From: a virus
Strand: one strand, 5' to 3'
Length of the DNA stretch: 64,000 nucleotides
IMG/VR virus record: IMGVR_UViG_3300027996_000023
Span: 1 to 64,000 of that record
How positions within the stretch are numbered: the first letter of the stretch is position 1; every line of letters begins with the position of its first letter. The position numbers were made by a program, and so were the translations under genes. The notes beneath the pieces are model-generated. The model was not told where the DNA came from. It saw only the letters and a list, made by a program, of their open reading frames with translations, and ran no database searches. This document shows, piece by piece, positions 1 through 64,000 of the stretch.

Positions 1-3000
1 TTTCGGTCATAACTCCACCTCTTGATTTGTAGTCCTCATCTCCCCACCATTTACCCTTCTCCTCCATAGGGTACTTCGCTTCGGGCACCGTTTTTTCCTT
101 GGCAGCTTTTTGTTCTAGCTCTTTCTTACCTTCTTCTTTTTTACCTTCGGGTACAGTTTTTTCTTTGGCAGGCTTTTCAAATGTTAAGCTTTCGTCTGTA
201 AATGTCCCAGGTATTTTATGCTTAGGAAAGCTACCATCTGCTTTTTTTGACGAGTTGCCTACATCCATTACCTCCCACTCCCCTGTTTCTTCATTTTTAA
301 GTTGGCTTTCAAGCCACACGTTCTCAGTGCCTTTTTTTGTTTTTTGTTTTTTTACAACAACCCTTGTGTCATCTTCTTCTCCTTTTATCACAGTACCATC
401 TGGCAATCTATTAACAAGATTAAAAAACTCTTCGCTGGTTGGCTTTCTGCCTCTCATCTCTTTTCTTTCTGCTTCAAATTCTGCTTGATCCTTGCTGTCG
501 AAATCTTCCTCTTTTTTACCCTCTTCCTTAGCCTCTACCACTTCAGTAGCTTCGTCAACCTCTAATGGAGCTGCAGCTTTTTTGAACGCTTCTTCTCTGG
601 CCATTATATTTAAGCCTTGGATGGTTTCGTTGTTAGCTCGCACTTCTTGCTTCTTCTTAGCTATAGCTACCTTGGCATCTAAATATTCTTTTGTGGGGTT
701 TCCATCGACTTCTTCAATTAACTCCCCTTTGCTTATATCTAAAAGCATTTTAGCCTCCATATCAAATACCTCCCCAATAACCGACTCATTTTTGCCCTCT
801 AATTCCGAGACAGATTTCTCGATATTCTCAACACTGCGAACCTTTACTCTTTCTTTGCTTAAATGATCTGTTGCTGCGTCAAGAAGCTGGGACTCCTTTT
901 CCTCAACCGCTTGGCTTACAGTAGCCTTTTCTTCTGCCTTCAAAGCCCCTAACCCTTGCAACAATGCATCTATTTCCCTTTCTTTTTGAACAGCTTCTCT
1001 GTACTCACTATCCTTAGCCCCTTCTAATTCCGATACAACCTCTTTTTGCTTTTCTGCTTGCTTTTCAGCTAACTGAATAGCGTAATCTACTCCCATTCCC
1101 TCAGAGTTCTCCTCAACAAAGGTTTTGGCTGTTTCAATAGTCTTTATTCTCTCAGAAGCAAGGCCACTCTCCCCAATTAACTTGGCCCTTAATTCTACAT
1201 CATCCGTATCAATTCTGTGGCCCTCTAATTGCGAAAGGTTCTTAGGGTTATTTACGATTGACTCAAATTCACTCTTGGACATAGGTACTCCATCGATAGC
1301 ATAAGAATAACCATCTGGTTCTGCAAATAGCCTGTCAACCTCTTTATCCAGAGCTTTGGCCCTGTTTTCTAATATCTCCTTTTCATGCTTTTTACTTTTT
1401 GGCAAAGCTTCTGCTTTAACTCTTATGGCTTCTGCCTCTCCACTGAAAGCTGCATACTTTTTTAATCGATCATCTTTCCAGCTAAAGGGTAAATCTCCAT
1501 TGAAAGACTTTTTGAAGTTTTCAACCGTTTGATTTATTGCATTCATAGCTTGAGTGTACTCTTCTGGCTCAAGCATCTCCCTTGCCTTTAGATGCTCTAA
1601 AGTATGTATTAATTGTTGGCTTCTGTTTTCCATGTCTCCCAAGCCTACCTCATCAACTTTCATGTCATCAAAGAAACTTGTAAACCTATCGTTTACGGAT
1701 GACAAGCCACTCCTGTGGTTTAGTGCGCCATTTAGCGCAAAGCCCATCTCCATTAAGCCTCCTATTGCCATTATTTCTTTTCCTTCTTCCGACATGGCAA
1801 ACGCACTTAATTCTAGCATTGGGTTAAACTCTAAGGCTGACCAGTATTCTTGAAGTAATTCTTCAGAGGCGCCGGAAGCAAATGTCAACCCTAGGTCTTT
1901 ACCTATGCCCATGATAGATTGCATTGTGGTAGACTTCTTAAACCCTTTTGAAGTTATTAACTGTACAGGTTTTTTACCAAATGCTATATAGGTCTGAAAG
2001 CTATCAAACGCCATCAAAGCTAAGTTTTTGTTTCTTACGGTTCTGCCAGACTCATACGCTTCTTCCCAGGTTGCCCCCGAAGTTAGTTTATTCTGCACTA
2101 CATTCCACTCTTCCATCCTGGATTCGACAAAGCGTGAAGAAGCACCCCCTGCTAATGACGCAGCAAATATTCTAGTCTTAGCAGAAATACCCCCAAACTT
2201 AGCCATCAACCCAGTAGAAGCTTTAAATGCAGCAGCAGAAGCACCCATCATAGGGGCCATTATTGGCAATTGCTCCAAAGCTGTAGTCATCAAAAATTCT
2301 GGGGAGGCTATTTTTTCTAAAAGAGTATATCCTGTATAATCTTTTGTTGCAGCACCCTCTCTAAAGTCGGCAATATCTTCAATTATCAAGTCTGGAAAAT
2401 CTAAGCCAGGTGCAAACCACTTTACCCCAAGACCAGCACTTTCTAGCAAACTACTTGCCCCCTTTTTTAACGAAACGGCTATTTTGCGAGAAAATTCCAT
2501 GTTGTCCCATTCTAAATCTTTCTTAACCCTGTTTTTGTACTCCTCTTCCCCAACTACCGTTTGCCATACAGCTTGGTACTCGTTCATGTACTCTTTTGTG
2601 AAGCCCTTTCCTTTTATATTGTACTTAGATTTTAGTTTCTCCACATCTGCAAGTATCCCAGTCTTAGTTAAACCCAAGCGTTCCATTTGTGTCATTTGAT
2701 TACTCTGGTACTTGGTTCTTCTTTTTACAAATGCCTTGTATAGCTCAACGCCTTTTGACTGTAAGAAAGTTTGCCTTTGGTCAAATAGATCGTTAGCTTT
2801 TTGTGCATCCATTTGGCCAGAAGCAACCATGCCTTGAAGTTCTTCTTGAAATTCAGTAAGCTGATTCTTCGCAGATGAGTGGTATGCTTCAACTTCCTTT
2901 TTATGCTGATCGTCCATCTCTTTGCCAGCGACTTTCATGTCATCAACTTTGTCGGCAACTTGCTTATTGTACCTTTCGAGAACGTCAGAAGTTTCTTTTT

Positions 3001-4264
3001 GGTAGGCTGACATTACCTGCTCTGGGGTGTCAATTCCAAGCTCATTGGCAACTTGTCGAGTCCTTATTTTGGCATCCCTAACTAAAGGTTCGTTTCTAGC
3101 CTTTTGTAGCAGATAAGTTCTTGTTTCTGCTCGCTCTGTCCCAGCAAGACCTAGTTCGTCTAATGTTGCCGCTATCTGTTCGTCTGAATATACTTTTAAG
3201 AATTTTTTTGCAGCTTTTTTTTCATGGTGAAGAATATGACGATCCTCGTCTGACAGCTTTTTGTAGTTAGGAGAGTTTTTGTATAAAGTCTCAATCTCTA
3301 AAAGTTCTCTTGCTTCATCTCTTTTTTCAAGTTCAATATCCTCTAAAGCTTCTTGAGTAGGGAGGTCTTTTTCTTCAGCACTAGGGGTTCCCTTAGCAGC
3401 TTTTCGCTCTAATATTTGCCATGCAGATTTGTTTCTTACATCTAACTCTCTAACTGGTACCTCGACTTCTTCTTTTGGCTTGACTGCTATCTCGTCTTTT
3501 ATGTACTCGTCCAGGTAGGTTTTAAACTTATCGGGAGAGCTTTCGCTGAAATTAGACGATATGTAATTGTGTTTTTTTTGCTTTAAGCCCCCTATTTCTC
3601 CTTCGTAAAACTCTTCGCTTTTATTGCTTAATGCGGCATGAGTTTGTTTGTCTAAGCTACCAGAAGCCAATCTTTTGTCTCGAACCTTTGCTTCAGCATC
3701 CCTCTGATCTTCCATCTCCTTGATCTTAGTATCCATGCCTGTTGGGTATTTGTACACAGGGTCATCATCCCACTCACTTTTAAGTGACAAGTCAGTGTAA
3801 TATAGATTCAAGTAAACATCTCTCTCTGTAGTTCCTCCAGACTCAATGGCTTGAGCTATGGCTGGATTGCTAGATATGTAATCTGGATTCTCCTTGGTAA
3901 ACTTCTCAATGTATTTGTCAAGATCTGGTGGTTCTTCGACACTGAATTTTTCAGAAATTCTCTTCTTCTGAGATTGCTCTTGCGAAAGCGTGGATGGCTT
4001 TGGCAAGCCAGTTTCGGAATCTGGCGAAATAGCCTTTTCTTTTTTTTTTAACTGAGAAGCTAAGTCCCCAGCAAACTGAGAAGCAAAATCATCTATAGTT
4101 TTGGTGTACATTTTATCTTCTGACAAGTCATTCCATAGCATGTGCCTGTATTCGGCATCATCCATAGATGTGTTAAATGTATCTTCTGTTGTATCTTCAT
4201 TTATGTACCCTTCTTTTTTTAGTAAAAGAAGTAATTTAGCCCTAGATTCTTTTGGTCCTGCCAT
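1..4264 (-). CDS. Giant virion/ejection protein, N-terminal part (cut by left edge)
   Basis: Open without a stop from an ATG at 4264 (MAGPKESRAK...) to the window edge, at least 1421 residues. Very rich in Lys and Glu with long stretches likely to be coiled coil. A hydrophobic Ala/Gly/Met-rich segment around residues 660-720 (for example MAPMMGASAAAFKAS) could insert in a membrane. It is the last of three consecutive large proteins downstream of the tail nozzle, the position where crAss-like phages carry capsid cargo and ejected proteins, including the giant virion RNA polymerase. I saw no catalytic motif in the visible part, so the RNA polymerase idea is not supported directly. The C-terminus may lie beyond the left edge, or appear at the right edge of this window if the genome is permuted. 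Confidence 0.8.
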   Translation of the reverse strand, partial: MAGPKESRAKLLLLLKKEGYINEDTTEDTFNTSMDDAEYRHMLWNDLSEDKMYTKTIDDFASQFAGDLASQLKKKEKAISPDSETGLPKPSTLSQEQSQKKRISEKFSVEEPPDLDKYIEKFTKENPDYISSNPAIAQAIESGGTTERDVYLNLYYTDLSLKSEWDDDPVYKYPTGMDTKIKEMEDQRDAEAKVRDKRLASGSLDKQTHAALSNKSEEFYEGEIGGLKQKKHNYISSNFSESSPDKFKTYLDEYIKDEIAVKPKEEVEVPVRELDVRNKSAWQILERKAAKGTPSAEEKDLPTQEALEDIELEKRDEARELLEIETLYKNSPNYKKLSDEDRHILHHEKKAAKKFLKVYSDEQIAATLDELGLAGTERAETRTYLLQKARNEPLVRDAKIRTRQVANELGIDTPEQVMSAYQKETSDVLERYNKQVADKVDDMKVAGKEMDDQHKKEVEAYHSSAKNQLTEFQEELQGMVASGQMDAQKANDLFDQRQTFLQSKGVELYKAFVKRRTKYQSNQMTQMERLGLTKTGILADVEKLKSKYNIKGKGFTKEYMNEYQAVWQTVVGEEEYKNRVKKDLEWDNMEFSRKIAVSLKKGASSLLESAGLGVKWFAPGLDFPDLIIEDIADFREGAATKDYTGYTLLEKIASPEFLMTTALEQLPIMAPMMGASAAAFKASTGLMAKFGGISAKTRIFAASLAGGASSRFVESRMEEWNVVQNKLTSGATWEEAYESGRTVRNKNLALMAFDSFQTYIAFGKKPVQLITSKGFKKSTTMQSIMGIGKDLGLTFASGASEELLQEYWSALEFNPMLELSAFAMSEEGKEIMAIGGLMEMGFALNGALNHRSGLSSVNDRFTSFFDDMKVDEVGLGDMENRSQQLIHTLEHLKAREMLEPEEYTQAMNAINQTVENFKKSFNGDLPFSWKDDRLKKYAAFSGEAEAIRVKAEALPKSKKHEKEILENRAKALDKEVDRLFAEPDGYSYAIDGVPMSKSEFESIVNNPKNLSQLEGHRIDTDDVELRAKLIGESGLASERIKTIETAKTFVEENSEGMGVDYAIQLAEKQAEKQKEVVSELEGAKDSEYREAVQKEREIDALLQGLGALKAEEKATVSQAVEEKESQLLDAATDHLSKERVKVRSVENIEKSVSELEGKNESVIGEVFDMEAKMLLDISKGELIEEVDGNPTKEYLDAKVAIAKKKQEVRANNETIQGLNIMAREEAFKKAAAPLEVDEATEVVEAKEEGKKEEDFDSKDQAEFEAERKEMRGRKPTSEEFFNLVNRLPDGTVIKGEEDDTRVVVKKQKTKKGTENVWLESQLKNEETGEWEVMDVGNSSKKADGSFPKHKIPGTFTDESLTFEKPAKEKTVPEGKKEEGKKELEQKAAKEKTVPEAKYPMEEKGKWWGDEDYKSRGGVMTE

Positions 4265-4276
4265 TACTATGTTTTT

Positions 4277-6034
4277 TTATAAATCATCCGCTCCACCACC
4301 TGATCCTTTATTTTCTTCTATTTCTTTTGATTTCGCAGCTTTTTGTTCCCTTTGCTTTTTTCTCTTTAGTTTTTTATCTAACTCCTCTCTCCTTTTTCGT
4401 TGCTCTACCTGGTTTCTGTGGTTTAATATGGCCTCATCGTAAACCTCTGTGAACAGCTTTCCTGATTTCTTAAACGCTTCACCATGCCAGCCATACGTTT
4501 CCCCTTCTTTTAAAACATCTGGGCTATTAGGGTCTAAGCTGTAAACCTTACTTTTTATGGGTCTTTTCTTAGTCGTTACCCTTTTGTTGCCTACGGTTGT
4601 AGTTTCGCTAACCTCTTCTCCTTCGTAAAACACTTCAAATAGTTGCGTTGTAGGGTCCAATGGAAAACCTGCCCCTTTCCATCCTACTTCTTTAGCACCT
4701 TTCTCCCCTGATTTCTTAATCACTTGCCCACCTGTCTCTTTCCCTTCTTTTGTAGTGGCTACGATTTTACCTCCACCAGGGAAGCTTCCCGTTCCATGAG
4801 CGTAGGCTGCCGCAGCTCTTCTGCCTATCATTTGCTCTTCTTCTGTTAGTGCGCCAAGAGTAGGTGTGCTGGTTACAGCCAACCTAATGGCTTGGTCGTA
4901 GAACTTTGCATTCTTCTCTACTTTCTTCCTTCCGTACCCATGTGTATCCTCGTCCTTCAGTCTACTTGTGGAGGTTGAGTGCTCTGTTGTTGCTCTTGAT
5001 TGGTAATCTTCTGCGACATACTTTATCGCTGACTTCATATCAGTAGCAAGCCCCTTGTCTTTCAGATATTCAAGCATTTGTGGATATGTTTCTAGGGCTT
5101 TCTTTGCCCTAGTTTCTGCGTTTTCTGTTGGAATAGCCTTGTCTACTTTTCCCGTTGTTACGTTATCCATACTTTCGTAAGACGATTTTTCTGTATGTGT
5201 CCCAGGCATAGTGTTTTTGATTATTTCATCATAATCTAACGGCTCAACCCCTAGTAATGCTTCGTAGTCCCTATAAAGCACATGTTCAACATAATCACTA
5301 AATCCTAATTGATTGGCCATTGCATCTGCATCCGCCTTTTCAATGTCGGTCATTGCGTCATAAACTGGCTGGTGAATGTCCCTAATGTGCTGGCCCTTGG
5401 TTGGGTCTGCAAGCATTGATGCCACGTGTTTCTTTATATCTTCTGGAGGTAGTTCCGGATTGGTTTCTCTTAATGCTTTAGCATCTTTTTCTAGCGCATC
5501 AGTGTATGCATACGGGTCTGGCTTGTAACGCAAATCTGGAGGCAGATCTCCCTTTTCCATTAAATCTGCCAAGGGCCTTCCATGATAATCATTAAATTTC
5601 TCTATAAACGCATCGTCAAGCTTACTTTTTTTGTCCTTGTCTATAATAGCCTTGCCTTTTTCAAAAGAATTTTTCACCTGCATTGACTTTTCGGCCTTAT
5701 TATTTAGGTCTGCCCATTTCTTTTGCCAGTCTCCAGATGCTTTGTCTGACCCTTTTGTTGGATCAGCACCAGCTTCCATTATGTCAGCAGCATAATCTAA
5801 GAGTCCATTGAACTCGTCAGATAATTCTTTATTGTGAGAAATCCACCATTCTGCCTTCCCATCTCTAATCCCTTTTGTGATTTCGTTCCTGTTGAGCTTT
5901 GGCTTTTTCTTAGCAAGGTTTTTTTGTGCTACCGCATTAGCTTGAGCATAGGTGTTTTGGGTAGGCAATATAAACGCTTTCCCAAAACCCTCTCTTGTTT
6001 TATATACATTTCCCTGTTGACCTCCTACTGGCAT
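4277..6034 (-). CDS. Predicted internal (cargo) virion protein, 585 aa
   Basis: A 585-aa hydrophilic, Lys/Glu/Asp-rich protein without signal peptide or membrane segment. The last 50 residues are an Arg/Lys/Glu helix ending GSGGGADDL. It lies 12 bp upstream of the giant protein and 12 bp downstream of the 221-aa protein, all in one direction. I do not recognise a domain. Position between the tail nozzle and the giant protein matches the cargo proteins packed in crAss-like virions, which is inference from gene order. Confidence 0.75.
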   Translation of the reverse strand: MPVGGQQGNVYKTREGFGKAFILPTQNTYAQANAVAQKNLAKKKPKLNRNEITKGIRDGKAEWWISHNKELSDEFNGLLDYAADIMEAGADPTKGSDKASGDWQKKWADLNNKAEKSMQVKNSFEKGKAIIDKDKKSKLDDAFIEKFNDYHGRPLADLMEKGDLPPDLRYKPDPYAYTDALEKDAKALRETNPELPPEDIKKHVASMLADPTKGQHIRDIHQPVYDAMTDIEKADADAMANQLGFSDYVEHVLYRDYEALLGVEPLDYDEIIKNTMPGTHTEKSSYESMDNVTTGKVDKAIPTENAETRAKKALETYPQMLEYLKDKGLATDMKSAIKYVAEDYQSRATTEHSTSTSRLKDEDTHGYGRKKVEKNAKFYDQAIRLAVTSTPTLGALTEEEQMIGRRAAAAYAHGTGSFPGGGKIVATTKEGKETGGQVIKKSGEKGAKEVGWKGAGFPLDPTTQLFEVFYEGEEVSETTTVGNKRVTTKKRPIKSKVYSLDPNSPDVLKEGETYGWHGEAFKKSGKLFTEVYDEAILNHRNQVEQRKRREELDKKLKRKKQREQKAAKSKEIEENKGSGGGADDL

Positions 6035-6046
6035 AGCTTTATTGTT

Positions 6047-6712
6047 TTAATAAACGTATTCCCCTAATTCTTCATTCCAGGTAGCCTTGGCGTATCCACC
6101 TCCTTGTGGATTGGAACTCTTTTTTTGTGGCTTATTGTATTTATTGTAAACTGAACCTGTGTTTGTAGTCTTTGCGCTAGACCCCTTCACATCGGCTCCC
6201 ATGTAAGCGTCTGCAATCCCTCCAAGCTCTGTTATGCTTCCGTACATATTCTTAGACCCAGCACCTATCATGTCTCTGTATTCTTGTGCTTTTTCTGCAT
6301 AAGGCGCAAATTCGTTCATTTGAAACTTTGTATCTTTATACCCTGCTGACACTTGAAGCGCACGTTTATATGACTCCAGATCTTGTCTATTGTACATGGC
6401 TGATTTTGTGGTCAAGTCTTGACTTGCTGCTTGTTGGTTCCCTTGGATTGCTGCAATTGCTGCAAACGGATTGCCAGCAGCAGAAGCTTGATAGCTTGCT
6501 GTTGCTGCGGATTGAGCAATCCTATCCCTCTCTGCTTGCTCCCCAGGCATTGTGGGGTCGGCATACTCCATTCGAGATAGCCCTGTCATTTCCCCTATCT
6601 CTTTTGGTATTTCATACTTAGGCCTCTGTAGACCTGCTAAACCTGCTGTGCCCTCTATTGTTTGAGCAACACCCATGCCTATTTTTACGATACTTCCAAT
6701 TGCTTGCCACAT
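6047..6712 (-). CDS. Predicted small internal virion protein, 221 aa
   Basis: Begins with a glycine-rich apolar helix (MWQAIGSIVKIGMGVAQTI), followed by an Ala/Gln/Ser-rich region (residues 65-105) and a Gly/Asn/Lys-rich tail. Such an N-terminal apolar helix plus Ala/Gln-rich middle is typical of podoviral ejection proteins (T7 gp14 / P22 gp7 style). That resemblance is of composition only; no motif identifies it. It abuts the stop of the nozzle gene (2 bp). Confidence 0.7.
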   Translation of the reverse strand: MWQAIGSIVKIGMGVAQTIEGTAGLAGLQRPKYEIPKEIGEMTGLSRMEYADPTMPGEQAERDRIAQSAATASYQASAAGNPFAAIAAIQGNQQAASQDLTTKSAMYNRQDLESYKRALQVSAGYKDTKFQMNEFAPYAEKAQEYRDMIGAGSKNMYGSITELGGIADAYMGADVKGSSAKTTNTGSVYNKYNKPQKKSSNPQGGGYAKATWNEELGEYVY

Positions 6713-6714
6713 AG

Positions 6715-9700
6715 TTATTTCTTGGTTTCTTCTGACATAGAAAATTTTATGTCAATTCGTTTTAAAATAAAATCTTCCCCCTCATTGGTTAGCTTTAACT
6801 TAACCACCATAGACTCACCCCTTAATGGTCGGCCCCTGAGAAGTGCTGTTGCCTCTCTCTCTGCAAGATTTACAATATCCCTAAATCTCTTTTCTGTGTC
6901 GTTCTTATCTCTCAAGAAGTCGGCATGCCAATGTCCTTCGTAATTAGAGAACCTATTAGGTAGAAGCTCACTTCTCATACCAATAGCATACGGATTATTA
7001 GGTTCAATTGTTATACTTGGGCAATGAAATTGCTTGTCGCTCTGAATATCTATATTGAAATACATTTTTGTAGCCCTTGGGTATCTATTGGCTACAACGT
7101 CCACTTCCGAGGAGTATTGAACTCCATAGAAGTTACTCCTTGGCACGTTGTCGCTTTCGTGAACCCACAAGGCTCCATCTTGAAAAGATACCAATTTTTG
7201 CCCTACTATCCCATAGTATTCTGGGATATGAGAAAGGTATGTATTCCACCCATTTTTAGGTTCATCAAAACTTATTGTTGCTGCTGGCCTTCCTGTAATA
7301 TCTGGAAAAGTTATCAGGTAACACTTAAATTCCCTGTCAAATATACCTAAAACATCGTTATTCTTAGGACTTATTGCTATAAAATCTTTCCCTAAAGCAT
7401 TAAATTCTAACACTTGCTTGTATTCGCTTATTTCAGTTAGGCCGTTTGTTGCATACCTCCAAGCTATTCCCTGCCTTGCGTCAAACCCGTATGCATACTT
7501 ACCATCTGTGGCAATAGAAGAAGGGTGCTGGGTGCCCCAGTCTTGTATTAACTCATTGGCCATGTTCATAGTTCGGTCAGACCGCCCAATCTGCTCTCTT
7601 CCGGACAAACTAAGCACATTGTCCTTGCCTACATAGAATGGCTGTATTTTAAACTCGCAAATCGACAACAAAACTTCGCCTACATAAGCAAGTTTTTTTA
7701 TTATCCCTAACCTAGCGTCTAAGAACTGTTGGTCAGATGCTATAAAAGACGATAGGCCATTTTTGCTTGTCCCTGGTACAAATATATCACTAAATGTTAT
7801 TTTGTTGTAGTAAAATCTTTCTCCAAAGTCATCATCCCTAACGTTTGGTCTGCCTATATCCTCGTTCATACTGTCAAACCTGTCGGACATGCTGGCATTC
7901 TCTACCAGTACGTTATATACAGACCCTTCTTGGACGCTAAAAAGTCTCTTCCTCCAAAACGTATCTCCTCCAACTAAAAACCCTTTTGCTGGTTGCCCTC
8001 CTGTTTGGTTCTGCACAGGACCACTATGCCTTCTGCCTGGCGTATAAGGGTCTATAATGTCGTGACATTCACCTATTTCATAAAAAAGAATCTCCTCTGT
8101 CCTTTTTGGGGAGTACATCTCTACCATCCAACCAGGCAATATCTCTCGAAACAACTCCACTCCATCTAATATAATCCAGTATTCAGAGTCAACATCTATA
8201 TACTTTCCTTGTATCTCAAAGTCTAATATCTTATCAGTAGCTACTAATTCGTCTGCTTCGTCAAGAATAAATCGAACCCGATCTCTTATTTCCGCAGAAA
8301 ACTCATTGTCGCTTTCGTTTCTAAAAAACCATATAGCTGCGTCATCCTCTTGGAGGTCGCTAAATATACTTGAAACCTTTAAATGTATATGTGTAAAGTT
8401 TGCACTACTATATGGCGTTGATATTGGAGGGGAAGTGACTGCATCGTAAATAACGTAATCAATGTCATTTATTTTTAATTGAAGATACCTTCTGTAAAAG
8501 CTGTCTTTTGTTCTTACTAATCGATAATGATGTGCCCAAATAGGGGGAGTTCCATCTAACTGCCAAGACGTATAACTTTTCCCGTAAAACCCTCTTTCTG
8601 TGTGGAATGGTATTCTTAATGTGTTGCCTTCTACGACTGTCGATTTTCTATTATACACATCCTCATAAACAACACCTGTTCTGTATGTCCCACCAGCTTT
8701 AAGGTACTTCTCTTCTATTGTCAGGGCCCCGTTAAACCCATAGATAAAGTCAGGAACTTCATAAGGAACGATAGCGGTATATGGGGCGCAGAAACTATCT
8801 ATGTCCAATAAATGACTAATTGGGTTTGGGGGGAAATCTGCACACTTGTCTAATAGATATTGAGGGAACAGTGTATCGTCATCTCTTACGAATTTATCCC
8901 AAGGGCAATATACAGCGATAGCATAATTGCCATTTGCGTCTGTTTCTTCTTGCCGACCATTTCTTTCAATGTTAATTAAGGTCCTATTTACCCCAATACC
9001 AGTACCTTCAAGTATAGATCCTTGGGCCGTTGTTTTGTTGTTATCGGTAAATTCAAAATCCTTGTTGAACATTAGCCAAGTTTCAGCAGTATTTTGTGCA
9101 CTGTGGATTTCGCCATTAGCTGCATAAGTTACCTGAAGCTCAGGGTAGCTTGGAGCGTCCCACAATCCATCATACCCTGTGGTGTACATGTCACCAGAGT
9201 ACTTTGTTGTGGGTCCAGATGGAACTGTTAGTGTCCTAAATAATGGAGAGTTGCATACATCAGGAACAGTTGGTGCCCATTGCCTAAACCTATTAGGCAA
9301 AGGGTACACTATGCTATCATGGTTTGTAAAATCCCAAACAAAATAGAAATAACCATTATGGTCAGTTTCTAGTATTTGGTTTTGCCAAGTTGTGGCACCT
9401 CCCAAAAATACCCCTGTCTGTACTTCAAGAAAGATCTTCTGCCGTTCTTGTGCTATTGCTGCTTGCCTGTCTGCTTTGCTAGTGGGGTTTGCCTCGTTAT
9501 CCAACAAATAACCTTGCATCCCCCCTCTGTGGTCCATACCAGTAGTGGTAGGAACGTTGATTGGCACTTGAAACCAATTTATATTCGCTATTAAAATTGG
9601 TCCATACCCTACTTCTGTATCAAGATCAAAGACAAGTGTAGCTCCTGTTATGTCTATGACCCTTTCGTATGGTACTCCAGATGCAGCGAGGCTGCCAGCG

Positions 9701-11616
9701 CAATTAAGAACAGGGGCAGACGTTCTTTGATAGGCTTTACCATTCGCTATGTTATGGATGGTACCCCTTGAGTCATCTTTGCATACGTTAAAACTGGCTA
9801 CACGTAGTATATACTTGCCCCTTGGTACATCTTTTATTTCAAAAGAGCCATCCCTATCTATATTTGGAACTATTATGTTGTTTTTACTGGTTCCAAAGTA
9901 ATCTGTCCCAGCTAAATAAACAACAAAGCCTGGTAGTTGCTCAGTAGGGTCAGTGTTAAGGTTGTACCCTCCGATAACTCTAGTGGTTACTGGATCGTAC
10001 AAGGTAAATTCTGTCCATATTACCCCATCATCAAGATAGCCGGAATTATTACTATTAACCCCAGACCATATCTGCTGATTAGGCAAGCCTGTGGTGTCAA
10101 TAACCACTGTTCCTTTTATTGTAACTAAACAGCCATCTTCATAAAGAGGATCTAGGTTTATTGACAAGTCTATGCATTTCTCTATATCGTAGTTCTCTAA
10201 GTTTGCACCTGTAAATACCCTACCCTTTCCTTCTCGGTTTGACACAAACTCCATGTTCCCTGTTAGCCTAGGAACGTTGTCAAAATGTTTTATTGACTGT
10301 ATTGATGGGTCTGACGATAAATCATCACTTTCAACTATTGCATAAAGTCTGTCGTTAAAAAATGTCAATTCGTTGCTTCTTATTCCTATTTCACACAACT
10401 CAAGCCAATCTATTGTACTGAAGGCCCCTTGGGTCCCAATTCTAAAAGCTATCTCTACCCTTGACAAGACACATCGCCAAGATACTTGATTTAATATACC
10501 TTGAGTGTAGGTTACAATTATTGCGTTTTGAGTTCCTACGAAATTTCCATCCAGGTCTAAAGGAACAGGAAACACAGATATGGCAGACCAAGCACTTTTT
10601 TCGCCATCGTCATACCACCATCTAACTCGAAATTGGAACATTTCATTGTTTACATTGTTCGATTTTGTTAAATCGTCTAACGTGTACCTCACCGTAGGCT
10701 CGCACTGAGGTGGCCTTTTTATTAAGCTGATATGCTGCTCCTCCAGAAAGTACTTTACCGACCCTGTTCCGTAGCTTATTGGGTAATGGTCTGTTGGTAC
10801 CAAAAGCATATCATTCTCTATTGCATCCGCAGAAAACAACACTAATTCCACTGTTTTCCCATACCTTGGGTCGGTACATAGAACCAACTTGCATTCACAA
10901 AACTCTATAGTGACAAACCAAGAGGACAGCAAAAGGTTTAATTTGTCGCTCACAAACTCCAAAAAACCATCTGGGTCATTCTGGAACGGAAGCAACTCCG
11001 CAGCAGTTATAAGTAGATTAGAAGAAACATCTTCATCCCTCACTGTGAAATTTATTCCGCTTGGAGGGACTGTATTTAAAAAACTTGCAGCAATGTCTGT
11101 TTGTAGTTCATAACATAAACTTCTGTTCGTGACATTAGCCTTTTCTATGTTGATTTTCCTAGGAGGATTGCCTTCTATAGTACCTTTTTCTGTGTAAGCA
11201 TCTGTCCAATACAAATACTTTAAGTCAATCAAAAAGGCATGGTTTATTTTCCATTCTTTTTTGAAGTTCAGTATGCTGCCTTGGGCAATTAACTGTATTT
11301 CTCCATTTGGATTAAGACCTACATTATTAGGGTAATACCTCAGTATCGTGTGCTCCCCTGTGTTATTATAAACAAAGTAAACGACTGTTTTGCACCTGTC
11401 ATCTTCTGCCGTACCTATACATGTGTTGTTTCCAAAAGGAAGTTGATACAACACTTCTTCATTTCCCTTTACCGCAGTACACGTACCAGCTATACTCCCA
11501 TACCCATTGCGGATATTTAGTGCATACCTGTAGTCTTGAGGGTCCACAAGTGTTAAGTCACTATCCCCATCCATCATTCTTAAAGGCACATTTGGTGCAT
11601 ATTCTTGTTGGGCCAT
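6715..11616 (-). CDS. Giant tail nozzle / stabilisation protein (crAss 'muzzle' type)
   Basis: 1633 aa, the longest complete gene here. The N-terminus (MAQQEYAPNVPLRMMDGDSD... DPQDYRYALNIRNG) resembles the start of crAss-like stabilisation (P22 gp10-like) proteins, with many short beta repeats that suggest a propeller. Two inserted segments look like carboxypeptidase-regulatory-like beta sandwiches: near residue 590 (GSFEIKDVPRGKYILRVAS) and near residue 890 (ERNGRQEETDANGNYAIAVY). The C-terminal third again looks beta-rich (FDREFKCYLITFPD). It follows the ring proteins and precedes the cargo genes, where the tail-tip muzzle gene sits in crAss-like phages. Function in closing the tail and contacting the host is inferred. 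Confidence 0.82.
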   Translation of the reverse strand: MAQQEYAPNVPLRMMDGDSDLTLVDPQDYRYALNIRNGYGSIAGTCTAVKGNEEVLYQLPFGNNTCIGTAEDDRCKTVVYFVYNNTGEHTILRYYPNNVGLNPNGEIQLIAQGSILNFKKEWKINHAFLIDLKYLYWTDAYTEKGTIEGNPPRKINIEKANVTNRSLCYELQTDIAASFLNTVPPSGINFTVRDEDVSSNLLITAAELLPFQNDPDGFLEFVSDKLNLLLSSWFVTIEFCECKLVLCTDPRYGKTVELVLFSADAIENDMLLVPTDHYPISYGTGSVKYFLEEQHISLIKRPPQCEPTVRYTLDDLTKSNNVNNEMFQFRVRWWYDDGEKSAWSAISVFPVPLDLDGNFVGTQNAIIVTYTQGILNQVSWRCVLSRVEIAFRIGTQGAFSTIDWLELCEIGIRSNELTFFNDRLYAIVESDDLSSDPSIQSIKHFDNVPRLTGNMEFVSNREGKGRVFTGANLENYDIEKCIDLSINLDPLYEDGCLVTIKGTVVIDTTGLPNQQIWSGVNSNNSGYLDDGVIWTEFTLYDPVTTRVIGGYNLNTDPTEQLPGFVVYLAGTDYFGTSKNNIIVPNIDRDGSFEIKDVPRGKYILRVASFNVCKDDSRGTIHNIANGKAYQRTSAPVLNCAGSLAASGVPYERVIDITGATLVFDLDTEVGYGPILIANINWFQVPINVPTTTGMDHRGGMQGYLLDNEANPTSKADRQAAIAQERQKIFLEVQTGVFLGGATTWQNQILETDHNGYFYFVWDFTNHDSIVYPLPNRFRQWAPTVPDVCNSPLFRTLTVPSGPTTKYSGDMYTTGYDGLWDAPSYPELQVTYAANGEIHSAQNTAETWLMFNKDFEFTDNNKTTAQGSILEGTGIGVNRTLINIERNGRQEETDANGNYAIAVYCPWDKFVRDDDTLFPQYLLDKCADFPPNPISHLLDIDSFCAPYTAIVPYEVPDFIYGFNGALTIEEKYLKAGGTYRTGVVYEDVYNRKSTVVEGNTLRIPFHTERGFYGKSYTSWQLDGTPPIWAHHYRLVRTKDSFYRRYLQLKINDIDYVIYDAVTSPPISTPYSSANFTHIHLKVSSIFSDLQEDDAAIWFFRNESDNEFSAEIRDRVRFILDEADELVATDKILDFEIQGKYIDVDSEYWIILDGVELFREILPGWMVEMYSPKRTEEILFYEIGECHDIIDPYTPGRRHSGPVQNQTGGQPAKGFLVGGDTFWRKRLFSVQEGSVYNVLVENASMSDRFDSMNEDIGRPNVRDDDFGERFYYNKITFSDIFVPGTSKNGLSSFIASDQQFLDARLGIIKKLAYVGEVLLSICEFKIQPFYVGKDNVLSLSGREQIGRSDRTMNMANELIQDWGTQHPSSIATDGKYAYGFDARQGIAWRYATNGLTEISEYKQVLEFNALGKDFIAISPKNNDVLGIFDREFKCYLITFPDITGRPAATISFDEPKNGWNTYLSHIPEYYGIVGQKLVSFQDGALWVHESDNVPRSNFYGVQYSSEVDVVANRYPRATKMYFNIDIQSDKQFHCPSITIEPNNPYAIGMRSELLPNRFSNYEGHWHADFLRDKNDTEKRFRDIVNLAEREATALLRGRPLRGESMVVKLKLTNEGEDFILKRIDIKFSMSEETKK

Positions 11617-11619
11617 GTT

Positions 11620-12423
11620 TTACCGTTCTGGTGATGATTTGTAACCTCTCCTTATTGCTGCATGCCAATCCTTTAAGCTATATCTGTCGTAATTCCTTTT
11701 CAATTCATAATACTCTCTCTTAAAGGCTCGTAGGTCAAATTGCTTATTGGTTCCTATTTGAGAGGCTACTTTATGCATTAAAGTAGTTCTTGCTTCTCTT
11801 GGTATTAAAGCATAATCTTTTGTTGTCAAGGTAGCACTATACTCTACTACCAATTCTTTGTCTACTGCCACATCGCATCCAGCGCCAAGTATTAGTCGAC
11901 CATTTTGGTTATCTACATCATAAGTGCCGCCTATAAATTGATTCTTAGGTTGATACCCATACAAATAAGTAGGATATTCATTTAGATAGCTGCCAGAGTG
12001 TCCACTAAAGTTATGGAACGTACACGCTGGGCAGCAATTGTCTGTGTCACTCGCTGTTTCTTCGCTGCCTTCCTCTTTGTCGCAAGTGCAACATTGGATA
12101 GGAGGGTCTTTTGGAAATGCTGCCTTGCATAGGTCGTGATTGCGACCTAATAATCTTATCTCTCTGCCGCAGCACACTCCTACTTTACTTATCTTCCAGA
12201 AGTCTTTTGGAAGGTCCACTGTGAAGTTGTCATTTATCTTGAGCAAGGCAGACTTTATATTAGGCAACACCTTTAGGCTTAGGTCATCAAGAGCTAAACC
12301 TAAAAAGCGAGTAACCTTAACATAGAGTTTACTCGCTTGGTCATCTCCAAGATAGCTACAGATTAACCGAACTGTCTCGTCCATAGACACAAACGCATTG
12401 TTATTATCTGATTCTATCATCAT
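11620..12423 (-). CDS. Tail ring/connector protein with cysteine-rich insertion
   Basis: 267 aa. It starts with a helical region and ends with a basic helical region (KREYYELKRNYDRYSLKDW), the general build of crAss-like ring/tail-tubular proteins. Between residues about 83 and 140 it carries an unusual cluster of cysteines (CC, C, CCTC, CCPAC), which could bind metal or form disulfides. The start overlaps the end of the next gene upstream (12404) by 20 bp, so the two are probably translationally coupled. Assignment to a connector is from gene order. Confidence 0.75.
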   Translation of the reverse strand: MMIESDNNNAFVSMDETVRLICSYLGDDQASKLYVKVTRFLGLALDDLSLKVLPNIKSALLKINDNFTVDLPKDFWKISKVGVCCGREIRLLGRNHDLCKAAFPKDPPIQCCTCDKEEGSEETASDTDNCCPACTFHNFSGHSGSYLNEYPTYLYGYQPKNQFIGGTYDVDNQNGRLILGAGCDVAVDKELVVEYSATLTTKDYALIPREARTTLMHKVASQIGTNKQFDLRAFKREYYELKRNYDRYSLKDWHAAIRRGYKSSPER

Positions 12424-13066
12424 TATGGTTATTTAGTCCATCAGCAGGTCGATCAGCTTCTTGCTGAAAGAATACGGTTGCTCTATTAACAACATCAATT
12501 TCTAAACCAGAAGGCAATGGCACTATTTCGTCAGCATCCAAGTCCTCGTAAGAAGGTACGTAAGACACCCTAATCTCTTCTACCGCATGAGATATGCCTT
12601 TAAAGTATATCTTTTGCACTCCCTGGTCATTCTCGTAAAACCAACGTGTTTCTTCTGCCATTAAGTGACTTAATCCTACGCCATCATACCTACTTGCTAG
12701 TTTTACAAATGGCCTATCTCCTCTGTCTGCTGTTGGCTTTTTTGGTCCAACCTCTGCAATACCATAGATCTTATCCATCAATAAAGGTTTTTTGATAAAT
12801 CTTGCAAACTTTAAGCCTACGTTACTATCTGTTTCTACCTTTAAAAATTCTGTTATTAAGAAAGACCCATCAATCCCAGAAGTTCCAACCCGGTCTTGTC
12901 GATCCTCTTGCCTTCTTCTTCTGCTATCCTCTAATACAACCGCAGGGATCAAATTAGCTATATAGATAATTATATCCTCTATTTGTACGTCAAAATCCTC
13001 TGTAGGTTGCCCTCCAGAGATATTAAGAAGCACTTGGTCAGCCATTTGTTTTTGTGTGTACGGCAT
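12404..13066 (-). CDS. Head-tail connector / tail ring protein, 220 aa
   Basis: Helical N-terminus (MPYTQKQMADQVLLNISG) followed by a beta-rich middle (IYFKGISHAVEEIRVSYVPS) and a closing helix with LPSGLEIDVVNRATVFF. This last pattern is the usual end of small phage adaptor/ring subunits, where a short beta strand precedes a helix that packs on the neighbouring subunit. Located in the run of four small structural genes between the capsid and the nozzle. Exact ring assignment is not possible by eye. Confidence 0.75.
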   Translation of the reverse strand: MPYTQKQMADQVLLNISGGQPTEDFDVQIEDIIIYIANLIPAVVLEDSRRRRQEDRQDRVGTSGIDGSFLITEFLKVETDSNVGLKFARFIKKPLLMDKIYGIAEVGPKKPTADRGDRPFVKLASRYDGVGLSHLMAEETRWFYENDQGVQKIYFKGISHAVEEIRVSYVPSYEDLDADEIVPLPSGLEIDVVNRATVFFQQEADRPADGLNNHNDDRIR

Positions 13067-13096
13067 TATATCTTTTTATAGTTAAAATCCGCTTTA

Positions 13097-13852
13097 CTAT
13101 TGCCTATTACTGTATTGGTGCTGCTGCATAACCCACTGTATCAGTGCTGTCTCTCTTACCTCTATCCCTTTGAACATCAACATTAAGGACACTAATTGAG
13201 GTTGCTCTTGTTCATTCCATGCTAAATCAACAGAAGGATTGATGAGTGCATCCGTAGGGTTAAAATCTTCTTCTTGATTAGCTATATCTAACGTAGTGTT
13301 GTATAAAGCTTCTGTAGGGTCTGCGATGTATTTCCACTGCACAAAACCATTAAGCTCTTTAGGGTACACCTTTATTTTATTATTCACCAACTCATAAGCA
13401 AACTTACCCGTACCTTTTTCTAGGTTAATCTTAGGTTTTCTTATTGACGAACTAAGTGTTTTAAGCACTTCATTCGAGTTTAGATGTTGCATCCCTCTAA
13501 CGTCAACAGTAGGATTACCCACAATGCAATTATTCCCTATATTTGCTATGTCGCAATCCGCAGCTTTTTTAGTAGAATTTTTAGTAAAGCAATAGCCAGC
13601 TTCTAGTTTATGCCTATAATCAGTTGGAAACTCGCAGAATTGATTAAGTATAGGCAAATTTGTTACCTTAATAAAAGGCTCCAAGCTATCTAAGGCCCTT
13701 TGATGCTGCTCGAACATCTTGTAATAATAGTCCATCAATAGGGTTTGCGCTTCTGACAAGTCTCTATTGAACTCTTCAGAACTCATGTACCCAGCCTTGT
13801 CCTTTCTGGACAAGTCTCGAACTCTATTGAAAACTTTTTGTACGCTTATCAT
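13097..13852 (-). CDS. Head-tail connector / tail tubular protein, 251 aa
   Basis: The N-terminal helices (MISVQKVFNRVRDLSRKDKA) and the C-terminal strand-helix (NPSVDLAWNEQEQPQLVSLM then LMFKGIEVRE) match the layout of crAss-like and other podoviral adaptor proteins. No enzyme motif is present. The stop of the preceding gene is one base away, so this is part of the same leftward operon. Identity as a ring protein is inferred from layout and order. Confidence 0.75.
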   Translation of the reverse strand: MISVQKVFNRVRDLSRKDKAGYMSSEEFNRDLSEAQTLLMDYYYKMFEQHQRALDSLEPFIKVTNLPILNQFCEFPTDYRHKLEAGYCFTKNSTKKAADCDIANIGNNCIVGNPTVDVRGMQHLNSNEVLKTLSSSIRKPKINLEKGTGKFAYELVNNKIKVYPKELNGFVQWKYIADPTEALYNTTLDIANQEEDFNPTDALINPSVDLAWNEQEQPQLVSLMLMFKGIEVRETALIQWVMQQHQYSNRQ

Positions 13853-13853
13853 A

Positions 13854-14270
13854 TTAAGTCCCTCCTAATAGGCCATCAATTAATGGAGCACCGCCAGTAA
13901 GCTCGGTCATTCGTTCACTACTTGCATGGGCAAGTAGACCATTTATGTCATCTGCTGTTATGTAATCTAACGCTGCGCCTCTTGACAATGTTTGGTTAAA
14001 CCAAAATTCTTTTCTAAATGTGTAGTTGCCCCCTATTTTAGTTATGTTTTCTTTGATCAAACGTTCTATCCTCACTCTTTGTTCTGGAGTGTTAGCATAT
14101 AGCCCTTGGCTATGGGCTGTAGCTTCTTTTCTACTTGGTTCTGAAGAGCTTGCGTTCTCCTCTAAGTCATTTATGTAGAAAGATGGGTACTGCTCTCCAC
14201 CAGTTTGCCTTACACCAAACACCATTACCACTCCGTTGTTGTTGCCCAAATAAGCATCGAAATCTGCCAT
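13854..14270 (-). CDS. Small structural protein, 138 aa, unknown
   Basis: Start chosen at the ATG at 14270 (MADFDAYLGNNNG); the longer reading frame begins with TTG inside the neighbour's stop region. Hydrophilic; includes NQTLSRGAALDYITADDING and ends GGAPLIDGLLGGT. I do not recognise it. It lies within the virion operon between a fibre-like protein and a connector, so a minor virion role is likely. Confidence 0.7.
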   Translation of the reverse strand: MADFDAYLGNNNGVVMVFGVRQTGGEQYPSFYINDLEENASSSEPSRKEATAHSQGLYANTPEQRVRIERLIKENITKIGGNYTFRKEFWFNQTLSRGAALDYITADDINGLLAHASSERMTELTGGAPLIDGLLGGT

Positions 14271-14272
14271 AA

Positions 14273-15850
14273 TCAATCTAAATTAAACGTACCATTAGTG
14301 AATACAATATCTCCAACAATGTACAAGGCATTAGCCGTAAATAATAAATTTCTTACCACCCCAAATCCTCCTAATTGCAAACTTCCTATGCATTCCCCAT
14401 TTGCATTGTAACACCCAACGGAAGGTCCACTGCGAGTGAACGAATTGGTAGGTATCACAATAGGAGATACAACTGTGGCATCAAACAAGCATATCGGAAC
14501 CCCTATAGAAGCTAAATTAACCCTAAATGAACCATCCACCACTACCCTGTCAAAGAACTCATTTTTAGCCCATCTTATTGGCAATGGCACCGTTGACACT
14601 ACAACCCCAAACCCTGCAACCATCTTTGCGTCTGTGGACACCGTATAGGCCCCATACTTAAAAGGGTTATCGTCAAAAGTTATTTTCCTTTCCGTAGCTG
14701 TTGACCCAGGACCAACTGTTAGGTAATCCGAAGAATTGTTTCCTGTATCTACCACTAAAGATTGAAGTCCCGAAGTCACTAAGGCTGTAAATGTTGCGTC
14801 AAGGCTTATTGTAGCTGTACTTCCTACAGTGTTTACTACGATTGGTGCATTACCGTTCACAGTATTAACCCCTGATCCACCTGCACACACAGCAACCAGC
14901 TTGATTATCTGAGTAGATGACTCTGAATCGCACCCACAATCACACCCTGTAACCTCTTGCACTTTTTTAAATATCTTCTCCAGCAAAGTAGTATTGTTGC
15001 ACTTAGCGGCAAAGGAGTACATTGTTAGAAGGTTCTCTATGCAAAGCCACTTCTCCAGTTTTTCAAAAGGAAGGTTTTGTATGCCCCCTACATCACTAGC
15101 GTCTTTCTTGCACTTCTCGAAGAACGCTTCAATGCAATCAAATAGTTTACACAAATTATGATCACACACTACTTGGTATGCCTCGGTAAAGCACAAGCTC
15201 TCTCTAATTATAACATCTGGAAACCCAGAAGGGGACGATACTGCTACATGCTCATAAACAGAATACAAGTTAGCATTGTAGGTGACCCCAGAATAGGAAA
15301 AACTAAAAGATGCCGAAGCGTCTGGAGTTACAATATTAACAGGTGCGGCTTGGCCCGGTATTGTTGGGGGAACAATAGTCAACTCTCTTGATACAAACGC
15401 TACATCGCTGTAGTCTGTTAAGTCCGTAACGGTCATTTGTAAGCAGAAGCAATCTACATCAAAATTTATCAACCCCTTCTTGACGCAGGTGTCTTGCCCT
15501 TGATTTAGAATATCTAACGTGAATGTTAGACTTACTTCTATAAAGACACCTGGTGCAGCAGTATCTTCCACGCTAAATAGCACAACGTAATCTCCTTCTT
15601 CAAAATCGCCATTGGCCACTACAGGTAGTGGTACCAATGGCATATTTGCAGATGGTTGAGCCAAAAAGATAGTCCCATCCGGTGTAACCAAATCGGTAGA
15701 TTTGATTATATTCCCAGAGGGAGAAGTTACTTGGTAGTACACATTTTCAGTGATACCCCCGATTGTTGTATTTTCAAAACTTGACTCAATATTGCCATAG
15801 TTAGCATCCTTTTCGTCTAAGTTTATTAAAATAGTCGGTACATAGGCCAT
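14273..15850 (-). CDS. Fibre- or decoration-like structural protein, 525 aa
   Basis: Three parts are visible. Residues 1-210 look like successive beta-sandwich repeats (GNIIKSTDLVTPDG, ADGDF/EEGDYVVLF-type strands). Residues about 215-310 form a helical, cysteine-rich segment (CDHNLCKLFDCIEAFFEKC ... CNNTTLLEKIF ... GCDCGCD). The C-terminal part is Ser/Thr/Val/Gly-rich beta, as in trimeric fibre ends. It sits near the capsid gene, so it may be a head fibre, a decoration protein or a tail appendage. Nothing in the sequence decides between these. Confidence 0.7.
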   Translation of the reverse strand: MAYVPTILINLDEKDANYGNIESSFENTTIGGITENVYYQVTSPSGNIIKSTDLVTPDGTIFLAQPSANMPLVPLPVVANGDFEEGDYVVLFSVEDTAAPGVFIEVSLTFTLDILNQGQDTCVKKGLINFDVDCFCLQMTVTDLTDYSDVAFVSRELTIVPPTIPGQAAPVNIVTPDASASFSFSYSGVTYNANLYSVYEHVAVSSPSGFPDVIIRESLCFTEAYQVVCDHNLCKLFDCIEAFFEKCKKDASDVGGIQNLPFEKLEKWLCIENLLTMYSFAAKCNNTTLLEKIFKKVQEVTGCDCGCDSESSTQIIKLVAVCAGGSGVNTVNGNAPIVVNTVGSTATISLDATFTALVTSGLQSLVVDTGNNSSDYLTVGPGSTATERKITFDDNPFKYGAYTVSTDAKMVAGFGVVVSTVPLPIRWAKNEFFDRVVVDGSFRVNLASIGVPICLFDATVVSPIVIPTNSFTRSGPSVGCYNANGECIGSLQLGGFGVVRNLLFTANALYIVGDIVFTNGTFNLD

Positions 15851-15855
15851 TTTAA

Positions 15856-17115
15856 TTATTTTTTAGCACTCGCTCCTAATCTTTTCCCATTGATCTTTTG
15901 GGAAATTTTCTTTAGTAGTTCTGGTTTGTTGCTCAACTCTGCCTCTACTTCTGCACTCCATGTTGCAAGTTCTGCAACCATGAATGGGTCCGAGGCCAGA
16001 CCATTCTTAGATTTTGGATCATACAAATAAACCCCTTTATCTACAACATTGTAAACTATTGCTGAAAGGCGTACAGCTTCTTGCACTACATCCCCTATGC
16101 TCATTTGAGATACCTTCTTTTTCTTTGCCGATTGCTGTCTCATCTCGTCCTCAAATTCGTTCACAGTGTTTTCATTGGTTCTGTCTCCATACCTAATAGC
16201 ATTTTTGATATAAGTATGGTAGGTATCCCAATTGCTAACCATGTGGTCAACTAAGAAGTCTACTGGGTGCTTATGTCTTGGCACTTTGCAAATCTCGCCA
16301 GTCATCTCCATTTTAGGTTTCCAGTAGTACACTGTTCTCTCCCCAACTTGTTTTTTAACAAAGTAGCCCTTATCCAGGCATTCTTGGACCTGTCCTCTGA
16401 TCCCAGAATAAGGGGCATTAAAGTCAGATTCAAACTTCTTGAAGTTCTGTCCATTTACTCCAGCAATCGCAGCGTCTAACTTTTCAGATAGCACTTTTCT
16501 CACAGATTCATCTTGCATGTTATCAACATTGTTGATACCTAACCCTTTAGCACGAAGTCTTAGAATCATAACAGGATCGCTAAATATCTTATTATACAAG
16601 TAGCTTTGCTCTCTTTTGCTATCAAGATAAACTTTTGCTTCTTTGCCATGCAGCTTCAACCCATACATCTTTTCGCCATCACTATCGGCTAAAGGAGAAG
16701 TATGGCATTGATGATGCAATGAAAAGTACACGATTTTATCCATGTACTTATCTACATCATAACTTGCAACCATTCGATCAGAAGTCACCTTTCTTGGCGT
16801 AAGCATAGGGTACGGCTTGCCCGTATCCTTGTCTTTCTTCATTATTTTTTTATCGAAATAGGTAATAGTGATAGTATCACCACCCTTTGTCTTAGTGAAT
16901 GTCGAGGGTAAGCTAAATTGCTTAATCATCCTCTTTTGACCACGAATTGTTTTGCGCTTTGAACTATGAAGTTCAAACTGGACGTTCTTGCCAAGTCGCT
17001 CTTTTTTGTCAAACAATTCTACAGCTACTTCAAATAATTCCGCAACCTGTTTGCCTGACATTTGCGCATCGTCATAAAACTTGTCTTTCCAAGTCCCATC
17101 TAATATTAACCCCAT
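15856..17115 (-). CDS. Structural-module protein, 419 aa, unknown
   Basis: A Lys-rich soluble protein beginning MGLILDGTWKDKFYDDAQMS and ending with the basic SQKINGKRLGASAKK. Two conserved-looking stretches are HHQCHTSPLADSDGEKMYG and the helical end LATWSAEVEAELSNKPELL. It is the first gene after the capsid, separated from it by an intrinsic terminator, so it is expected to be made in lower amount than capsid. No domain recognised; crAss-like phages have an uncharacterised gene in this place. Confidence 0.7.
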   Translation of the reverse strand: MGLILDGTWKDKFYDDAQMSGKQVAELFEVAVELFDKKERLGKNVQFELHSSKRKTIRGQKRMIKQFSLPSTFTKTKGGDTITITYFDKKIMKKDKDTGKPYPMLTPRKVTSDRMVASYDVDKYMDKIVYFSLHHQCHTSPLADSDGEKMYGLKLHGKEAKVYLDSKREQSYLYNKIFSDPVMILRLRAKGLGINNVDNMQDESVRKVLSEKLDAAIAGVNGQNFKKFESDFNAPYSGIRGQVQECLDKGYFVKKQVGERTVYYWKPKMEMTGEICKVPRHKHPVDFLVDHMVSNWDTYHTYIKNAIRYGDRTNENTVNEFEDEMRQQSAKKKKVSQMSIGDVVQEAVRLSAIVYNVVDKGVYLYDPKSKNGLASDPFMVAELATWSAEVEAELSNKPELLKKISQKINGKRLGASAKK

Positions 17116-17139
17116 ACCATCTACAATTTAAGGTTTTTT

Positions 17140-17172
17140 AAAAATAGCAACCTTGCATCAAGCAAGGCTGCT
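17140..17172 (-). terminator. Intrinsic terminator after the capsid gene
   Basis: On the minus strand an 11-bp hairpin (AGCAGCCTTGC / GCAAGGTTGCT, loop TTGAT) is followed by ATTTTTAAAA. One pair is G-U on the minus-strand RNA but would be A-C on the plus strand, so the structure is made for leftward transcripts. Confidence 0.8.
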
Positions 17173-17195
17173 TTATGATTATATCAAACATAAGC

Positions 17196-18722
17196 TTATT
17201 GAGGCTTCTGTATTGTAATGTGATTAGCACAAGTAGGGTGAAATGCAAATTCAGAAATCAAATAGCATTCATGCACATCTGCTCCATGAGAAGCTGGACG
17301 ATACATTGTTCTTCCTCCTACACCAGCACCAGTGATCTCACCAAATATCTCTTCACGAGAATACCCGTTTGCAGCTATTTTGTATTCATACCCAAATGTC
17401 CCACGTGTAGTGTTGCTTGATTTGTCTGTAGCAAAACCTACTGGCATAACTATTTGCCAAGATTTGTAGTCATACCCATCTGCACCTGCTCCAACTTTTG
17501 TGTTGAAATCTCTGAAATGACGAAATAGGAAGTTGTATCCACCAATCTTGATAGCTTTAAATCCAATTTTAAGAGCAAACTCAGCAGGTTCCTTGTAATA
17601 CTCAGTATCTTCAAGGTGATCAAACACAGAGTCTCCATAGAAGAAGTCTTTAGTCATCAAGGTAGCTGTGTCTGCATTCAAAAAGTCGGCCATTTCTTGC
17701 TCAACTTCTTGGTAAATCTCGAAGCCCATTAGATTCATAAAGGTATTTGTACCAACACGCTCTCCTTCGTAGTACCTTGCCAAGTCTCTAAAGTCAGCTA
17801 AGGTATAACCCCCAACTGCAACATAGTTGTCAACGTTCCCATTGGTACTCGCAAATTCAATCAACCCTTCTGTACCACGAATAGGGGCATCATGCCCAAG
17901 GCGAGGAACAAATTCTGAGATGTTAGTAATGTTTTGACCCCAAATCAAAGCACCATCACAGCGTTTTTCAAAGTCATACATCATATCTTGCTTGACCTTC
18001 AAGTAGATCGACCCTTCAAGACCAGCAACAGGCTCAAAGTACATTGTATTGGTCAATTCAGTACCAGTACTTTGTGCTTTAACTTTAGTTATCTGGAAGT
18101 CATTAGTGTACGTAATGATACGAGGCACACGACCAGCAGGTAATTCAGACCCCTCTGCGTGAGCATTTGAGGATACAAAATAACTTTCTGCTGCTAAAAT
18201 TGAAGTAGCCAAATCCACCAAAGGATCCAAAGGCGTTAATGTCAATTGATGAACCAAAGGATTTGTAGTAGTATCTTTATCCGTAATCATTGCAGAAGCA
18301 CCATCTCTAAAGATGAGGATTTCGTTTTTGATAGGATAAGAAGCTCTTTGTGCCGTTGGACCAATACTTACCCCTGGGTCAAACATATCCCCTGGGTCAA
18401 GAGATATTACTACATCTGTACCAGCACCCGTAGAGGCGGTCACAATTCCACCAACCGTTACAAGATTCTCTCTCCAAGGATATTCATAATGCCCAGTAGT
18501 AGGTGCTGAGGTTCCTCTGTTAAAGCCCATAGCTTTTAACATAATACGGAATCCTCCACCTTCAGTGTGGCGTTCAAATACTTGTACAAGTTCATTTGGG
18601 CGATAAAGGTCATATTGCGATATGACTGTCTGAGAAGATGTACCCCCACCCACAGTAGAATACACGTTCGGTTTTAAATCCTGCTTAGAAAGAGCTGGAT
18701 TAATAAAAGGCGAATAGGCCAT
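17196..18722 (-). CDS. Major capsid protein
   Basis: 508 aa, the usual size for crAss-like HK97-fold capsid proteins. It starts MAYSPFINPALSKQDLKPNV, has the Gly/Thr-rich beta regions and the long C-terminal stretch (MVPGFATDKSSNTTRGT-like, YEYKIAANGYSREEIFG) expected for this fold, and lies directly after a scaffold-like gene and before an intrinsic terminator. Gene order portal-scaffold-capsid and size are the main evidence; no single motif proves it. Confidence 0.85.
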   Translation of the reverse strand: MAYSPFINPALSKQDLKPNVYSTVGGGTSSQTVISQYDLYRPNELVQVFERHTEGGGFRIMLKAMGFNRGTSAPTTGHYEYPWRENLVTVGGIVTASTGAGTDVVISLDPGDMFDPGVSIGPTAQRASYPIKNEILIFRDGASAMITDKDTTTNPLVHQLTLTPLDPLVDLATSILAAESYFVSSNAHAEGSELPAGRVPRIITYTNDFQITKVKAQSTGTELTNTMYFEPVAGLEGSIYLKVKQDMMYDFEKRCDGALIWGQNITNISEFVPRLGHDAPIRGTEGLIEFASTNGNVDNYVAVGGYTLADFRDLARYYEGERVGTNTFMNLMGFEIYQEVEQEMADFLNADTATLMTKDFFYGDSVFDHLEDTEYYKEPAEFALKIGFKAIKIGGYNFLFRHFRDFNTKVGAGADGYDYKSWQIVMPVGFATDKSSNTTRGTFGYEYKIAANGYSREEIFGEITGAGVGGRTMYRPASHGADVHECYLISEFAFHPTCANHITIQKPQ

Positions 18723-18786
18723 GATATATAGATTTTTAGATTTTCAAATATTTTATCAATGACCTTATCCATTTTCTAAACTGTAA

Positions 18787-19845
18787 TTAGAAGGGACCAG
18801 CTTTTCTAAAATGTGCTCTCCTTTCTTGTGCTTTTGTTTTTTCCGCAGAAGTTAGCGGCTTGCTGTTATCGCCTTGTCCTAATGTTTTCACATTATGATG
18901 TGACTTGGTGACTTCTTCTGTCGTAGTACTTTTGGCATTCCGAACAGCAGCTTCAACAATAGCTGCACCACAATTGGCCCACATAACACGATTACAAAAC
19001 TCTTGCACCTTTGAATAATCAGCATCATTATTCCTGAGCTGGTTATAGGCAGCATATTTTGTAGCCTCAATCTGCATTACGTCTCGAACCTCTTGAGGTA
19101 CGGGAAAATCAAAATCCAATGTAATATCTTTGTCCCCATCCTTACCGACAGGTACAGACACATTGTATTTCTCTTTATTGGTGATGGTTTTATTAACCAC
19201 ATTCCCCCACCATTTAGAATCGCTTTCGTACTTTGCTTGGATTTGACGATTCTTTTTAACGGAATCAGGTTCTCCAGAATCTACCTTCATTTTGCCAAGC
19301 CCTTCCTTGGCTGCCTTTGCAGCTTCAAATTTCTTGACTTTTTGCATTCCGGTAAGCTCATCATCGTCTGAACCGTAAGTTTCGTTGTACCAATCTTGAA
19401 TGTCCTCCTCCGACAATGCTCCACCCATAGACATTTTCTGATGCAACTTGATCGCATCTTCCTCTGACATTTCAGTGGTATTCATTTGCTGCAACTTTAT
19501 AAAGCTCAAAACCTCTGACTCTGTTGCGTTGTCCTTAAACAATCTGTTTATCTCTTTAGATAAATCATTTGCAAAAGGATTCATTTGAGATTTTGCCTCT
19601 AATTCGTTGTACTTGCTTTGCAGTTCGTCATGCTTTGACCTGTAGGTTAAGCTTTCTTGAAACTGCTCGTAGGAGCTAACCTTGCCTTCGGTTAGGCCAC
19701 TCATTGCATTAAAATAACTTTCCGACTCGAACTCGCCTATTTTTTCTGGAGCATCTACGGTGGGTGCTGTCTCAGCATCACCATTAATGCTATTTACGAA
19801 ATCATCTGCGTTTCCTAGATCGTTTTGCTCATTACCATCTAACAT
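18787..19845 (-). CDS. Scaffolding-like capsid assembly protein
   Basis: 352 aa, acidic N-terminus (MLDGNEQNDLGNADDFVNSI) and coiled-coil-like heptads (SKHDELQSKYNELEAKS), ending with a short basic tail (KTKAQERRAHFRKAGPF). This composition and the position directly upstream of the capsid gene are typical of phage scaffolds, whose basic C-terminus binds the capsid protein. A strong promoter lies just ahead (19863-19894), so scaffold and capsid can be transcribed apart from the upstream genes. Confidence 0.78.
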   Translation of the reverse strand: MLDGNEQNDLGNADDFVNSINGDAETAPTVDAPEKIGEFESESYFNAMSGLTEGKVSSYEQFQESLTYRSKHDELQSKYNELEAKSQMNPFANDLSKEINRLFKDNATESEVLSFIKLQQMNTTEMSEEDAIKLHQKMSMGGALSEEDIQDWYNETYGSDDDELTGMQKVKKFEAAKAAKEGLGKMKVDSGEPDSVKKNRQIQAKYESDSKWWGNVVNKTITNKEKYNVSVPVGKDGDKDITLDFDFPVPQEVRDVMQIEATKYAAYNQLRNNDADYSKVQEFCNRVMWANCGAAIVEAAVRNAKSTTTEEVTKSHHNVKTLGQGDNSKPLTSAEKTKAQERRAHFRKAGPF

Positions 19846-19862
19846 AATATGTACATTTTATT

Positions 19863-19894
19863 CAAAAATAAACAATTTTTTCAACTTTATCAAA
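19863..19894 (-). promoter_or_regulatory. Bacteroidetes-type promoter for scaffold and capsid
   Basis: Minus strand: TTTG, 20 bp spacer, TATTTTTG, matching the Bacteroidetes -33 TTTG / -7 TAnnTTTG consensus. It overlaps the last codons of the portal gene and would start RNA close to the scaffold ATG at 19845. Confidence 0.7.
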
Positions 19895-22292
19895 CTTGGC
19901 CTTGATTCAATTCTGGCCCTTGCCCATCTCCTTGCGCTGATTCTAGTTGCTTGTCTAAGCTTTTATGCATCACTTCGGAACCAAATTTCCTTGTATCCTT
20001 GTCCTCGTCCCTCTTAGAATCAAACTGCGCTTGAAATTCTATTGTCTTTCTATCCTCTTCTCCTTGTGCTGCAATTTTCATTAAATCTCCTTCCATCTTA
20101 GCTTGCATGGTAAGCCTTCTTTCTTGCTCTGCCACCTTAGCTGCTTCTGCGTTTGACTTGCCCTGCACTTCAAATTCTTCCATTTTTCGTTTATGCATAA
20201 GAGCTGCATGGGATTTTGTAGCTTTAGATAGATACAGTTGAGCTTTCTTAATATCTCCATTTTTGACCATACTCCACAGCATAAAGAAGTCATCTACCCC
20301 TATTTGTTGCTGTGCCTTCATTTCGTGCAAGTTCTGCATTAATAACTGCTTATCTTCTTGCGTGGGCACTAAAGTCATCATTACGCCATAGTCGTACATG
20401 TACAACTCTTTTGATAAACTGATGGATTTTATAACTGAATCTCCTATTGGGATAAAATTTATATCTATATCTCCACCCATAAGAGCTGTCTGCCACTTCA
20501 ACGTGGTGTATCTTGCCCAATTCTTAGTCAACCCTTCTAACAGGTTAAAGTGTGGCCTAAGTGCATTATTTGTAGCAGCAGATAGGTTTTGCATTACCCC
20601 AACAAGCATATCTCCCTTTTGAGATGTACCATCCGCAACTTCGTTTATACCTGTTACTTGACGTATAGAATCTATATTTGTTGCAATTTCAGTCAAAAAT
20701 ATTTGTAAATCTTCTTGTACACCAGAGGGCATAAATGAAAAAGGAGGCCTATTGCTTCCGCCTTCGTCACCTTCGTATTCTGATTTAGACTCCACAATAA
20801 GAACACCTGACTTGCTGTACAATGTAAGCAGATCAAGCATCGAATACACATCTCCACCTATATTAACGGAATCTCTAAGTAGCGATTTATCAACTACCAT
20901 TCTTGGCCCAGGAGCCATCTTGGATAAAGCATTTCTCTTCTTTAAAGTAGCCAGTTGTATATCGTCAACAAAGGCTATGCATCTTTCAACTAAACTCTTA
21001 GATTTGTTAGAGTAAACCTGTATAGGCAATAGAGCTTGCTTTATGCCATCTTTATTAGCTTTGGCAATAGCGTATTCCACATCATTATCGTACACTTCGT
21101 CACACCCAATAACCCAGCAACATCGATAACATTTTTCTATTATATTGTCATCCATTTTTTTGCCTCGCTTTTTCATTCTTGAACTAAGCTTGGCATTCCT
21201 TTTTACCTTATCATAAATATAGTTGCCTTCGTCCTCCCTAACTCCAACCAAATATCTTTCTACGTCCTTAGCTATAAAGTAACATTCTAGTACATCCACC
21301 CTAAAATCATTGTAGCTCAAGTCTGAACTATTAAAGTCGTAATCGCCTCTATAAGACTTTTCCCACTCTATCCCAGAAGGCGTAGAAAACTCATTGCTGT
21401 TCCCATTCCTTCCTTTGTACTTTTTTGCAATTTTCATCAATTGACCTTCAGTAAGATCTGACTCCATGCGAAGCTGGCCAATAGTTACACTTCTGACTTC
21501 TCCAGCATAAGTGCTGTCACGATGGTCTGCGTATTTGGATTTTTGTATGATTAATTTCTCAGGGTCTACATAATCAGATATAACCTTATGTGTTTTTTTG
21601 TGTACTATAGTTTTTATAGCACATATCCCTAAATCCACAATATCCTCTATGTTTTTTTCTTTTATAGTTTCCCAATGGCTTTCGTATTGAGTACTTTGCA
21701 AAGCGTCTGCCATTGCCATCTCCCACTCTAGCCTTACGCCTCCCATTTTTATCCAAACATCTACCTCTTCGGCTGTTTTTATGTACTGGGGTAGTTCAAC
21801 ATCTGGAGGACCAATCCCTGTTTTTTCCATAAACTCTTTAATCATTGGGCTGGTCAAGAGTCTCATTTTATTGGATTGATTCAGTCTTGCCTTGCTGGAT
21901 AGCTCGTCTAACGCTTGGGTAGTTATCTCAAAGCCCATAGATAGCATCTTCCCTTTTACTATGTCTCTAAACTTAGGTAGTATCTGTACTATCTCTTGAT
22001 TTAGATTCAAATAACCCTCATTAGTAAATTCGTCACAGTCATCTAACAACTCTAAGTATCTACGCTTGCCCTGCAAGCCAAGGGCATACAACCTAAGCTC
22101 TGAAAAGCTTTTACCGCTACCTCCGCTATACCCACCATACTCAGTTGTTGATCCACTATTATTGTATTGGGACCAGATGTATTTGCACATCTTGAGATAG
22201 AAAGGATCGTCCTTCACGCCATAGCGATTTGGCATGTTATACTTTTTCTTCTTATCCTTAAAGTCCTTTTCTCCTAAATATTTTTCAGCCAT
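19890..22292 (-). CDS. Portal protein
   Basis: 800 aa, the length typical of crAss-like portals and much longer than most portals. N-terminus is basic and helical (MAEKYLGEKDFKDKKKKYNM). The middle contains a long alternating helix/strand region, and the C-terminal 110 residues are a charged coiled coil (AAKVAEQERRLTMQAKMEGD) ending ELNQGQV. It lies between terminase and scaffold, as expected for the dodecameric ring through which DNA is packaged. Its start overlaps the stop of the small membrane protein by 8 bp. Confidence 0.85.
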   Translation of the reverse strand: MAEKYLGEKDFKDKKKKYNMPNRYGVKDDPFYLKMCKYIWSQYNNSGSTTEYGGYSGGSGKSFSELRLYALGLQGKRRYLELLDDCDEFTNEGYLNLNQEIVQILPKFRDIVKGKMLSMGFEITTQALDELSSKARLNQSNKMRLLTSPMIKEFMEKTGIGPPDVELPQYIKTAEEVDVWIKMGGVRLEWEMAMADALQSTQYESHWETIKEKNIEDIVDLGICAIKTIVHKKTHKVISDYVDPEKLIIQKSKYADHRDSTYAGEVRSVTIGQLRMESDLTEGQLMKIAKKYKGRNGNSNEFSTPSGIEWEKSYRGDYDFNSSDLSYNDFRVDVLECYFIAKDVERYLVGVREDEGNYIYDKVKRNAKLSSRMKKRGKKMDDNIIEKCYRCCWVIGCDEVYDNDVEYAIAKANKDGIKQALLPIQVYSNKSKSLVERCIAFVDDIQLATLKKRNALSKMAPGPRMVVDKSLLRDSVNIGGDVYSMLDLLTLYSKSGVLIVESKSEYEGDEGGSNRPPFSFMPSGVQEDLQIFLTEIATNIDSIRQVTGINEVADGTSQKGDMLVGVMQNLSAATNNALRPHFNLLEGLTKNWARYTTLKWQTALMGGDIDINFIPIGDSVIKSISLSKELYMYDYGVMMTLVPTQEDKQLLMQNLHEMKAQQQIGVDDFFMLWSMVKNGDIKKAQLYLSKATKSHAALMHKRKMEEFEVQGKSNAEAAKVAEQERRLTMQAKMEGDLMKIAAQGEEDRKTIEFQAQFDSKRDEDKDTRKFGSEVMHKSLDKQLESAQGDGQGPELNQGQV

Positions 22293-22620
22293 AATAATAT
22301 AACTCGAATAAAAAAGATACAGATGTAGCTACCTGCAAATTACTAACCCACCAAAACATTGGCCAATGCCATTTTTTAGCCGCAAAAACCATGACGCATT
22401 TTACCCATGTCCCACAAAATACATAAAAACAGCCAATTACACAAGACATTACAACCGCTAATGCCATTGGGCTGTAAAAACTAAATACACCGCAGCACAT
22501 TAAAACATATAATATTGCACTTCTAAAGTCCTCTTTAAAGGAGTATTCACGATCATCCCTGGGGCTGTCATACCAATAAGAATGGACAATAAAAACCACT
22601 AACCATAGTACAATTATCAT
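22285..22620 (-). CDS. Small multi-pass membrane protein, 111 aa
   Basis: Hydrophobic segments at residues 1-17, about 34-62 and about 64-81 plus an aromatic-rich C-terminal one suggest three or four membrane passes (MIIVLWLVVFIVHSYW, MALAVVMSCVIGCFYVFCG). It overlaps the terminase stop by 4 bp (ATGA) and the portal start by 8 bp. A membrane protein between terminase and portal is unusual. It could be an inner-membrane factor for infection or a holin-like protein. Function unknown. Confidence 0.75.
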   Translation of the reverse strand: MIIVLWLVVFIVHSYWYDSPRDDREYSFKEDFRSAILYVLMCCGVFSFYSPMALAVVMSCVIGCFYVFCGTWVKCVMVFAAKKWHWPMFWWVSNLQVATSVSFLFELYYYG

Positions 22621-24764
22621 ATCCTGTGAACTCTTTTTTTAACTGGCAATCCTTTAGACCAATCATCCTCTTTTTTCTTCTTACCCAACTCTTTGTGGTC
22701 CATAGCGGCCAACAGAGCCATGCCACATGCTACTGTTAAATCTCGCTTAGTCCTATTTTTTACATTATACTCTCTAAAGTCATTTAGAATCCTTGTATGG
22801 TGATAAGTCTGCCACCTAAAGTACACATGTTTTTTTAATTCCTGTGTATATAAGTGAATAACTCCCTTACTTGCCTTTATTCCTTTTTCCTTTTTAAATT
22901 TCTTATTCTTATTCCCTGCAGTTTCTACTACCGTTTGCCTTGGCCTTCTCTTAATGTAATGCTTAAAGTCTTTATCTTCAAACCAAGGAATTATTGAACC
23001 TCTATCTTTTTCGGGAAATATTGCTACTCCATAGTAAATCGCACCCATCAACATCTGCTCGAAGATCTCATAAGGATTGTCTGGCCGATCCAAGTAATCC
23101 GCTATAAACCTATCTGTCTGCATCTTCCAAACATCCCACTCTTGTACTTCCCCTTCTTCGTTCCTGTCTAAATTACAGTCCACCATCTCATTAAACCTAC
23201 GATATATAGCAGCTCCTCCATCCGAGCCACCTCCATCTTCTGCCATGTGGTCAACAGGATCCACCCCCATTGTGTACAAAGCATCATTGCCAGGGTGAAT
23301 ACCATTTTCCCTTACGAAGCAATTGTTAGGCTTCTCTGGGTGATGTGACACTCTCCACTTACCTTTGGCATTTGGCATCCACTTAACTTTTGACCCAAAT
23401 CCATCAACCCAAGCAAAGTCTCCTTTTATCTCTAACGGCTTAACCTCACTTCCTGTTGCAGTTAATGGCTGATCATTTCCAGCCAACCCGTTATCTATTT
23501 GTGATATCCTCTTGTCTAAATACACAGGAAAGAGCACACATTCACTATGAGGAGGACGAAATACATCTTCAATAGTAATAGGGTGCTTTCTGTTAAAATC
23601 TGCCAATCCATCCCAATCTGTGTCTGATTCGTAGCTTTCTCTTTCGTTCTTTACGAACTCAATACACTCTTCCTTCAAGTGAAAACCCCATTCGTCTACT
23701 CCGTAAGCATAAACACAATTCCTAAAATACCTATAAAGCCCACTCTTTGTTCTATTGTTTTTATTTCTTTGCTTTGGGTTAGACTCGTCAAAGGTCTTTT
23801 TAATATGCTTCATTGTTTCCGCACTCTCAAAATCCTCTACGGTAGTTGTCCACAAAGCTTTGCCTATGATATCCTTACCATTCTTTAGTGCCAAAGCTGG
23901 CTTCACCCTTCGCCACTGGGCATTTACATCAAAGGCCTTTATCTTACCCGGCTCATCTAAATGCCACAACCCTAACCTATCCCCATCATAAGCACCTAAT
24001 ACACTGGCCTTAAAATCTATCTTAGATTTAATAGGATCATACTTGTACGTCAATTCCCCTTGCCCCGTACCTTTTTTCTTCTTTTTCTCCAATTGCTTGA
24101 GGGAGAATATCTTTCTAGGATACTTGAACTCTAGCACTTCTCCTGGGTCTGAGGAGCTTGGTAGTATAGGACGAAAGAAGAATGCCATCTCTGAATGCGC
24201 AGCAACAATCCTTTTAAAATTAACCCCTGCATCCGTATCGGTAACATTTTGCATTCCACACCAAGTATATTTTGTGCCAGATGCTAATTCGTACATTAGA
24301 TGCAGTGCTTTCTCTGTATCCCCCATACGTCTACCCTTAATGTCTACCTCTCCACAGCAATTAGGATCTCTCCAGCAATGCTCCCAAACCAAATAGAACA
24401 GCATGTCTCCCTCTCTAAACTCTGGATACATACCTGCCTCTACCCACCAAAAATTCAAGTAGTGCCAAAACTTTCCTGTAATATAGTAAGGCTGTCCCTT
24501 TATGTACCACCATTCCCCATGCTGCCTCTTGTGGTACATCTTTTCCACAAACTTATCCATCTCCTTTTCTGGCCACCTTTCAAGATCATCTGGAATAACC
24601 TCTTTTCTAAACTTCTGGTCCTTTATCTTCTTGCCATAGTTTATTATCTTCTTCTTGTCTGGCATCTTAGGCAATACCACAGGGACCTCAAAGCCATCTA
24701 TTTCCATAGTGCCGTAAGGTTTGTCCCACCTCCATTCGGATGTATATAAGTATTCTTTTGCCAT
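22617..24764 (-). CDS. terL: Terminase large subunit
   Basis: 715 aa ATPase-nuclease that packages DNA into the prohead. Near residue 142 is a deviant Walker A (KGRRMGDTEKA), in which the usual GK(T/S) is GDT. The Walker B region follows near residue 260 (DGDRLGLWHLDE), with the acidic pair DE. The RNase H-like nuclease domain begins near residue 495 with MGVDPVDH followed by GGSDGGAAIYRR. Length and the surrounding portal gene support the call. The missing Walker A lysine is noteworthy; a basic residue just before (K/R) may take over. Confidence 0.9.
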   Translation of the reverse strand: MAKEYLYTSEWRWDKPYGTMEIDGFEVPVVLPKMPDKKKIINYGKKIKDQKFRKEVIPDDLERWPEKEMDKFVEKMYHKRQHGEWWYIKGQPYYITGKFWHYLNFWWVEAGMYPEFREGDMLFYLVWEHCWRDPNCCGEVDIKGRRMGDTEKALHLMYELASGTKYTWCGMQNVTDTDAGVNFKRIVAAHSEMAFFFRPILPSSSDPGEVLEFKYPRKIFSLKQLEKKKKKGTGQGELTYKYDPIKSKIDFKASVLGAYDGDRLGLWHLDEPGKIKAFDVNAQWRRVKPALALKNGKDIIGKALWTTTVEDFESAETMKHIKKTFDESNPKQRNKNNRTKSGLYRYFRNCVYAYGVDEWGFHLKEECIEFVKNERESYESDTDWDGLADFNRKHPITIEDVFRPPHSECVLFPVYLDKRISQIDNGLAGNDQPLTATGSEVKPLEIKGDFAWVDGFGSKVKWMPNAKGKWRVSHHPEKPNNCFVRENGIHPGNDALYTMGVDPVDHMAEDGGGSDGGAAIYRRFNEMVDCNLDRNEEGEVQEWDVWKMQTDRFIADYLDRPDNPYEIFEQMLMGAIYYGVAIFPEKDRGSIIPWFEDKDFKHYIKRRPRQTVVETAGNKNKKFKKEKGIKASKGVIHLYTQELKKHVYFRWQTYHHTRILNDFREYNVKNRTKRDLTVACGMALLAAMDHKELGKKKKEDDWSKGLPVKKRVHRI

Positions 24765-25406
24765 TTAACTTTTTCCATGAAATTCTGGAAGCTTCGCATA
24801 TTTCTCCGCATAGCTTCCAACTGAATTTTGAGTAGATTTTTTACTTATCATCTGCAACAGCCTAATATCATCAAATATATCCGCCTCTAATTCTTGCATG
24901 TGCTCCTTCATGTTACCAAGCTCCTTCATCAACGCTTTACGGGCATTTAACTCTACAGCCACCCTCTTAGGGTCGCTCGTCAATGCCTTTCTCAAGAACT
25001 TATTAAAGTCGTGAATCTGCATCTTATAAGTAAACCATTGCTCATAATCTGCGTCATGTATTAACTTGAAAAACTCAAATACCACCTCACTAAACAACTC
25101 ATTCTCTTCTTCAATAGCAGCCCATTCTACACTATCCTTATCAATCTTCATAACCTTGCGAGACTCTTCTTTTCGCTTATCAAAGTCCCTCTCATCAAAC
25201 ATAGGGCTTTGAGTATCTATAAAGATGATAACAAATCCCAGAAGGTTTGATAGATTCCTTCCTTTCCATTTAAGCGCCTTCATCTCTGGAGTGACAACAC
25301 TAAACACAGGAACCTGCCCAAGCCTCTTGTAGTGCTTAAAGATATAAGTATCTCCAAATGTATCAAATGGATTAAACTCCATCTTAGAAAAATCAGATCT
25401 TACCAT
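24765..25406 (-). CDS. Unknown protein upstream of terminase, 213 aa
   Basis: Soluble, mostly helical. It starts MVRSDFSKMEFNPFDTFGD and has a long Glu/Lys/Leu helix near the end (LMKELGNMKEHMQELEADIF). It overlaps the co-chaperonin gene by 14 bp and abuts terL. By position it could be a small terminase or a packaging helper, but small-terminase helix-turn-helix features are not obvious. I leave the function open. Confidence 0.7.
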   Translation of the reverse strand: MVRSDFSKMEFNPFDTFGDTYIFKHYKRLGQVPVFSVVTPEMKALKWKGRNLSNLLGFVIIFIDTQSPMFDERDFDKRKEESRKVMKIDKDSVEWAAIEEENELFSEVVFEFFKLIHDADYEQWFTYKMQIHDFNKFLRKALTSDPKRVAVELNARKALMKELGNMKEHMQELEADIFDDIRLLQMISKKSTQNSVGSYAEKYAKLPEFHGKS

Positions 25407-26154
25407 TGCTATTTACTTTTGCTAAAATATCTCTTCTTTGCATAACATAATAAGGATACCTACCTTTATTTAAACTCTGGTGACAAAACCACTCAGCACA
25501 TACCCCTGCCGTTTTTTTAAACAGCACAGTATCCCCAACATCCACATCGTCTGCATCTCCACCTCTCTTATCGTAAAGATAATTACCATTCACCTTTCCT
25601 ATATTTCTCACAACCCCTATCCCTGTCTTTCTATTGGCCATCTTTTCCACAACCATTCCATGCTCATTCTCCAACTCGTCCTTACTCCAAAGCACAGGTT
25701 CTACCCATGCCCACCCATTAAGCATTATCTGGTCATCCCCTCTATTTGCCATAAACAAAGTGTCGTAGGGAACAAACATAGCTGGAACCTTATTGCTATC
25801 TACATGCCAATAAAGTCCTTGAGCCATAGCTTCCATGTGATTAGAGTACCGGAACACCACTTCATCCCCAACTTGGACCTCCATCTGTGTTGCAAATTCT
25901 AAGCTCCTGTTATTCAAGAACTGTTTTTGCTTCACCAACTGTTCGCTCCTGTCAAACCTCTCCAGTCCTCGAATACTATCCCCAGCATCATACAACAACT
26001 TAGGGACCATCAAAACCGTACCCTTCACCGTATAGTGATGCGAAAAGTCATGCACATCATACATAACCCACTCGCCTATTTTTGTCAAATGGGCAGTAGG
26101 CTGTATCATCACCAAATTATTACTTATGTGATAAGGTCTAACGCAACTGGCCAT
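25393..26154 (-). CDS. Tandem (double) GroES-like co-chaperonin
   Basis: 253 aa containing two copies of what looks like the GroES beta-barrel. First copy, residues about 11-140: NNLVMIQPT, KGTVLMVPK, then VQVGDEVVFRYSNHMEA and PYDTLFMA. Second copy, residues about 142-250: NGWAWVEPV, GIGVVRNIGKV, DVDVGDTVLFKKTAGV and QRRDILAKV. The pattern V-x-VGD-x-VLF-x-K followed by a DILA end is the hallmark of the GroES C-terminal half. Fused double GroES is known from chloroplast Cpn20 but unusual in phages. The neighbouring GroEL-like gene is the obvious partner. The double-domain reading is mine, by eye. Confidence 0.72.
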   Translation of the reverse strand: MASCVRPYHISNNLVMIQPTAHLTKIGEWVMYDVHDFSHHYTVKGTVLMVPKLLYDAGDSIRGLERFDRSEQLVKQKQFLNNRSLEFATQMEVQVGDEVVFRYSNHMEAMAQGLYWHVDSNKVPAMFVPYDTLFMANRGDDQIMLNGWAWVEPVLWSKDELENEHGMVVEKMANRKTGIGVVRNIGKVNGNYLYDKRGGDADDVDVGDTVLFKKTAGVCAEWFCHQSLNKGRYPYYVMQRRDILAKVNSNGKI

Positions 26155-26494
26155 CTTCTATAGCTTTAACCAACCCAGCATCTAAGCTATTCCCCTCCCT
26201 TACGGAAAAGAATACTTTAAGATCTGAATGATGACAAACAATTAACTTCCTTCCATCTCCTGTGTCAAACTCAAACTTCTGAGTGACTGGCTTGAGAACA
26301 ACTACCCCTACTTCTATCTGGTCATCCCAAGGAATAAACTCCCTCTCTTGACTTGTAGGCTTACTAAAAGACACGATTTTGGCCAACTGAGGCTGGCTAT
26401 GTCTTACTTCCCCAAACATTTGTGGCCCCTTGTGCCTTATTGTAACATCCTCTAACAAGACATGACCCACCCTAGGTTTTATTTCTTTATCCAT
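26138..26494 (-). CDS. GroES-like co-chaperonin, single domain
   Basis: 118 aa with a GroES-type order: an early strand (VGHVLLEDVTIRHKG, the mobile-loop region being RHKGPQMFGEVRHSQ), a middle AKIVSFSKP, the IEVGVVVLKPV strand and a closing HHSDLKVFF strand. Overlaps the GroEL-like stop by one base (TAATG) and overlaps the double-GroES gene by 17 bp, so all three are coupled. Less certain than the neighbour because the canonical VGD is VGV here. Confidence 0.6.
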   Translation of the reverse strand: MDKEIKPRVGHVLLEDVTIRHKGPQMFGEVRHSQPQLAKIVSFSKPTSQEREFIPWDDQIEVGVVVLKPVTQKFEFDTGDGRKLIVCHHSDLKVFFSVREGNSLDAGLVKAIEDGQLR

Positions 26495-28317
26495 TATACA
26501 ACATTATTTACTTTTAACAAATCTAATCTCCTATATAACTCCCTAATGGATTCTTTATCGATCTGATCAGGCAACTTCTCGTCCTCGCTAACCTGCCCTA
26601 CAACACTCTCTACCTTATCCTCGACCAACGCATACTTAGCATGAATCAATTGTTTAGCTACAGATACCGCATTCTTCAAGGCAGATATGCACACCAGCGT
26701 AGGATCTATTATCCCTTCAGTAAACATATCTCCAATTAATTCTCCTCTGGCATCCCATCCCATCCACAAATCTTTACCCAGCTTCGGGTGCAAATGCAAT
26801 AACTGAGATATATCCCCCATAACTGTAGTCTTATCCTTGCCCGTATAATTTCCTATAACATAATAAGCTGGAATCCCTGCAGCCAACAAAACCATACTAT
26901 ACCCACTATAATAGCTATCCATAACCCTAGTGCCTTGCACCATTTCATTCCTAAACTTACTCAACTGATGCAAAGCACTCCAATAAGCACGACCAGCTCC
27001 AGGTACAACACCCCCCTTTAAAGCAGTAAAGCATGCTTGTGACGTATCATCAACAGCATGCTCAATCCTATGCGCCTCTGTATCAGAATCCGCACCAACA
27101 TAAACCACCCCAATTCCACTACTTAAAGCTGCAATACGCTGCTCTAAAAAAGCTATCTCCCCTTCCTTCTTAGAATCCTTAATCTCCCTCTCCAGCACCC
27201 TAATCCTATAAACACTATCATAGTCCGAATTAGGCACTATACTACACTGGTTAAGGCTCACTATACATCTACGAGCACTACCAAACTCTTTCCAAGTCTC
27301 ATCCGCATCCATTTCATCTTCCATAAAGTCTTGGCCAAAAGAATCTTTTATTGGCTTTCCCCTAGAAGTCAAATACACTTGATGTGTCTGCGTCATGTCA
27401 GCCAAGTCACTCATTATATCCCAACCTTGATTGCCGCCAAAAGGTGGCTGAACTACATAAACAGGATGCTTCTCCGCATTAGCAGAGATAAAAGACCTTG
27501 CTCCTCCTGTCAATCCTGTAGTAACAATAACCAAAGGACGTATATTCCCATTCTCCCCTCTAAGCTCATTAGAACTCAACCACGCATCAATAACAGGAAT
27601 AATCTCCATATCATGCTCGAAGTGATCTGCATTCATTATAAACAAAGGGTTCTCCAATACTACCTCCCCCTCCATCTTGTCCTTCAAGTGCTGTCTACCC
27701 AACAGCACCGTATCAAATGTATAACCAGGCAACCTATCACAATAAGTAGTATGCCCCAAATTCCTCTTTATAGTAACCCGACCATGAATACCTACATCAT
27801 ACACTAGATCACTAACCATCCCAGCTATATTCTCATCCCCATTACAGGCAATCATAGCAACATGCCTTAAAGCATCCTTATCTATATTCCCACTATCTCC
27901 CACTATCTTGCGGCTACTACCCTCTAAATGGTCTATAATATCCTTAACAGCACCATCCATGCCACTCAAAAAGTCCCTCTTATCAAAACCACCATTCTTG
28001 TATGTCTCATTCCAAAGCCCATAAATAGCAGACAACAAACACACCGTTGTTGTCGTACCATCACCAACTTCCTTAACAGTCCTGTTTGCCGCATCAATTA
28101 TCATCCTTGCTATCAACTGGTCCAAACTCCCCCTAGGAGCAATATGCCTACTAACAGTAACCCCATCCTTGGTAGCCATAGCACCAAAGGTAGATTGTAT
28201 CAATATAACAGCACCCCCTGGCCCCATTGTAGATGTAATAATATCAGAATAGCGCCCTATTAAAGATGCTATCAAATCCCCACTCTTAGAAACGTCTATA
28301 TGTTTACTATGTCCCAT
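26494..28317 (-). CDS. groEL: GroEL-like chaperonin (group I)
   Basis: 607 aa, about 60 longer than E. coli GroEL. Signature parts in order: GPGG near residue 32, TKDGVTVSRHI near 49, VGDGTTTT near 83, DDTSQACFTALKGGVVPGAG near 425, and GIIDPTLVCISALKNAVSVA near 545. The three ATPase aspartates of GroEL (D52, D87, D398) are all matched. The C-terminal GGM repeats are absent. It is the upstream member of a three-gene chaperonin block preceding terminase and capsid genes. The likely role is folding of phage structural proteins, which is inference from context. Confidence 0.92.
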   Translation of the reverse strand: MGHSKHIDVSKSGDLIASLIGRYSDIITSTMGPGGAVILIQSTFGAMATKDGVTVSRHIAPRGSLDQLIARMIIDAANRTVKEVGDGTTTTVCLLSAIYGLWNETYKNGGFDKRDFLSGMDGAVKDIIDHLEGSSRKIVGDSGNIDKDALRHVAMIACNGDENIAGMVSDLVYDVGIHGRVTIKRNLGHTTYCDRLPGYTFDTVLLGRQHLKDKMEGEVVLENPLFIMNADHFEHDMEIIPVIDAWLSSNELRGENGNIRPLVIVTTGLTGGARSFISANAEKHPVYVVQPPFGGNQGWDIMSDLADMTQTHQVYLTSRGKPIKDSFGQDFMEDEMDADETWKEFGSARRCIVSLNQCSIVPNSDYDSVYRIRVLEREIKDSKKEGEIAFLEQRIAALSSGIGVVYVGADSDTEAHRIEHAVDDTSQACFTALKGGVVPGAGRAYWSALHQLSKFRNEMVQGTRVMDSYYSGYSMVLLAAGIPAYYVIGNYTGKDKTTVMGDISQLLHLHPKLGKDLWMGWDARGELIGDMFTEGIIDPTLVCISALKNAVSVAKQLIHAKYALVEDKVESVVGQVSEDEKLPDQIDKESIRELYRRLDLLKVNNVV

Positions 28318-28688
28318 TACCTTCTTTTTTGTTGTTGTTTATATAATTTTTCACACTCTAACTGTTTCTCCCGTACCATCGCATAAAAGAAATCCGGATT
28401 CTCCACCATCGATTTATTCATGTCCACAATCCCACTTGCCCTCTGATCATTAACATGTATAGACACCTTGTAGTTATGCCTATCCACGTAAATAGACAAA
28501 AAATCCGATTGATACCCCCTAATCAACTGCAAGGCCGAACCCCTATCAGGAAGTCGAGTCTTGTATATATTATCATCCTTCCCTAAATAAAACTTACTCT
28601 TCTCTCTGGTTAGCCACTCCTCAATCTCCTTAATGTTTTCCTTTAAGGTCATGGTTTCACCACTAATACGTTTTTTACTTAATGCCAT
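28317..28688 (-). CDS. Hypothetical protein, 123 aa
   Basis: Lys/Glu-rich with a small Tyr/Val-containing core (YLGKDDNIYKTRLPDRGS, FLSIYVDRHNYKVSIHV). The stop overlaps the chaperonin ATG. A promoter lies so close upstream that the ATG at 28688 would have almost no leader. The second methionine (28652, MTLKENIKEI) is therefore a plausible alternative start. No known domain. Confidence 0.65.
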   Translation of the reverse strand: MALSKKRISGETMTLKENIKEIEEWLTREKSKFYLGKDDNIYKTRLPDRGSALQLIRGYQSDFLSIYVDRHNYKVSIHVNDQRASGIVDMNKSMVENPDFFYAMVREKQLECEKLYKQQQKRR

Positions 28689-28695
28689 TGCTCTG

Positions 28696-28727
28696 CAAAT
28701 TTAATATTATAAAATAATTCTATCCAA
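28696..28727 (-). promoter_or_regulatory. Bacteroidetes-type promoter ahead of the chaperonin block
   Basis: Minus strand TTG, 21 bp, TAAATTTG (matches TAnnTTTG). It overlaps the end of the upstream gene and points into the 123-aa gene and the GroEL/GroES block. Confidence 0.62.
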
Positions 28728-29094
28728 TCCTTGACATATATTCCAATATACGCAAGAACTCATCAAGCTTGCTCTGCTGATGTATATAACCATCCTTTGG
28801 TATATTTACCCCATAAAACTTCAAATCCATCCCAAACTTATGCTTACCAATCTTTACCACCTTTATCCACTCCACCCCATAAGTCATAAACCTCTCATCC
28901 CCCCAATACCTGTTCTCGTAAAAATTCTTAAACCTAATGTCCAAATAAACCCTCTTGTTCCTACGTATCTTAAACCAAACCAAACGCTTTTCCTTCTCTA
29001 TGCCATAAGAACTCCAGCCAAACCTCTCCACCATCATCTCCAAGAACTCCCTGTAAGCCTTTATCCTAAACTTCCTCGGCCTTCCCATAACCAT
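28720..29094 (-). CDS. Hypothetical basic protein, 124 aa
   Basis: Start taken at 29094 (MVMGRPRKFRIKAYREF), because the longer frame runs back through a terminator hairpin; 29088 (GTTATGGGAAG context) is equally possible. Rich in Arg, Lys and aromatics (RRNKRVYLDIRFKNFYENRYW), compatible with nucleic-acid binding. No family recognised. Confidence 0.6.
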   Translation of the reverse strand: MVMGRPRKFRIKAYREFLEMMVERFGWSSYGIEKEKRLVWFKIRRNKRVYLDIRFKNFYENRYWGDERFMTYGVEWIKVVKIGKHKFGMDLKFYGVNIPKDGYIHQQSKLDEFLRILEYMSRIG

Positions 29095-29118
29095 ATGTTT
29101 TACTCTTCCGCTTTTTGT

Positions 29119-29152
29119 GATAAAAAGGCCCATCCCCACTATAGAATGGGCC
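29119..29152 (-). terminator. Intrinsic terminator
   Basis: Minus strand GGCCCAT, 12-nt loop, ATGGGCC, then TTTTTATC. It lies directly after the 59-aa gene (stop at 29176) and upstream of the 124-aa gene. Confidence 0.8.
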
Positions 29153-29175
29153 AGAACTGATAAAAGCACTAATAT

Positions 29176-29355
29176 TCATCTACCAACTACCTTGCTGGTA
29201 TATATTATCTTCAACTTAACCAAAGCAGCATCAAAAGCCTCCTCTGGACTCTGCTTACCCTTTATAGTAAAAGACATAGGGGCACCCCTACCTGTTACCA
29301 ATACCCGGCACAGCCAAGTTCCCTTATGCTCCTTTACCTTTAAATCCAACTCCAT
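29176..29355 (-). CDS. Hypothetical protein, 59 aa
   Basis: Start taken at the ATG at 29355 (MELDLKVKEHKGTW); the longer frame starts with TTG. Predicted beta-beta-alpha pattern: LCRVLVTGRGAPMSFTIKG then PEEAFDAALVKLKIIY. Looks like a small folded domain; no family recognised. Followed by an intrinsic terminator. Confidence 0.65.
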   Translation of the reverse strand: MELDLKVKEHKGTWLCRVLVTGRGAPMSFTIKGKQSPEEAFDAALVKLKIIYTSKVVGR

Positions 29356-29376
29356 AACGCTCAACCATCTAAATCA

Positions 29377-29475
29377 TCAATAACCCTTGTTCTTCTTCTT
29401 AGAGCCAGTAGTACCCAATACCACTCGCTTCTTCTTTTTAATAGGCTTTTTCTTTACCTTTCGCTTCTTTGCCAT
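29377..29475 (-). CDS. Tiny lysine-rich protein, 32 aa
   Basis: Start taken at 29475 (MAKKRKVKKKPIKKKKRVVL); the longer frame in front runs through a likely promoter. About half of the residues are Lys or Arg, ending GTTGSKKKNKGY. Such a peptide would bind DNA or RNA, or neutralise packaged DNA. Function is a guess from composition. Confidence 0.6.
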   Translation of the reverse strand: MAKKRKVKKKPIKKKKRVVLGTTGSKKKNKGY

Positions 29476-29552
29476 AATAATTGATTTATACTTGAAAAAA
29501 TTGCAGAGGACTTGGTAAGAACTTTTTCTAACTTGCGAACTTAGCGTGTTTA

Positions 29553-29560
29553 CAAATATA
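29553..29560 (-). promoter_or_regulatory. Possible promoter (-7 box only)
   Basis: Minus strand TATATTTG fits TAnnTTTG perfectly. No clear TTG lies 19-21 bp upstream, so this is a weaker call. It would give a leader of about 70 nt before the 32-aa gene. Confidence 0.4.
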
Positions 29561-29605
29561 CTTTTCCCATAATTGCCCCTGCATGTCATTATAAAGTTAA
29601 TACTT

Positions 29606-29872
29606 TCATACGCTCATAGCAACTTTTATTATCTTTTTATCCAAACACTCATCCCTCCAGCCACTCAGTATATCCCTAGCCCTTCCAACATCCCTAAAGT
29701 CCACATACCCTCCACCATCCAAATTAGTAGCCACTACCCAATACACCACATTACTGTCTTTAAGGTCCTGTATCTTTATCATCGGCAAGTAATAACATTC
29801 AACATTAACAAGATCAACCTCGCTAACATCCACCAACTCCTCCCGTATATCTTCTTGCTCTTGCTCAATCAT
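29606..29872 (-). CDS. Hypothetical acidic protein, 88 aa
   Basis: Begins MIEQEQEDIREELVDVSEVD and has a beta-like middle (SNVVYWVVATNLDGGGYVDF) and a helical end. Its start overlaps the stop of the 133-aa gene by 4 bp (ATGA), so the pair is coupled. Unknown function. Confidence 0.65.
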   Translation of the reverse strand: MIEQEQEDIREELVDVSEVDLVNVECYYLPMIKIQDLKDSNVVYWVVATNLDGGGYVDFRDVGRARDILSGWRDECLDKKIIKVAMSV

Positions 29873-30270
29873 CCTATATACCCTAAACCCTTCAAAGTCT
29901 TACGCAAGCTTGCCTTAGCAGATACCATGCGCTCATCTTCACAAAGATAAATAATATCGTTACGATCCAACTCATTCATGTAAAACACTCTGTCAATAGC
30001 CTTGAACGGAGCTGGCTGCATAGTGAACACGTAAGTCTTTTTGTCTTGAACTATCACACAGGGGAATCTAAAGAAGATAGAATTAAGAAAGTCCTGTATA
30101 GCAGCTATAATCTTCTTTGCTATAGGCAAAACCTTCTCTATGATATCATCAGCCTGCTCTATGATCTCCACCACCTTGCGGCCGTTAACCTTCTTCGCAA
30201 TAAGAACCTTTCCATTTTCAAGAAGAACTCCCCCAATGGAATCATCCTTCGTTGCTACATACTTTTTCAT
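29869..30270 (-). CDS. Hypothetical protein with amphipathic helix, 133 aa
   Basis: N-terminal strands (VATKDDSIGGVLLENGKVLI), a helix (ADDIIEKVLPIAKKIIAAIQDF) amphipathic enough to touch a membrane, and a C-terminal charged part (SLRKTLKGLGYIG). No family recognised. Coupled to the 88-aa gene downstream. Confidence 0.65.
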   Translation of the reverse strand: MKKYVATKDDSIGGVLLENGKVLIAKKVNGRKVVEIIEQADDIIEKVLPIAKKIIAAIQDFLNSIFFRFPCVIVQDKKTYVFTMQPAPFKAIDRVFYMNELDRNDIIYLCEDERMVSAKASLRKTLKGLGYIG

Positions 30271-30294
30271 AATATATATTTAAGTTATTAAATT

Positions 30295-30387
30295 CTATCT
30301 GTATAATAAATACCCTCGATAGTGTTCTCCACTACTACTGGGCCTAACAGCTTCGCTAGGGGGATAATCCCTACGCTCCATTTTCAT
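30295..30387 (-). CDS. Possible small protein, 30 aa
   Basis: ATG at 30387 overlaps the stop of the 170-aa gene (TGATG). Translation MKMERRDYPPSEAVRPSSSG... ends GYLLYR. Fills an otherwise empty gap between two genes, which supports coding, but its size makes proof impossible by eye. Confidence 0.4.
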   Translation of the reverse strand: MKMERRDYPPSEAVRPSSSGEHYRGYLLYR

Positions 30388-30899
30388 CACAATATCTTTA
30401 AAATCTTAACCCTCTTAATAATACGTTTCCTAGTCTTGTACTTATTACTCGGCTCGTCCCGATAACTACCATCCTCACAATCTTCACACAACTCCAATAA
30501 ATCATAAGCACCATGACCATAATGCAATACACCCCAGTCCTCAGCCTCCTCCCTGTCCTCAAAAGCAATATTATTAGCCCCCTTAAATGTCTCCCCCTCG
30601 TCAAGAACCTCCTGAGTAACCACCCCAGCTTTAGTTAATGCTATCTTCATGTTTCTTTTTTTTTCAATATTACCCAAATATACCCTAAGACTAAATAACT
30701 CTCTCTCTAATGACAAAACCTGCAACATAACTATATCTATAAGCTTCTCCCTAGCAGCAGCATAAGTGCCAAACAACAACATACTGCCCACTACCTTGGA
30801 ATAGCGCATTCCCCCAGAATAAAAAAACAAACTGTCCTCGTAGTCTATAAACACATAGCTTATACTGTGACTACACAAGTTTAACATATACTTATTCAT
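30387..30899 (-). CDS. Hypothetical protein, 170 aa
   Basis: N-terminal half is apolar/aromatic (YVFIDYEDSLFFYSGGMRYS); the C-terminal half is acidic with a cysteine pair (LLELCEDCEDGSYRDEPSN) and a very basic end (KYKTRKRIIKRVKILKIL). The two halves look unlike each other; an internal start at MKIALTKAG (30653) is possible. Function unknown. Confidence 0.6.
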   Translation of the reverse strand: MNKYMLNLCSHSISYVFIDYEDSLFFYSGGMRYSKVVGSMLLFGTYAAAREKLIDIVMLQVLSLERELFSLRVYLGNIEKKRNMKIALTKAGVVTQEVLDEGETFKGANNIAFEDREEAEDWGVLHYGHGAYDLLELCEDCEDGSYRDEPSNKYKTRKRIIKRVKILKIL

Positions 30900-30905
30900 A
30901 AGACA

Positions 30906-31142
30906 CTACCTAAATAACCCCTTTAATGATGGCCACTGAAGAGGAGGTAGTTCTGGAAACTTAAATTCAAAACACTTATCAACCTCATCCCTCCCAGCCA
31001 CATAAGGTGGACAAAACTCTTGCCAGCGTACCTTCAGCTTATTCGTAGTACACTGGATCCGTAATATCTCAAAAAAATCCCCCAAAAGCAAAGGTGCCCT
31101 GACCAACATGGGATAACTAAACGACTCTTCTATATTTCTCAT
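30906..31142 (-). CDS. Hypothetical protein, 78 aa
   Basis: MRNIEESFSYPMLVRAPLLL... ending PPLQWPSLKGLFR. Contains three cysteines and many aromatics. Its ATG overlaps the stop of the 93-aa gene (ATGA), so they are coupled. No family recognised. Confidence 0.62.
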   Translation of the reverse strand: MRNIEESFSYPMLVRAPLLLGDFFEILRIQCTTNKLKVRWQEFCPPYVAGRDEVDKCFEFKFPELPPLQWPSLKGLFR

Positions 31143-31420
31143 AATACATTATTTCGCTTCTTTAATAAATCCATCCCCACACTCTTCCTATACCCGTTCA
31201 CAGCACTCAAAACAGCAGTAATACGAACCCTCCGCTTACTGTCTATAGTAGGACCTACTAACTTATCTACCGCATCCTTAGCACCCAATGCTATCACTAC
31301 ACTACCATACACACCACAAGACAACGTTATCAACTTCTTACGCTTCATGTCATATACCCGACACTTAACACTTATGCGCCCTTCCTTAGTCCTATATAAC
31401 CCTTTAGGTAAATCTCTCAT
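31139..31420 (-). CDS. Hypothetical basic protein, 93 aa
   Basis: Starts MRDLPKGLYRTKEGRISVKC, a short beta-rich, Lys/Arg-rich protein with the helix AVLSAVNGYRKSVGMDLLKK. The opening 'LPKGLYRTKEGRISVKCRVYD' resembles DNA-binding arms of the AP2-like/integrase N-terminal type, which have a three-strand sheet. This is a weak resemblance only. Preceded by AAATAAGTT-ATG, the recurrent start context. Confidence 0.62.
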   Translation of the reverse strand: MRDLPKGLYRTKEGRISVKCRVYDMKRKKLITLSCGVYGSVVIALGAKDAVDKLVGPTIDSKRRVRITAVLSAVNGYRKSVGMDLLKKRNNVL

Positions 31421-31423
31421 AAC

Positions 31424-31531
31424 TTATTTCTTAATCCCCAACTTGTGCATATTTTGCACAAGTTTAAAACAGAGGCAGATGGAGTCCTTCAAAAAATAAC
31501 TTCCTTCCCAGTAAAGTAGTTTAATGCTCAC
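31424..31531 (-). CDS. Possible small ORF, 35 aa, GTG start
   Basis: GTG at 31531 leads to a stop 3 bp ahead of the 93-aa gene. Translation MSIKLLYWEGSYFLKDSICL... It contains the perfect inverted repeat described separately, so the stretch may be regulatory and not coding. Confidence 0.25.
   Translation of the reverse strand: MSIKLLYWEGSYFLKDSICLCFKLVQNMHKLGIKK
31440..31464. promoter_or_regulatory. Perfect 10-bp inverted repeat, possible operator
   Basis: AACTTGTGCA, 5-bp spacer TATTT, TGCACAAGTT. Located just upstream of the 31139-31420 gene. No T-tract follows on either strand, so a protein-binding site is more likely than a terminator. Confidence 0.5.
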
Positions 31532-31545
31532 CTGCCCCCTTATCT

Positions 31546-32130
31546 TTATATACACTCAAATGCCTTGCGTAACTTCCTAGCTTGATCTTCACTCAAATCC
31601 TCCTCCACATACCCATCCGTAGTCCATACCCGTACAGTCTTTATTAACTTGCTCTGAAATAAAGCCAATTCCTTGCGCTTTCCAAATACACCCCCAAAGT
31701 ATAATAAAAACTTATTCTTACAGTTAAAATCTGAATCATGCTTCAACGTTAGCCGAACATCACCCTCAAGTAAGAAATTAACCTTCTGGTCCTCGCCTAT
31801 ACAAGACCCTGACCCAAATGCCCTAATACACAATATCAAAGAACTACTACCCTTGGTCATCATAAACGATAATCCATTCTCGGAATCGTCAGAACAAATA
31901 ACCCTGCCTCGCATACTCCTAAATGACTTTCCAGAAACCTTGTCTACCGTTACCTTCATAACATTCTCGCAACTGTACTCAACAACCGATGTGCTGTCAT
32001 CAACCAAGTACTCCCACTTGCCATCATCCTTCAATAATACAACATCCCCCGACTCAGTAGTAGCCCTTAATTGTCCTTGACTTTCTGTAAATAGAAACAT
32101 AACCAGAATCATAACTAAATAATTTCTCAT
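31546..32130 (-). CDS. Secreted/periplasmic protein, 194 aa
   Basis: Signal peptide MRNYLVMILVMFLFTESQGQ with likely cleavage after residue 18-20, then LRATTESGDVVLLKDDGKWE. This opening (quality like 'T-x-DG-x-V-L-L-x-DDGTWEY') is frequent in exported Bacteroidetes proteins. Five to six cysteines occur in the mature part, suiting disulfides in the periplasm. Role unknown; an early exported phage protein could alter the cell envelope or block superinfection. Confidence 0.7.
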   Translation of the reverse strand: MRNYLVMILVMFLFTESQGQLRATTESGDVVLLKDDGKWEYLVDDSTSVVEYSCENVMKVTVDKVSGKSFRSMRGRVICSDDSENGLSFMMTKGSSSLILCIRAFGSGSCIGEDQKVNFLLEGDVRLTLKHDSDFNCKNKFLLYFGGVFGKRKELALFQSKLIKTVRVWTTDGYVEEDLSEDQARKLRKAFECI

Positions 32131-32185
32131 AATAATTGTGCTTTTATAAATTAATAAATAAATAAACCCTCATATACACCTACGT

Positions 32186-32323
32186 TCATGGCAAGTCTAT
32201 GTCGTCACGACATATAACCCACCATACAAATATGAATGCCAAAACCAATAACGATAAACCCGTACCAATCAAAACCCAAAATAATAAAATACCCATAATA
32301 GCCATTGATATGTATTCATGCAT
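32186..32323 (-). CDS. Small membrane protein, 45 aa
   Basis: Translation starts MHEYISMAIMGILLFWVLIG and continues with an unbroken hydrophobic stretch to WWVIC, then RDDIDLP. One long or two short transmembrane helices. It fills the gap between the regulator and the secreted protein in the same direction. Unknown role. Confidence 0.55.
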   Translation of the reverse strand: MHEYISMAIMGILLFWVLIGTGLSLLVLAFIFVWWVICRDDIDLP

Positions 32324-32331
32324 AATAAACC

Positions 32332-32748
32332 CTATCCAGTTGATAATATCTTCTTAAAATAGCTCTGTACGTCCCTTATGGCATACGCACCCTTCGTGCT
32401 TACTTGAAAAACCCCTCCCCTCCTTGATGGGTGGGAGATGTTTACTATTAAACCCTCCTTGATTAATGCGCTGACCGTTGACTTAGCCTGTGATAAATTA
32501 ATACCTATCTCTAATGCAATTATCTTGTTCGTTGGAATGTCATCTGAGTCCGATACAAATACTAATGTGTTGTAGCTGCTGGCGTTAATTCCATACTTGT
32601 CCTTAATGTATTTATACGTGGTTATTACCCCTCGCATTACCTTATGGACCTCATGTTTTGTCAATAGCAACCACCTGTCTTTGGGTAATTCTGTTCCAAA
32701 TGTGAATAATTTATTGCCGCTTAATCTGTACTCAGGGCTATCTTCCAT
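32332..32748 (-). CDS. Winged-helix (MarR-like) regulator
   Basis: 138 aa. Helix-turn-helix in residues about 75-105 (DDIPTNKIIALEIGINLSQA then KSTVSALIKEGLIVNISHPS) followed by a beta-wing (RRGGVFQVSTKGAYAI). This is the usual MarR/winged-helix order. It is the first leftward gene next to the divergent control region, a position where phages place the regulator deciding between the two transcription programmes. Preceded by AAAAAGTT-ATG. The role as master switch is inference. Confidence 0.68.
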   Translation of the reverse strand: MEDSPEYRLSGNKLFTFGTELPKDRWLLLTKHEVHKVMRGVITTYKYIKDKYGINASSYNTLVFVSDSDDIPTNKIIALEIGINLSQAKSTVSALIKEGLIVNISHPSRRGGVFQVSTKGAYAIRDVQSYFKKILSTG

Positions 32749-32972
32749 AACTTTTTACTGTAATTTATAAATTATCTTAATTTCTCTTCCACAACCTTGA
32801 AGTGCGTTTCTGGACTCTCAGGGCACTTTTTGAGTAAAAAATGGTGAAAATTTAGTGAAAAATCGTCCGATAATCTACAATATACGCATATAACAACTAT
32901 TTTACTAACATTTCTGGTTATATTATTTTTTTGGTGTTTTGGAGCGTATTAGTGAATGGGTCAAGCTTATAT

Positions 32973-33027
32973 AATATTTTTGGGGGCGGCTGAAACAAAA
33001 AGGAAACGCAATATTTTTTGGGGGTGG
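32973..33027 (+). repeat. Imperfect direct repeat AATATTTTTGGGGGYGG
   Basis: Copies at 32973-32989 and 33010-33027 differ by one extra T and one C/T change. Both end in a run of five G. May be a protein-binding pair. Confidence 0.55.
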
Positions 33028-33241
33028 GGTCTCTTTTTTTTTTCTGTTTTTGTTTCTGAGTGCAGGTATATATATATCTACTTTCCTGTAATACGCTTAC
33101 TTATATATAAAGCCTATAATTTACATTATGTTAAGTAGACACTTAATAGATTGACTATCAATCACTTAGCAAATTCACTTTCAGCAAACTGTTTAGAAAT
33201 GTAAGTTAGGACACTTTTTGCGGCAAAACGTTCTACCTATT

Positions 33242-33304
33242 TACACGTGTGTGCACGTGTGTGCGTGTGTGTGTGTGTGTACGTGTGTGCACGTGCACGT
33301 GTAT
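33242..33304. repeat. Alternating purine-pyrimidine tract (GT/AC/GC), Z-DNA-prone
   Basis: About 63 bp in which purine and pyrimidine alternate without a break, mostly GT with CACGTG-like blocks. Such DNA readily adopts the left-handed Z form under negative supercoiling. Very unusual in this AT-rich genome. Confidence 0.85.
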
Positions 33305-33535
33305 TTTTCATTTAGGAATGTAATTTTTTTTAGCTGATAGGATTCTATCTGTACATTAACACAACGACCTATTTTTGTATTTTATGCCGTTTTAGTGGTT
33401 TTTTTCAATAGATCTATAAAGTTTTAAATTTATTTTTAATTTATTTTTTAGCCTTGAAACCCTTTATATATCGAAGGTACAGCTATTATGCCTGACAAAT
33501 AGATTTAACTTTATAAAATCTTTTTTATTAAAACA

Positions 33536-33568
33536 TTTGTATTTATGGATTCTTTTGTCGTATATTTG
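33536..33568 (+). promoter_or_regulatory. Bacteroidetes-type promoter of the rightward module
   Basis: TTTG at 33536-33539, 21 bp spacer, TATATTTG at 33561-33568, matching both consensus boxes perfectly. Transcription would begin near 33575. Confidence 0.82.
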
Positions 33569-33574
33569 TGGATA

Positions 33575-33613
33575 CAAGGATGAGACGTACATAACATCCT
33601 TGCTACTACCACA
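33575..33613 (+). promoter_or_regulatory. Leader hairpin plus CTACCACA box
   Basis: CAAGGATG (33575-33582) and CATCCTTG (33595-33602) form an 8-bp stem at the expected RNA 5' end. It is followed by CTACCACA (33606-33613), the same box that follows each tRNA-like element. Confidence 0.6.
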
Positions 33614-33739
33614 TTTTTTTTTAATTCTTTAAACTAACTAACCATGCTAATCTATTTAATTTTTGTGCTCGCAGTTGCTAAGATTTTCAAGGCTTATATC
33701 ACTTCTATCTATTCTTAAAATCCTTTAAAAAATTAAAAC

Positions 33740-33961
33740 ATGCCATTTGAAAATTTAATGAATTCACTCAGTAAAGAACAAAAAACTGAGGTTCTTGAAA
33801 ATGCCGCCCTATATGAATATATATTTTTTGATATTAGCGTTGGTGCTGCTATTACATTAGAGTTTTTAGACGACTTTCCAGAATTTGAGGAAAACGGGTA
33901 TAGCTGTGTTTTGTATGCAGAAGAGTGTTTCAATTTTCTATACGCTGAGAAGTTTATCTAA
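33740..33961 (+). CDS. Hypothetical acidic protein, 73 aa
   Basis: First gene of the rightward module. MPFENLMNSLSKEQKTEVLE... helical, strongly acidic (EFLDDFPEFEENG). Small acidic early phage proteins often act as DNA mimics or inhibitors of host enzymes; there is no direct sign of that here. Followed within 10 bp by the first tRNA-like element. Confidence 0.7.
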   Translation: MPFENLMNSLSKEQKTEVLENAALYEYIFFDISVGAAITLEFLDDFPEFEENGYSCVLYAEECFNFLYAEKFI

Positions 33962-33968
33962 AAAAGGT

Positions 33969-34031
33969 TAGTTGTAAGAAAAAAGGTTCTGAGATTCTTT
34001 CTTGTGGGTTCGACTCCCACTACAGCTACTA
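33969..34031 (+). ncRNA. tRNA-like element, copy 1
   Basis: 7-bp acceptor stem AGTTGTA/TACAGCT (one G-U), T-arm GTGGG-TTCGACT-CCCAC with canonical T-loop, then A and CTA. Only 27 nt lie between acceptor and T-arm, too few for normal D and anticodon arms; they can form one A/U-rich hairpin. It starts 8 bp after the stop at 33961. Confidence 0.75.
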
Positions 34032-34065
34032 AAAATATTTTACCACAATTTTAAATAAGCTAACT

Positions 34066-34335
34066 ATGAAAATTACAATGCACAGCACGAAATTAGAAAA
34101 AAATCCAAACACAAAAACAACGTATCTAAAAGGTGAAACCATAAAAAAGGAAATCACAAAAGAACAGTATCACAATATTACTAATGATAGCACCCTCAAA
34201 GCATTTCGAAGGTTTGGGGGTTTTGAATATGCCGTAAGAAGTTACACTTGTAACGGATACAACGTTACAAGATTAACCTCCACAAGTCCAGACAAGCAAA
34301 CAAAGCACATAAGAGAATTTTCGTTCGAGTGCTAA
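34066..34335 (+). CDS. Hypothetical basic protein, 89 aa
   Basis: MKITMHSTKLEKNPNTKTTY... Lys/Thr-rich, ending KHIREFSFEC. The end alternates polar and apolar residues, suggesting a small beta fold. Start preceded by GCTAACT-ATG. Flanked by tRNA-like copies 1 and 2. No family recognised. Confidence 0.68.
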   Translation: MKITMHSTKLEKNPNTKTTYLKGETIKKEITKEQYHNITNDSTLKAFRRFGGFEYAVRSYTCNGYNVTRLTSTSPDKQTKHIREFSFEC

Positions 34336-34342
34336 AAAAGAT

Positions 34343-34406
34343 TAGTTGTAAGAAAAAAAGGTTCTGAGATTTTATCTTGTGGGTTCGACTCCCACTACAG
34401 CTACTA
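34343..34406 (+). ncRNA. tRNA-like element, copy 2
   Basis: Same design as copy 1: AGTTGTA/TACAGCT acceptor, identical T-arm, CTA end, 28 nt between. Begins directly after the stop of the 89-aa gene. Confidence 0.75.
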
Positions 34407-34443
34407 AAAATATTTTTCTACCACTTTAAAAAATCTAACTGTT

Positions 34444-34716
34444 ATGATTTTTCCCTCTGAAATGTCAATTTATTTTGACAAGTATAATGCTAAAACGGCT
34501 GAGTTCTTTGCACTTCCTTTTTACTGCAAAAATGAGTATTATTTTACTTTGGATTTTTGGTTGGGTAACGACCAAGAACAAATCGAAGGAATAATATATA
34601 AGAAAAAAGGTTTTTTAATTATAGAACCTAATAATGATATTTTATATTTTTCAGAACCTCAGCAAGCAAGCATTTTAGATTTTATTAAATCATCTTTCCT
34701 AAAATCTAAAAAATGA
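34444..34716 (+). CDS. Hypothetical protein, 90 aa
   Basis: MIFPSEMSIYFDKYNAKTAE..., rich in aromatic residues with alternating strands (EYYFTLDFWLGNDQEQIEG, GFLIIEPNNDILYF). Start context CTAACTGTT-ATG. Overlaps the next gene by 4 bp (ATGA), so this block of four genes (34444-35537) is a coupled run without tRNA-like separators inside it. Confidence 0.68.
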   Translation: MIFPSEMSIYFDKYNAKTAEFFALPFYCKNEYYFTLDFWLGNDQEQIEGIIYKKKGFLIIEPNNDILYFSEPQQASILDFIKSSFLKSKK

Positions 34717-35096
34717 AAAAATTTACAATTCGTAGACATTTGAGCAAAGGTCAATATTTTGGTTTCTTTCAAGTCAGAGGATATATAACAGACAGTAAAC
34801 AAGGAGAAGTCCTTTTTTATGTCAATCCAGAAACTCAAAACCTTGTTATGCAAGATTGTATTTTACATAACAAGGTTAACCAAAGTATAAAAATTTTTGA
34901 AGGCCAAAATAAAAGGCCTTGTGCCTACATTATTTGCGGCAAAGTTGAAGTAAAAGACGCCACAAGGGTTGAGGGTATAAAAGTATCTTATAACCCGAAA
35001 AAAAGTCCAAATTGGACTATAAATAACAAGCCGTCAAATTTTGCGAAGGTCAATAAAATTGAAACATTTGGGACTAAACTTTTTGGGCTCAGTTAA
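34713..35096 (+). CDS. Hypothetical basic protein, 127 aa
   Basis: MKKFTIRRHLSKGQYFGFFQ... beta-rich and basic. Contains two cysteines and ends NKIETFGTKLFGLS. Could be nucleic-acid binding by charge. Coupled to the previous gene. Unknown function. Confidence 0.66.
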   Translation: MKKFTIRRHLSKGQYFGFFQVRGYITDSKQGEVLFYVNPETQNLVMQDCILHNKVNQSIKIFEGQNKRPCAYIICGKVEVKDATRVEGIKVSYNPKKSPNWTINNKPSNFAKVNKIETFGTKLFGLS

Positions 35097-35109
35097 AAAA
35101 AATCTAAAA

Positions 35110-35334
35110 ATGTACATTAACAAAAAATTTGAAGATAGAGATTATATATTTTGTCTTGTCTCTATAGCCTTATACAATTTGCCTAATAATGATAGCTCAG
35201 ATTTTGAGCTATACAAACAAGCAAAAAAAATAGCTGAGCAGCTATTTAACGACTACAGAAAAGACAAAATAAATACAATAGGGTTCGATGATTCGGACAC
35301 AATTTTAATTTATACAAAAAATTACAAAAAATGA
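35110..35334 (+). CDS. Hypothetical protein, 74 aa
   Basis: Start taken at 35110 (MYINKKFEDRDYIFCLVSIA), because the longer frame runs into the previous gene. Helical, mixed charge; ends with Lys/Tyr. Overlaps the next gene (ATGA). No family recognised. Confidence 0.64.
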   Translation: MYINKKFEDRDYIFCLVSIALYNLPNNDSSDFELYKQAKKIAEQLFNDYRKDKINTIGFDDSDTILIYTKNYKK

Positions 35335-35537
35335 CAAACTTAGAAAAAATTGAGTCTCTATTCATAGGAGATTCTATAATAGACCTAAATGGCAAACAGA
35401 TTGAAAAAATGAAGGAAAATGTATATTATATACATTGTACTTCGAGCGGTTGGAAAACTGCCACAGTTACAAAAACGGAGTTGATTGAAGTTTTTGTGAC
35501 AGGAAAAAAAGACTTGCTGAGTCTTATTTGGGAGTGA
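35331..35537 (+). CDS. Hypothetical protein, 68 aa
   Basis: MTNLEKIESLFIGDSIIDLN... with the strand YYIHCTSSGWKTATVTKTEL. Compact alpha/beta pattern. Last of the coupled run before tRNA-like copy 3. Unknown function. Confidence 0.65.
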   Translation: MTNLEKIESLFIGDSIIDLNGKQIEKMKENVYYIHCTSSGWKTATVTKTELIEVFVTGKKDLLSLIWE

Positions 35538-35569
35538 TTTTTTTCAACTCCATAGAAAAAGCTGTAAGA

Positions 35570-35621
35570 AAAAAGGTTCTGAGATTTTATCTTGTGGGTT
35601 CGACTCCCACTACGGCTGCTA
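35570..35621 (+). ncRNA. tRNA-like element, copy 3
   Basis: AGCTGTA/TACGGCT acceptor (one U-G pair), T-arm identical to the others, then G and CTA. The base changes against copies 1 and 2 keep pairing intact. Confidence 0.75.
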
Positions 35622-35653
35622 AAAATATTCTACCACAATTTTAAATAACTATT

Positions 35654-35803
35654 ATGTATACAACCAGAATAATAATAGGCTTAATTCTTTGCCTATTATT
35701 GGATCGATCCAACAGAAAAGAGAATAGGTATAGCATAACACTTTGTATCCTAATTTATGGCAGTGTTACACTAATTTTATCACATTTATACACAACTATA
35801 TAA
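35654..35803 (+). CDS. Small two-pass membrane protein, 49 aa
   Basis: MYTTRIIIGLILCLLLDRSN then a charged turn (RKENR) and a second hydrophobic helix (ITLCILIYGSVTLILSH). Start has the ATT-ATG context seen at the other genes following a tRNA-like element, and the stop lies one base before the next ATG. Topology hairpin in the inner membrane is likely; role unknown. Confidence 0.62.
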   Translation: MYTTRIIIGLILCLLLDRSNRKENRYSITLCILIYGSVTLILSHLYTTI

Positions 35804-35804
35804 A

Positions 35805-36023
35805 ATGATATTACCAGCAAAAAAGTTTGACGAAAGTCAAGAGGAAAATTGGCAAGAATATAAGGCCAAATGTAAAAAAAATAATTGCGAGCCTCAAAAT
35901 AGAAATAATTTTAATCAATTTATTTTGTGTGAAAAAAAGTACGGTTTTGTGCTTTGCGGCACATATTGGAAGTGGGCAAAGCGAAAAAAGGATTTAGAAC
36001 CGTATAACCCTAATTTTCCCTAA
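35805..36023 (+). CDS. Hypothetical protein, 72 aa
   Basis: MILPAKKFDESQEENWQEYK... Lys-rich with four cysteines (CKKNNCEPQ, FILCEKKYGFVLCG) that could bind zinc. Ends KDLEPYNPNFP. Followed by tRNA-like copy 4. No family recognised. Confidence 0.66.
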   Translation: MILPAKKFDESQEENWQEYKAKCKKNNCEPQNRNNFNQFILCEKKYGFVLCGTYWKWAKRKKDLEPYNPNFP

Positions 36024-36027
36024 AGGT

Positions 36028-36090
36028 TAGCTGTAAGAAAAAAGGTTCTGAGATTCTTTCTTGTGGGTTCGACTCCCACTACAGCTACTA
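36028..36090 (+). ncRNA. tRNA-like element, copy 4
   Basis: Perfect 8-bp outer stem TAGCTGTA/TACAGCTA, standard T-arm, CTA end; starts 5 bp after the stop at 36023. Confidence 0.78.
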
Positions 36091-36127
36091 AAAATATTTT
36101 TCTACCACAATTTTAAATAAGCTAACT

Positions 36128-36487
36128 ATGAAAAAATTGCTATTAATTACTGTTCTAATAATTTGCTTTTTGGGGCTCAGCGAAAAAAGCTATAGCCAAA
36201 GTACAAAAACATATTCTTTTACTCTTGCTTTGGGGCAAGCTTCTGAGTTAAATCAACTACCTCAAAATTTGACTGTAAAGAAAATAAAAGGGTCCAGAAT
36301 TATAGTGGAAATTAAGGTTGTTTCTAAAAATGCAAGTTGCAAAGTTATAGATGCGCTGCAAAAGTCGTTTAGATACGCTATAGACCTAAACGACTTTTCT
36401 TTTCCAAACATGGAAAAAAGGGTTTTTATAAATGGAGTAGAAATTTTAGAGCAAATTTTTATAACCGTTTACTATCCTGTAAACTAA
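36128..36487 (+). CDS. Secreted protein, 119 aa
   Basis: Signal peptide MKKLLLITVLIICFLGLSEK with SYSQ (likely cleavage near residue 24), then a beta-rich mature part (TYSFTLALGQASELNQLP) of about 95 residues. Exported to the periplasm or surface of the host; could take part in superinfection exclusion or envelope change (inference). Start context GCTAACT-ATG. Confidence 0.72.
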   Translation: MKKLLLITVLIICFLGLSEKSYSQSTKTYSFTLALGQASELNQLPQNLTVKKIKGSRIIVEIKVVSKNASCKVIDALQKSFRYAIDLNDFSFPNMEKRVFINGVEILEQIFITVYYPVN

Positions 36488-36494
36488 AAAAGGT

Positions 36495-36557
36495 TAGCTG
36501 TAAGAAAAAAGGTTCTGAGATTTTATCTTGTGGGTTCGACTCCCACTACGGCTACTA
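36495..36557 (+). ncRNA. tRNA-like element, copy 5
   Basis: AGCTGTA/TACGGCT acceptor with an extra outer T-A pair, standard T-arm, CTA end. Starts 8 bp after the secreted-protein stop. Confidence 0.75.
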
Positions 36558-36589
36558 AAAATATTCTACCACAATTTTAAAAAACTATT

Positions 36590-36883
36590 ATGAAAAAGTT
36601 GAATGAGTTAAAAAATTATAGAAAGATAGATGCTAGATTCGTCCACCCTAACAACACCAGGGGCGCAAGAATATGTATAGAAGAAAAGAAAAGGTATAAC
36701 GACTGTACTGTTAAGCGAAAATATTTTTCATGTGGTGATAAGCCACTACAAGAACAAGCTTTTGACATTCTTACTAAAAACGGGTTTAATGTTATCTGCT
36801 TAACGTCAAACGCTGAAAGTTACGGGTTCTTATGTGATAATTGGGCAGAAAATTACATAGAAATTAGTGACATAAAAGCCTAA
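36590..36883 (+). CDS. Hypothetical protein, 97 aa
   Basis: MKKLNELKNYRKIDARFVHP... alpha/beta with cysteines in CTVKRKYFSCGDK and VICLTSNAESYGFLC. Ends NYIEISDIKA. No family recognised. Flanked by tRNA-like copies 5 and 6. Confidence 0.68.
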   Translation: MKKLNELKNYRKIDARFVHPNNTRGARICIEEKKRYNDCTVKRKYFSCGDKPLQEQAFDILTKNGFNVICLTSNAESYGFLCDNWAENYIEISDIKA

Positions 36884-36889
36884 AAAGGT

Positions 36890-36952
36890 TAGCTGTAAGA
36901 AAAAAGGTTCTGAGATTTTATCTTGTGGGTTCGACTCCCACTACGGCTGCTA
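36890..36952 (+). ncRNA. tRNA-like element, copy 6
   Basis: AGCTGTA/TACGGCT acceptor, standard T-arm, G then CTA. Starts 7 bp after the previous stop; CTACCACA box follows at 36961. Confidence 0.75.
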
Positions 36953-36984
36953 AAAATATTCTACCACAATTTTAAAAAACTATT

Positions 36985-37269
36985 ATGAAAAATATTAATC
37001 TATTGACTATTCAATCTGCTATCGTTATTGATAGCAGCAAAAATACAAACAACACAACTATATTTACATACGTGTACGACCTATCTATAGGATTTAAAAA
37101 CGGCATATCTTCTAGTGCTAGGATAGGTAAGTTTGTTCACGTAGGAAGCTATGACAGCCTACTACAGGAACAGAAGGAAAAATCCTTAGCCTACTTAGGG
37201 CTCAGTAAAAATAATGTAGCTACGATTAAATATAGCTACGATTTTAAAAACAAAAAATATTTTAAATAA
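36985..37269 (+). CDS. Hypothetical protein, 94 aa
   Basis: MKNINLLTIQSAIVIDSSKN... beta-rich, Ser/Tyr/Lys-rich, with KFVHVGSYDSLLQEQKEKSL as a central helix. Ends YDFKNKKYFK. Unknown function. The next gene follows after 15 bp without a separator. Confidence 0.66.
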   Translation: MKNINLLTIQSAIVIDSSKNTNNTTIFTYVYDLSIGFKNGISSSARIGKFVHVGSYDSLLQEQKEKSLAYLGLSKNNVATIKYSYDFKNKKYFK

Positions 37270-37284
37270 TTAACTACACTAACT

Positions 37285-37809
37285 ATGAAAAAAATAACAT
37301 TAGAGTTAAAGGAGTATAAATTTGTCCCTTTAAATAACAATTTAGCTTCTTTTATAGAAGAGCAAAGATTGAATGAAAAAAAGCGAGCCATAGCTTTAGA
37401 AAATAAAGAAACTATTAAGAACGGGCTTCTTATTCCAAGGGCTCAAGAATTAATGTCAGCTTTGAATGAGACATTTTTTGATATTGGGTTTGGGGTAGAA
37501 TCAAGCGATAGCGGAAGCTATATAAATATAGATTTAGGAATGCGTAAGAAATGGCCAAACTATCAAAAAGGCTGGACATTGATGCAAACTAGATTCCGCT
37601 TTGTAGTAGAGGTGGACTGCTACAAAAATAATGAGCTTGATATATGGGAATACGGAACTGAAATTTCGATAAAATATTGCGGAGAATCCGGTGATAGATC
37701 GTTGTCATTTCGCTTTGTAGAATTTAAGTCCATAGGAGAATTCATGGCAGAATCAGGAGAATATATAAAAGCATATATCCTTCAATACAATAAATATAAT
37801 AGACGATAG
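37285..37809 (+). CDS. Hypothetical protein, 174 aa
   Basis: MKKITLELKEYKFVPLNNNL... helical N-terminus, then a beta region (FDIGFGVESSDSGSYINIDL, RFRFVVEVDCYKNNELDIWE) and a closing helix. Strictly alternating strands suggest a small beta sandwich. Start context CTAACT-ATG. Last gene before a hairpin and the second rightward promoter. Confidence 0.68.
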   Translation: MKKITLELKEYKFVPLNNNLASFIEEQRLNEKKRAIALENKETIKNGLLIPRAQELMSALNETFFDIGFGVESSDSGSYINIDLGMRKKWPNYQKGWTLMQTRFRFVVEVDCYKNNELDIWEYGTEISIKYCGESGDRSLSFRFVEFKSIGEFMAESGEYIKAYILQYNKYNRR

Positions 37810-37817
37810 ATAGATAA

Positions 37818-37866
37818 AAACAGGTTTTTTAATTTAATTACAAATATTTTATTAAAAAACTTGTTT
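37818..37866. promoter_or_regulatory. Long inverted repeat overlapping the -33 box
   Basis: AAACAGGTTTTTTAAT (37818-37833) can pair with ATTAAAAAACTTGTTT (37851-37866), 16 bp with one G-U. It covers the TTG of the promoter at 37861. It may terminate upstream RNA, act as an operator, or both. Confidence 0.55.
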
Positions 37867-37891
37867 TATAAATAAATTTAGACTACCTTTG
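37861..37891 (+). promoter_or_regulatory. Bacteroidetes-type promoter of the RadC segment
   Basis: TTG at 37861-37863, 20 bp spacer, TACCTTTG at 37884-37891. The leader then runs through GGATGATACG and CTACCACA (37921-37928), much like the leader of the first promoter. Confidence 0.78.
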
Positions 37892-37945
37892 ATTTTAAGA
37901 GGATGATACGATAATTATTTCTACCACATTTAAAATACACTAACT

Positions 37946-38431
37946 ATGCAAACTTTATTTTCCACTCCCACAGCTACAGAAGTCGAAGTGAAAACAGTAA
38001 GAGAATATATTCTTACTGTTAAGCACAATAATACAAACTTTGTGCAACCAGAAATAAAAAGCAGTCAAGATGCTGCAAATGCATGTAGAAATTTGTTTGG
38101 AGACGATTTGTATATATACGAATCATTCTACATTCTTTTACTATCTCAAATGAATAAAGTTACTGGATATGTAAAAATAAGTCATGGAGGCATGAGTGGG
38201 ACTGTAGTAGACGTCAAATTAATAGCCAAATATGCTATCGAAAGTTTGAGTCCGGCAATAATTCTTTGTCACAATCATCCTTCTGGAAATTTAGAACCAA
38301 GCAGAGCAGATAAAGCTATCACTATAAAAATAAAAAAAGCATTGAGCTTTTTAGATGTGGCAGTATTGGACCACATTATATTGGCTCAGGAGAATTATAC
38401 CTCTATGGCAGATGAGTGCTTAATGGGGTAA
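37946..38431 (+). CDS. radC: RadC-like JAB-domain protein
   Basis: 161 aa. C-terminal JAB/MPN metallo-domain: LLLSQMNKVTGYVKISHGGM, then ILCHNHPSGNLEPSRADKAI (the HxH...S...D zinc-site signature) and VLDHIILAQENYTSM. Family members are the C-terminal 'RadC' domain, common in phages and genomic islands. Despite the name, DNA repair is not proven; they may act as peptidases or nucleases. The usual N-terminal helix-hairpin-helix is absent. Has its own promoter. Confidence 0.88.
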   Translation: MQTLFSTPTATEVEVKTVREYILTVKHNNTNFVQPEIKSSQDAANACRNLFGDDLYIYESFYILLLSQMNKVTGYVKISHGGMSGTVVDVKLIAKYAIESLSPAIILCHNHPSGNLEPSRADKAITIKIKKALSFLDVAVLDHIILAQENYTSMADECLMG

Positions 38432-38456
38432 TTATTAAAATTTTAAATAAACAGTT

Positions 38457-38663
38457 ATGGAATTTTACAAAGTAAAACAAGAAGCCGACCAAATTAGGAT
38501 AGATCGACCAAAAAAAAGTTGGTTTCTTGTAGCCAATGAATTGATAACAGAAAAAGAGGCTATCTCAGAAGGAATAGTCGAACTTCTGGAGAAACACGCA
38601 AACAAAGTAAATATTAATAAATTTTCAACCCACTGGTTTTTTGGTTGTAGATGGGAAGATTAA
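38457..38663 (+). CDS. Hypothetical protein, 68 aa
   Basis: MEFYKVKQEADQIRIDRPKK... with a helix (LITEKEAISEGIVELLEKH) and a WFFGCRWED end. Start context AACAGTT-ATG. Small alpha/beta; unknown. Confidence 0.63.
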   Translation: MEFYKVKQEADQIRIDRPKKSWFLVANELITEKEAISEGIVELLEKHANKVNINKFSTHWFFGCRWED

Positions 38664-38674
38664 AAACACTAACT

Positions 38675-38833
38675 ATGTCAGAAGAAGAAAAAAAAGAGTT
38701 GTTGACTCTAAAAAATCAACTTTTCAAGGGTGAATCCTTTGTAGTTTTCACCGATAAAGAAAAAGATAGCGTAGAATACATACGCTATACTGAATTACTT
38801 AAACAGTATTTCTTAACACTTTCAACTAAATAA
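38675..38833 (+). CDS. Hypothetical protein, 52 aa
   Basis: Start taken at 38675 (MSEEEKKELLTLKNQLFKGE), preceded by CACTAACT-ATG; the longer frame starts inside the previous gene. Charged, mostly helical. Unknown. Confidence 0.58.
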   Translation: MSEEEKKELLTLKNQLFKGESFVVFTDKEKDSVEYIRYTELLKQYFLTLSTK

Positions 38834-38835
38834 GG

Positions 38836-39132
38836 ATGACTAACAAGGAATTAAATAGAGACATTAAGAGGCTAGGAAAAAAGTTTATTTTGTTACAGGC
38901 TAAGTTCAATCAAGACATAGTGTCTGTGGAAGATAAGGTAACATCCAATGAGCTTTGGGATAATTGGACAAAAGAGCAAGAGGATATGAAAAAAGAGTTT
39001 TCAAGACTCTATGGGGCAGACAAAAGTTTGGCGGTTCTGAATGCTCATTCTCTTAGGGTTTTGATATTTTTAAATTTCAAAATGCAAATAGAACCAGGGC
39101 ATAGGTTTGGTTCTTGGTTAGATCTAAGATAA
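38836..39132 (+). CDS. Hypothetical protein, 98 aa
   Basis: MTNKELNRDIKRLGKKFILL... predominantly helical and charged, ending MQIEPGHRFGSWLDLR. Coiled-coil-like N-terminus. Its stop touches the variant tRNA-like element. Confidence 0.62.
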   Translation: MTNKELNRDIKRLGKKFILLQAKFNQDIVSVEDKVTSNELWDNWTKEQEDMKKEFSRLYGADKSLAVLNAHSLRVLIFLNFKMQIEPGHRFGSWLDLR

Positions 39133-39186
39133 CAGCTAAGATACAGGTATCAAAAAAAAGGGGTTCGATTCCCCTTTTAGCTGCAA
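39133..39186 (+). ncRNA. Variant mini tRNA-like element
   Basis: Different sequence, same design: acceptor AGCTAAG/TTTAGCT, T-arm AGGGG-TTCGATT-CCCCT, discriminator G then CAA. The 18 nt between hold a small hairpin GATAC-AG-GTATC, in the place of a D-arm, and a run of A. It starts right after the previous stop codon. Confidence 0.68.
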
Positions 39187-39211
39187 TTATTCACATTTAA
39201 AGTATAGTTCT

Positions 39212-39598
39212 ATGAAAACATTTAAACGGGCTAATTTGCCCCAAGAAATTAAGTACAACGGCAAATTGTATGTACTTAATGCTAAGATAACAACTGAGTC
39301 ACAAGCCAAGGCTCAGAAGTGCATCTGCATAAAGGTTTTGTCAGATCGATTAAGAGGAAAAAAAGACCTTCATGGAAAATTCTATAAAAGTAGTGTTTTC
39401 TACTTTAGAGAAAAGAGAGAATATGTTGATGCTGGACATAGAGGCGCTAAGAGATACACAGAAAAAGAAGCTCTTGAAGTAATTAGGGGGATACTATCTA
39501 ATGACGAGCCGTTAAGAAGAGGGAGAGACATTAAAAAAATAACGGATTGCGACTTGCTTGAATTAGGGGCAAATTTCTATTCAATTTACAAAGATTAA
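39212..39598 (+). CDS. Hypothetical basic protein, 128 aa
   Basis: MKTFKRANLPQEIKYNGKLY..., Lys/Arg-rich alpha/beta protein (IKVLSDRLRGKKDLHGKFYK, AKRYTEKEALEVIRGILSND). Positive charge suits nucleic-acid contact. No family recognised. Leader contains TTCACATTTAAA, shared with the next two genes. Confidence 0.66.
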   Translation: MKTFKRANLPQEIKYNGKLYVLNAKITTESQAKAQKCICIKVLSDRLRGKKDLHGKFYKSSVFYFREKREYVDAGHRGAKRYTEKEALEVIRGILSNDEPLRRGRDIKKITDCDLLELGANFYSIYKD

Positions 39599-39621
39599 TT
39601 CACATTTAAAAAATAGAAATA

Positions 39622-40038
39622 ATGAAAAAGATTGATCAAGACAATAGATTAATAGCAGAGTTTATGGGGAAATACAATGTCCATGATACAAACGGACATT
39701 GGGAGTGCAATAACTGTGGCCACCAATGGTCAGCAATATTAGAAGATAATGAAGTTCCTATAATTCATTCAGATTGCAAACCAGACATAATTAATTTAGC
39801 AAAATACCATATATCTTGGGATTGGTTAATGCCTGTAGTGGAGAAGATTGAAAGTTTAGGCTATAGTTATGATAGAATAAATGCCGATATTTTTATAAAC
39901 ACACAAAAGGGAGAAAATGTAATCCCTAATCCTATGGATGGAAACATAATGACAATGCTTCAAAAAACCTATAAAGCAGTAGTAGAATTTATTACATGGT
40001 ATAATGAAAAAAACAGTTATGCTTCAACCAACAAATAG
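39622..40038 (+). CDS. Putative zinc-ribbon protein, 138 aa
   Basis: Residues about 24-50 have ECNNCGHQW followed by HSDC, a possible zinc knuckle or ribbon. The rest is helical (LAKYHISWDWLMPVVEKIES, ...MTMLQKTYKAVVEFITWYNE). Resembles small phage proteins with an N-terminal zinc finger of unknown role. Overlaps the next start by 20 bp. Confidence 0.66.
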   Translation: MKKIDQDNRLIAEFMGKYNVHDTNGHWECNNCGHQWSAILEDNEVPIIHSDCKPDIINLAKYHISWDWLMPVVEKIESLGYSYDRINADIFINTQKGENVIPNPMDGNIMTMLQKTYKAVVEFITWYNEKNSYASTNK

Positions 40039-40318
40039 AATTTTCAGGGACATTGAAAGCGATTACCCTTTTAGGCTGCACTATAACGTAGATAATGGAG
40101 AATACTCACTTATCACGGATAAGCCTTTAAAATCGTCCGACCACGCAGAAGGCACAACCGTTAACGGCTGGTATCTTGCCGCTCATTCTGGTGTGCAAAT
40201 AAAAATAAACGGCAAAAAAGTTATCAAGCTGTTTGCTGGTTCTTTTTATAACTTAAAAGAAGGAGAAAAAGTTACCCACAAAAAATACACAGGCTTCAAA
40301 AGATTTTCAAAAGTTTAA
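40019..40318 (+). CDS. Hypothetical protein, 99 aa
   Basis: Start taken at 40019 (MLQPTNRIFRDIESDYPFRL), because that ATG has the strong AACAGTT-ATG context although an ATG lies 15 bp earlier. Mostly beta (LHYNVDNGEYSLITDKPLK, YLAAHSGVQIKINGKKVIKL). Unknown function. Confidence 0.6.
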   Translation: MLQPTNRIFRDIESDYPFRLHYNVDNGEYSLITDKPLKSSDHAEGTTVNGWYLAAHSGVQIKINGKKVIKLFAGSFYNLKEGEKVTHKKYTGFKRFSKV

Positions 40319-40339
40319 TTCACATTAAAAAAAACAGTT

Positions 40340-40576
40340 ATGTCAGAAATTGAAAAAGCAAAAAAGATTTTAAAAGACGCTGGATATATCCAGCATTTTT
40401 GGACAAAGGAAGATATAGTTGGGCTCGCAAAAGATAGGGGCATAGAATTGTCTAACTCGCAAGTCGATCAAGTTGCTCAGTACTTAGGAAATATCGATGC
40501 TAATATAGGAATCAATTGGGATTCGATTGAATGCTATATAGACATGGTTTTAGAGCACGAAAATAATAATAAATAA
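40340..40576 (+). CDS. Hypothetical protein, 78 aa
   Basis: MSEIEKAKKILKDAGYIQHF... all-helical; LAKDRGIELSNSQVDQVAQY has a helix-turn-helix-like spacing, but no wing. Start context AACAGTT-ATG. Possibly a small DNA-binding protein; not certain. Confidence 0.62.
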   Translation: MSEIEKAKKILKDAGYIQHFWTKEDIVGLAKDRGIELSNSQVDQVAQYLGNIDANIGINWDSIECYIDMVLEHENNNK

Positions 40577-40592
40577 CACTAAAAAAAAAGTT

Positions 40593-41078
40593 ATGGGAAT
40601 GTCAAGCTTTATGACTACGGATACAGGGAAAAGCATCCCTAATAAATACAATTCTAAGCCAGCAAGACCTGTTTGGCTTCTGAATAGCGAAGGAGAAAAA
40701 TGGTTTTGCGGTTCCTATGATGGATACTGCACCTACGGAAGAGACATTTTTGTTGTCACTTACGAAATGAACACAGGAATAAAGATCGATGATAATTTAC
40801 CAGAAGTTTGGGAAAATGCTAGGCAAATAGGGATAAATATGGTTTTTCACCCCTATGTATATACTTATCTGTTTAATGCCAGTCCAGAAGAAAATGAGAG
40901 CTTTGACTTTTATGATACTGAGTTGAGAGAAGAGGCTGAGAGAAAAGGGAAGATAATGTTTGAGGATGAGGAGAACTTTGAGATTAGGGTTATACATCCT
41001 AATCTGGTGGAAAATGAGGATGAGGAGTGGAAAGAGGTTCTCCTGGTTAGCTGCCCAAATCAAGGGCATTTTTATTAA
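40593..41078 (+). CDS. Hypothetical acidic protein, 161 aa
   Basis: MGMSSFMTTDTGKSIPNKYN... with the segment EKWFCGSYDGYCTYGRDIFV, reminiscent of a phage family in which a 'YxGYGxFGG.D' loop is conserved. C-terminal half acidic (ENESFDFYDTELREEAERKG). Unknown function. Confidence 0.66.
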   Translation: MGMSSFMTTDTGKSIPNKYNSKPARPVWLLNSEGEKWFCGSYDGYCTYGRDIFVVTYEMNTGIKIDDNLPEVWENARQIGINMVFHPYVYTYLFNASPEENESFDFYDTELREEAERKGKIMFEDEENFEIRVIHPNLVENEDEEWKEVLLVSCPNQGHFY

Positions 41079-41097
41079 ACAATTAAAAGAAATCATT

Positions 41098-41532
41098 ATG
41101 AGAATTATAGAAACAAGAGTTTACACAATAGCAGAGCATCCAAATAAAGAAAAATGTTTTGAATGGATAAGAAACAATTGGCACGACTTGAACCAACATA
41201 GCGTAGATGAAATAATCTCCAGCATAGAGGCGTTAAGGGCCAAAATAGGAGGTTGTTTTGATTATTCAATAAGCCAAACTCCACAGAGGGGGGAACATAT
41301 AACTTTTAAAGATTATGACCACGAAGCATTATGTAGGATTAGTGCTGATGATTGCCCATTAACTGGAGTTTGTTGGGATGTTGATTTGATTATTGGATTA
41401 AGAGAAGGTAACGCAAATAAAGTATTAAATTCTTTACATTCAGATACAGAATACCAATATTCAAATGAAGGGTTATTTGAATTGTGTGAAGCAAATGGAT
41501 ATGAATTTGAAGAAGATGGTGATTTAGTATAA
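41098..41532 (+). CDS. Hypothetical phage protein, 144 aa
   Basis: Start taken at 41098 (MRIIETRVYTIAEHPNKEKC), following ATCATT-ATG; a longer frame enters the previous gene. The opening 'TRVYTIAEHPNKEKCFEWIRNNW' is a pattern I know from widespread phage proteins of unknown function ('xxYTxxEL...KAxxWxxxxW'). Acidic end. Function unknown. Confidence 0.66.
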   Translation: MRIIETRVYTIAEHPNKEKCFEWIRNNWHDLNQHSVDEIISSIEALRAKIGGCFDYSISQTPQRGEHITFKDYDHEALCRISADDCPLTGVCWDVDLIIGLREGNANKVLNSLHSDTEYQYSNEGLFELCEANGYEFEEDGDLV

Positions 41533-41575
41533 CGCAGTGGAATATGATTTTTAAACTTTGTTAAAAAAACTAACT

Positions 41576-41950
41576 ATGGCAGCTATGCAAAAATATTTTG
41601 AGATTGACGAAATAAAAGAGTTGGTCGATCAAGGAAAAAAAGTTTTTTGGTCGAACATGACTAAAACAGTAACAAAAGAAGGGCAAAAATACATCATCAA
41701 ATGCGGCACCAAGACTATGGAGCTGGATGAATGTATAGCCCAGGAGTGCTTCATTCTTCCCTTTACTGTAAAAAGTAAGGATGAATATGAGAACTACTTG
41801 AATGAATTGGAGGTTAGCGAGGAAAATGAATACATTTTAGGGGGAGAACTGAGAAAAGAGCTTTGCCATAAAAGGCTCTGGGGAGAAGCTTGTAGAAAAT
41901 TTAACCCTGTAGCATTTGAGGTTGGTTACCAAGAATGGTTGCATCAATAA
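41576..41950 (+). CDS. Hypothetical protein, 124 aa
   Basis: Start taken at 41576 (MAAMQKYFEIDEIKELVDQG), context AACTAACT-ATG. Acidic alpha/beta protein with four cysteines; ends EVGYQEWLHQ. No family recognised. Confidence 0.64.
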   Translation: MAAMQKYFEIDEIKELVDQGKKVFWSNMTKTVTKEGQKYIIKCGTKTMELDECIAQECFILPFTVKSKDEYENYLNELEVSEENEYILGGELRKELCHKRLWGEACRKFNPVAFEVGYQEWLHQ

Positions 41951-41968
41951 TTTAATCGGACTACAAAA

Positions 41969-42027
41969 ATAAGCTTTGCTTATAAAACCACAGGTGCCAG
42001 TTCGTGGAAGTCTTGGTATCCTGTGGT
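41969..42027 (+). ncRNA. Structured intergenic element with two hairpins
   Basis: ATAAGC-TTT-GCTTAT (41969-41983... ) is followed by ACCACAGG (41987-41994) pairing with CCTGTGGT (42020-42027), extended inward by TGCCA/TGGTA. No T-run follows, so it is not a plain terminator. Lies where other genes of this module have tRNA-like elements. Confidence 0.5.
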
Positions 42028-42055
42028 ATTTTACAACTCTTTAAAAACGTTAGTC

Positions 42056-42232
42056 ATGGATAAGGACAACAAAATTAACAACAAAATTAAGGGCATTGGT
42101 TCTGATGCTGAGAAGAAAGCAACAAAAAAAAAGGATAAAGAAGCACTTGATTTTCAACTAAAAAAAGCTTTAGAAGAAAACGAGAGGTTCAAAATTTACC
42201 TTTCTAAGATAAACAATACAGATATTTTATAA
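42056..42232 (+). CDS. Hypothetical lysine-rich protein, 58 aa
   Basis: Start taken at 42056 (MDKDNKINNKIKGIGSDAEK); the longer frame runs through the hairpin element. Highly charged with a helical end (LKKALEENERFKIYLSKINN). Unknown. Confidence 0.58.
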   Translation: MDKDNKINNKIKGIGSDAEKKATKKKDKEALDFQLKKALEENERFKIYLSKINNTDIL

Positions 42233-42286
42233 AAGTTCCTGTATTGTTATAAATTAGTTGTATCTTTAATAAAATTACAGACAGTT

Positions 42287-42553
42287 ATGAAATGGATATG
42301 GATATTGCTTTTGTGCTTGCCTGTTATGGGCATGGCTCAAAGGCCAGTACAATTGTCTTGTCAGATTAAGACAGGAAGATTAGTGCTGATAAAAGGAGAC
42401 ATAAGAAGGACTTATGTCTGGGTTAAAATTGGAAAAAATATTAAGTATTACGGGATTGGTCAGATCGCTGTGATTGACCTGCCAAAAAAAATAGAGAATG
42501 AGAAAATTAAGCAGAATAAAAGCGATAGAGTGGTTAGGCTTGCCAGAAAATAG
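42287..42553 (+). CDS. Secreted protein, 88 aa
   Basis: Signal peptide MKWIWILLLCLPVMGMAQ with a likely cleavage after MAQ, then a basic mature part of about 70 aa (LSCQIKTGRLVLIKGDIRRT). Start context GACAGTT-ATG. Overlaps the next reading frame by up to 56 bp if that uses its earliest start. Role unknown. Confidence 0.66.
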   Translation: MKWIWILLLCLPVMGMAQRPVQLSCQIKTGRLVLIKGDIRRTYVWVKIGKNIKYYGIGQIAVIDLPKKIENEKIKQNKSDRVVRLARK

Positions 42554-42569
42554 GGGCGTATCCTCTATA

Positions 42570-42956
42570 ATGGCTGAGTGCGATATTGAAAAAAATAAGC
42601 TTATCTTTAAGAGTGCGATAGGCAAAATAATTTCTGTTCCATTCTCTGCTAATACTTCTGAGGATTTCTTTCTCCAGGTATTGTCGCATATTATGGTAAC
42701 AAAATTTAATTACTTTATAAAAAAAGTAAATGCAGATCAGTTTAATTGTCTGCGGTTTTTTAATCCCTACAAAGGTTCGCATGGATGCTTGCAAGATAAG
42801 TGGGGGCACAAGTGCCAGATGCATATTAGGCCACGAAATTTTGAGGATTTGCTTGTGTTGATGCATAGAATAGGGTTCGATGTTAAGTTGATTTTTGATG
42901 GCCAAGAATATGAAAAAGATATCTTTCATAAAGTTTGGTCAATAACAGCTCTATGA
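42570..42956 (+). CDS. Hypothetical protein, 128 aa
   Basis: Start taken at 42570 (MAECDIEKNKLIFKSAIGKI) to avoid overlap; an earlier ATG at 42498 is possible and would add 24 residues. Contains HGCLQDKWGHKCQMHIRPRN, a Cys/His-rich stretch. Stop overlaps the next gene's start. Unknown function. Confidence 0.6.
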   Translation: MAECDIEKNKLIFKSAIGKIISVPFSANTSEDFFLQVLSHIMVTKFNYFIKKVNADQFNCLRFFNPYKGSHGCLQDKWGHKCQMHIRPRNFEDLLVLMHRIGFDVKLIFDGQEYEKDIFHKVWSITAL

Positions 42957-43780
42957 TGGATATTTCAGATTTAAAAATAAGGATATTAATATCTTTTAGT
43001 GGTGGAGAGAGCTCTGCCTTTATGCTTATTCAGCTATGGAATAGGTATAAAAACAGGCTTGATGTGGAAATATTAGTATGCTTTGCTAATACTGGGGATG
43101 AAGAAGAAGAAACCTTGATTTTTGTAGAAAAAGTCTCCAAGGTTTATTCAATTCCCGTTACATGGTTAGAGGCTTATGTTTCTCCTGTAATGGGTTTAGG
43201 GGTAATGCCTGTAATTGTAGACTTCGACATTGCATCAAGGGATGGTGCTCCCCTGTTAGATCAATCTGAAAAAGTAGGGGCTTGTGGAATATCCACTCCC
43301 CACTGTACTAGGGATTTAAAAATAAGATGCATACAAAAATATGCTAAGGCTTATTTTGAAAAACAACCCTTTTATACTGCTATGGGGATGCGATTTGACG
43401 AGCAAATAAGGATCGACTGGGATAGGGCTAATCGAGAAAGGTTTATATATCCTCTTGTAAATACCTTTAGGGTGTACAAAGCAGATGTTAGAACCTACTG
43501 GAGAAAGCATAAAGAAAAATATGGATGGAGGCTTAATTTGCAGCCACATCAAGGAAATTGTGTGTTGTGCCATAAAAAAGAAGAGCGGAAGCTTGTAAGG
43601 CTTATTCGAGAAAAGCCTTGTAGGGCTATATTTAGAATGACCCTTACTCTTGTGTCAGCTACAGATGAATATGATATGTATAGAGGGCACTGTGACATTT
43701 GGGATTTATTAGAAAAAGCGAAGTCGGATACTCCGGAGGATTTATTCTCATCTTTTGGTGGCTCTTGTTTTTGCGGTTAA
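42953..43780 (+). CDS. PP-loop enzyme, PAPS reductase-like
   Basis: 275 aa from ATG at 42953 (MMDISDLKIR). PP-loop ISFSGGESSAFML near residue 13, the typical LVCFANTGDEEEETLIFVEKV strand, a cysteine in CGISTPHCTRDLK, and C-terminal cysteines NCVLCHKKEE and GGSCFCG that could hold iron-sulfur or zinc. The family (PAPS reductase / adenine nucleotide alpha hydrolase) activates a substrate with ATP; members act in sulfur metabolism, tRNA thiolation and DNA modification. Here the next gene is a second PP-loop enzyme, so a two-enzyme pathway is likely. Substrate unknown. Confidence 0.82.
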   Translation: MMDISDLKIRILISFSGGESSAFMLIQLWNRYKNRLDVEILVCFANTGDEEEETLIFVEKVSKVYSIPVTWLEAYVSPVMGLGVMPVIVDFDIASRDGAPLLDQSEKVGACGISTPHCTRDLKIRCIQKYAKAYFEKQPFYTAMGMRFDEQIRIDWDRANRERFIYPLVNTFRVYKADVRTYWRKHKEKYGWRLNLQPHQGNCVLCHKKEERKLVRLIREKPCRAIFRMTLTLVSATDEYDMYRGHCDIWDLLEKAKSDTPEDLFSSFGGSCFCG

Positions 43781-43789
43781 ATAAAAAAA

Positions 43790-44704
43790 ATGCAATTATC
43801 TATACTTGAATGCTTGGAAGATTCTTGGAGGTATCAAGACAAGAATGTTATGATAGGACTAAGCGGAGGGATTAATTCTGCTGCTGTTCTGGTGTATCTT
43901 GTAAATTACGTACCCAAGGATGAGTGGCCTGACGTTTTGCATTTGTACTATGCTCATTTTGAAGAGCATAGTCCAGATACTATGGATTTTGTATTGGCCT
44001 TGGTAAAGTACGCTAAAGATCACTTTAAAAAGGTTGTCTTTGAGATGACTGAAAATAGTGTGAACAGATACTTTATTGATGCTGGTATGATTCCACATCC
44101 TACTCGGTCTACCTGTACTGGAATATTGAAAATCTTTCCTATGGCTGAGTATATGCATGACAATAAGATCGATGTAGATTTAGTGGGCTATGTTAGGGAG
44201 GATAAGAGTCGCATTAAGCGGCAGAAAAAATACATTGAGTCCAAGAAGAAAAACAGGACTGGCAAAGGGAAGGCTATGAAGAAAAAAGAGCACCCTATAG
44301 CCCATCTTAGCGATGAAGATTGTTTTTCCTTGGTTGAGAAGCATCTTGGTCCTGGTGTGGTGCCGGATATATATAAGATAAAATGGAATGACAAAAGGAT
44401 TATTCCATTCTTGAAGTGCCATAAAGAATTTATACCCCAAGACCAATACAAAGTTGTAATGGCTTATGCTAGGGCTGGGTACAATATAAAAAAACACTCT
44501 TACAGGGTGTTTGACCATAATAATTGCTTGCCTTGTAAGAACATGCAAAGCTGGCAGCTATACATGGTAAAGCTTTTCTACCCTAAGAAATTTGAGAGGG
44601 CTATAGAAACTGCCGAACAGTTAGGGCAGTTCTGGGGGAGAAATGCTGACGAAATGAGTAGAGCTGGACAGGACGCTTCTTGTTCTTTTTGCCAGATGGA
44701 TTAA
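43790..44704 (+). CDS. Second PP-loop ATPase with C-terminal cysteines
   Basis: 304 aa. PP-loop VMIGLSGGINSAAVLVYL near residue 21, then a long region with a basic insertion (RQKKYIESKKKNRTGKGKAM, residues about 145-165). C-terminal cysteine pairs are CLPCKNMQSWQLYM near residue 252 and CSFCQMD at the end, as in thiolation or deazapurine-type enzymes. It follows its sister gene after 10 bp. The shared layout (PP-loop plus late CxxC) suggests joint work on a nucleotide or RNA/DNA base; no single family can be assigned by eye. Confidence 0.75.
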   Translation: MQLSILECLEDSWRYQDKNVMIGLSGGINSAAVLVYLVNYVPKDEWPDVLHLYYAHFEEHSPDTMDFVLALVKYAKDHFKKVVFEMTENSVNRYFIDAGMIPHPTRSTCTGILKIFPMAEYMHDNKIDVDLVGYVREDKSRIKRQKKYIESKKKNRTGKGKAMKKKEHPIAHLSDEDCFSLVEKHLGPGVVPDIYKIKWNDKRIIPFLKCHKEFIPQDQYKVVMAYARAGYNIKKHSYRVFDHNNCLPCKNMQSWQLYMVKLFYPKKFERAIETAEQLGQFWGRNADEMSRAGQDASCSFCQMD

Positions 44705-44712
44705 CTAAACAT

Positions 44713-44733
44713 CAAGAGCTTGGTTAACTCTTG
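44713..44733 (+). terminator. Weak hairpin after the second PP-loop gene
   Basis: CAAGAG (44713-44718), 9-nt loop, CTCTTG (44728-44733), then TTT. Weak terminator or processing hairpin just before the Csx3-like gene. Confidence 0.35.
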
Positions 44734-44777
44734 TTTCCACTTTAATAAGGATTTTTTAACCAAATAAATTTATAGTT

Positions 44778-45074
44778 ATGACTACGTACAACATAAAACT
44801 GGATGGGGATACCCTAACAATTGGGTTTAACCCACAAAAACCAGCTACTAACGACACCATCGTAAAAGATGCTCTGTCTCAAATGTCTAATGTAGACTGT
44901 AGCGGATTGCCACTTTTGAAAATTTCTGGCCCTGCATCCTTGCCTGTTTCTATGGTTATTGCGCATAGCGTATGCCATATAGTGGGGGCAGTAGCTTGCT
45001 ACGACCCTAAGCTTGGGAAGTTTGTGGTAGCCATTAGCCATAACCCTGATTACAAAGTAGGGGATTTGGTGTAA
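44778..45074 (+). CDS. csx3: Csx3/Crn3-like ring nuclease (candidate anti-CRISPR)
   Basis: 98 aa, the size of stand-alone Csx3. The second half, SGPASLPVSMVIAHSVCHIV then GAVACYDPKLGKFVVAISHN and YKVGDLV, follows the Csx3 pattern: a G-x-A/x-LPxxMxxAHxxxH helix, a YDPxLG loop and a final V-x-SHxPxYxVGD. Csx3 (Crn3) is known to degrade cyclic tetra-adenylate, the alarm signal of type III CRISPR. The aspartate of YDPKLG and the histidine of the AHxxxH helix are present; the usual Arg two after the Asp is Lys. I saw no CRISPR genes here, so a phage copy would serve as an anti-CRISPR (inference). Has the ATAGTT-ATG context. Confidence 0.82.
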   Translation: MTTYNIKLDGDTLTIGFNPQKPATNDTIVKDALSQMSNVDCSGLPLLKISGPASLPVSMVIAHSVCHIVGAVACYDPKLGKFVVAISHNPDYKVGDLV

Positions 45075-45087
45075 TTGGCTTGGAGGG

Positions 45088-45115
45088 GTGCGCATTCCTA
45101 AAACGCACATTTTTT
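45088..45115 (+). terminator. Intrinsic terminator after the Csx3-like gene
   Basis: GTGCG, 11-nt loop, CGCAC, followed by ATTTTTT. Together with the upstream hairpin it brackets the Csx3-like gene. Confidence 0.6.
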
Positions 45116-45135
45116 AACACTTTAAAATTACAGTT

Positions 45136-45465
45136 ATGAATATCAAAATGTTTAAAAACGGTTGGAGAGAATACAATAAAATAAAGGAGGATAAAGACAT
45201 GACTCCCCCTACTGATGTTTTAGTTATGTCAGATGGGCTTTTTATTACCTCTGAGGACAAAGAGGCAGTAAAAGAATACATTAACAAACTTCAAGCAAAG
45301 TACGAATGCTTTGCATCATCTCCTATTGCTGAAGAATATGCATGGTACCAGTCACTTCTTAGAGAGCGCAGCGCAGAAGGCGCATCGTATGAGTCCTTGG
45401 CATCTATTAATGAACAGATTAGAAAGGTGCAGCAAGAAGCGGAAAAATTAGGGATAAAGCTGTGA
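45136..45465 (+). CDS. Hypothetical protein, 109 aa
   Basis: MNIKMFKNGWREYNKIKEDK... with a central PTDVLVMSDGLFITSEDKE strand-helix and a C-terminal helix (SINEQIRKVQQEAEKLGIKL). Stop TGA overlaps the next gene's GTG start by 3-4 bp. Unknown; position between a ring nuclease and a lysin. Confidence 0.64.
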   Translation: MNIKMFKNGWREYNKIKEDKDMTPPTDVLVMSDGLFITSEDKEAVKEYINKLQAKYECFASSPIAEEYAWYQSLLRERSAEGASYESLASINEQIRKVQQEAEKLGIKL

Positions 45466-45905
45466 ATATCCTTAAAATATTAACTGTGCTCATGCTCCTA
45501 CCCTTTTACTCCATAGGGCAGAAGTATGAGCATGTTAAAAAATATATTGATAGGGTTATGCCCTATGCTGTTCTTGTGCAGCAAAAATACAATGTTCCGA
45601 TTTGCATTACTATTGGGGTGGCTGCTATGGAATCTGGATGGGGAAGATCTAATGTATCCAAGGTTCATTGCAACCATTTAGGACTAAAAGGGTCAAAAGG
45701 TTACATGAGCTTTGGCTCGGATAAGGAAGGATTTTTGTATTTTGGTAGACTACTTGGTAATAGTAGAAGATACAAAGGGCTACAGTACATAAGGGACTAC
45801 AAGACATATTGTATCGAATTGTCTTGTCTTGGATATAACAAACGGGAGGAATATGCTCCTGGCTTAATTCAACTGATCGACCAGTTTAACCTCAACGAAT
45901 TATGA
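45462..45905 (+). CDS. Secreted glucosaminidase-type lysin
   Basis: 147 aa, GTG start coupled to the previous stop. Signal peptide MNILKILTVLMLLPFYSIGQ, then a glucosaminidase (PF01832-like) domain: YNVPICITIGVAAMESGWGR with the catalytic Glu in AMESGWG, KVHCNHLGLKG, and EGFLYFGRLL. It would cut peptidoglycan glycan strands after Sec export, without needing a holin. The genome has a second hydrolase, an amidase, elsewhere (52049-52822). Confidence 0.85.
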   Translation: MNILKILTVLMLLPFYSIGQKYEHVKKYIDRVMPYAVLVQQKYNVPICITIGVAAMESGWGRSNVSKVHCNHLGLKGSKGYMSFGSDKEGFLYFGRLLGNSRRYKGLQYIRDYKTYCIELSCLGYNKREEYAPGLIQLIDQFNLNEL

Positions 45906-47041
45906 AAAAAATAGTTCTCAGCTTATTTAACGGGATGAATTGCATAGGATGCGCTCTTGATAGAATTGGCATTGATGCAATTATTTATGGTAGCGAGATA
46001 GATAAGTTTGCTACCCAAGTTTCAGATGCCCTGTTTCCTGATACTGTAAATTTGGGGGATGTTAGATCGGTTATACCTGCTATGGAGTTGGAGTTGTTGT
46101 CTGGGAATATAGACACTATAGACATTATTGCTGCTGGTTCTCCCTGCCAAGGGTTTTCTTTTGCTGGCAAGCAATTGAATTTTGAGGACGAGAGAAGTAT
46201 CTTATTTTTTGAGTTTATAAAGATACTTGAGTGGTGCCGGGTTAAAGTGAACCCTAATGTCAAGTTTCTTTTGGAAAACGTTTCCATGAAAAAAGAGCAC
46301 CAAGACATTATTACTCGCTTGGTAGGAATCGAACCTATTGTGATAAACTCTAACCTTGTTAGTGCTCAAAACCGCAAGAGGTTGTACTGGACTAACATAG
46401 GTGCCACCTCAGCTAATTTGTTTGGAGTTTTAGAACCAGGTATAAGACAACCTAAGGATCTGGGAATAACTCTCCAAGACATTCTCCAAAGCAATGTGGA
46501 TAAAAAGTATTATTTAAGCCTAAAAGGTATTGACTTCATAACTAAACCTATGAGGTTGGCTAAAAAATACACTGCCATTAATGGGAAAAAGAGTTTGACC
46601 TTAACAGCTAATGGTCAGAAAAACTGGACAGGAACTTTTATAAGTGACAGGAAAGGTAATGTAAAAAACAACCAAAACAAGGCTTCGTGCCTAACGGTTG
46701 GGGGCAATGGCAATGGCAATCATAGTGACATGGATGTTATTGTTTTTATTCAACAAAAAGCCAGAGGGTTTAACAAAGGAGGAGAGCATTCAGAAAAAGC
46801 TCCTACGCTAACCTCAAACTCTTGGCAGCAAAACAATCATCTACATTTCGCTGACACAATCCGAAGGTTGACTCCAAGGGAATGTGGAAGGCTGCAAACT
46901 TTTACTGAAGAAGAGCTGGATGTTATACTCAATTGTGGAGTAAGCGATAGTCAGCTATATAAAATGTTCGGAAACGGATGGACTGTTTCTGTTATTTCTT
47001 GGATATTAACACACTTGCTATGGACAACAGAAAGAAAGTAA
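45902..47041 (+). CDS. dcm: DNA cytosine-C5 methyltransferase
   Basis: 379 aa with the ordered C5-MTase motifs: I, LSLFNGMNCIGCAL at the N-terminus; IV, AAGSPCQGFSFAG with the catalytic Cys of PCQ; VI, FLLENVS; VIII, AQNRKRLYWTNIG; X, GNGWTVSVISWIL. A target-recognition region lies between VIII and IX (about residues 165-310). Motif I with 'LFNG/LFDG' recalls phage and DNMT3-like enzymes. Presumably protects phage DNA from restriction; the target site cannot be read from sequence. Overlaps the lysin by 4 bp. Confidence 0.93.
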   Translation: MKKIVLSLFNGMNCIGCALDRIGIDAIIYGSEIDKFATQVSDALFPDTVNLGDVRSVIPAMELELLSGNIDTIDIIAAGSPCQGFSFAGKQLNFEDERSILFFEFIKILEWCRVKVNPNVKFLLENVSMKKEHQDIITRLVGIEPIVINSNLVSAQNRKRLYWTNIGATSANLFGVLEPGIRQPKDLGITLQDILQSNVDKKYYLSLKGIDFITKPMRLAKKYTAINGKKSLTLTANGQKNWTGTFISDRKGNVKNNQNKASCLTVGGNGNGNHSDMDVIVFIQQKARGFNKGGEHSEKAPTLTSNSWQQNNHLHFADTIRRLTPRECGRLQTFTEEELDVILNCGVSDSQLYKMFGNGWTVSVISWILTHLLWTTERK

Positions 47042-47325
47042 ACGACTTAATTAGTAGGGCTTGGAATGCTCTACAGGAGATTGGTTTTGTGGAAAAGACA
47101 GATCTTGACGAGGGTTTTGAATTACTTGCGAGAGGCAGGTTCCGGATTATGATTTCTAAACAGAACAAATCTGGGAAAACTACAGATGTGTACCTAAATA
47201 ACTGGATAACGTTTATTCGGTACGCTGTACATAAAGCCAAGTTTGAACCCGGCATTTGGGATTACAAGATGAAAAGGATTTATCACAAAAAATGTATTCA
47301 CACAATAGTCTATGAAAGAAACTGA
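47020..47325 (+). CDS. Hypothetical protein, 101 aa
   Basis: Start taken at 47020 (MDNRKKVNDLISRAWNALQE) inside the methyltransferase end; an earlier ATG exists. Basic, alpha/beta (RGRFRIMISKQNKSGKTTDV). Overlaps the next gene by 14 bp. No family recognised. Confidence 0.6.
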   Translation: MDNRKKVNDLISRAWNALQEIGFVEKTDLDEGFELLARGRFRIMISKQNKSGKTTDVYLNNWITFIRYAVHKAKFEPGIWDYKMKRIYHKKCIHTIVYERN

Positions 47326-47719
47326 ATCGCTATCTCTTATGAGTCAATTTCAGTTTAGTCCCGATGGTAACGTAGAAGTTATGATTAATCTGGGTATAAA
47401 TGGCTCGTACATTAAACTTATGTTTTACTTCAGAAAGGACGAGGAGGGTTTTCTTCTCTGCGACTACTACAAAGAATTTCTCCCTGGAGAACTAGGAAGA
47501 AAAGTTCAAACTATAATTAAGGTGGATGTTCGCAAGCTTGTAGATAATAGCAGCATAGGTGTTGCCATTGACGAGGCTTGGATGGGGCACTATAGAGATG
47601 AAGTCCTAGCCAAGCAGATAGCTGCAAAAGAAGAAGATCTGGCAAGGCTCTGGGGTCTTAGAAAGCAGATGACTCCTTCGTATAAAATTATTAAACAAGC
47701 CCCAACGGCCGAAAAATAA
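47312..47719 (+). CDS. Hypothetical protein, 135 aa, with shared C-terminal tag
   Basis: MKETESLSLMSQFQFSPDGN... beta-rich first half, helical second half (DEVLAKQIAAKEEDLARLWG). Ends KQAPTAEK, a peptide repeated at the end of the next three proteins. Body not recognised. Confidence 0.68.
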   Translation: MKETESLSLMSQFQFSPDGNVEVMINLGINGSYIKLMFYFRKDEEGFLLCDYYKEFLPGELGRKVQTIIKVDVRKLVDNSSIGVAIDEAWMGHYRDEVLAKQIAAKEEDLARLWGLRKQMTPSYKIIKQAPTAEK

Positions 47720-47725
47720 ATAAGG

Positions 47726-48208
47726 ATGAAATCAAAAATTTTAGAACTCCTAGCCACTAAAGAGGGCAAAAATATTGTCCTAGCTTTGGAGTTGGCCAAG
47801 GGGCAAAAGATTGAGTTAGGGGCATTGGATTTATCTTTTGCAAACCTAAAAGGGGCTAACCTAAAAGGGGCTAACCTTATCGGGGCTAACCTTAGAGGTG
47901 CTGACCTAGAAGGGGCTAACCTTATCGGGGCTGACCTAGAAGGGGCTGACCTTATCGGGGCTGACCTTAGAGGTGCTGAACTTAGAGGGGCTAACCTAGT
48001 AGGGGCTAACCTTAGAGGGGCTAACCTAGTAGGGGCTAACCTTAGAGGGGCTAACCTTAGAGGGGCTAACCTATTCTTAGCTGACCTCAAAGGGGCTGAC
48101 CTAGAAGGGGCTAACCTTGAAGGAGCTAACCTTAAAGGCGCTGATCTTAGAGGTACAATTTTAGAAGGTTTAAAAATAAACCAAGCCCCAACGGGCGAAA
48201 AAAAATAA
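47726..48208 (+). CDS. Pentapeptide-repeat protein
   Basis: 160 aa. Residues about 30-145 are A(N/D)L-x-G pentapeptides (GANLKGANLIGANLRGADLE...), which fold as a right-handed beta helix. The DNA is a nearly perfect tandem repeat of 15 bp (GGGGCTAACCTTAGA-like), a sign of recent expansion. Some family members mimic DNA and protect or inhibit gyrase, so a role against DNA-directed host factors is possible. Carries the shared tail APTGEKK. Confidence 0.9.
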   Translation: MKSKILELLATKEGKNIVLALELAKGQKIELGALDLSFANLKGANLKGANLIGANLRGADLEGANLIGADLEGADLIGADLRGAELRGANLVGANLRGANLVGANLRGANLRGANLFLADLKGADLEGANLEGANLKGADLRGTILEGLKINQAPTGEKK

Positions 48209-48211
48209 ATC

Positions 48212-48397
48212 ATGAATCCAAAAAATATGACTAGGGTAATTGTTCAGATAGGGCAATTTGTAGATTTTGCTTTCTACAAAGACGGTTTATACAAAATAGG
48301 GAAAGACTACTATAAACCTAGTCAAATAAATAGTTGGGCTAGTATTAGCCAACTAAAACAATTTTTAACCCATGCCCCAACGGCCGAAAAAAAATAA
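48212..48397 (+). CDS. Hypothetical protein, 61 aa, with shared C-terminal tag
   Basis: MNPKNMTRVIVQIGQFVDFA..., small beta-rich fold (YKIGKDYYKPSQINSWASIS) ending HAPTAEKK. Starts 4 bp after the pentapeptide gene. Body unknown. Confidence 0.66.
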   Translation: MNPKNMTRVIVQIGQFVDFAFYKDGLYKIGKDYYKPSQINSWASISQLKQFLTHAPTAEKK

Positions 48398-48400
48398 GAG

Positions 48401-48634
48401 ATGGATTTTAAAAAACTAGAGATTAGCCCCAACAAAATTAGTTGGGAAACCAACAGCAATTTTATTGTGTATCAAACAGAAGTTTTAAATCACGGGGAAT
48501 ATGTATCCGTACTAAAAAAAACCCTTATACATGGGGAAATCAAAAGTGTTGATTTAGTCCATATTCCAAATGCACTACTAGACAAAATAAAATTTTTAAA
48601 CCAAGCCCCAACGGGCGAAAAAAATAATTATTAG
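48401..48634 (+). CDS. Hypothetical protein, 77 aa, with shared C-terminal tag
   Basis: MDFKKLEISPNKISWETNSN... beta-rich protein ending NQAPTGEKNNY; the last residues differ because the stop was shifted. Followed by degenerate copies of the pentapeptide coding sequence and of the tail element. Confidence 0.64.
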   Translation: MDFKKLEISPNKISWETNSNFIVYQTEVLNHGEYVSVLKKTLIHGEIKSVDLVHIPNALLDKIKFLNQAPTGEKNNY

Positions 48635-48738
48635 AAGGGTTATTAGAAGGGTTATTAGAAAAAGCTCTAACGGGCTAAAAATAGACGAAAACCAATTTTA
48701 GAAGGAACTATTAAGTAGCTTGATTCACACAAGCAGAA
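48635..48738 (+). pseudogene. Decayed pentapeptide/tail remnant
   Basis: Contains three TTATTAGAAGGG-like direct repeats, a degenerate tail copy (AAAGCTCTAACGGGC) and AATTTTAGAAGGAACTATTAAG, which matches the ILEG end of the pentapeptide gene. No intact frame. It appears to be the remains of a further repeat-tail cassette. Confidence 0.5.
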
Positions 48739-48776
48739 AAAACTCGCAACGATTATTCGCTGCGAGTTTTTTTTTA
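48739..48776. terminator. Bidirectional terminator between converging modules
   Basis: AACTCGCA (48741-48748), 12-nt loop, TGCGAGTT (48761-48768), with A-run before and T-run after. Works for rightward RNA from module D and for leftward RNA from module E. Confidence 0.88.
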
Positions 48777-48780
48777 TTTA

Positions 48781-49677
48781 CTAAAACGGTAGGTCATCTG
48801 CCATATTAACCTCTTCTTTGTATGTTCCATCCTCTTTTAATAGGAATGCTTTGTCTCCAAGGCCGTTAAGGTAGCCCTGTAAATTACTTATCAAGAGCAG
48901 CTTTGTGTCAAAGTCTGGAATATCCGACACTATTCTCCTGGCTATCAATCCCCAGTTATCAATAACAGATTTCTCTGTTTTGTAAGTATTTTTTACCCCC
49001 TCAAGTATTTGGTCCGATTTGCTCATTTCCTTTTTGGGAGCATTAGAAGTATTAGAAGCGTTATCACCTATCACTTGAGCTGAAGTCCATTTCTGTCCTG
49101 TGAATATTTCGTAGATGTTGTGAATTTCGTTTTCAAAAAACTCATCTCTCTCAGATCGATCATAGGAATACTCTTGTATTCCCATTGCGTCCTTTTTGGT
49201 GGGAGTTTTTATTGTAGCAGGTACAGATTGAAAATCCTTTGTTTCTGGATTCCACCCATACTTCCACTTAATCAGGTAGTCTTTTGTTTCCCCTCCATTG
49301 TATAGGAAAATCTTTAAGTACCCATCCTTCTCCCATACAGACACTTTAATAGTATGTGGGTTTTCTACAGACGAAAGTGAGTTAATTAGCTGGTCAGTGT
49401 TTCTGTTGTCCCTTCTGAGGGATAGTATCATTTCTTGCGGATCTGAGTCTGGGTCAAAAAATGTAATTTCATAAGACCAGTAGGCTCTCCACTTGTGGTG
49501 AGGCTGTGGCTTATTTAGTTTTTTGACTATGTTGGTGATTTGGCCGGACACGGCTCCTATAAAATGTTTTGTTCCGGACTTTGTGTAGCACAAGCCTTTT
49601 TTTTTGTCCTTGTCTGAAGGATCTGTGATCTGGAGATACATTCTCTTCCCTCCTTCTTTTAGTGGTTCTAATCCCAT
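48781..49677 (-). CDS. ssb: Single-stranded DNA-binding-like protein
   Basis: 298 aa ending NMADDLPF. An acidic tail closed by a DLPF-type tetrapeptide is the protein-docking tip of bacterial and phage SSBs. The body starts MGLEPLKEGGKRMYLQITDP, has beta-rich segments with aromatic and basic residues (WRAYWSYEITFFDPDSD, IKVSVWEKDGYLKIFLYNGG) consistent with an OB-like fold, then a flexible Asn/Ser linker. It closes the replication operon. The body alone would not identify it; the tail and the context do. Confidence 0.66.
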   Translation of the reverse strand: MGLEPLKEGGKRMYLQITDPSDKDKKKGLCYTKSGTKHFIGAVSGQITNIVKKLNKPQPHHKWRAYWSYEITFFDPDSDPQEMILSLRRDNRNTDQLINSLSSVENPHTIKVSVWEKDGYLKIFLYNGGETKDYLIKWKYGWNPETKDFQSVPATIKTPTKKDAMGIQEYSYDRSERDEFFENEIHNIYEIFTGQKWTSAQVIGDNASNTSNAPKKEMSKSDQILEGVKNTYKTEKSVIDNWGLIARRIVSDIPDFDTKLLLISNLQGYLNGLGDKAFLLKEDGTYKEEVNMADDLPF

Positions 49678-50063
49678 TATTTATCAGTTTTTTGTATGCT
49701 TGGTAGCATGTGAATTAATATATATAGTGCTTTTGTTATTTCTCTGAAATTGGGGGATAGGGAATAGTAGACGTATCTTTTGTTCATCCCATCTCTCTTT
49801 TTAATCAGGATGCCAAGCTTAGTTAGCCTCCCTAGTGAGATCGATACGTGTGGCTGTACATAGCCATAAGTATCAACCAAGTGTGCGTTTAGGTCTGAGC
49901 ACCAGAGAAAATCGTTTCCTCTTAGTCGCTCTTTACAGAAATGCTTTATCATCGATTGGTTTATTTTTGGTCCAAAAGCTGCGAATAGGTGCTTGAACTT
50001 CCCCATATCATCCTCTTTCATATCCCTTACCGACCTTAGTCGGTTTGCATAGTTATCATCCAT
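49677..50063 (-). CDS. Winged-helix (ArsR-like) regulator
   Basis: 128 aa. Helix-turn-helix VQPHVSISLGRLTKLGILIK then a beta-wing KRDGMNKRYVYYSLSPNF, the classic ArsR/MarR-type order. N-terminal helices could dimerise. The stop overlaps the SSB-like start (TAATG). May regulate this replication-lysis operon. Confidence 0.72.
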   Translation of the reverse strand: MDDNYANRLRSVRDMKEDDMGKFKHLFAAFGPKINQSMIKHFCKERLRGNDFLWCSDLNAHLVDTYGYVQPHVSISLGRLTKLGILIKKRDGMNKRYVYYSLSPNFREITKALYILIHMLPSIQKTDK

Positions 50064-50394
50064 TTTTTATTGTTTCTATAATTGATAATAAAGTTTGTCT
50101 TGTGGAAAGAAGTCTATCTCTTAATGATTGAGCATAATCCTCAAGCTCTTTGTTGTCTTTAGCCCAATAGTAACCTTTATTGGATGCGCAGATAGGCTTC
50201 TTTTCAAATCTTAAATAGGCAATCATTTTTCTGATCCTTGCACCCGTTACTGTAGTGTTGAATCTTTCGCCAATGTTATTGGCAAGCTGAGAGCTAGGGA
50301 TTGAATTTTCCTTGCCCACATAGTTTATCAACATGTCGTTGAGAAGGGTAGCCCATTTTTTTTCCTCTTGACTTAATGGCTCTAATTGGCTCAT
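50056..50394 (-). CDS. Helix-turn-helix-like protein, 112 aa
   Basis: ATG at 50394 overlaps the preceding stop (TGATG). Helical throughout: LNDMLINYVGKENSIPSSQL, NTTVTGARIRKMIAYLRFEK followed by a short wing (ICASNKGYYWAKDN). Winged-helix pattern similar to phage HTH proteins. Ends with a coiled helix (DRLLSTRQTLLSIIETIKNG). Function unknown, DNA binding likely. Confidence 0.64.
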   Translation of the reverse strand: MSQLEPLSQEEKKWATLLNDMLINYVGKENSIPSSQLANNIGERFNTTVTGARIRKMIAYLRFEKKPICASNKGYYWAKDNKELEDYAQSLRDRLLSTRQTLLSIIETIKNG

Positions 50395-50603
50395 CACTTT
50401 TTTCTAGTTAAAAAATACCACTTCAATTTTGCATCTGATATTATGTCAGATATTGAATTGGCCAAGGACAATGATAAAATACATAGTGCAGCACCCTCTA
50501 TAAAGGGGTTTGCAAAAATGTCTATATCGTAGACCTCTTTTATGTGTATCAGCAAATAGTTTACACCTCCCACTACTGCTGCTGATAATATATTTATTAT
50601 CAT
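50394..50603 (-). CDS. Small two-pass membrane protein, holin candidate
   Basis: 69 aa with two hydrophobic helices (MIINILSAAVVGGVNYLLIH and ...FIEGAALCILSLSLANSI) and a basic end (KLKWYFLTRKK). Size and topology suit a class II holin, and the amidase endolysin is two genes upstream. The 4-bp overlap (ATGA) ties it to the 457-aa membrane protein. Holin call is inference from topology and context. Confidence 0.6.
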   Translation of the reverse strand: MIINILSAAVVGGVNYLLIHIKEVYDIDIFANPFIEGAALCILSLSLANSISDIISDAKLKWYFLTRKK

Positions 50604-51973
50604 AGCTCAGGCATGTTGTACTTTTTCTGGCATTCAGAAAAAAGCCTTGCAGCCTCCGCTTTATCAACTTGCCCCAAGGCATCTACATGGGATAAAAATT
50701 TCATGTATTCATTTTCTTTGCCTTTTGGTGTGATGGCAACATTGTATTTATTTGCATGTCGGCTAATCGCAGACTTTATCTGCGATACTGTTTTATATTC
50801 CCCTGAATACGGAACAAGAACTGTATCAGTTGTTCCCGATTGTTCCGCATAGCCTTTAGTGTATTCCACACTGTTCCGACTTTCGGAAGTTTTGTTCCAC
50901 TTTCGTTCCCGATCATTTCTGGAACTTTTGTTAAATGCTTGAGCATTATCTGTTCCGCTAAGTTTGTTAAACAAACTGTTCTGTTTTTTCAAGGACTCTG
51001 CCTTATCTGATGCAGATATTCCTGTGTTCAGAACAGTTTGTACAAACTTTATGAACATGAATAGGACAGTGCCTACTATGCCCAGCCAACGTAAAATGGA
51101 TATACTCAATTCCATTTTTCTGTCAAACATGCCTTGCAGTCGATCAGTTTCCTGCATGCTCGCAATTTCCATCCTGGAGGATGATGATTGAGCGAGAGAG
51201 ATTGAATGCTCTTTGTCTCTCTGAACTCTATCGTATTTTTTTTCATATGCATCCACCTTAGATGCAGAGTCTTTTTTTGCTCTTTCCACCCTAGATATGA
51301 ACTTATTTCTACTGTACATTGGGTGCGAATATTTCTTTTTCGCTGCAATCACAAGCTTTGCCCCTTTGTCTTGCAGCTTTTTAAGTTCTTTTTTATCGGC
51401 ATATTCCGCCTTCTCTAAGTCTTTGTCATAAGACTCGATTATTTTCTGGAGAGTTAAGTGAGCTTGAAAAGCTTTTGATAAGTCTTGTTTTGTCGAGTCC
51501 TGTGTATTGGTTAGACTCATCATTACTGGCACCTCCGCAGCACTGTACGAAAATGCTATTGATATAGCGGCCACTGCCATAGCGATAACAAAGAGAGAAA
51601 CACCTGCCAGCCTCATCCACCCATTGCCGGGTGCCTTTTTGTCTTTTTTGAACCTACCTTGGACCCAAAACCTAGCCCATAAAGGGAAGGTCACTCCTAG
51701 GAAAACGTCAAAAATGACGAAGAGAAACACCACTGCCATGATGCTCAAAAAGGAAGCTATGGCCAAGGGAAGAATGCCCTTGAAGATTGAGTAGGAGAGA
51801 AGATAAGTGTAACCCGTACTCGTTAACCCTCCTATCAATAAACATCCTCTTGATGCAATATTGGCAATGGTATTAAACTCTTCTAAACCATCTGCACTTT
51901 TGGGACTACTGAAACTAATATCCCATAATTTCTTTAAACCCTTGAAGGGGCTTATTATAGTTGTCATATCCAT
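50600..51973 (-). CDS. Large membrane protein with coiled coil, 457 aa
   Basis: Start taken at 51973 (MDMTTIISPFKGLKKLWDIS), because the longer frame begins in the promoter. Hydrophobic helices near residues 45-110 (LLIGGLTSTGYTYLLSYSIF, IASFLSIMAVVFLFVIFDVF) and about 130-155, a long charged coiled coil (about 165-290), another transmembrane helix (LRWLGIVGTVLFMFIKF), and a Ser/Asn/Lys-rich tail. It resembles DUF4407-type membrane proteins. Between endolysin and holin candidate; possible roles are lysis control or envelope remodelling. Confidence 0.72.
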   Translation of the reverse strand: MDMTTIISPFKGLKKLWDISFSSPKSADGLEEFNTIANIASRGCLLIGGLTSTGYTYLLSYSIFKGILPLAIASFLSIMAVVFLFVIFDVFLGVTFPLWARFWVQGRFKKDKKAPGNGWMRLAGVSLFVIAMAVAAISIAFSYSAAEVPVMMSLTNTQDSTKQDLSKAFQAHLTLQKIIESYDKDLEKAEYADKKELKKLQDKGAKLVIAAKKKYSHPMYSRNKFISRVERAKKDSASKVDAYEKKYDRVQRDKEHSISLAQSSSSRMEIASMQETDRLQGMFDRKMELSISILRWLGIVGTVLFMFIKFVQTVLNTGISASDKAESLKKQNSLFNKLSGTDNAQAFNKSSRNDRERKWNKTSESRNSVEYTKGYAEQSGTTDTVLVPYSGEYKTVSQIKSAISRHANKYNVAITPKGKENEYMKFLSHVDALGQVDKAEAARLFSECQKKYNMPEL

Positions 51974-52001
51974 TTTTATCCATTTTAAACTGTAACTATT
52001 A

Positions 52002-52031
52002 CAAATATACAAAACTTTTATTAAAAAACAA
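52002..52031 (-). promoter_or_regulatory. Bacteroidetes-type promoter of the membrane-protein operon
   Basis: Minus strand TTG, 19 bp, TATATTTG; RNA would start about 22 nt before the ATG at 51973. Lies between the amidase stop and the membrane-protein gene. Confidence 0.75.
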
Positions 52032-52048
52032 GTATAACTGTCGTATAT

Positions 52049-52822
52049 CTACTCTCTTCGGCCATTTTGCTTCTCATAGGCAAACTTGGCTGTGTTTACT
52101 AGCATTTGAGAATACTTCTTCATTATACCCTCATCCATTATTTTTAGAATATCCTCTGGATTATCGTAGAAGCCAAACTCTGGGAGTATCGCTGGGCACC
52201 AAGTTTTTGAGATCATGGTAAAGTCCTTCTCTCTATCAGGGTCACCATCTTGAAGGCTATTGCGCATCCTCATAGGCAGTACTCTAATTTGGTTGTATAA
52301 GTGAGTGGCATACTGGTCGCTTGCCGTTTCTCCTCTTGTTGTGTAAACCTCAAACCCTGTTGCTTTATGAGAGGAAGAAGCGTTTGAATGCAACTCTAAA
52401 AGAAGGACTATTGGGTTTTCCTCTTTGTGTATATGGTTTATCTTAGCTACTTGTTTGGAGAGTTTTTTGTCCTCCCATGCATGATGTATTTTAACGCAAG
52501 GGATATTTATGGTCCAAAGACCTTCGTACACAAGGTGTGCAATTCTCCTGTTCCATACTCCTTCGTAGAAAACCTTCTGGCCACCTGCATTTACGTCATG
52601 TAAATCTATTGGCAGTGATAAAGGAAAGGCAAACTGCTTACCTCTCGTTGTGTATTTATTCGTATGTGGATCAATACCTCCATGACCTGCCCTAATAGCT
52701 ATTATTGGCTCCCCCTCGCTTATTATCCTTCTAGAGTCGGATAGTTTGCTTTCTTCTAGGATTTTATTCATTGTCAACAGGGCTTCGCCTAAAAGTTGCT
52801 GTATTCTTTTTAATCCTTCCAT
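52049..52822 (-). CDS. N-acetylmuramoyl-L-alanine amidase (endolysin)
   Basis: 257 aa, Amidase_3 (AmiC-type) fold. Zinc ligands and catalytic residues in order: His in AIRAGHGGIDPHTN near residue 48, Glu in FYEGVWNRRIAHL near 88, His in LLELHSNASSS near 137, and Glu in PAILPEFGFYDN near 217. It cuts the amide bond between MurNAc and the peptide stem. No signal peptide, so it needs a holin to cross the inner membrane. Its promoter region is the 104-bp gap to the primase. Confidence 0.9.
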   Translation of the reverse strand: MEGLKRIQQLLGEALLTMNKILEESKLSDSRRIISEGEPIIAIRAGHGGIDPHTNKYTTRGKQFAFPLSLPIDLHDVNAGGQKVFYEGVWNRRIAHLVYEGLWTINIPCVKIHHAWEDKKLSKQVAKINHIHKEENPIVLLLELHSNASSSHKATGFEVYTTRGETASDQYATHLYNQIRVLPMRMRNSLQDGDPDREKDFTMISKTWCPAILPEFGFYDNPEDILKIMDEGIMKKYSQMLVNTAKFAYEKQNGRRE

Positions 52823-52895
52823 AATTTTTTGTTGTTGTTTTAATTAACTATATTTACAATCTGTCCTTATCCAGGGTCACATAACTGTAATTTCC

Positions 52896-52925
52896 AAAGC
52901 AAGTAGAACCTCATCTACTTGCTTT
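52896..52925. terminator. Hairpin terminator after primase
   Basis: AAAGCAAGTAGA, 6-nt loop, TCTACTTGCTTT, right after the primase stop. T-tract is better on the plus strand, so it may act in both directions. Confidence 0.6.
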
Positions 52926-52926
52926 T

Positions 52927-54174
52927 TTATATATATATTAGTTTTCTTGTGTATTTATTTATTCGCCCTAGAAGGGTATGGATGTTATAACCAGACACCT
53001 TGGCCAGTAGTCGAATAAGCTTCTCTCTTTCGTATCCATTTGGGTAATGGGCTATTGCGCCCAGGCACGTATCTGTTTTTTTGTCCTTTTGGCCCTCTGC
53101 TGAATCCCAAAGCACCTTGACATGGCATAGTACTTTTAGGTGATCTGTCATATCCACTCCGTAGTCCAGTGCCAAGGAAGCTGGGTCTTGCCCTTTTGGA
53201 CCTTGTAGTGGTTTTATGTGTATGCTGTGCTTCCAATGCTTTGTAATTATATTAGCCAGGGCCTTGTCTCCAGCCTTGTCTCCATCTGTTAATACGTAGT
53301 TGTAGTCTACGTACTTGGATATTAACTTGGCTTGCTCGTCTGTGAATGAGGTACCACAAAACCCTACTGCGTTTTTACAATCTGCTCTTGCGATTAAATT
53401 CACATCTGTATACCCCTCAAACAATATAGCATGTTTGAGTTTTTTAATTACTTTTAGATTCTGGTGTAGTCCATAGAGGACTTCTCCTTTTCTGTATGCT
53501 AGGGTTTCTGTAGTGTTTACATACTTGGGCTTCCTTCCTTGGGTGTAGACCCTTCCAGCAAATCCAACTAACCTTCCTGTGTGGTTTCTTATTGGAAATA
53601 TAATGCGATCCTTAAAAACAGGAGAACCATCCTGTTTTATTAATTTTGCTTTCATTAAGGATTCTTTGTTGTAGTCAAGTGCATATTTGCTTGGAGCAAA
53701 ACCAATCTCCCACTTGTGGACTAGATTCTTGGTGTATCCTCTGCCATGTAAATACCACTGTGGCTTTTTAGCGGTTTTAAAGTGCTCTCTAAATACAGTT
53801 AGAGCATATTCGTTGGCCAATACTACTTCTTGGCTATCGTCTTTTATGTCTGGGCTTGTTTGATCTAGCATTCTTACGGGAATAGCATTTCGTGCTGCAA
53901 TTAACCTTGCTGCGTCTGATGGGCTTTTGCATGACCTTTCCATCTCTTCTACAAAAGTGAATATGTCTCCACTTTTTCCGCAGCCAAAACATTTGTAATT
54001 TTGCTTGTTCTTCTGTGGGAATACCTTAAAGGAAGGTGTTTTTTCTGTGTGGAAAGGACAGGAGGCTTCGTATGTGGCTCCTTTCTTTTTTAAGTTGACA
54101 TAACCTCCTATTAGGTCTTGGATCTCCACATTATCTTTGATTAATTGGAAATCGTCTGGATGTAATCTGCACAT
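52927..54174 (-). CDS. dnaG: DNA primase, DnaG type
   Basis: 415 aa. Zinc finger CPFHTEKTPSFKVFPQKN followed by YKCFGCGKSGDIFTF (CHC2 type, residues about 38-65). TOPRIM domain near residues 245-300: ILFEGYTDVNLIARADCKNA and YVLTDGDKAGDKAL with the DGD/acidic metal site. Shorter than bacterial DnaG (about 600 aa), lacking the large C-terminal helicase-binding domain. Makes RNA primers at the phage fork together with the DnaB-like helicase in the same direction. Confidence 0.92.
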   Translation of the reverse strand: MCRLHPDDFQLIKDNVEIQDLIGGYVNLKKKGATYEASCPFHTEKTPSFKVFPQKNKQNYKCFGCGKSGDIFTFVEEMERSCKSPSDAARLIAARNAIPVRMLDQTSPDIKDDSQEVVLANEYALTVFREHFKTAKKPQWYLHGRGYTKNLVHKWEIGFAPSKYALDYNKESLMKAKLIKQDGSPVFKDRIIFPIRNHTGRLVGFAGRVYTQGRKPKYVNTTETLAYRKGEVLYGLHQNLKVIKKLKHAILFEGYTDVNLIARADCKNAVGFCGTSFTDEQAKLISKYVDYNYVLTDGDKAGDKALANIITKHWKHSIHIKPLQGPKGQDPASLALDYGVDMTDHLKVLCHVKVLWDSAEGQKDKKTDTCLGAIAHYPNGYEREKLIRLLAKVSGYNIHTLLGRINKYTRKLIYI

Positions 54175-54176
54175 AT

Positions 54177-54207
54177 TTTGTGGTTTAATACAAATATCGT
54201 ATATTTG
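54177..54207 (+). promoter_or_regulatory. Plus-strand Bacteroidetes-type promoter (antisense)
   Basis: TTTG, 19 bp, TATATTTG in the gap between primase and resolvase. Points right, against all neighbouring genes. It contains the inverted repeat ACAAATA-TCGTA-TATTTGT, so it could also be an operator or a leftward start site. Confidence 0.5.
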
Positions 54208-54278
54208 TAGTGGAAAAAAGTATATATGCCTATGTATGTAAACGCAACGACATATCTATTTATAGAAAGCCAAGCAAT

Positions 54279-54953
54279 TTATTGTTTGGTTTTTTTCTTC
54301 TTTACTACTTGAGTTCTTGCGTAGTTTGACCAATAAAAAAAGGACTTATTTATAAGCATTGTTGCTCCATCTCTTCCGTGCTCATTTGTCGATTTATTGT
54401 AGCCCGTAAGAGTTTTAAATAAATCGCTTGGCAGCTTGGTTGGCATCCTAAGCTGTGTGTATGGCACCTCTTTTGGCTCACCTTTTTCTAATATTGGCTT
54501 ACCTTTGAACTTGGCTATCTTTGGATACCTGTCTCTTTTTGATGGAGCGATTTGAACGGTAGCGACACCTAACTTCTCTAACTTAGAGCATAAGGTTTTT
54601 GCAAGCCCCTTGTTCTTGCCCACGTTACTCCCCATTGTTATCCATTTTCTTGCTTGTTTTAGCAAGAGGAAGTTTTTCTTTGGGTTCTTTTTGTAGCTTA
54701 TTTTGGACCACACATTAGTAACGTATGCCACCAATGCCTCTCCAGCTCCATATACATTAGAATCCAAATCTGAATTTTCTACAACAGCAATTAAATCCCA
54801 GTCAGAGCTTGCTTGATATTCTAATATCAAATTCAAGCAGTCAAATAGATCCATCGAACTTATATTGATAAACTTCTTTTCTTTTGGTAGGTATTCCGCA
54901 ACTCCTGTATTATTTCCTATACCTACATCTATCCCTAGTATTATTTCTCTCAT
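54279..54953 (-). CDS. RuvC-like Holliday junction resolvase / RNase H-fold nuclease
   Basis: 224 aa. RuvC-type acidic residues: GIDVGIGNNTGVAEY at the N-terminus (first Asp), AVVENSDLD near residue 60 (Glu), and EHGRDGATML near residue 195 (last Asp). Basic C-terminus (VVKKKKTKQ). Resolves branched DNA before packaging. Overlaps the DnaB stop by 4 bp, so replication and resolution are made together. Confidence 0.82.
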   Translation of the reverse strand: MREIILGIDVGIGNNTGVAEYLPKEKKFINISSMDLFDCLNLILEYQASSDWDLIAVVENSDLDSNVYGAGEALVAYVTNVWSKISYKKNPKKNFLLLKQARKWITMGSNVGKNKGLAKTLCSKLEKLGVATVQIAPSKRDRYPKIAKFKGKPILEKGEPKEVPYTQLRMPTKLPSDLFKTLTGYNKSTNEHGRDGATMLINKSFFYWSNYARTQVVKKKKTKQ

Positions 54954-56560
54954 ATATCCGGTATGAATTGATCAGAAGTAATGTCATTCTTTAGTTCTGA
55001 CCAGTTAAAGTCAGAGCTCTCTCCTTGAGAGGACCTGTGGGTGTCATTTTCATACCCAAACTCCCTCTCTGTGTATTCTGCTACTCTTGTATATTCTGCC
55101 TCAAAGAAGCAGCGTATCGTTTCTAATGCACCTTCTCTGTTTTTGGCATATATCTTCTCCAAAACTCCTTTGAGTGAGTTTCCTTCTTCGTCCTCAAAAA
55201 TATCATAGTACTCTGGTCGGTAAGCAAAGGCTACGGAATCAGCGTCTTGCTCTATCCCTCCAGAACCTCTAAGGTCTGAAAGTTGTGGTCTTTTACTTCC
55301 ACCTCTTGTTTCTACAGATCGATTCAGCTGACAAAGAAGAATCACAGGTATCTCTAACTCTAGGGCTAATGCCTTTAGGTTTCGAGTTATAATAGAGATT
55401 TCTTGCTCTCTATTATTTCCTTTGAAGGCTGACATTAGCTGAAGGTAGTCTATAAATACCCTTCCTAATTTCTTGCCTTTCAATTTTAACTCATTCTGTA
55501 TCTTGAGGCACTTGTCTTTCACGTACCTCCAGGTTATAGCTGGTCGATCATCTATGTATGCATCGCTTGCATGTAGTTCGTCTTGGAATTTTTGATACTT
55601 TCCTTTTAACTCAGGAGTCTTTAGCCCGTTGTCATAATCCTGTCTATTAACCCTGTATCGGCTAAAAAACATTCTTTTAACTAACCTCAATTTAGGCATT
55701 TCTAAGGAAAAATAAGCACTTGGCTCGCCTAAATCAAATACTGCATAATTAAATTCGCAGATAGCATCTGCCGTTTTACCCATGCCGGGTCTACCAGCTT
55801 CTACGTCAAGGTTCCCTCTTTGCCTTCCTCCAATAGTTTGGTTGACTTTATGGATCGGATGCATTAAGCCAGGGAACTCTATCCCTTTTTCTATCCTATC
55901 CAGTGTTTTGTCCAAGTCTTTGTCAAAAATATTTGACAACTCAAACCCACATGCCATTGTATCTTTTATTCCATCGTCAAAGTCCAACTCTGATTTGTAT
56001 GAAGATATAAGCTCGTCAGCATCCTCTATGTCCACCTTGTATGATTGTTCTATAAACTGATTAGCCTGTTGCCAAGCCTTTCTTAGTTTATATGCTTTTG
56101 CCACCCTATCTCTCAAAGATACGGATGTTTCTGTATCCTTTATCCCTAGGGTTATACTTTGTAGCCAAGCTTTCCCTCCCCACTCGTCTAAGAAGTCTTG
56201 TCCTAGAAGGGCTGCTACAATATCTACACCTATAGCCCTGTTGGTTTCAGAGAGTGTTTGGCATACTTCAAATACTGCTGCGTACTCCACAAGGTAGAAG
56301 TACTCTTTACTCATCCCAGAGCACTCTGGAAGCACTATGTTTGGGTATAAAAGGATTCTTCCGATTAACCCTTGCTCTGCAATCCTGTCGTGCCTTGGAG
56401 CTTGTTGGTGCAGCAAGTGGGAGAGAAGATCTGGCTGCTTGGCTATTATTACTGGCAGATCTTTAGAAATGTTGTACTGAAATATTCTCGCTTGGTTTTC
56501 GTCCAAGCCCATGCTTTCAGTGTATTTCTTAGTTAGGGCTATAAGTGCGTGTTGCTTCAT
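54950..56560 (-). CDS. dnaB: Replicative helicase, DnaB type
   Basis: 536 aa from ATG at 56560, which overlaps the initiator stop (ATGA); an earlier ATG exists. N-terminal helical domain, then Walker A GRPGMGKTADAICEF, SLEMPKLRLVKRM, Walker B RVFIDYLQLM, and the motif QLNRSVETRGGSKRPQLSDL with GGIEQDADS, all typical of DnaB/RecA-fold helicases. Hexameric fork helicase loaded by the initiator encoded just upstream. Confidence 0.93.
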   Translation of the reverse strand: MKQHALIALTKKYTESMGLDENQARIFQYNISKDLPVIIAKQPDLLSHLLHQQAPRHDRIAEQGLIGRILLYPNIVLPECSGMSKEYFYLVEYAAVFEVCQTLSETNRAIGVDIVAALLGQDFLDEWGGKAWLQSITLGIKDTETSVSLRDRVAKAYKLRKAWQQANQFIEQSYKVDIEDADELISSYKSELDFDDGIKDTMACGFELSNIFDKDLDKTLDRIEKGIEFPGLMHPIHKVNQTIGGRQRGNLDVEAGRPGMGKTADAICEFNYAVFDLGEPSAYFSLEMPKLRLVKRMFFSRYRVNRQDYDNGLKTPELKGKYQKFQDELHASDAYIDDRPAITWRYVKDKCLKIQNELKLKGKKLGRVFIDYLQLMSAFKGNNREQEISIITRNLKALALELEIPVILLCQLNRSVETRGGSKRPQLSDLRGSGGIEQDADSVAFAYRPEYYDIFEDEEGNSLKGVLEKIYAKNREGALETIRCFFEAEYTRVAEYTEREFGYENDTHRSSQGESSDFNWSELKNDITSDQFIPDI

Positions 56561-57663
56561 GCTTTTATTTGGATTTTTAAGGCTTGGTAGATACTTTTTG
56601 CGGAAGGCCTGTACTTCATTATCGAGTACAGAGCTTTCATTAGGTCCTCTTTTGATTTTTTTGTAGGGAAGGACCACTCCAAGGCAACCAATTCCATTTC
56701 TGTAATAGGTGTATATCTCGAAAGGGCTTCCTTGTGGGATTCTATTACCTTCAAAAATTGATTCATGTTTTCCAATATCTGATCCCCAGACTTACTCCTA
56801 AGCTTACTAATAGGGATTCTTAATTTTTGGGCCATTTCAGGGCTTTTCTCTTGGCTATTTAGGAAAACTACCTTTTCTTGCTCTAAGGTTGTAGAATGTA
56901 GTGATTTTTGAACAATAGGCTTATTTTGGTAGACTTTATGTTTCTCGTTTCTCTTAGACCTCTCGTATCCGTTCGATAGCCAAGTTATGAAGTAGCCCTC
57001 AAGCTCTAAAAAGGTAGAAGCTCTCTTTTGTCCATAATTCTTTAATTTCTGGATGAAGGTTTTTTTGCATTCCTCAAATAGCTCTAAGGAAATCGAGTAA
57101 CCTGTTTTCTTTATGCATTCCTCTATTTTCCCATCCCACCCATAAAAGAGGTTCATATCTTGCTGGGCCTTTACTGGCATGTTTCCGTAGAACCCCCCAA
57201 AGGGTCCAAGATTGGAATTGTAAACTGTCTCTGATTCGTCAACTAATTCTTCTTTAGAGGAAGTCTTTTTCTCTTTAGAAATAGTATTATTAGTATTAGT
57301 ATTAATACTTGTATTTATATGTTCTACATTTTTGTGTACCCCCCCTCTACATTTTTGTGTACCCCCCTCTACATTTTTGTGTAGGGGTGCATTACCCATT
57401 ATGGCGTACATTTTTCTTGATACTCCGTTGTCGTAAACAACTTTAATGTGCCCCCTTTTTCTTAATACAGAAATCCATCGAGAGATGGTGTTGGGCTCTA
57501 CCTCGTATAGGTCAGCAAAGTATCGGTTGTTGGCGTAGCAGTAACCCTCTTTTCCAGAGAGGGCTGTTATTTCTGTGAATAAATACCCGGCACTTGCTGG
57601 TACTTTTTTGTCGTACCTTACGCTTGCTGGCAATATCCCATAGTAGTTTGGTTTGTCCTTCAT
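56557..57663 (-). CDS. Replication initiator with N-terminal winged helix
   Basis: 368 aa. Residues 1-85 form an HTH_36-like winged helix: LFTEITALSGKEGYCYANNR, YFADLYEVEPNTISRWISVL, RKRGHIKVVYDNG. A linker (residues about 93-130) is coded by three direct DNA repeats and a Ser/Thr/Asn-rich run. The C-terminal part (LRSKSGDQILENMNQFLKVI...) is helical, as in DnaD/DnaT-type helicase loaders. It lies directly upstream of dnaB. Lambda O protein has the same plan, with its origin inside the gene. Confidence 0.74.
   Translation of the reverse strand: MKDKPNYYGILPASVRYDKKVPASAGYLFTEITALSGKEGYCYANNRYFADLYEVEPNTISRWISVLRKRGHIKVVYDNGVSRKMYAIMGNAPLHKNVEGGTQKCRGGVHKNVEHINTSINTNTNNTISKEKKTSSKEELVDESETVYNSNLGPFGGFYGNMPVKAQQDMNLFYGWDGKIEECIKKTGYSISLELFEECKKTFIQKLKNYGQKRASTFLELEGYFITWLSNGYERSKRNEKHKVYQNKPIVQKSLHSTTLEQEKVVFLNSQEKSPEMAQKLRIPISKLRSKSGDQILENMNQFLKVIESHKEALSRYTPITEMELVALEWSFPTKKSKEDLMKALYSIMKYRPSAKSIYQALKIQIKA
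57324..57387 (-). repeat. Iterons inside the initiator gene; candidate origin
   Basis: Three copies of CTACATTTTTGTGTA followed by C-runs (third by GGGG), starting at 57324, 57347 and 57369. Spacing 23 and 22 bp is not a multiple of 3. An A/T-rich run (57281-57323) adjoins them. Layout as in the lambda origin. Confidence 0.75.
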
Positions 57664-57665
57664 AG

Positions 57666-57962
57666 TTAATTATCCCTCTCATTAAACACTTCGTAACTGT
57701 AATTGATGTTTTTTAACAGGTCATCATAAACCTTCAATTCCTGATACTCCTGTGGAGTGACCATTATAAATCTTCTCTTCACTTCAAACCCCAAAAAATA
57801 AAGACCATCTATATCTTTTAATCTTTCTTGCAGAAAAGGAAAGTAGTCAAATTGGTAATTATAATTTCTGCTAGAAGTGCATTCAAAACTTAGAGAGCAG
57901 AAATACTCATTACTGTAGCCTAACCACATCAAGAGCATAGGTTCTGTTTTAAAGAAAATCAT
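57666..57962 (-). CDS. Hypothetical protein, 98 aa
   Basis: MIFFKTEPMLLMWLGYSNEY... aromatic-rich beta N-terminal half and a helical C-terminal half (TPQEYQELKVYDDLLKNINY). Precedes the initiator by 2 bp; context AAAAAGTT-ATG. Could be an accessory replication protein; unknown. Confidence 0.64.
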   Translation of the reverse strand: MIFFKTEPMLLMWLGYSNEYFCSLSFECTSSRNYNYQFDYFPFLQERLKDIDGLYFLGFEVKRRFIMVTPQEYQELKVYDDLLKNINYSYEVFNERDN

Positions 57963-58069
57963 AACTTTTTATAACACCCATTAAAACGGGTTTTATACTT
58001 TTGTTATAAAAAATGGGGGCAATCGCAACCCCCTACCAAAATTCACTCAAAGAATCGGTTTTAAAAAAA

Positions 58070-58171
58070 TTATTTAATGCGATTGTTATTGTCCCTATAG
58101 CACCAATCATACAAAACGGATACTATGGAAGCTATGGCCAATATAATTATTCCTATTTTTACTAAACACAT
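58070..58171 (-). CDS. Small membrane protein, 33 aa
   Basis: MCLVKIGIIILAIASIVSVL then YDWCYRDNNNRIK: one transmembrane helix with a charged cytoplasmic tail. ATG is preceded by AAAACAGTATT, in keeping with other starts here. It lies between a terminator and the 98-aa gene. Too short for a firm call. Confidence 0.45.
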   Translation of the reverse strand: MCLVKIGIIILAIASIVSVLYDWCYRDNNNRIK

Positions 58172-58184
58172 AATACTGTTTTTT

Positions 58185-58223
58185 ATAAAATAAAAAAGCC
58201 CCAATACAATGTATTGAGGCTTT
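58185..58223 (-). terminator. Strong intrinsic terminator
   Basis: Minus strand AAAGCCTCAATAC-ATT-GTATTGGGGCTTT, 13 bp with one U-G wobble that only works on this strand, then TTTTATTTTAT. Confidence 0.85.
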
Positions 58224-58446
58224 GGCGCATAACCTCAAAGTGCTGGAGGATTTGAAGCATACGCAGAAGAAGTGGCCTATTAAAGTATTATACAACCTCT
58301 TCGCAGAGATCTTTATACAGCAGCGCACTATAGCGTTAAAGTCTTTGTTTCCAGCAAAAAAACTTTTTATTTTTAATTATTAACTTTTTCTAAGAGAAGA
58401 GTAGGGGGGAGTCCTACCACAGACTTTACCCCCTAAAACTAACTAT
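58195..58446 (-). ncRNA. Candidate structured small RNA (~250 nt)
   Basis: Lies between a consensus promoter (58452-58482) and a strong terminator, with no credible ORF. Minus-strand RNA has a 5' hairpin GGGGG-TAA-AGTC...GACT-CCCCC (58406-58437), and near 58290-58305 a CTCT-GCGA-AGAG stem closed by a GNRA tetraloop inside a TAAAG/CTTTA stem. A CCTC...GAGG stem follows before the terminator. Confidence 0.55.
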
Positions 58447-58451
58447 TAGTT

Positions 58452-58482
58452 CAAAGATAAGTTTCTTTTAGTTGAAATACAA
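58452..58482 (-). promoter_or_regulatory. Bacteroidetes-type promoter
   Basis: Minus strand TTG, 20 bp, TATCTTTG. Lies just downstream of the 190-aa gene and points into the non-coding transcript. Confidence 0.78.
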
Positions 58483-58505
58483 GTTTTTTATAAAAAAATT
58501 TGTAT

Positions 58506-59078
58506 TTATATTGGCATTGCCGCTTGTAATGCTGCTATTGTCTCTGTAACCTCATAGGTTTCGTGAGATCCTTTCATGTGAATTAGCGTATTACCAGCAG
58601 GTACAGCAGGGTCTTTGGAAATCATCTCCTTGATAGTGTGGTCCAATAGAATAAACTGCGTATTGGTCTTGGGAGGAACAGCTACAACTGTTACACTAAC
58701 TAATCCAAGATTTGTCGCTGCACCTTGATAGCCTAGAATAGTAGCCAAGTTCTGTGATGCAAATATCCGGTCTTTTCGGTACCTGGTTACCAATAGTGAT
58801 CCCCCTGGATCATCCAGTATCTTCCATAGACTGTGGGTGAACCAAATTTCTTGATTGCCTGTCTTGGTGTTGGACACTGAGATCATATTTAGGTTGTAGC
58901 CAGTTGTGTCTTGCTGGGCAAATATCGCTGTTATAGTCTCAGTAGGACTAAAGCTGTCTTGAGAATTAACCATACATACAACTACATCGTTAGTTGCTGC
59001 ATCTTCAACAATATGGCTAATCTGCTTATTGTCTATTAGTATTGCGCCTTTTGTTGGATGCGTTAATGAAATGAACAT
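58506..59078 (-). CDS. Virion-associated protein, 190 aa, unknown
   Basis: MFISLTHPTKGAILIDNKQI..., beta-rich (LGLVSVTVVAVPPKTNTQFI), Thr/Ala/Ile-rich, ending VTETIAALQAAMPI. Resembles adhesin or tail-accessory proteins in composition. Last gene of the fibre module before a promoter. Identity uncertain. Confidence 0.65.
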   Translation of the reverse strand: MFISLTHPTKGAILIDNKQISHIVEDAATNDVVVCMVNSQDSFSPTETITAIFAQQDTTGYNLNMISVSNTKTGNQEIWFTHSLWKILDDPGGSLLVTRYRKDRIFASQNLATILGYQGAATNLGLVSVTVVAVPPKTNTQFILLDHTIKEMISKDPAVPAGNTLIHMKGSHETYEVTETIAALQAAMPI

Positions 59079-59094
59079 AATTTTAGTTTTAAAG

Positions 59095-59226
59095 TTAAGC
59101 CACCTTCTGAAGAGCTTTTTGTTTTTCTTCTTGCTCGGCCAATTTTTTGTTTCTGGGGTTATTTGCTTTATCTGTCAACCTCTTTTGAAGTTGCTTGATT
59201 TCTTGTAATATAATAGATCGTTCCAT
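59095..59226 (-). CDS. Small coiled-coil protein, 43 aa
   Basis: MERSIILQEIKQLQKRLTDK ... EEKQKALQKVA; a single highly charged helix. It fills the gap between two same-direction genes. Might assist the membrane protein upstream or be a fibre chaperone. Confidence 0.55.
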   Translation of the reverse strand: MERSIILQEIKQLQKRLTDKANNPRNKKLAEQEEKQKALQKVA

Positions 59227-59249
59227 ATTTTCAAAAATTTGGGGAAACT

Positions 59250-59555
59250 TTAAGTCTTGAAAGACATTACAAGTTCCTTAATTGACATAATTAGGTTTTG
59301 GGTTTTTTCTTGTCCTTTCTCTACATCATCCATAACGCTAACAACATCTTTCAAGGTGTCCAAATACTGTACCTCTTTGTCTCTTACTTCCTTATTTAAG
59401 ACTTGAAGTTCTTCTTTGTGCTTTTGCCTATCTTTAGATGCTTCTTTTCGGATAGACTTATTGTCTTTCCAAAGTACATACAAAGCTAATCCCATTACTA
59501 CTACGACAGGAGCTTGCTGTAACAGCCAAGCTAAAGTTGCTGGTGTGCTATCCAT
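59250..59555 (-). CDS. Holin-like membrane protein, 101 aa
   Basis: One N-terminal transmembrane helix (APVVVVMGLALYVLWKD) followed by a long charged coiled coil (KDRQKHKEELQVLNKEVRDK). This one-helix-plus-coil build at about 100 aa is that of BhlA/UviB-type holin-like proteins, and also of spanin or tail-anchored proteins. A second holin candidate is at 50394-50603. Which is the functional holin cannot be told. Confidence 0.6.
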   Translation of the reverse strand: MDSTPATLAWLLQQAPVVVVMGLALYVLWKDNKSIRKEASKDRQKHKEELQVLNKEVRDKEVQYLDTLKDVVSVMDDVEKGQEKTQNLIMSIKELVMSFKT

Positions 59556-59568
59556 TATTGTTTTTTTT

Positions 59569-59591
59569 TTCGCAACGGGACGTTATGCGAA
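59569..59591. promoter_or_regulatory. Hairpin in the leader of the holin-like gene
   Basis: TTCGC-AACG-GGA-CGTT-AT-GCGAA (plus strand). On the minus-strand RNA it is followed by a run of ten A and the ATG. It may control translation. Confidence 0.4.
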
Positions 59592-59627
59592 TGATTGTTT
59601 TATATTTTTATATTGGTTTAGTTCTAT

Positions 59628-60215
59628 TTACTCTCCATCTATAATAATAGTTGTGTACGTATCTACTATTTCTTGACTAAAGTATGGCTTTGAATTGAAT
59701 CCACCGCCACTCCATACGCCTTGTGATAGCATCCAATCATTAATCTCTTTGTTATTAGACTTAACAAAAGGCTCGATCATAGGGTTTATCTCAGAAAACA
59801 AATCTACTCGATCAACAGTAGATAATTGATACCCAACAGTTAGAGTAGCTTTTCCCACTCTAACTCCCCTTGCGGAGATGCTTTTCTCTGCATGTTCTTT
59901 AAAGTTCTCCCAATCTTCTTGCTCGGTTACTACTGTTACTCTTAGCGCCTTAGAAACAACATGCCTCTTTGCAAGAATTAGCTTTTCTTCTGCACTGCAA
60001 TTTGCCCATTTGTCTGCTTCTGAAGTGCCTATTTTTTCTTGAAAATCTTCTGCAACTTCTTTTGTTATTCTAACGTAATCCCAGAGCTTCTTCCACCAAC
60101 TGTCCATGTTTGTTATTGTTTTAGGTAACTCAGTGTACCCACTTGGGGCAGGCGTGGCATCATCTTGAACCTTTATTGCGGGAATAGCTTCATTATCTTC
60201 TATGTAAAGTTTCAT
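59628..60215 (-). CDS. Tail-appendage-module protein, 195 aa, unknown
   Basis: MKLYIEDNEAIPAIKVQDDA... alpha/beta, with a helical segment (KKLWDYVRITKEVAEDFQEK) and a closing strand (FSQEIVDTYTTIIIDGE). No membrane helix. Placed between fibre and holin-like genes. Unknown. Confidence 0.65.
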   Translation of the reverse strand: MKLYIEDNEAIPAIKVQDDATPAPSGYTELPKTITNMDSWWKKLWDYVRITKEVAEDFQEKIGTSEADKWANCSAEEKLILAKRHVVSKALRVTVVTEQEDWENFKEHAEKSISARGVRVGKATLTVGYQLSTVDRVDLFSEINPMIEPFVKSNNKEINDWMLSQGVWSGGGFNSKPYFSQEIVDTYTTIIIDGE

Positions 60216-60227
60216 GTCTTTTGTTTT

Positions 60228-60821
60228 TTATCCTATTCTGTTACTTGGCCTCCACCTTAGAGAAGTGTGATCGTACCAAAAAATTGCAAGTTCGTTAGGT
60301 TTAATTGATTTATCCATACCATCTCGCAGAAGAATCCTGTTTGCGGCTAAAGAGCCAGAATCGTTATCTAAGAACTTTAAATCGAATCCTGTGTTTATAT
60401 TAGAGATAGAAAACTCCCTAGCGACACCAACCGCAGGTGCTAAGAATCCTGATATTTCCCTATTGTTTGCATCTATATCTTGTCTTACTCTATTTGATGT
60501 TGCAAAGCCAGTAGGGTTGTAGTCATTAGCAGTTGCCGTTAAAGTTGATGGAGTTATAATAGGTCCTGTAACTTGTGTTAAACCTATTGAATTGGCATAG
60601 TCGAAGCAATCTGCAGCCACTCCCGTAGGATCGTATGTAGCTGCAAGCATATCTCCAGCTCCTCCACCACCCCAAGAAACACCTCCTGTATTAGTGTAGT
60701 GTAGTCCAGTATCTAGGTCTACATACTCACTCCCAAGGGGGCTTGCATGGTCTGGTGTGCCATTGCCATGCTGAAAGACTATATCTCCATGCGACTTGGT
60801 TATTAAATTTGTTGTTGCCAT
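60228..60821 (-). CDS. Tail fibre-like protein, 197 aa
   Basis: Opens MATTNLITKSHGDIVFQHGN with GSEYVDLDTGLHYTNTGGVS, the usual start of short fibre or collar proteins in which 'x-YVD-x-T-x-x-x-Y' precedes repeats. Gly/Thr/Asn-rich beta body. The stop of the next gene upstream overlaps the ATG by one base. Call from composition and location. Confidence 0.68.
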   Translation of the reverse strand: MATTNLITKSHGDIVFQHGNGTPDHASPLGSEYVDLDTGLHYTNTGGVSWGGGGAGDMLAATYDPTGVAADCFDYANSIGLTQVTGPIITPSTLTATANDYNPTGFATSNRVRQDIDANNREISGFLAPAVGVAREFSISNINTGFDLKFLDNDSGSLAANRILLRDGMDKSIKPNELAIFWYDHTSLRWRPSNRIG

Positions 60822-61444
60822 TAGTTAGTTGCTTTTATAATTATTTCATATTGTGCATTCCATGTAATGTTAGCTCCTAGACCAGGTGTTATGCCTGTAA
60901 CGTCTATGTCTACATCACCACCATTAGCGGTGAATGTTACTGAACCTGATGATAAATTAGGTCCACTAAAGTGAGATACTACATCTACTTGATTTACCGT
61001 AGCAACTCCAGCTATTACATGTACACTTAAAGCAACTATCCACGTAGCAAAAGAAAAGTTGTCATCACTTTTAGCAGAAAGCTTTACTTCTACTAAGTGC
61101 ATCGATTCGTCTGTTAATGTATCTATCTTGTCTATCTCCGTAGGGGTAGCATCCGTTGTTAATACAGTAGAATGATAGATGCTATCAAACCCTATTCCTT
61201 TATAGGGAGATTTAAGTGTTACTATATCATTGTTAGTATCTACTACAATTATGTCTTGACCTTTAACATCGTCACGAAGTCTCCAAGAGTTTGCGATGTT
61301 AGTGACAATTTTATGAATAAAAGCGCCACCTTGGCTATCAATCTCTGGATTAGCAGTTGTTACAAAGTTTAACTCATCATCGAAAGTTACCTTATCTCCA
61401 GCTAAATAATGTCCTTCTGTTTTATTTACTTTTCTTTGTGCCAT
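60821..61444 (-). CDS. Tail fibre-like protein with duplicated beta domain, 207 aa
   Basis: MAQRKVNKTEGHYLAGDKVT..., then TVLTTDATPTEIDKIDTLTD and a beta-sandwich end (SVTFTANGGDVDIDVTGITP). The same 'T-x-DATPT' opening and beta-sandwich plan recur in the 242-aa protein at 62448-63176, so the two are paralogous in their C-terminal domains. Function in host recognition is inferred. Confidence 0.7.
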   Translation of the reverse strand: MAQRKVNKTEGHYLAGDKVTFDDELNFVTTANPEIDSQGGAFIHKIVTNIANSWRLRDDVKGQDIIVVDTNNDIVTLKSPYKGIGFDSIYHSTVLTTDATPTEIDKIDTLTDESMHLVEVKLSAKSDDNFSFATWIVALSVHVIAGVATVNQVDVVSHFSGPNLSSGSVTFTANGGDVDIDVTGITPGLGANITWNAQYEIIIKATN

Positions 61445-61445
61445 C

Positions 61446-61697
61446 TTATATATCGTTTATTGTTTGTGGTTGCCACTCTGGAGTAGCTAATAGTTCTGTT
61501 ATCCCCTCATAGGTAAACTCAGGAACACCTGCCAAGCAGCTATGGTTAGCTGTGTCTCCCTCTGGTAGCTTGCACACAAGTTTAGTATTATCTAAATTAG
61601 GGTGTACATATAAGTCTCCGAACACCACCTTCTCTATCTCTGTAAGGAGGGGACTTGTTGTACTTGGTGTAAAATATCTACTATTATGGTGTGCCAT
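61446..61697 (-). CDS. Small fibre-module protein, 83 aa
   Basis: Start taken at 61697 (MAHHNSRYFTPSTTSPLLTE), with an A-rich leader, because the earlier ATG sits in the LamG gene's stop region. Contains two cysteines and ends ATPEWQPQTINDI. Possible fibre assembly factor; unknown. Confidence 0.6.
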   Translation of the reverse strand: MAHHNSRYFTPSTTSPLLTEIEKVVFGDLYVHPNLDNTKLVCKLPEGDTANHSCLAGVPEFTYEGITELLATPEWQPQTINDI

Positions 61698-61704
61698 ATT
61701 TTTA

Positions 61705-62445
61705 TTATACTGGACAATCATCTACTCTATCTCCTAGTTGTAAGCCATTAGATATAAATGTAGAATTGCTTGTCAAATCTGGAAAATCCCAAGTTGAACC
61801 GTTGTAGGTGGCTGTTGCTATATCTGGAGCAGCTACTAAATTAGCTCCTTGCGTCCACGTTGTACCTATGAGACCAAAATTATATTCTGTTACTACATCT
61901 GCTGGTGTAAGTTCAATATCCCAAGTCCTCATTTGGCCATGATTGCCTCCTACAAAAACTGTAGGTAATTGCGCCCCAATCAAAAAGTTTTGTGCTGTAA
62001 TCATTGTACCTCCAATAGGAAAAGAGTTCACAATTGTAGCCATCGGTTGTGCAACTCCATCAAAATACACTTTTATTCCAGAAGGCAATCCACTGCCATC
62101 ATAGGTTATAGTGTAGTGATGCCACCCAGACGCTGTGGCAGTTGTTGTCCTAACATAAATATATTGAGAGGGGTGATTCAAAAACTGAATCAACAATTGA
62201 CCCCCTGTATCACGCAAAAATCTGTACCCCTTACCACCACCTATTTTAGTAGCTAGGGGAGAGAACAACCCAAAAAAGTCTTTATGCCAAAAGGTAAAAC
62301 TAAACGGGTCTCCTATATCAAAATCAAAAACAGAACTACCGGAGGCCTCTATGTATGAGGTAGCCCCATCCATCTGCATACTACGGCAGGGTACTGTCCT
62401 TAGTATGTTTAACTCCCGTAGATGTACAAGCTCTTTGATTATCAT
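61705..62445 (-). CDS. LamG/concanavalin-like tail protein
   Basis: 246 aa. Residues about 23-215 fit a LamG jelly roll: MDGATSYIEASGSSVFDFDI (domain start 'DG..dYi..'), FSFTFWHKDF, GWHHYTITYDGSGLPSGIKV, YFDGVAQ, FLIGAQ and QMRTWDIELTPADVVTEYN. Such domains bind sugars or proteins on the host surface. An arginine- and proline-containing opening (VPCRSMQ) precedes it. Probable receptor-binding component. Confidence 0.82.
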   Translation of the reverse strand: MIIKELVHLRELNILRTVPCRSMQMDGATSYIEASGSSVFDFDIGDPFSFTFWHKDFFGLFSPLATKIGGGKGYRFLRDTGGQLLIQFLNHPSQYIYVRTTTATASGWHHYTITYDGSGLPSGIKVYFDGVAQPMATIVNSFPIGGTMITAQNFLIGAQLPTVFVGGNHGQMRTWDIELTPADVVTEYNFGLIGTTWTQGANLVAAPDIATATYNGSTWDFPDLTSNSTFISNGLQLGDRVDDCPV

Positions 62446-62447
62446 AA

Positions 62448-63176
62448 TTAATATGTTACTCCACTAAAAAGGGTTTCTGCTTTCCACTCTATTGTGTGAG
62501 CAGCTTCTCCTGTTACATTTATCTCAAGTGTATTAGCATTCGCTGTAAAAGCAGCAGACCAAAGCGCAGCGCCAGCATCTTCCGCTAGGGTTTCGTCAGT
62601 AGGGCTTTCTACCATAGTAGTGGTTCCGCCAAGATTTTTTATAGCCCCCCTAAACTCATGGGACCAAGTGTCTCCCGTTGCACCCTCAATAGCTGTTAAT
62701 CTTGTAACGAAACTTTGTACAGAATTGTTTGGAATTGGAAAGGAAATTGGCACTAGGGTAGGTGTAGCGTCTAACGTTTGTACTTGCTGGGTGTAAAAAG
62801 GATTAGAACTTCCGCCCCCCGAACTTATGTTATCAACAATGGTGTCTACCGATTCAGTTACAATGAAATTCGACATTTTGGTGCTTCTAAAAAATATCTG
62901 ACAACCTGCAGGTAATTCTCTTAGGTTTTTTATTGTATTTGCTGGGAAGATATACCTTAAAGAATCTGTTGCGGAAGTAACTAATATAAGAGCATAGTTT
63001 TTATTAGTGGCGTATATATCTGTTATGCTGTCTGGGGACGAATACACCCTATTGGATGCCTTTAGTTCAATCACCGAGCCTGCCCCAGATTCATATATTT
63101 TGTCAATATCCTCTCCTGGTATCCCTATTTTTTTTGGGGTTCCAGACCCTAGTGCTGTTTCTGTGAAGTAGAACAT
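62448..63176 (-). CDS. Tail fibre-like protein, 242 aa
   Basis: N-terminal half is a beta-rich segment (GVIELKASNRVYSSPDSITD-like, KNYALILVTSATDSLRYIFP); a Gly/Ser linker (SSGGGSSN) follows; the C-terminal half QTLDATPTLVPISFPIPNNS ... NTLEINVTGEAAHTIEWKAE is the beta sandwich shared with the 207-aa protein. First gene after a promoter, so it starts the fibre operon. Confidence 0.72.
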   Translation of the reverse strand: MFYFTETALGSGTPKKIGIPGEDIDKIYESGAGSVIELKASNRVYSSPDSITDIYATNKNYALILVTSATDSLRYIFPANTIKNLRELPAGCQIFFRSTKMSNFIVTESVDTIVDNISSGGGSSNPFYTQQVQTLDATPTLVPISFPIPNNSVQSFVTRLTAIEGATGDTWSHEFRGAIKNLGGTTTMVESPTDETLAEDAGAALWSAAFTANANTLEINVTGEAAHTIEWKAETLFSGVTY

Positions 63177-63192
63177 AGTTTGTCGTTTTTTA

Positions 63193-63223
63193 TAAAGATA
63201 ATCAAAGGATTATCAATTTGCAA
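63193..63223 (-). promoter_or_regulatory. Bacteroidetes-type promoter of the fibre operon
   Basis: Minus strand TTG, 20 bp, TATCTTTA (last base off consensus). It lies in the gap between the partial gene and the 242-aa fibre gene. Confidence 0.6.
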
Positions 63224-63227
63224 TATT

Positions 63228-64000
63228 TTAATTGAAAATTAAATTCCTTACTTGTGTATTAGTCCACCCCTCTAAAGGGTATCCTTTGTAATTCTTTAAG
63301 TCCCCCTTTAGGTATTTCTCGTAGATCGGGATGAGTTTGTCGAACTTTTTCTCAACCTCTTTTGCTACAGCAATGATGTGTTTGACTGCCTTTTTTTTAT
63401 CAGTGCCTTCTGGTAGCATAGCAAATCCTTTTACCACCCCTTTAAACACTTTAAAGTCAGAGTCAGTGCCGAGCTGCCATTCTTTTGTTTTGTTCATTAC
63501 TCTCTGAACTACCTTTAGGGAATATACAGATGTATGCCTGTACAGTTTAAGTTCTTGCATAAACCCTTCGGTAGAAAAACTGTATGATTGCGATGCTTTT
63601 GCAGGTACTTCTCTTTCGCCAATTAAATTCGATATTTTTGTAGCGTGATTGCCAAAGTAACCAAACCAGCTCTTGACTAAATGATCAGCGTTCCTAGGAT
63701 CTCCCCATTCTCCGCCACCAGATAGCCACCACCCTAGATTAGATGCTTGCTTTGCTCCACTCTTTAAAAGGATATTTTTATCATCATCCCAGTGAGGCGT
63801 TATAGTAGTTTCCCTAAAGCTATCCCAGTTTGCGGAAATCTCTGCAACAGATTTGGCCGATCCAAAGAAGTTATATGGGTTCCTAGGGTCTACAGGGACC
63901 ATGCCTCTACTAAACATACCCCACCAGCCATCGAAAGCTTTTTCGTTACCATATACTGTTCGGTCTAACGCTCTTTCAAACCAGCTTCCCAATATACCTA
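63228..64000 (-). CDS. C-terminal part of a large virion protein (cut by right edge)
   Basis: The frame is open at the right edge; the first possible start seen (TTG at 63992) is probably not real. Visible part about 255 aa: WFERALDRTVYGNEKAFDGW, SRGMVPVDPRNPYNFFGSAK, then a helical end. The pattern of aromatic and Arg residues with 'R-G-x-x-P-V-x-P' recalls C-terminal segments (LPD38-type) of large polyvalent virion proteins. May be the end of the giant protein at 1-4264 if the sequence is permuted. Confidence 0.6.
   Translation of the reverse strand, partial: GILGSWFERALDRTVYGNEKAFDGWWGMFSRGMVPVDPRNPYNFFGSAKSVAEISANWDSFRETTITPHWDDDKNILLKSGAKQASNLGWWLSGGGEWGDPRNADHLVKSWFGYFGNHATKISNLIGEREVPAKASQSYSFSTEGFMQELKLYRHTSVYSLKVVQRVMNKTKEWQLGTDSDFKVFKGVVKGFAMLPEGTDKKKAVKHIIAVAKEVEKKFDKLIPIYEKYLKGDLKNYKGYPLEGWTNTQVRNLIFN

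Follow-up and report, generated by a model that had tools for sequence, protein, structure and literature searches.

In mitochondria, RNase P and RNase Z excise the tRNAs that lie between the mRNAs of polycistronic transcripts. RNase P and RNase Z also make the RNA 3' end at mascRNA and menRNA, the tRNA-like 3' end signals of MALAT1 and NEAT1, which are non-decoding cloverleaves of approximately 60 nt. Viral tRNA mimicry is found in plant RNA viruses such as TYMV and TMV, where the structures are 3'-terminal and pseudoknotted; they are RNase P substrates in vitro, but are not internal punctuation. Non-tRNA RNAs associated with bacterial RNase P include phi80 M3 RNA, P1/P7 C4 antisense RNA, his operon mRNA and T4 gene 32 mRNA, and to our knowledge none of them has a T arm with an elbow or is repeated between genes. 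They are single cases, stem-loops or pseudoknots, that are cut by the bacterial enzyme (PMC11143913, PMC12710915), and the phage M3 and C4 RNAs are listed with mRNAs among its cleavage targets (PMC11143913). Engineered polycistronic tRNA-guide arrays and the minimal delta-tRNA scaffold, which are synthetic and used in mammalian cells, place an acceptor/T-arm from which the D loop and anticodon were removed between RNAs as a cutting signal (PMC6445147).

The window analysed here, a 64,000-nt stretch of a 70.9-kb record from a marine virus with a bacterial host, contains seven miniature tRNA-like elements (E1 to E7), each located between a stop codon and the next start. As in mitochondria, tRNA-shaped elements lie on the sense strand between a stop and the next gene, and excision at both ends may be supposed. 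The mitochondrial marks, however, are decoding tRNAs, whereas the phage elements have no anticodon arm fit for decoding and are encoded by a phage within a bacterium. The resemblance to mascRNA and menRNA lies in the miniature non-decoding cloverleaf and, presumably, in its cutting; those RNAs are mammalian and occur once per long non-coding RNA, whereas the phage operon has many copies, and a second form in related phages, class B, measures only about 43 nt. A preliminary description of this DNA knew of no phage system of this kind, and we likewise found no Rfam family or paper describing such elements.

Location and spacing of the elements

Six near-identical intergenic elements had been described on the plus strand, and all are present at those places (Table 1), 58-59 nt each and 90-99% similar to one another. 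The whole intergenic block of approximately 105 nt is repeated, leader included. Their closeness to the preceding stop codon was also borne out, although five of the six, rather than four, start within 10 bp of it.

Table 1. Features of the element array and its surroundings. Coordinates of E1-E6 run from acceptor nt 1 to N73, and their distances to ATG are measured from N73.
Feature	Coordinates	Strand	Position or content
E1, mini tRNA-like element	33970..34028	+	8 nt past stop 33961; ATG 34066 37 nt on
E1 sub-parts	acceptor 33970-33976 / 34021-34027; T arm 34004-34020; N73 34028		
E2, mini tRNA-like element	34344..34403	+	gap 28; 8 nt past stop 34335; ATG 34444 40 nt on
E3, mini tRNA-like element	35560..35618	+	22 nt past stop 35537; ATG 35654 35 nt on
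E4, mini tRNA-like element	36029..36087	+	5 nt past stop 36023; ATG 36128 40 nt on
E5, mini tRNA-like element	36496..36554	+	8 nt past stop 36487; ATG 36590 35 nt on
E6, mini tRNA-like element	36891..36949	+	7 nt past stop 36883; ATG 36985 35 nt on
E7, sequence-diverged mini tRNA-like element	39134..39183	+	1 nt past stop 39132; ATG 39212 28 nt on
Repeated leader after E1-E6	34029..34068	+	CTAAAAATATT..CCACAATTTTAAA..ATG, also written CTAAAAATATT..ACCACAATTTTAAA..ATG
Small genes punctuated by E1-E6	33740..37269	+	successive elements enclose one to four genes
Punctuated genes, first part	33740-33961, 34066-34335, 34444-34716, 34713-35096, 35110-35334, 35331-35537		
Punctuated genes, second part	35654-35803, 35805-36023, 36128-36487, 36590-36883, 36985-37269		
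RadC/JAB-domain gene	37946..38431	+	just 3' of array
Gundel_1 element	787-843 (Gundel_1)		cultured Tenacibaculum phage; upstream of RadC/JAB gene

Related (C)CACATTTAAA leaders precede the ATG codons at 37921, 39600 and 40320 without an element; since the leader also occurs on its own, it reads as a translation leader lying outside the element. A promoter in the leader was considered and dropped, because genes packed tightly farther downstream also have the CACATTTAAA leader in front of them. A homologue of the RadC/JAB-domain gene (48.9% identity) is found directly downstream of the Gundel_1 element.

The seventh element, E7, had been missed. Its sequence, AGCTAA-GATA CAGG TATC-A(n)-AAGGGG TTCGATT CCCCTT-TTAGCT-G-C, has diverged from that of the array, and a C-G pair (39133/39183) lengthens its stem. 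It was detected in three ways: by R1, a sequence-rich model of the six copies (E 0.0115), by a structural descriptor, and by the independent class B model R2 (E 3e-4).

The descriptor, a 7-bp acceptor and a 5-bp T stem with a TTCRANN loop and a gap of 8-75, matched exactly seven places in the window, where each dinucleotide shuffle yielded 0.05 matches on average; it had no match in the remaining 6.9 kb of the record or in the reversed sequence. The T-arm string, allowing up to three mismatches, occurred 6 times in the 64 kb versus 0.04 expected. With a similar strict descriptor, 4.25 Mb of reversed phage sequence gave no matches.

Predicted fold

All six array copies carry the 7-bp acceptor and the identical T arm GTGGG-TTCGACT-CCCAC that had been reported. 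The stretch between these parts has the length originally given (27 nt; 28 in copy 2), but is not without arms: two hairpins fold in it, AGAA-AAAAGG-UUCU and then GAGAU-UUU-AUCUU (or GAGA-UUCUU-UCUU). Every copy (6/6) thus folds as a four-way mini-cloverleaf without linkers and with a perfect T arm, and the loop of the first, 4-bp hairpin ends in a D-loop-like GG. The statement that the elements are too truncated to decode overstated the truncation, as a mini D-like arm is retained.

The canonical tRNA gene parts found in E1-E7 are the 7-bp acceptor and the 5-bp T stem with its TTCRANN loop; a D arm plus an anticodon arm with a 7-nt anticodon loop takes a gap of at least about 41 nt, and the gaps here are 27-28 and 18 nt. 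Rfam gave no matches in the window at the gathering score, RF00005 and the tRNA-like families included.

Differences among the six copies preserve pairing by wobble, as had been proposed; they are limited to C-G to U-G and U-A to U-G at two acceptor pairs, and 100% of cells pair. No two-sided stem change was found among E1-E6, and P2, P3 and the T stem are invariant, so that a within-family covariation test is impossible there. The folding z-score of each copy lies only between -1.7 and -2.6, and energy alone is therefore not the evidence.

Related elements in other phages

Relatives were reached solely via terminase alignment. Searching 2.9 million viral contigs with DNA patterns of the window family, both exact and degenerate, found no relative, and five matches of a shorter pattern lacked the structure and were set aside as chance; the region had no blastn match among 50,697 phage records, and single-protein searches with the terminase and a 174-aa gene found no close relative. 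The preliminary description had suggested a covariance-model search of other phages; with the descriptor and a covariance model, approximately 11 further independent families of mini tRNA-like elements were found in 4.25 Mb of Bacteroidetes-type phages. Their stems are unrelated in sequence (L098, L249, L267 with two, L273, L086, L192/L193, L222, L196, L186/L187 and Gundel_1). The unfiltered scan gave 25 matches, approximately 18 of them intergenic minis, with none in the reversed sequence and one in 1.2 Mb of bacterial DNA. R1 chiefly recovered ordinary tRNAs in the relatives. Rfam recognized none of the relatives' elements tested, its only match being an unrelated pistol ribozyme in L249.

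Several candidates were rejected. The required fold was absent at L215 6802-6848, and matches in L151, L015 (minus strand), L210, L138 and L205 were attributed to chance, being without position, intragenic, or antisense of a tRNA. Elements of 86-90 nt before a homologue of the L267 gene in L213/L441 were too long and were excluded from the mini count.

The relatives' elements are intergenic and on the sense strand. Most have a stop 0-11 nt ahead of them and a start 9-47 nt beyond, but no stop codon comes directly before the element in L098 and L186/L187. An ATG ORF start follows 9-45 nt downstream in 11/13 families, compared with 6.7% of random positions; a stop 0-10 nt upstream is found at 2.1% of random positions, and both stop and start at 0.18%. 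The two L267 elements flank a single gene of 512 aa, one lying 25 nt ahead of its ATG and the other 9 nt past its stop. Genomic position was not a criterion in the unfiltered 4.25-Mb scan, and neither were the GG and the C described below.

Class B elements, smaller than E1-E6, keep 12/12 pairs, 9 of them with two-sided change, and score 1.05 for covariation versus 0.27 when shuffled, values that are partly ascertained because stem pairing was part of the search criterion for the relatives' families. Within a T stem, an A-U pair in L192 is swapped to U-A in L193. The class B model recovers both L086 (E 4e-8) and E7, neither of which was used in building it. The class B bulge has a consensus of about NAYGGUNYUNG, and 6/8 class A families have a hairpin with a loop ending in GG. 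A C follows the stem in every family, and position 74 is C in 44/44 ordinary tRNAs of the relatives; in four families the C comes right after the 12-bp stack, and reading it as N73-C74 there requires an 11-bp stack.

Proposed processing by host tRNA enzymes

The families share an acceptor/T stack of 12 bp, the T loop, the D-loop-like GG and the C after the stem, and these retained features are the ones that RNase P and RNase Z recognize. For RNase P, the determinants present are the stack, the T loop, the elbow GG and N73-C74, whereas C75 is not encoded. The 3' RCC pairs with RNase P RNA, and a model substrate was no longer cleaved once C74 was changed (PMC12710915). The elements do not encode CCA, the lack of which weakens cleavage by bacterial RNase P in vitro, and this counts against the explanation we prefer. 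In the engineered tRNA without D loop and anticodon, 5' processing was impaired once the D loop was wholly removed; this matches the D-loop-like GG that the natural minis, unlike the synthetic scaffold, retain (PMC6445147).

We consider that the elements are probably tRNA-like punctuation of a polycistronic phage transcript, cut by host RNase P and RNase Z. They are intergenic, on the sense strand, and near stop and start codons. Processing signals were the preliminary reading too, and it is still the best one, strengthened by the recurrence in other phages, the compensatory changes, the C and the GG. Anatomy, position, recurrence and covariation are what the sequences show, and excision of each mRNA by both enzymes is among the parts that we infer. 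A rightward operon transcript would include each element, co-transcription of the flanking genes being suggested by their close spacing and the lack of terminators. Each element would fold into a coaxial stack of 12 bp, acceptor on T stem, capped by a normal T loop, with the GG placed to form a D-loop/T-loop elbow and the C immediately beyond the stem on its 3' side. Host RNase P may bind the elbow, the stack and the 3' N-C and cut on the 5' side, leaving the upstream mRNA with a 3' end 1-22 nt past its stop codon. On the 3' side, host RNase Z may cut, or else 3' exonucleases may act once another cut has been made, and the 5' end of the next mRNA would then lie about 28-40 nt ahead of its start codon. 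The phage would in this way have dropped the decoding parts and kept the signals for end-processing enzymes, presumably to its benefit.

Alternative explanations

The elements could instead be decaying tRNA genes of the kind that phages of this group acquire and lose; chance would have kept them between genes, and recombination between the repeats would have spread them. The relatives phi38:1, Panino and Gundel_1 carry many tRNAs that finish in the same N-C, and some relatives have odd tRNA-like elements of an intermediate 73-91 nt. Under decay, however, the acceptor/T arm should be lost as fast as the anticodon arm, whereas it is always the same part that is missing, always from intergenic, sense-strand elements, and stem pairing is perfect across unrelated families with two-sided changes. 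No canonical tRNA remains in the window phage, ARAGORN finding none in the window or in the 6.9 kb beyond it. Such an origin is unlikely.

Slightly less likely again is a barrier in the mRNA, either a REP-like shield of the upstream 3' end or a block to decay, that is not cut by tRNA enzymes. The structure is stable and starts only a few nt past the stop, and similar gaps of approximately 100 nt in Gundel_1 hold non-canonical stem-closed elements (1266-1362 and 3259-3354). A barrier does not account for the conservation of the T loop, the GG, a length fixed at 12 bp or the C after the stem, nor for the elements that precede first genes in L098 and Gundel_1.

Cutting would release a 58-nt tRNA-like RNA, comparable to mascRNA, and this product could itself be functional, as a decoy for enzymes that modify or attack tRNAs or, from its place 28-40 nt before start codons, as an aid to translation initiation of the next gene. 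We regard this as improbable: architecture and position, but not sequence, are conserved between families, nearby genes without an element have a similar leader, and a free decoy needs no placement between stop and start.

A role at the DNA level, with att sites in a tRNA gene or integron-like attC sites shuffling small gene cassettes, would fit repeated blocks that are 90-99% alike and resemble cassette borders between small unrelated genes. Integration remnants had already been argued against, and the 3' half indeed has no match (up to one mismatch) in 395 genomes of the sampled class, a result that is not absolute, as these need not include the host; likewise, 46 genomes from one sampled bacterial order contain no match to the class B model. 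Wobble pairs are used as in RNA, and the architecture is common to families of unrelated sequence, which recombination would not need, making this role very improbable. The idea that every small gene has its own transcription terminator or attenuator, suggested by a GC-richer stem after stop codons, can practically be dismissed, as the U tract is absent with CTAAAAATATT following instead, and a scan finds no terminator on the plus strand at E1-E7.

Significance

Beyond this locus, the balance tips slightly towards an undescribed class of miniature tRNA-like RNAs, built of the acceptor/T stack and GG, that would be widespread in marine Bacteroidetes phages as general RNase P/RNase Z punctuation, the smallest (approximately 43 nt) being natural minimal RNase P substrates. 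The elements escape both tRNA finders and Rfam. The minimal needs of bacterial RNase P and RNase Z are a long-standing question that has so far been addressed with synthetic substrates, and the natural series from full tRNAs through minis with only a D arm to 43-nt minis with only the elbow offers a test of them in vivo. If the elements are cut as tRNA-like punctuation, phages evolved this device independently of mitochondria, and host tRNA enzymes shape the ends of phage mRNAs with no need for a phage nuclease. Part of the untranslated intergenic sequence in a large group of marine phages would then be explained, and operon construction in Bacteroidetes would gain a set of compact processing signals.

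Structure and position of the elements

The virus record is 70.9 kb long, of which the window is 64 kb. The window's large terminase shows approximately 25% identity to those of Flavobacterium Elemovirus, Cellulophaga phi38:1, Maribacter Panino and Tenacibaculum Gundel_1, and its phage shares GroEL and a giant virion protein with these relatives. A GC skew switch near 33 kb marks the junction of the leftward structural genes with a rightward small-gene operon. ARAGORN found no tRNA genes in the entire record, and there were no Rfam matches within the window. All six tRNA-like elements of the preliminary description (E1-E6) were present in the first 5.5 kb of the rightward operon, but that count was incomplete, as a diverged seventh (E7) there had been overlooked.

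Coordinates of the elements and other features in the window and in related phages (L-numbers are loci of relatives)
Source	Position (strand)	Feature
Window	33970-36949	E1-E6, in order: 7-bp acceptor; AGAA-AAAAGG-UUCU; GAGAU-UUU-AUCUU (or GAGA-UUCUU-UCUU); T arm GUGGG-UUCGACU-CCCAC
Window	39134-39183	E7: 12-bp stack; GATA-CAGG-TATC hairpin; A-rich spacer; T arm AAGGGG-UUCGAUU-CCCCUU
Window	26494-28317 and 42935-44704	Phage GroEL and two adjoining phosphoadenosine phosphosulfate reductase-like genes
Window	33240-33305	Non-coding, between divergent operons: alternating GT/CA-rich tract, 20-bp imperfect palindrome; candidate origin or regulatory region
Window	37921, 39600, 40320 and others	Genes preceded by the leader (C)CACATTTAAA..ATG
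Gundel_1	787-843	Element heading early operon, followed after 43 nt by an unannotated 43-aa ORF
Gundel_1 (L012)	1266-1362, 3259-3354	Gaps with further stem-closed intergenic structures
Gundel_1 (L014 46978-47087)	68787-68896	Annotated 110-nt tRNA-Tyr between two genes, two T arms in series; not recognised by ARAGORN
phi38:1 (L013)	26801-26847 (-)	Unannotated tmRNA-like 3' end (GGACGAGGGTTCGATTCCCTCCGCCTCCAC), ending ~30 nt before gp040 start
L404	17112-17202	Intermediate element
L430	2454-2527	Intermediate element
L443	16742-16831 (-)	Intermediate element
L441	2139-2224	Intermediate element
L249	188-251 (-)	Self-cleaving pistol ribozyme (Rfam E 5e-7) on the strand of the L249 element, ~470 nt downstream of it; a second type of RNA scissors in that region

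Each of E1-E6 folds as a four-way junction with zero linker nucleotides and, counted from acceptor nucleotide 1, is 59 or 60 nt long with the discriminator and 58-59 nt without. Differences in the stems had been said to keep pairing by wobble, and among the six copies there are indeed just two changes, both wobble and both in the acceptor. The loop of the first hairpin ends in GG, at the site where a D loop would offer G18-G19 to the T loop. E7 has almost no sequence in common with E1-E6 but an identical plan. The nucleotides 3' of the stem are A-C-U-A, G-C-U-A or G-C-A-A.

With acceptor, T stem and TTCRANN loop as the descriptor, seven sites were found in the window against 0.05 per shuffle, and none in the remainder of the record. 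A strict 12-bp version, with no requirement for GG, post-stem base or position, gave 25 sites across 4.25 Mb of DNA from related phages, approximately 18 of them intergenic elements, compared with none in the same DNA reversed and one chance match in 1.2 Mb of bacterial DNA.

A stop codon lies 1-22 nt upstream of each of the seven elements, and an ATG 28-40 nt downstream. Operon genes lacking an element are tightly packed and have in common the leader (C)CACATTTAAA..ATG, apparently the translation leader of this phage; since element-free genes carry the same leader, the element is itself neither promoter nor leader but is inserted between the stop codon and the translation leader. No intrinsic terminators were predicted on the coding strand at any of the seven.

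Elements in related phages

Terminase-based searches gathered approximately 220 loci of relatives, with full or near-full records for approximately 25. More elements were found in L098, L249, L267 (two), L273, L086, L192/L193, L222, L196, L186/L187 and the cultured phage Gundel_1, and their stems have nothing in common with those of the window. In L267, two elements bracket a single 512-aa gene, with 25 nt separating the first from the gene's ATG and 9 nt separating the gene's stop from the second. The Gundel_1 element is upstream of a RadC/JAB gene, and a homologue of that gene comes after the window's array; the neighbourhood is alike and the sequence unlike. The structures in the two Gundel_1 gaps have less canonical T loops and a common inner stem, TCGG..CCGA, whose loops are non-canonical; their tails are ACTAAAA or AACAAAA, the first structure having the same ACTAAAA; they are possibly degenerate or alternative punctuation elements.

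Two forms were distinguished. Class A elements have a small hairpin, with a loop ending in GG in six of eight families (AAAAGG in the window family, CAGG in E7, ..AUGG in L098, AAUCGG in L249, AAACGG in L267a, UUUAGG in Gundel_1; shuffle probabilities 0.0005 to 0.12 each). The smaller class B elements are just the 12-bp stack and a 9-11-nt bulge, approximately NAYGGUNYUNG; bulge and flanks were not among the criteria of the strict scan. All 60 class B pair cells are standard, nine of the 12 pairs show two-sided change, and the covariation score was 1.05 against 0.27 for shuffles and no more than 0.24 when structures were slid, a value partly ascertained because pairing was a search criterion. 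The homologous elements of L192 and L193 differ by a T-stem A-U to U-A swap. A covariance-model search of other phages, as had been proposed, was run with the class B model and found L086 (E 4e-8) and the window's E7 (E 3e-4), both outside its building set, with no matches in 46 bacterial genomes.

In all 13 families the element is on the sense strand of its neighbours, and in 11 an ORF of 40 aa or more opens with an ATG 9-45 nt downstream, compared with 6.7% of random positions (stop 0-10 nt upstream, 2.1%; both stop and ORF, 0.18%). A C follows the stem in every family, immediately after the 12-bp stack in four and one nucleotide later in nine. Among ordinary tRNAs of relatives (the flavobacterial phages L013, L015, L016, L131 and L018), 44 of 44 carry C at position 74, a partial CCA that may be a determinant for RNase P or RNase Z in this group, and those listed never continue as CCA; the elements thus bear a 3' signature that is typical of the group's own tRNAs.

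Some relatives also have ordinary Arg-UCU and Ile-UAU tRNAs within operons, with an ATG following after 15-25 nt. This suggests a gradation, with real tRNAs that serve as punctuation at one end and stripped-down marks at the other. In four loci, tRNA-like elements of intermediate size (73-91 nt), most not recognised by ARAGORN, lie directly upstream of genes; those of L443 and L441 precede homologues of L267's two-element-flanked gene.

Proposed processing and alternative explanations

In RNase P-tRNA structures the T loop joined to the D-loop GG takes part in substrate recognition, and RNase Z recognises the acceptor/T arm. The features kept in the elements are those read by bacterial RNase P, namely the 12-bp acceptor/T stack, the T loop with D-loop GG, and N73-C74 (discriminator and following C), and the decoding features are gone. 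N73-C74 pairs with RNase P RNA (PMC12710915). In an engineered tRNA without D loop and anticodon, 5' processing was impaired once the D loop was wholly removed (PMC6445147), a result with which the retained GG would fit. Phage RNAs and mRNAs are also known RNase P targets (PMC11143913). From all of this we infer that each element would be excised from the transcript, or that host RNase P would at least cut at its 5' boundary, so that the early mRNAs come apart.

It is possible that the released RNA itself has a role, which is compatible with cutting. A pure stability role would leave the T loop, GG and C unexplained. Remnant tRNAs would not stay perfectly paired in acceptor and T arm across unrelated families, lose the identical part each time, or always sit intergenic on the sense strand. 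The preliminary description had considered the elements too complete for remnants of integration into a tRNA gene. Att sites require a matching bacterial tRNA, and none was present (one mismatch allowed) in 395 genomes, a sample outside which the true host may lie. Terminators are excluded by the tail after the stem.

The elements did not qualify as tRNAs or as members of Rfam families, and a full-text search of open-licence papers for tRNA-like elements, RNase P/Z, punctuation and phage, where absence is not proof, returned no description of them. As processing signals they would be alike in mode of action to mitochondrial tRNA punctuation and mascRNA. We rate them as a known type, tRNA-shaped processing signals, that is new in its place, phage operons, and in its smaller form.

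Follow-up and report, generated by a model that had tools for sequence, protein, structure and literature searches.

The gene described here lies in a window of 64,000 nucleotides, the whole stretch of DNA analyzed, which forms part of a 70,909-base metagenomic virus contig classed as linear (IMG/VR record IMGVR_UViG_3300027996_000023). It resembles csx3/crn3, and its neighbors are listed in Table 1. A preliminary description of this DNA had placed it between two PP-loop enzymes and a methyltransferase; the PP-loop pair is directly upstream, but two genes intervene before the methyltransferase downstream. The hairpin/terminator signals said to bracket csx3 were not recovered: folding of the two flanks gave z-scores of −0.77 and −0.16, no better than shuffled sequences, and neither intergenic gap flanking the gene contains a + strand terminator-like site. 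An upstream motif common to csx3 and the next gene was considered and discarded, with 0 matches in the window. Use of the PP-loop gene as a route to relatives led to one related virus, which lacks csx3. As a separate observation, the PADLOC SspD model matches two window ORFs, presumably the tandem PP-loop proteins (42935-44704), which might mean DNA sulfur modification.

Table 1. Features of the csx3 locus, proposed functional positions of its product and phage hallmark genes (window coordinates)
Feature	Coordinates	Strand	Basis or proposed counterpart
csx3/crn3-like gene (P0001)	44778..45074	+	complete ORF, ATG start, 98 aa; PF09620, PADLOC Csx3, AlphaFold2 model against 6yud (Z 11.8)
S50-G51-P52-A53-S54-L55	44925..44942	+	putative counterpart of AfCsx3 S44-I49 loop contacting cA4 (PMC7371418, available text); R46 replaced by P52
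H63 + H67	44964..44978	+	putative counterparts of AfCsx3 H57/H60; one-residue insertion relative to AfCsx3
D76-P77-K78	45003..45011	+	putative counterpart of catalytic D69-P70-R71, Arg replaced by Lys; invariant in 31 alignment rows
H88	45039..45041	+	putative counterpart of H80, cA4 contact from H60 face; invariant in 31 alignment rows
PP-loop/PAPS-reductase-like protein	42935..43780	+	phrog_424, 6.9e-32
Second PP-loop/PAPS-reductase-like protein	43790..44704	+	phrog_424, PF01507
109-aa protein	45136..45465	+	no family found
Endolysin-like protein (147 aa)	45462..45905	+	phrog_18032
C5-cytosine DNA methyltransferase	45902..47041	+	phrog_116
Terminase large subunit	22617..24764	-	phrog_6681
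Portal protein	19890..22292	-	phrog_6547

PHROGs families on the record include portal, terminase, virion proteins, GroEL, primase, DnaB, replication initiation proteins and endolysins. Since it encodes a terminase large subunit, the record is that of a tailed phage, and the claim that csx3 is phage-encoded is borne out by the terminase, portal and replication genes that share its contig. Among GenBank phages the terminase matched 87 records; 86 bear the names of Flavobacterium, Cellulophaga, Tenacibaculum or Maribacter phages and one is an unnamed member of the Caudoviricetes. The portal protein gave the same tally, and identity was about 24% for both proteins among the matches listed. A Bacteroidota host is therefore likely. 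Does the phage carry a CRISPR system of its own? Cas_csx3 is the sole Cas or CARF family among the 22 Pfam families found in the 94 window ORFs, a scan that stops 6.9 kb short of the end of the record, and PADLOC gave no other Cas gene among the 25 of 59 families listed. Within the window, the Pfam scan thus offers no indication that the phage bears a CRISPR system, and csx3 appears to stand outside any CRISPR locus there.

In bacteria, the enzyme Csx3 breaks down the molecule by which type III CRISPR immunity signals alarm. The sequence stretches quoted in the preliminary description are all present in the 98-residue protein encoded at the locus. Profile searches, proposed there as a check, gave a divided answer. 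The protein scores 33.2 bits against Pfam PF09620 (Cas_csx3; curated cut-off 21, E 4.7e-8, residues 45-98) and matches the PADLOC models (Csx3-AAA, 80.6 bits over residues 1-98; Csx3, 59.6 bits over residues 1-90; 2.7e-23), but its 33.0 bits against the NCBIfam equivalog TIGR02579 fall under the cut-off of 55.4. We therefore file it as a divergent Csx3-family protein and not as a TIGR02579 equivalog. By tblastn, 14 of 72,556 plasmid records contain a match, 13 of them covering at least 80% of the protein; the best is the Csx3 of a CRISPR locus in Nostoc (52.9% identity, 100% of the protein, E 3e-26). This Nostoc protein, the nearest Csx3 with a type III association, reaches only 23.4 bits in PF09620, so the clade to which the window protein belongs diverges from the models. 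A search for the Csx3 family matched the record at the gene itself and none of 14 control genomes. The Pfam, PADLOC and full-length tblastn matches thus mark a full-length Csx3-family protein and no chance motif, and it is near certain that such a protein is encoded on the phage. PHROGs holds no family for it, and the DUF1874 domain of AcrIII-1 is absent, as Pfam at E values up to 10 lists Cas_csx3 alone above its cut-off. This csx3 is known from one sequence only.

Structure prediction, the second check proposed, recovered the Csx3 fold. An AlphaFold2 model built on an alignment of 31 sequences (A3) reached a pLDDT of 86.9 and a pTM of 0.78. Foldseek against the PDB returned 13 chains at E ≤ 0.001, all of them Archaeoglobus fulgidus Csx3/Crn3 (AfCsx3), with the cA4-bound structure 6yud as best match; in VIA-align the model superimposes on 6yud_D with Z 11.8 and 1.7 Å over 86 residues. 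The next fold match is the cA4-binding Cat1 (Z 9.7), and the remainder lie at or below 5.9. In the BFVD fold library, the model had no match at E ≤ 0.001, a result that applies to this library only.

The available text of the AfCsx3 study gives H57, H60, D69, R71 and H80, as well as S44, G45, R46 and I49, as functional residues, and terms Arg71 absolutely conserved in Csx3 (PMC7371418). When roles are transferred through aligned positions, the window protein has counterparts of both histidines, D69 and H80, namely H63, H67, D76 and H88. Each of the two histidines is present in 90% or more of the 31 alignment rows, and their pairing with H57 and H60 requires a one-residue gap; an ungapped alignment to AfCsx3 would place C66 at the H60 position. 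At the position of R71, the protein has K78. Since this lysine is invariant in the 31 rows, the whole cyanobacterial-type clade, type III-associated members included, departs from the Arg71 rule. Both histidines are lost in some relatives, the phage records L064-L066, and histidine loss is also seen in a Synechocystis protein (L007), so that not every member of the clade need be an active enzyme.

The window protein is 46-57% identical to the 31 aligned sequences and shares the DPKLG and SHNP/THNP motifs with cyanobacterial-type Csx3/Csx3-AAA proteins of Nostoc and Synechocystis (PADLOC PDLC01045). It differs from them in context, since the five plasmid members viewed lie in CRISPR loci, and in form, as some bear a longer, fused C-terminal region and some lack the histidines. 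Seven cellular csx3 loci were viewed in all. The five plasmid loci adjoin Cas10, RAMP or other CRISPR-associated genes; the Nostoc csx3 C052 has no cas genes within the 6.3 kb viewed. The seventh, in Pyramidobacter (NZ_CP133039.1), is a canonical crn3 that sits amid repressor, Rha, integrase and DNA-polymerase genes and looks like part of a prophage. A phylum search around the Desantisbacteria relative reached four genomes, one with a match.

Csx3 is not a one-off in phages. We found it in 11 further IMG/VR records, or 12 including the window, all above the PF09620 cut-off and falling into two clades; this count is a lower bound, as the scans require an exact peptide pattern first and so miss members, and it represents fewer than 12 independent viruses, since L065 and L066 are identical in protein, as are L091 and L092, and L093 is frame-broken. 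A profile scan (alignment A2) gave three more records of the window's clade, L064-L066, and a second profile gave the same three. The Pyramidobacter crn3 protein found three virus records, and an alignment of its group (A7) found eight, five of them new. Scans with the single window protein and with a broad alignment (A1) found no relative in IMG/VR, no close viral relative of the window csx3 was found, and tblastn with three Csx3 queries against 50,697 GenBank phage records gave nothing convincing. Matches at E 4 under DNA polymerase genes in these phage records were taken as chance.

The records carrying these genes have phage content of their own, tallied by family scan of chosen ORFs and pooled per record group, with L066, L092 and L093 outside the scans. 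L072, L073 and L074 yielded terminase, portal, major head protein and integrase (39 ORFs); L064 and L065 a major head protein, baseplate, head protease and DarB-like antirestriction protein (34 ORFs); and L087, L090 and L091 a helicase, an SbcCD-like protein, endolysin, holin and resolvase (15 ORFs). In an alignment of seven virus records and Pyramidobacter (A8, eight rows), every row retains both histidines, the aspartate and the final histidine, and Arg71 is replaced by lysine in L091/L092. Profile comparison shows the two clades to be related (hhalign probability 97.7, E 1.5e-12). A tree, which omits L066 and two second-copy rows, separates them well without settling where in its own clade the window protein branches.

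Two variations on the family were seen among these records. In L064-L066, two divergently oriented Csx3-family genes lie side by side (7484-7897, −, and ~8004-8303, +); one keeps the counterparts of D76, K78 and H88 and lacks both histidines, and the other is a divergent Csx3-like gene (PF09620, ~24 bits). The second copy of L065 had no match among plasmid records. The idea that such a pair forms a split half-site was set aside, as the second gene aligns ambiguously and shows no residue that clearly corresponds to H60. In L091/L092 (5530-6261), Crn3 forms the C-terminal domain of a 243-residue phage fusion protein, whose N-terminal 150 residues match no Pfam family; a structure prediction for the fusion was unusable (pLDDT 37).

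How does this compare with known viral ring nucleases? A survey of 28,114 phage genomes reported AcrIII-1 in 36, Csx20 in four and Csx16 in two; its available text includes Crn3 among the profiles and does not name it among the phage finds (PMC12409355). Crn4 was reported in 11 of 28,137 phages (PMC12830947), in a paper whose available text likewise does not list Crn3 as a phage find, and a viral SAVED ring nuclease has been described (PMC12751052). We found no report of a viral Crn3 in the open-licence literature searched, and this is no proof of absence. The preliminary description took AcrIII-1 to be the known viral ring nuclease, and the window protein hence to be a different class. AcrIII-1 (DUF1874, the Crn2 counterpart and first viral ring nuclease) is indeed another family; it shares the proposed role, viral destruction of cA4, but differs in fold from Csx3 (PMC7371418, PMC12409355, available text). 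The viral SAVED nuclease (PDB 9r8s) likewise removes cA4, but by a SAVED domain that matches the window model weakly (Z 4.7), and phage Csx16, Csx20 and Crn4b are, as is proposed for the window protein, CRISPR ring nucleases in phage genomes, but of other families (PMC12751052, PMC12409355, PMC12830947, available text). As these are already described, a phage Crn3 would be one more class and not the second.

We think it probable that the window protein is a viral ring nuclease of the Crn3 type, a cA4-degrading anti-CRISPR. This reading is based on family, fold, conserved positions, phage context and recurrence in other phages; from these we infer metal-dependent cleavage, cA4 as substrate, an anti-CRISPR role and a Bacteroidota host with a cA4-signaling type III system. 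The protein resembles AfCsx3 (type III CRISPR; PDB 6yud, 3wzi) in fold, length and the positions of H/H/D/H, but is phage-borne and stands alone, with Lys for Arg71, Pro for Arg46 and the extra residue between the histidines. The missed TIGR02579 cut-off, the lysine, the histidine spacing and the loss of the histidines in some relatives are points against the reading.

By homology to AfCsx3, head-to-tail stacks of dimers would hold cyclic tetra-adenylate (cA4) between them. One dimer would grip the cA4 ring through its D76/K78 face, and its neighbor in the stack would contribute the H63/H67 site that completes a metal-dependent active site (Mn2+ in Csx3/Crn3), with this composite site cutting cA4 to linear di-adenylates. 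Made during infection, the protein could erase the alarm that host type III Cas10 raises on seeing phage RNA, and cA4-activated effectors would stay off. If true, the viral erasers of CRISPR second messengers would gain a class that depends on metal and has a composite active site built from two dimers. A phage-borne Crn3 makes viral use directly testable, and the candidates are small and expressible, natural variants without the catalytic histidines included.

What this analysis chiefly adds to the first reading is that Csx3 recurs across several groups of phages, which suggests that phages use it to silence the type III alarm. We are evenly divided on a broader proposal: that phages possess a family of Crn3-type viral ring nucleases not reported before, which they acquired on two or more occasions (as the cyanobacterial type and as the canonical type) and which has since diversified into intact enzymes (the window and the canonical phages), possible cA4 sponges without histidines (L064-L066, next to the other, divergent Csx3-like gene) and, in L091/L092, a form joined to a new N-terminal domain.

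It is also possible, if unlikely, that the window protein is itself a sponge, which binds and sequesters cA4, perhaps as filaments, with slow cleavage or none. In AfCsx3, the D69 face makes most of the cA4 contacts and the inactive H60A variant formed, in its authors' reading, fibers with cA4 (PMC7371418, available text), and the histidine-less proteins of L064-L066 are what a sponge could look like. The window protein, however, keeps both histidines together with D76 and H88. Quite unlikely, too, is another cyclic nucleotide as substrate, such as one made by CBASS, with an anti-CBASS or broad counter-defense role. The changes at Arg71 and R46 alter two cA4-contacting positions, and SAVED domains of CBASS follow Csx3 and Cat1 in the fold comparison, weakly (Z < 6). 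Against this, the cellular relatives viewed are mostly in type III CRISPR loci, and Crn1-3 are described as cA4-specific (PMC13148439, available text).

A third explanation, which we find very unlikely, is that csx3 is a picked-up cellular gene, either host-sparing, damping the type III alarm in a long-lived or carrier infection, or a passing moron with no selected role. Its GC content (0.438, against a mean of 0.376 and standard deviation of 0.040 for ORFs) weakly suggests import, and the failure to find a close viral relative would fit, but an unbroken reading frame and retained key positions speak against it, as does the recurrence of the family in other phage records. Misassembled bacterial DNA, with the csx3 stretch outside any phage genome, might be considered for a linear metagenomic contig, but is extremely improbable for a gene ~20 kb from the terminase and 8 kb from the primase, on one contig, with no adjoining type III locus.

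Apart from the Crn3-type reading, several other features of the window are worth recording. A phage GroEL-like chaperonin is encoded at 26494-28317, and the window ORFs also include a Cpn10-like protein. The crassvirus muzzle C-terminal domain (Pfam PF25729) in one ORF hints at a remote relationship with crAss-like phages. At 33961-36999, a 118-nt direct repeat, perhaps a repeated regulatory element, occurs six times between small + strand genes. Finally, at 47684-48622, four repeat copies span gene junctions and give successive proteins the C-terminal sequence (Q/H)APTxEK; the 17-nt core of this repeat occurs four times, against 0.02 expected.
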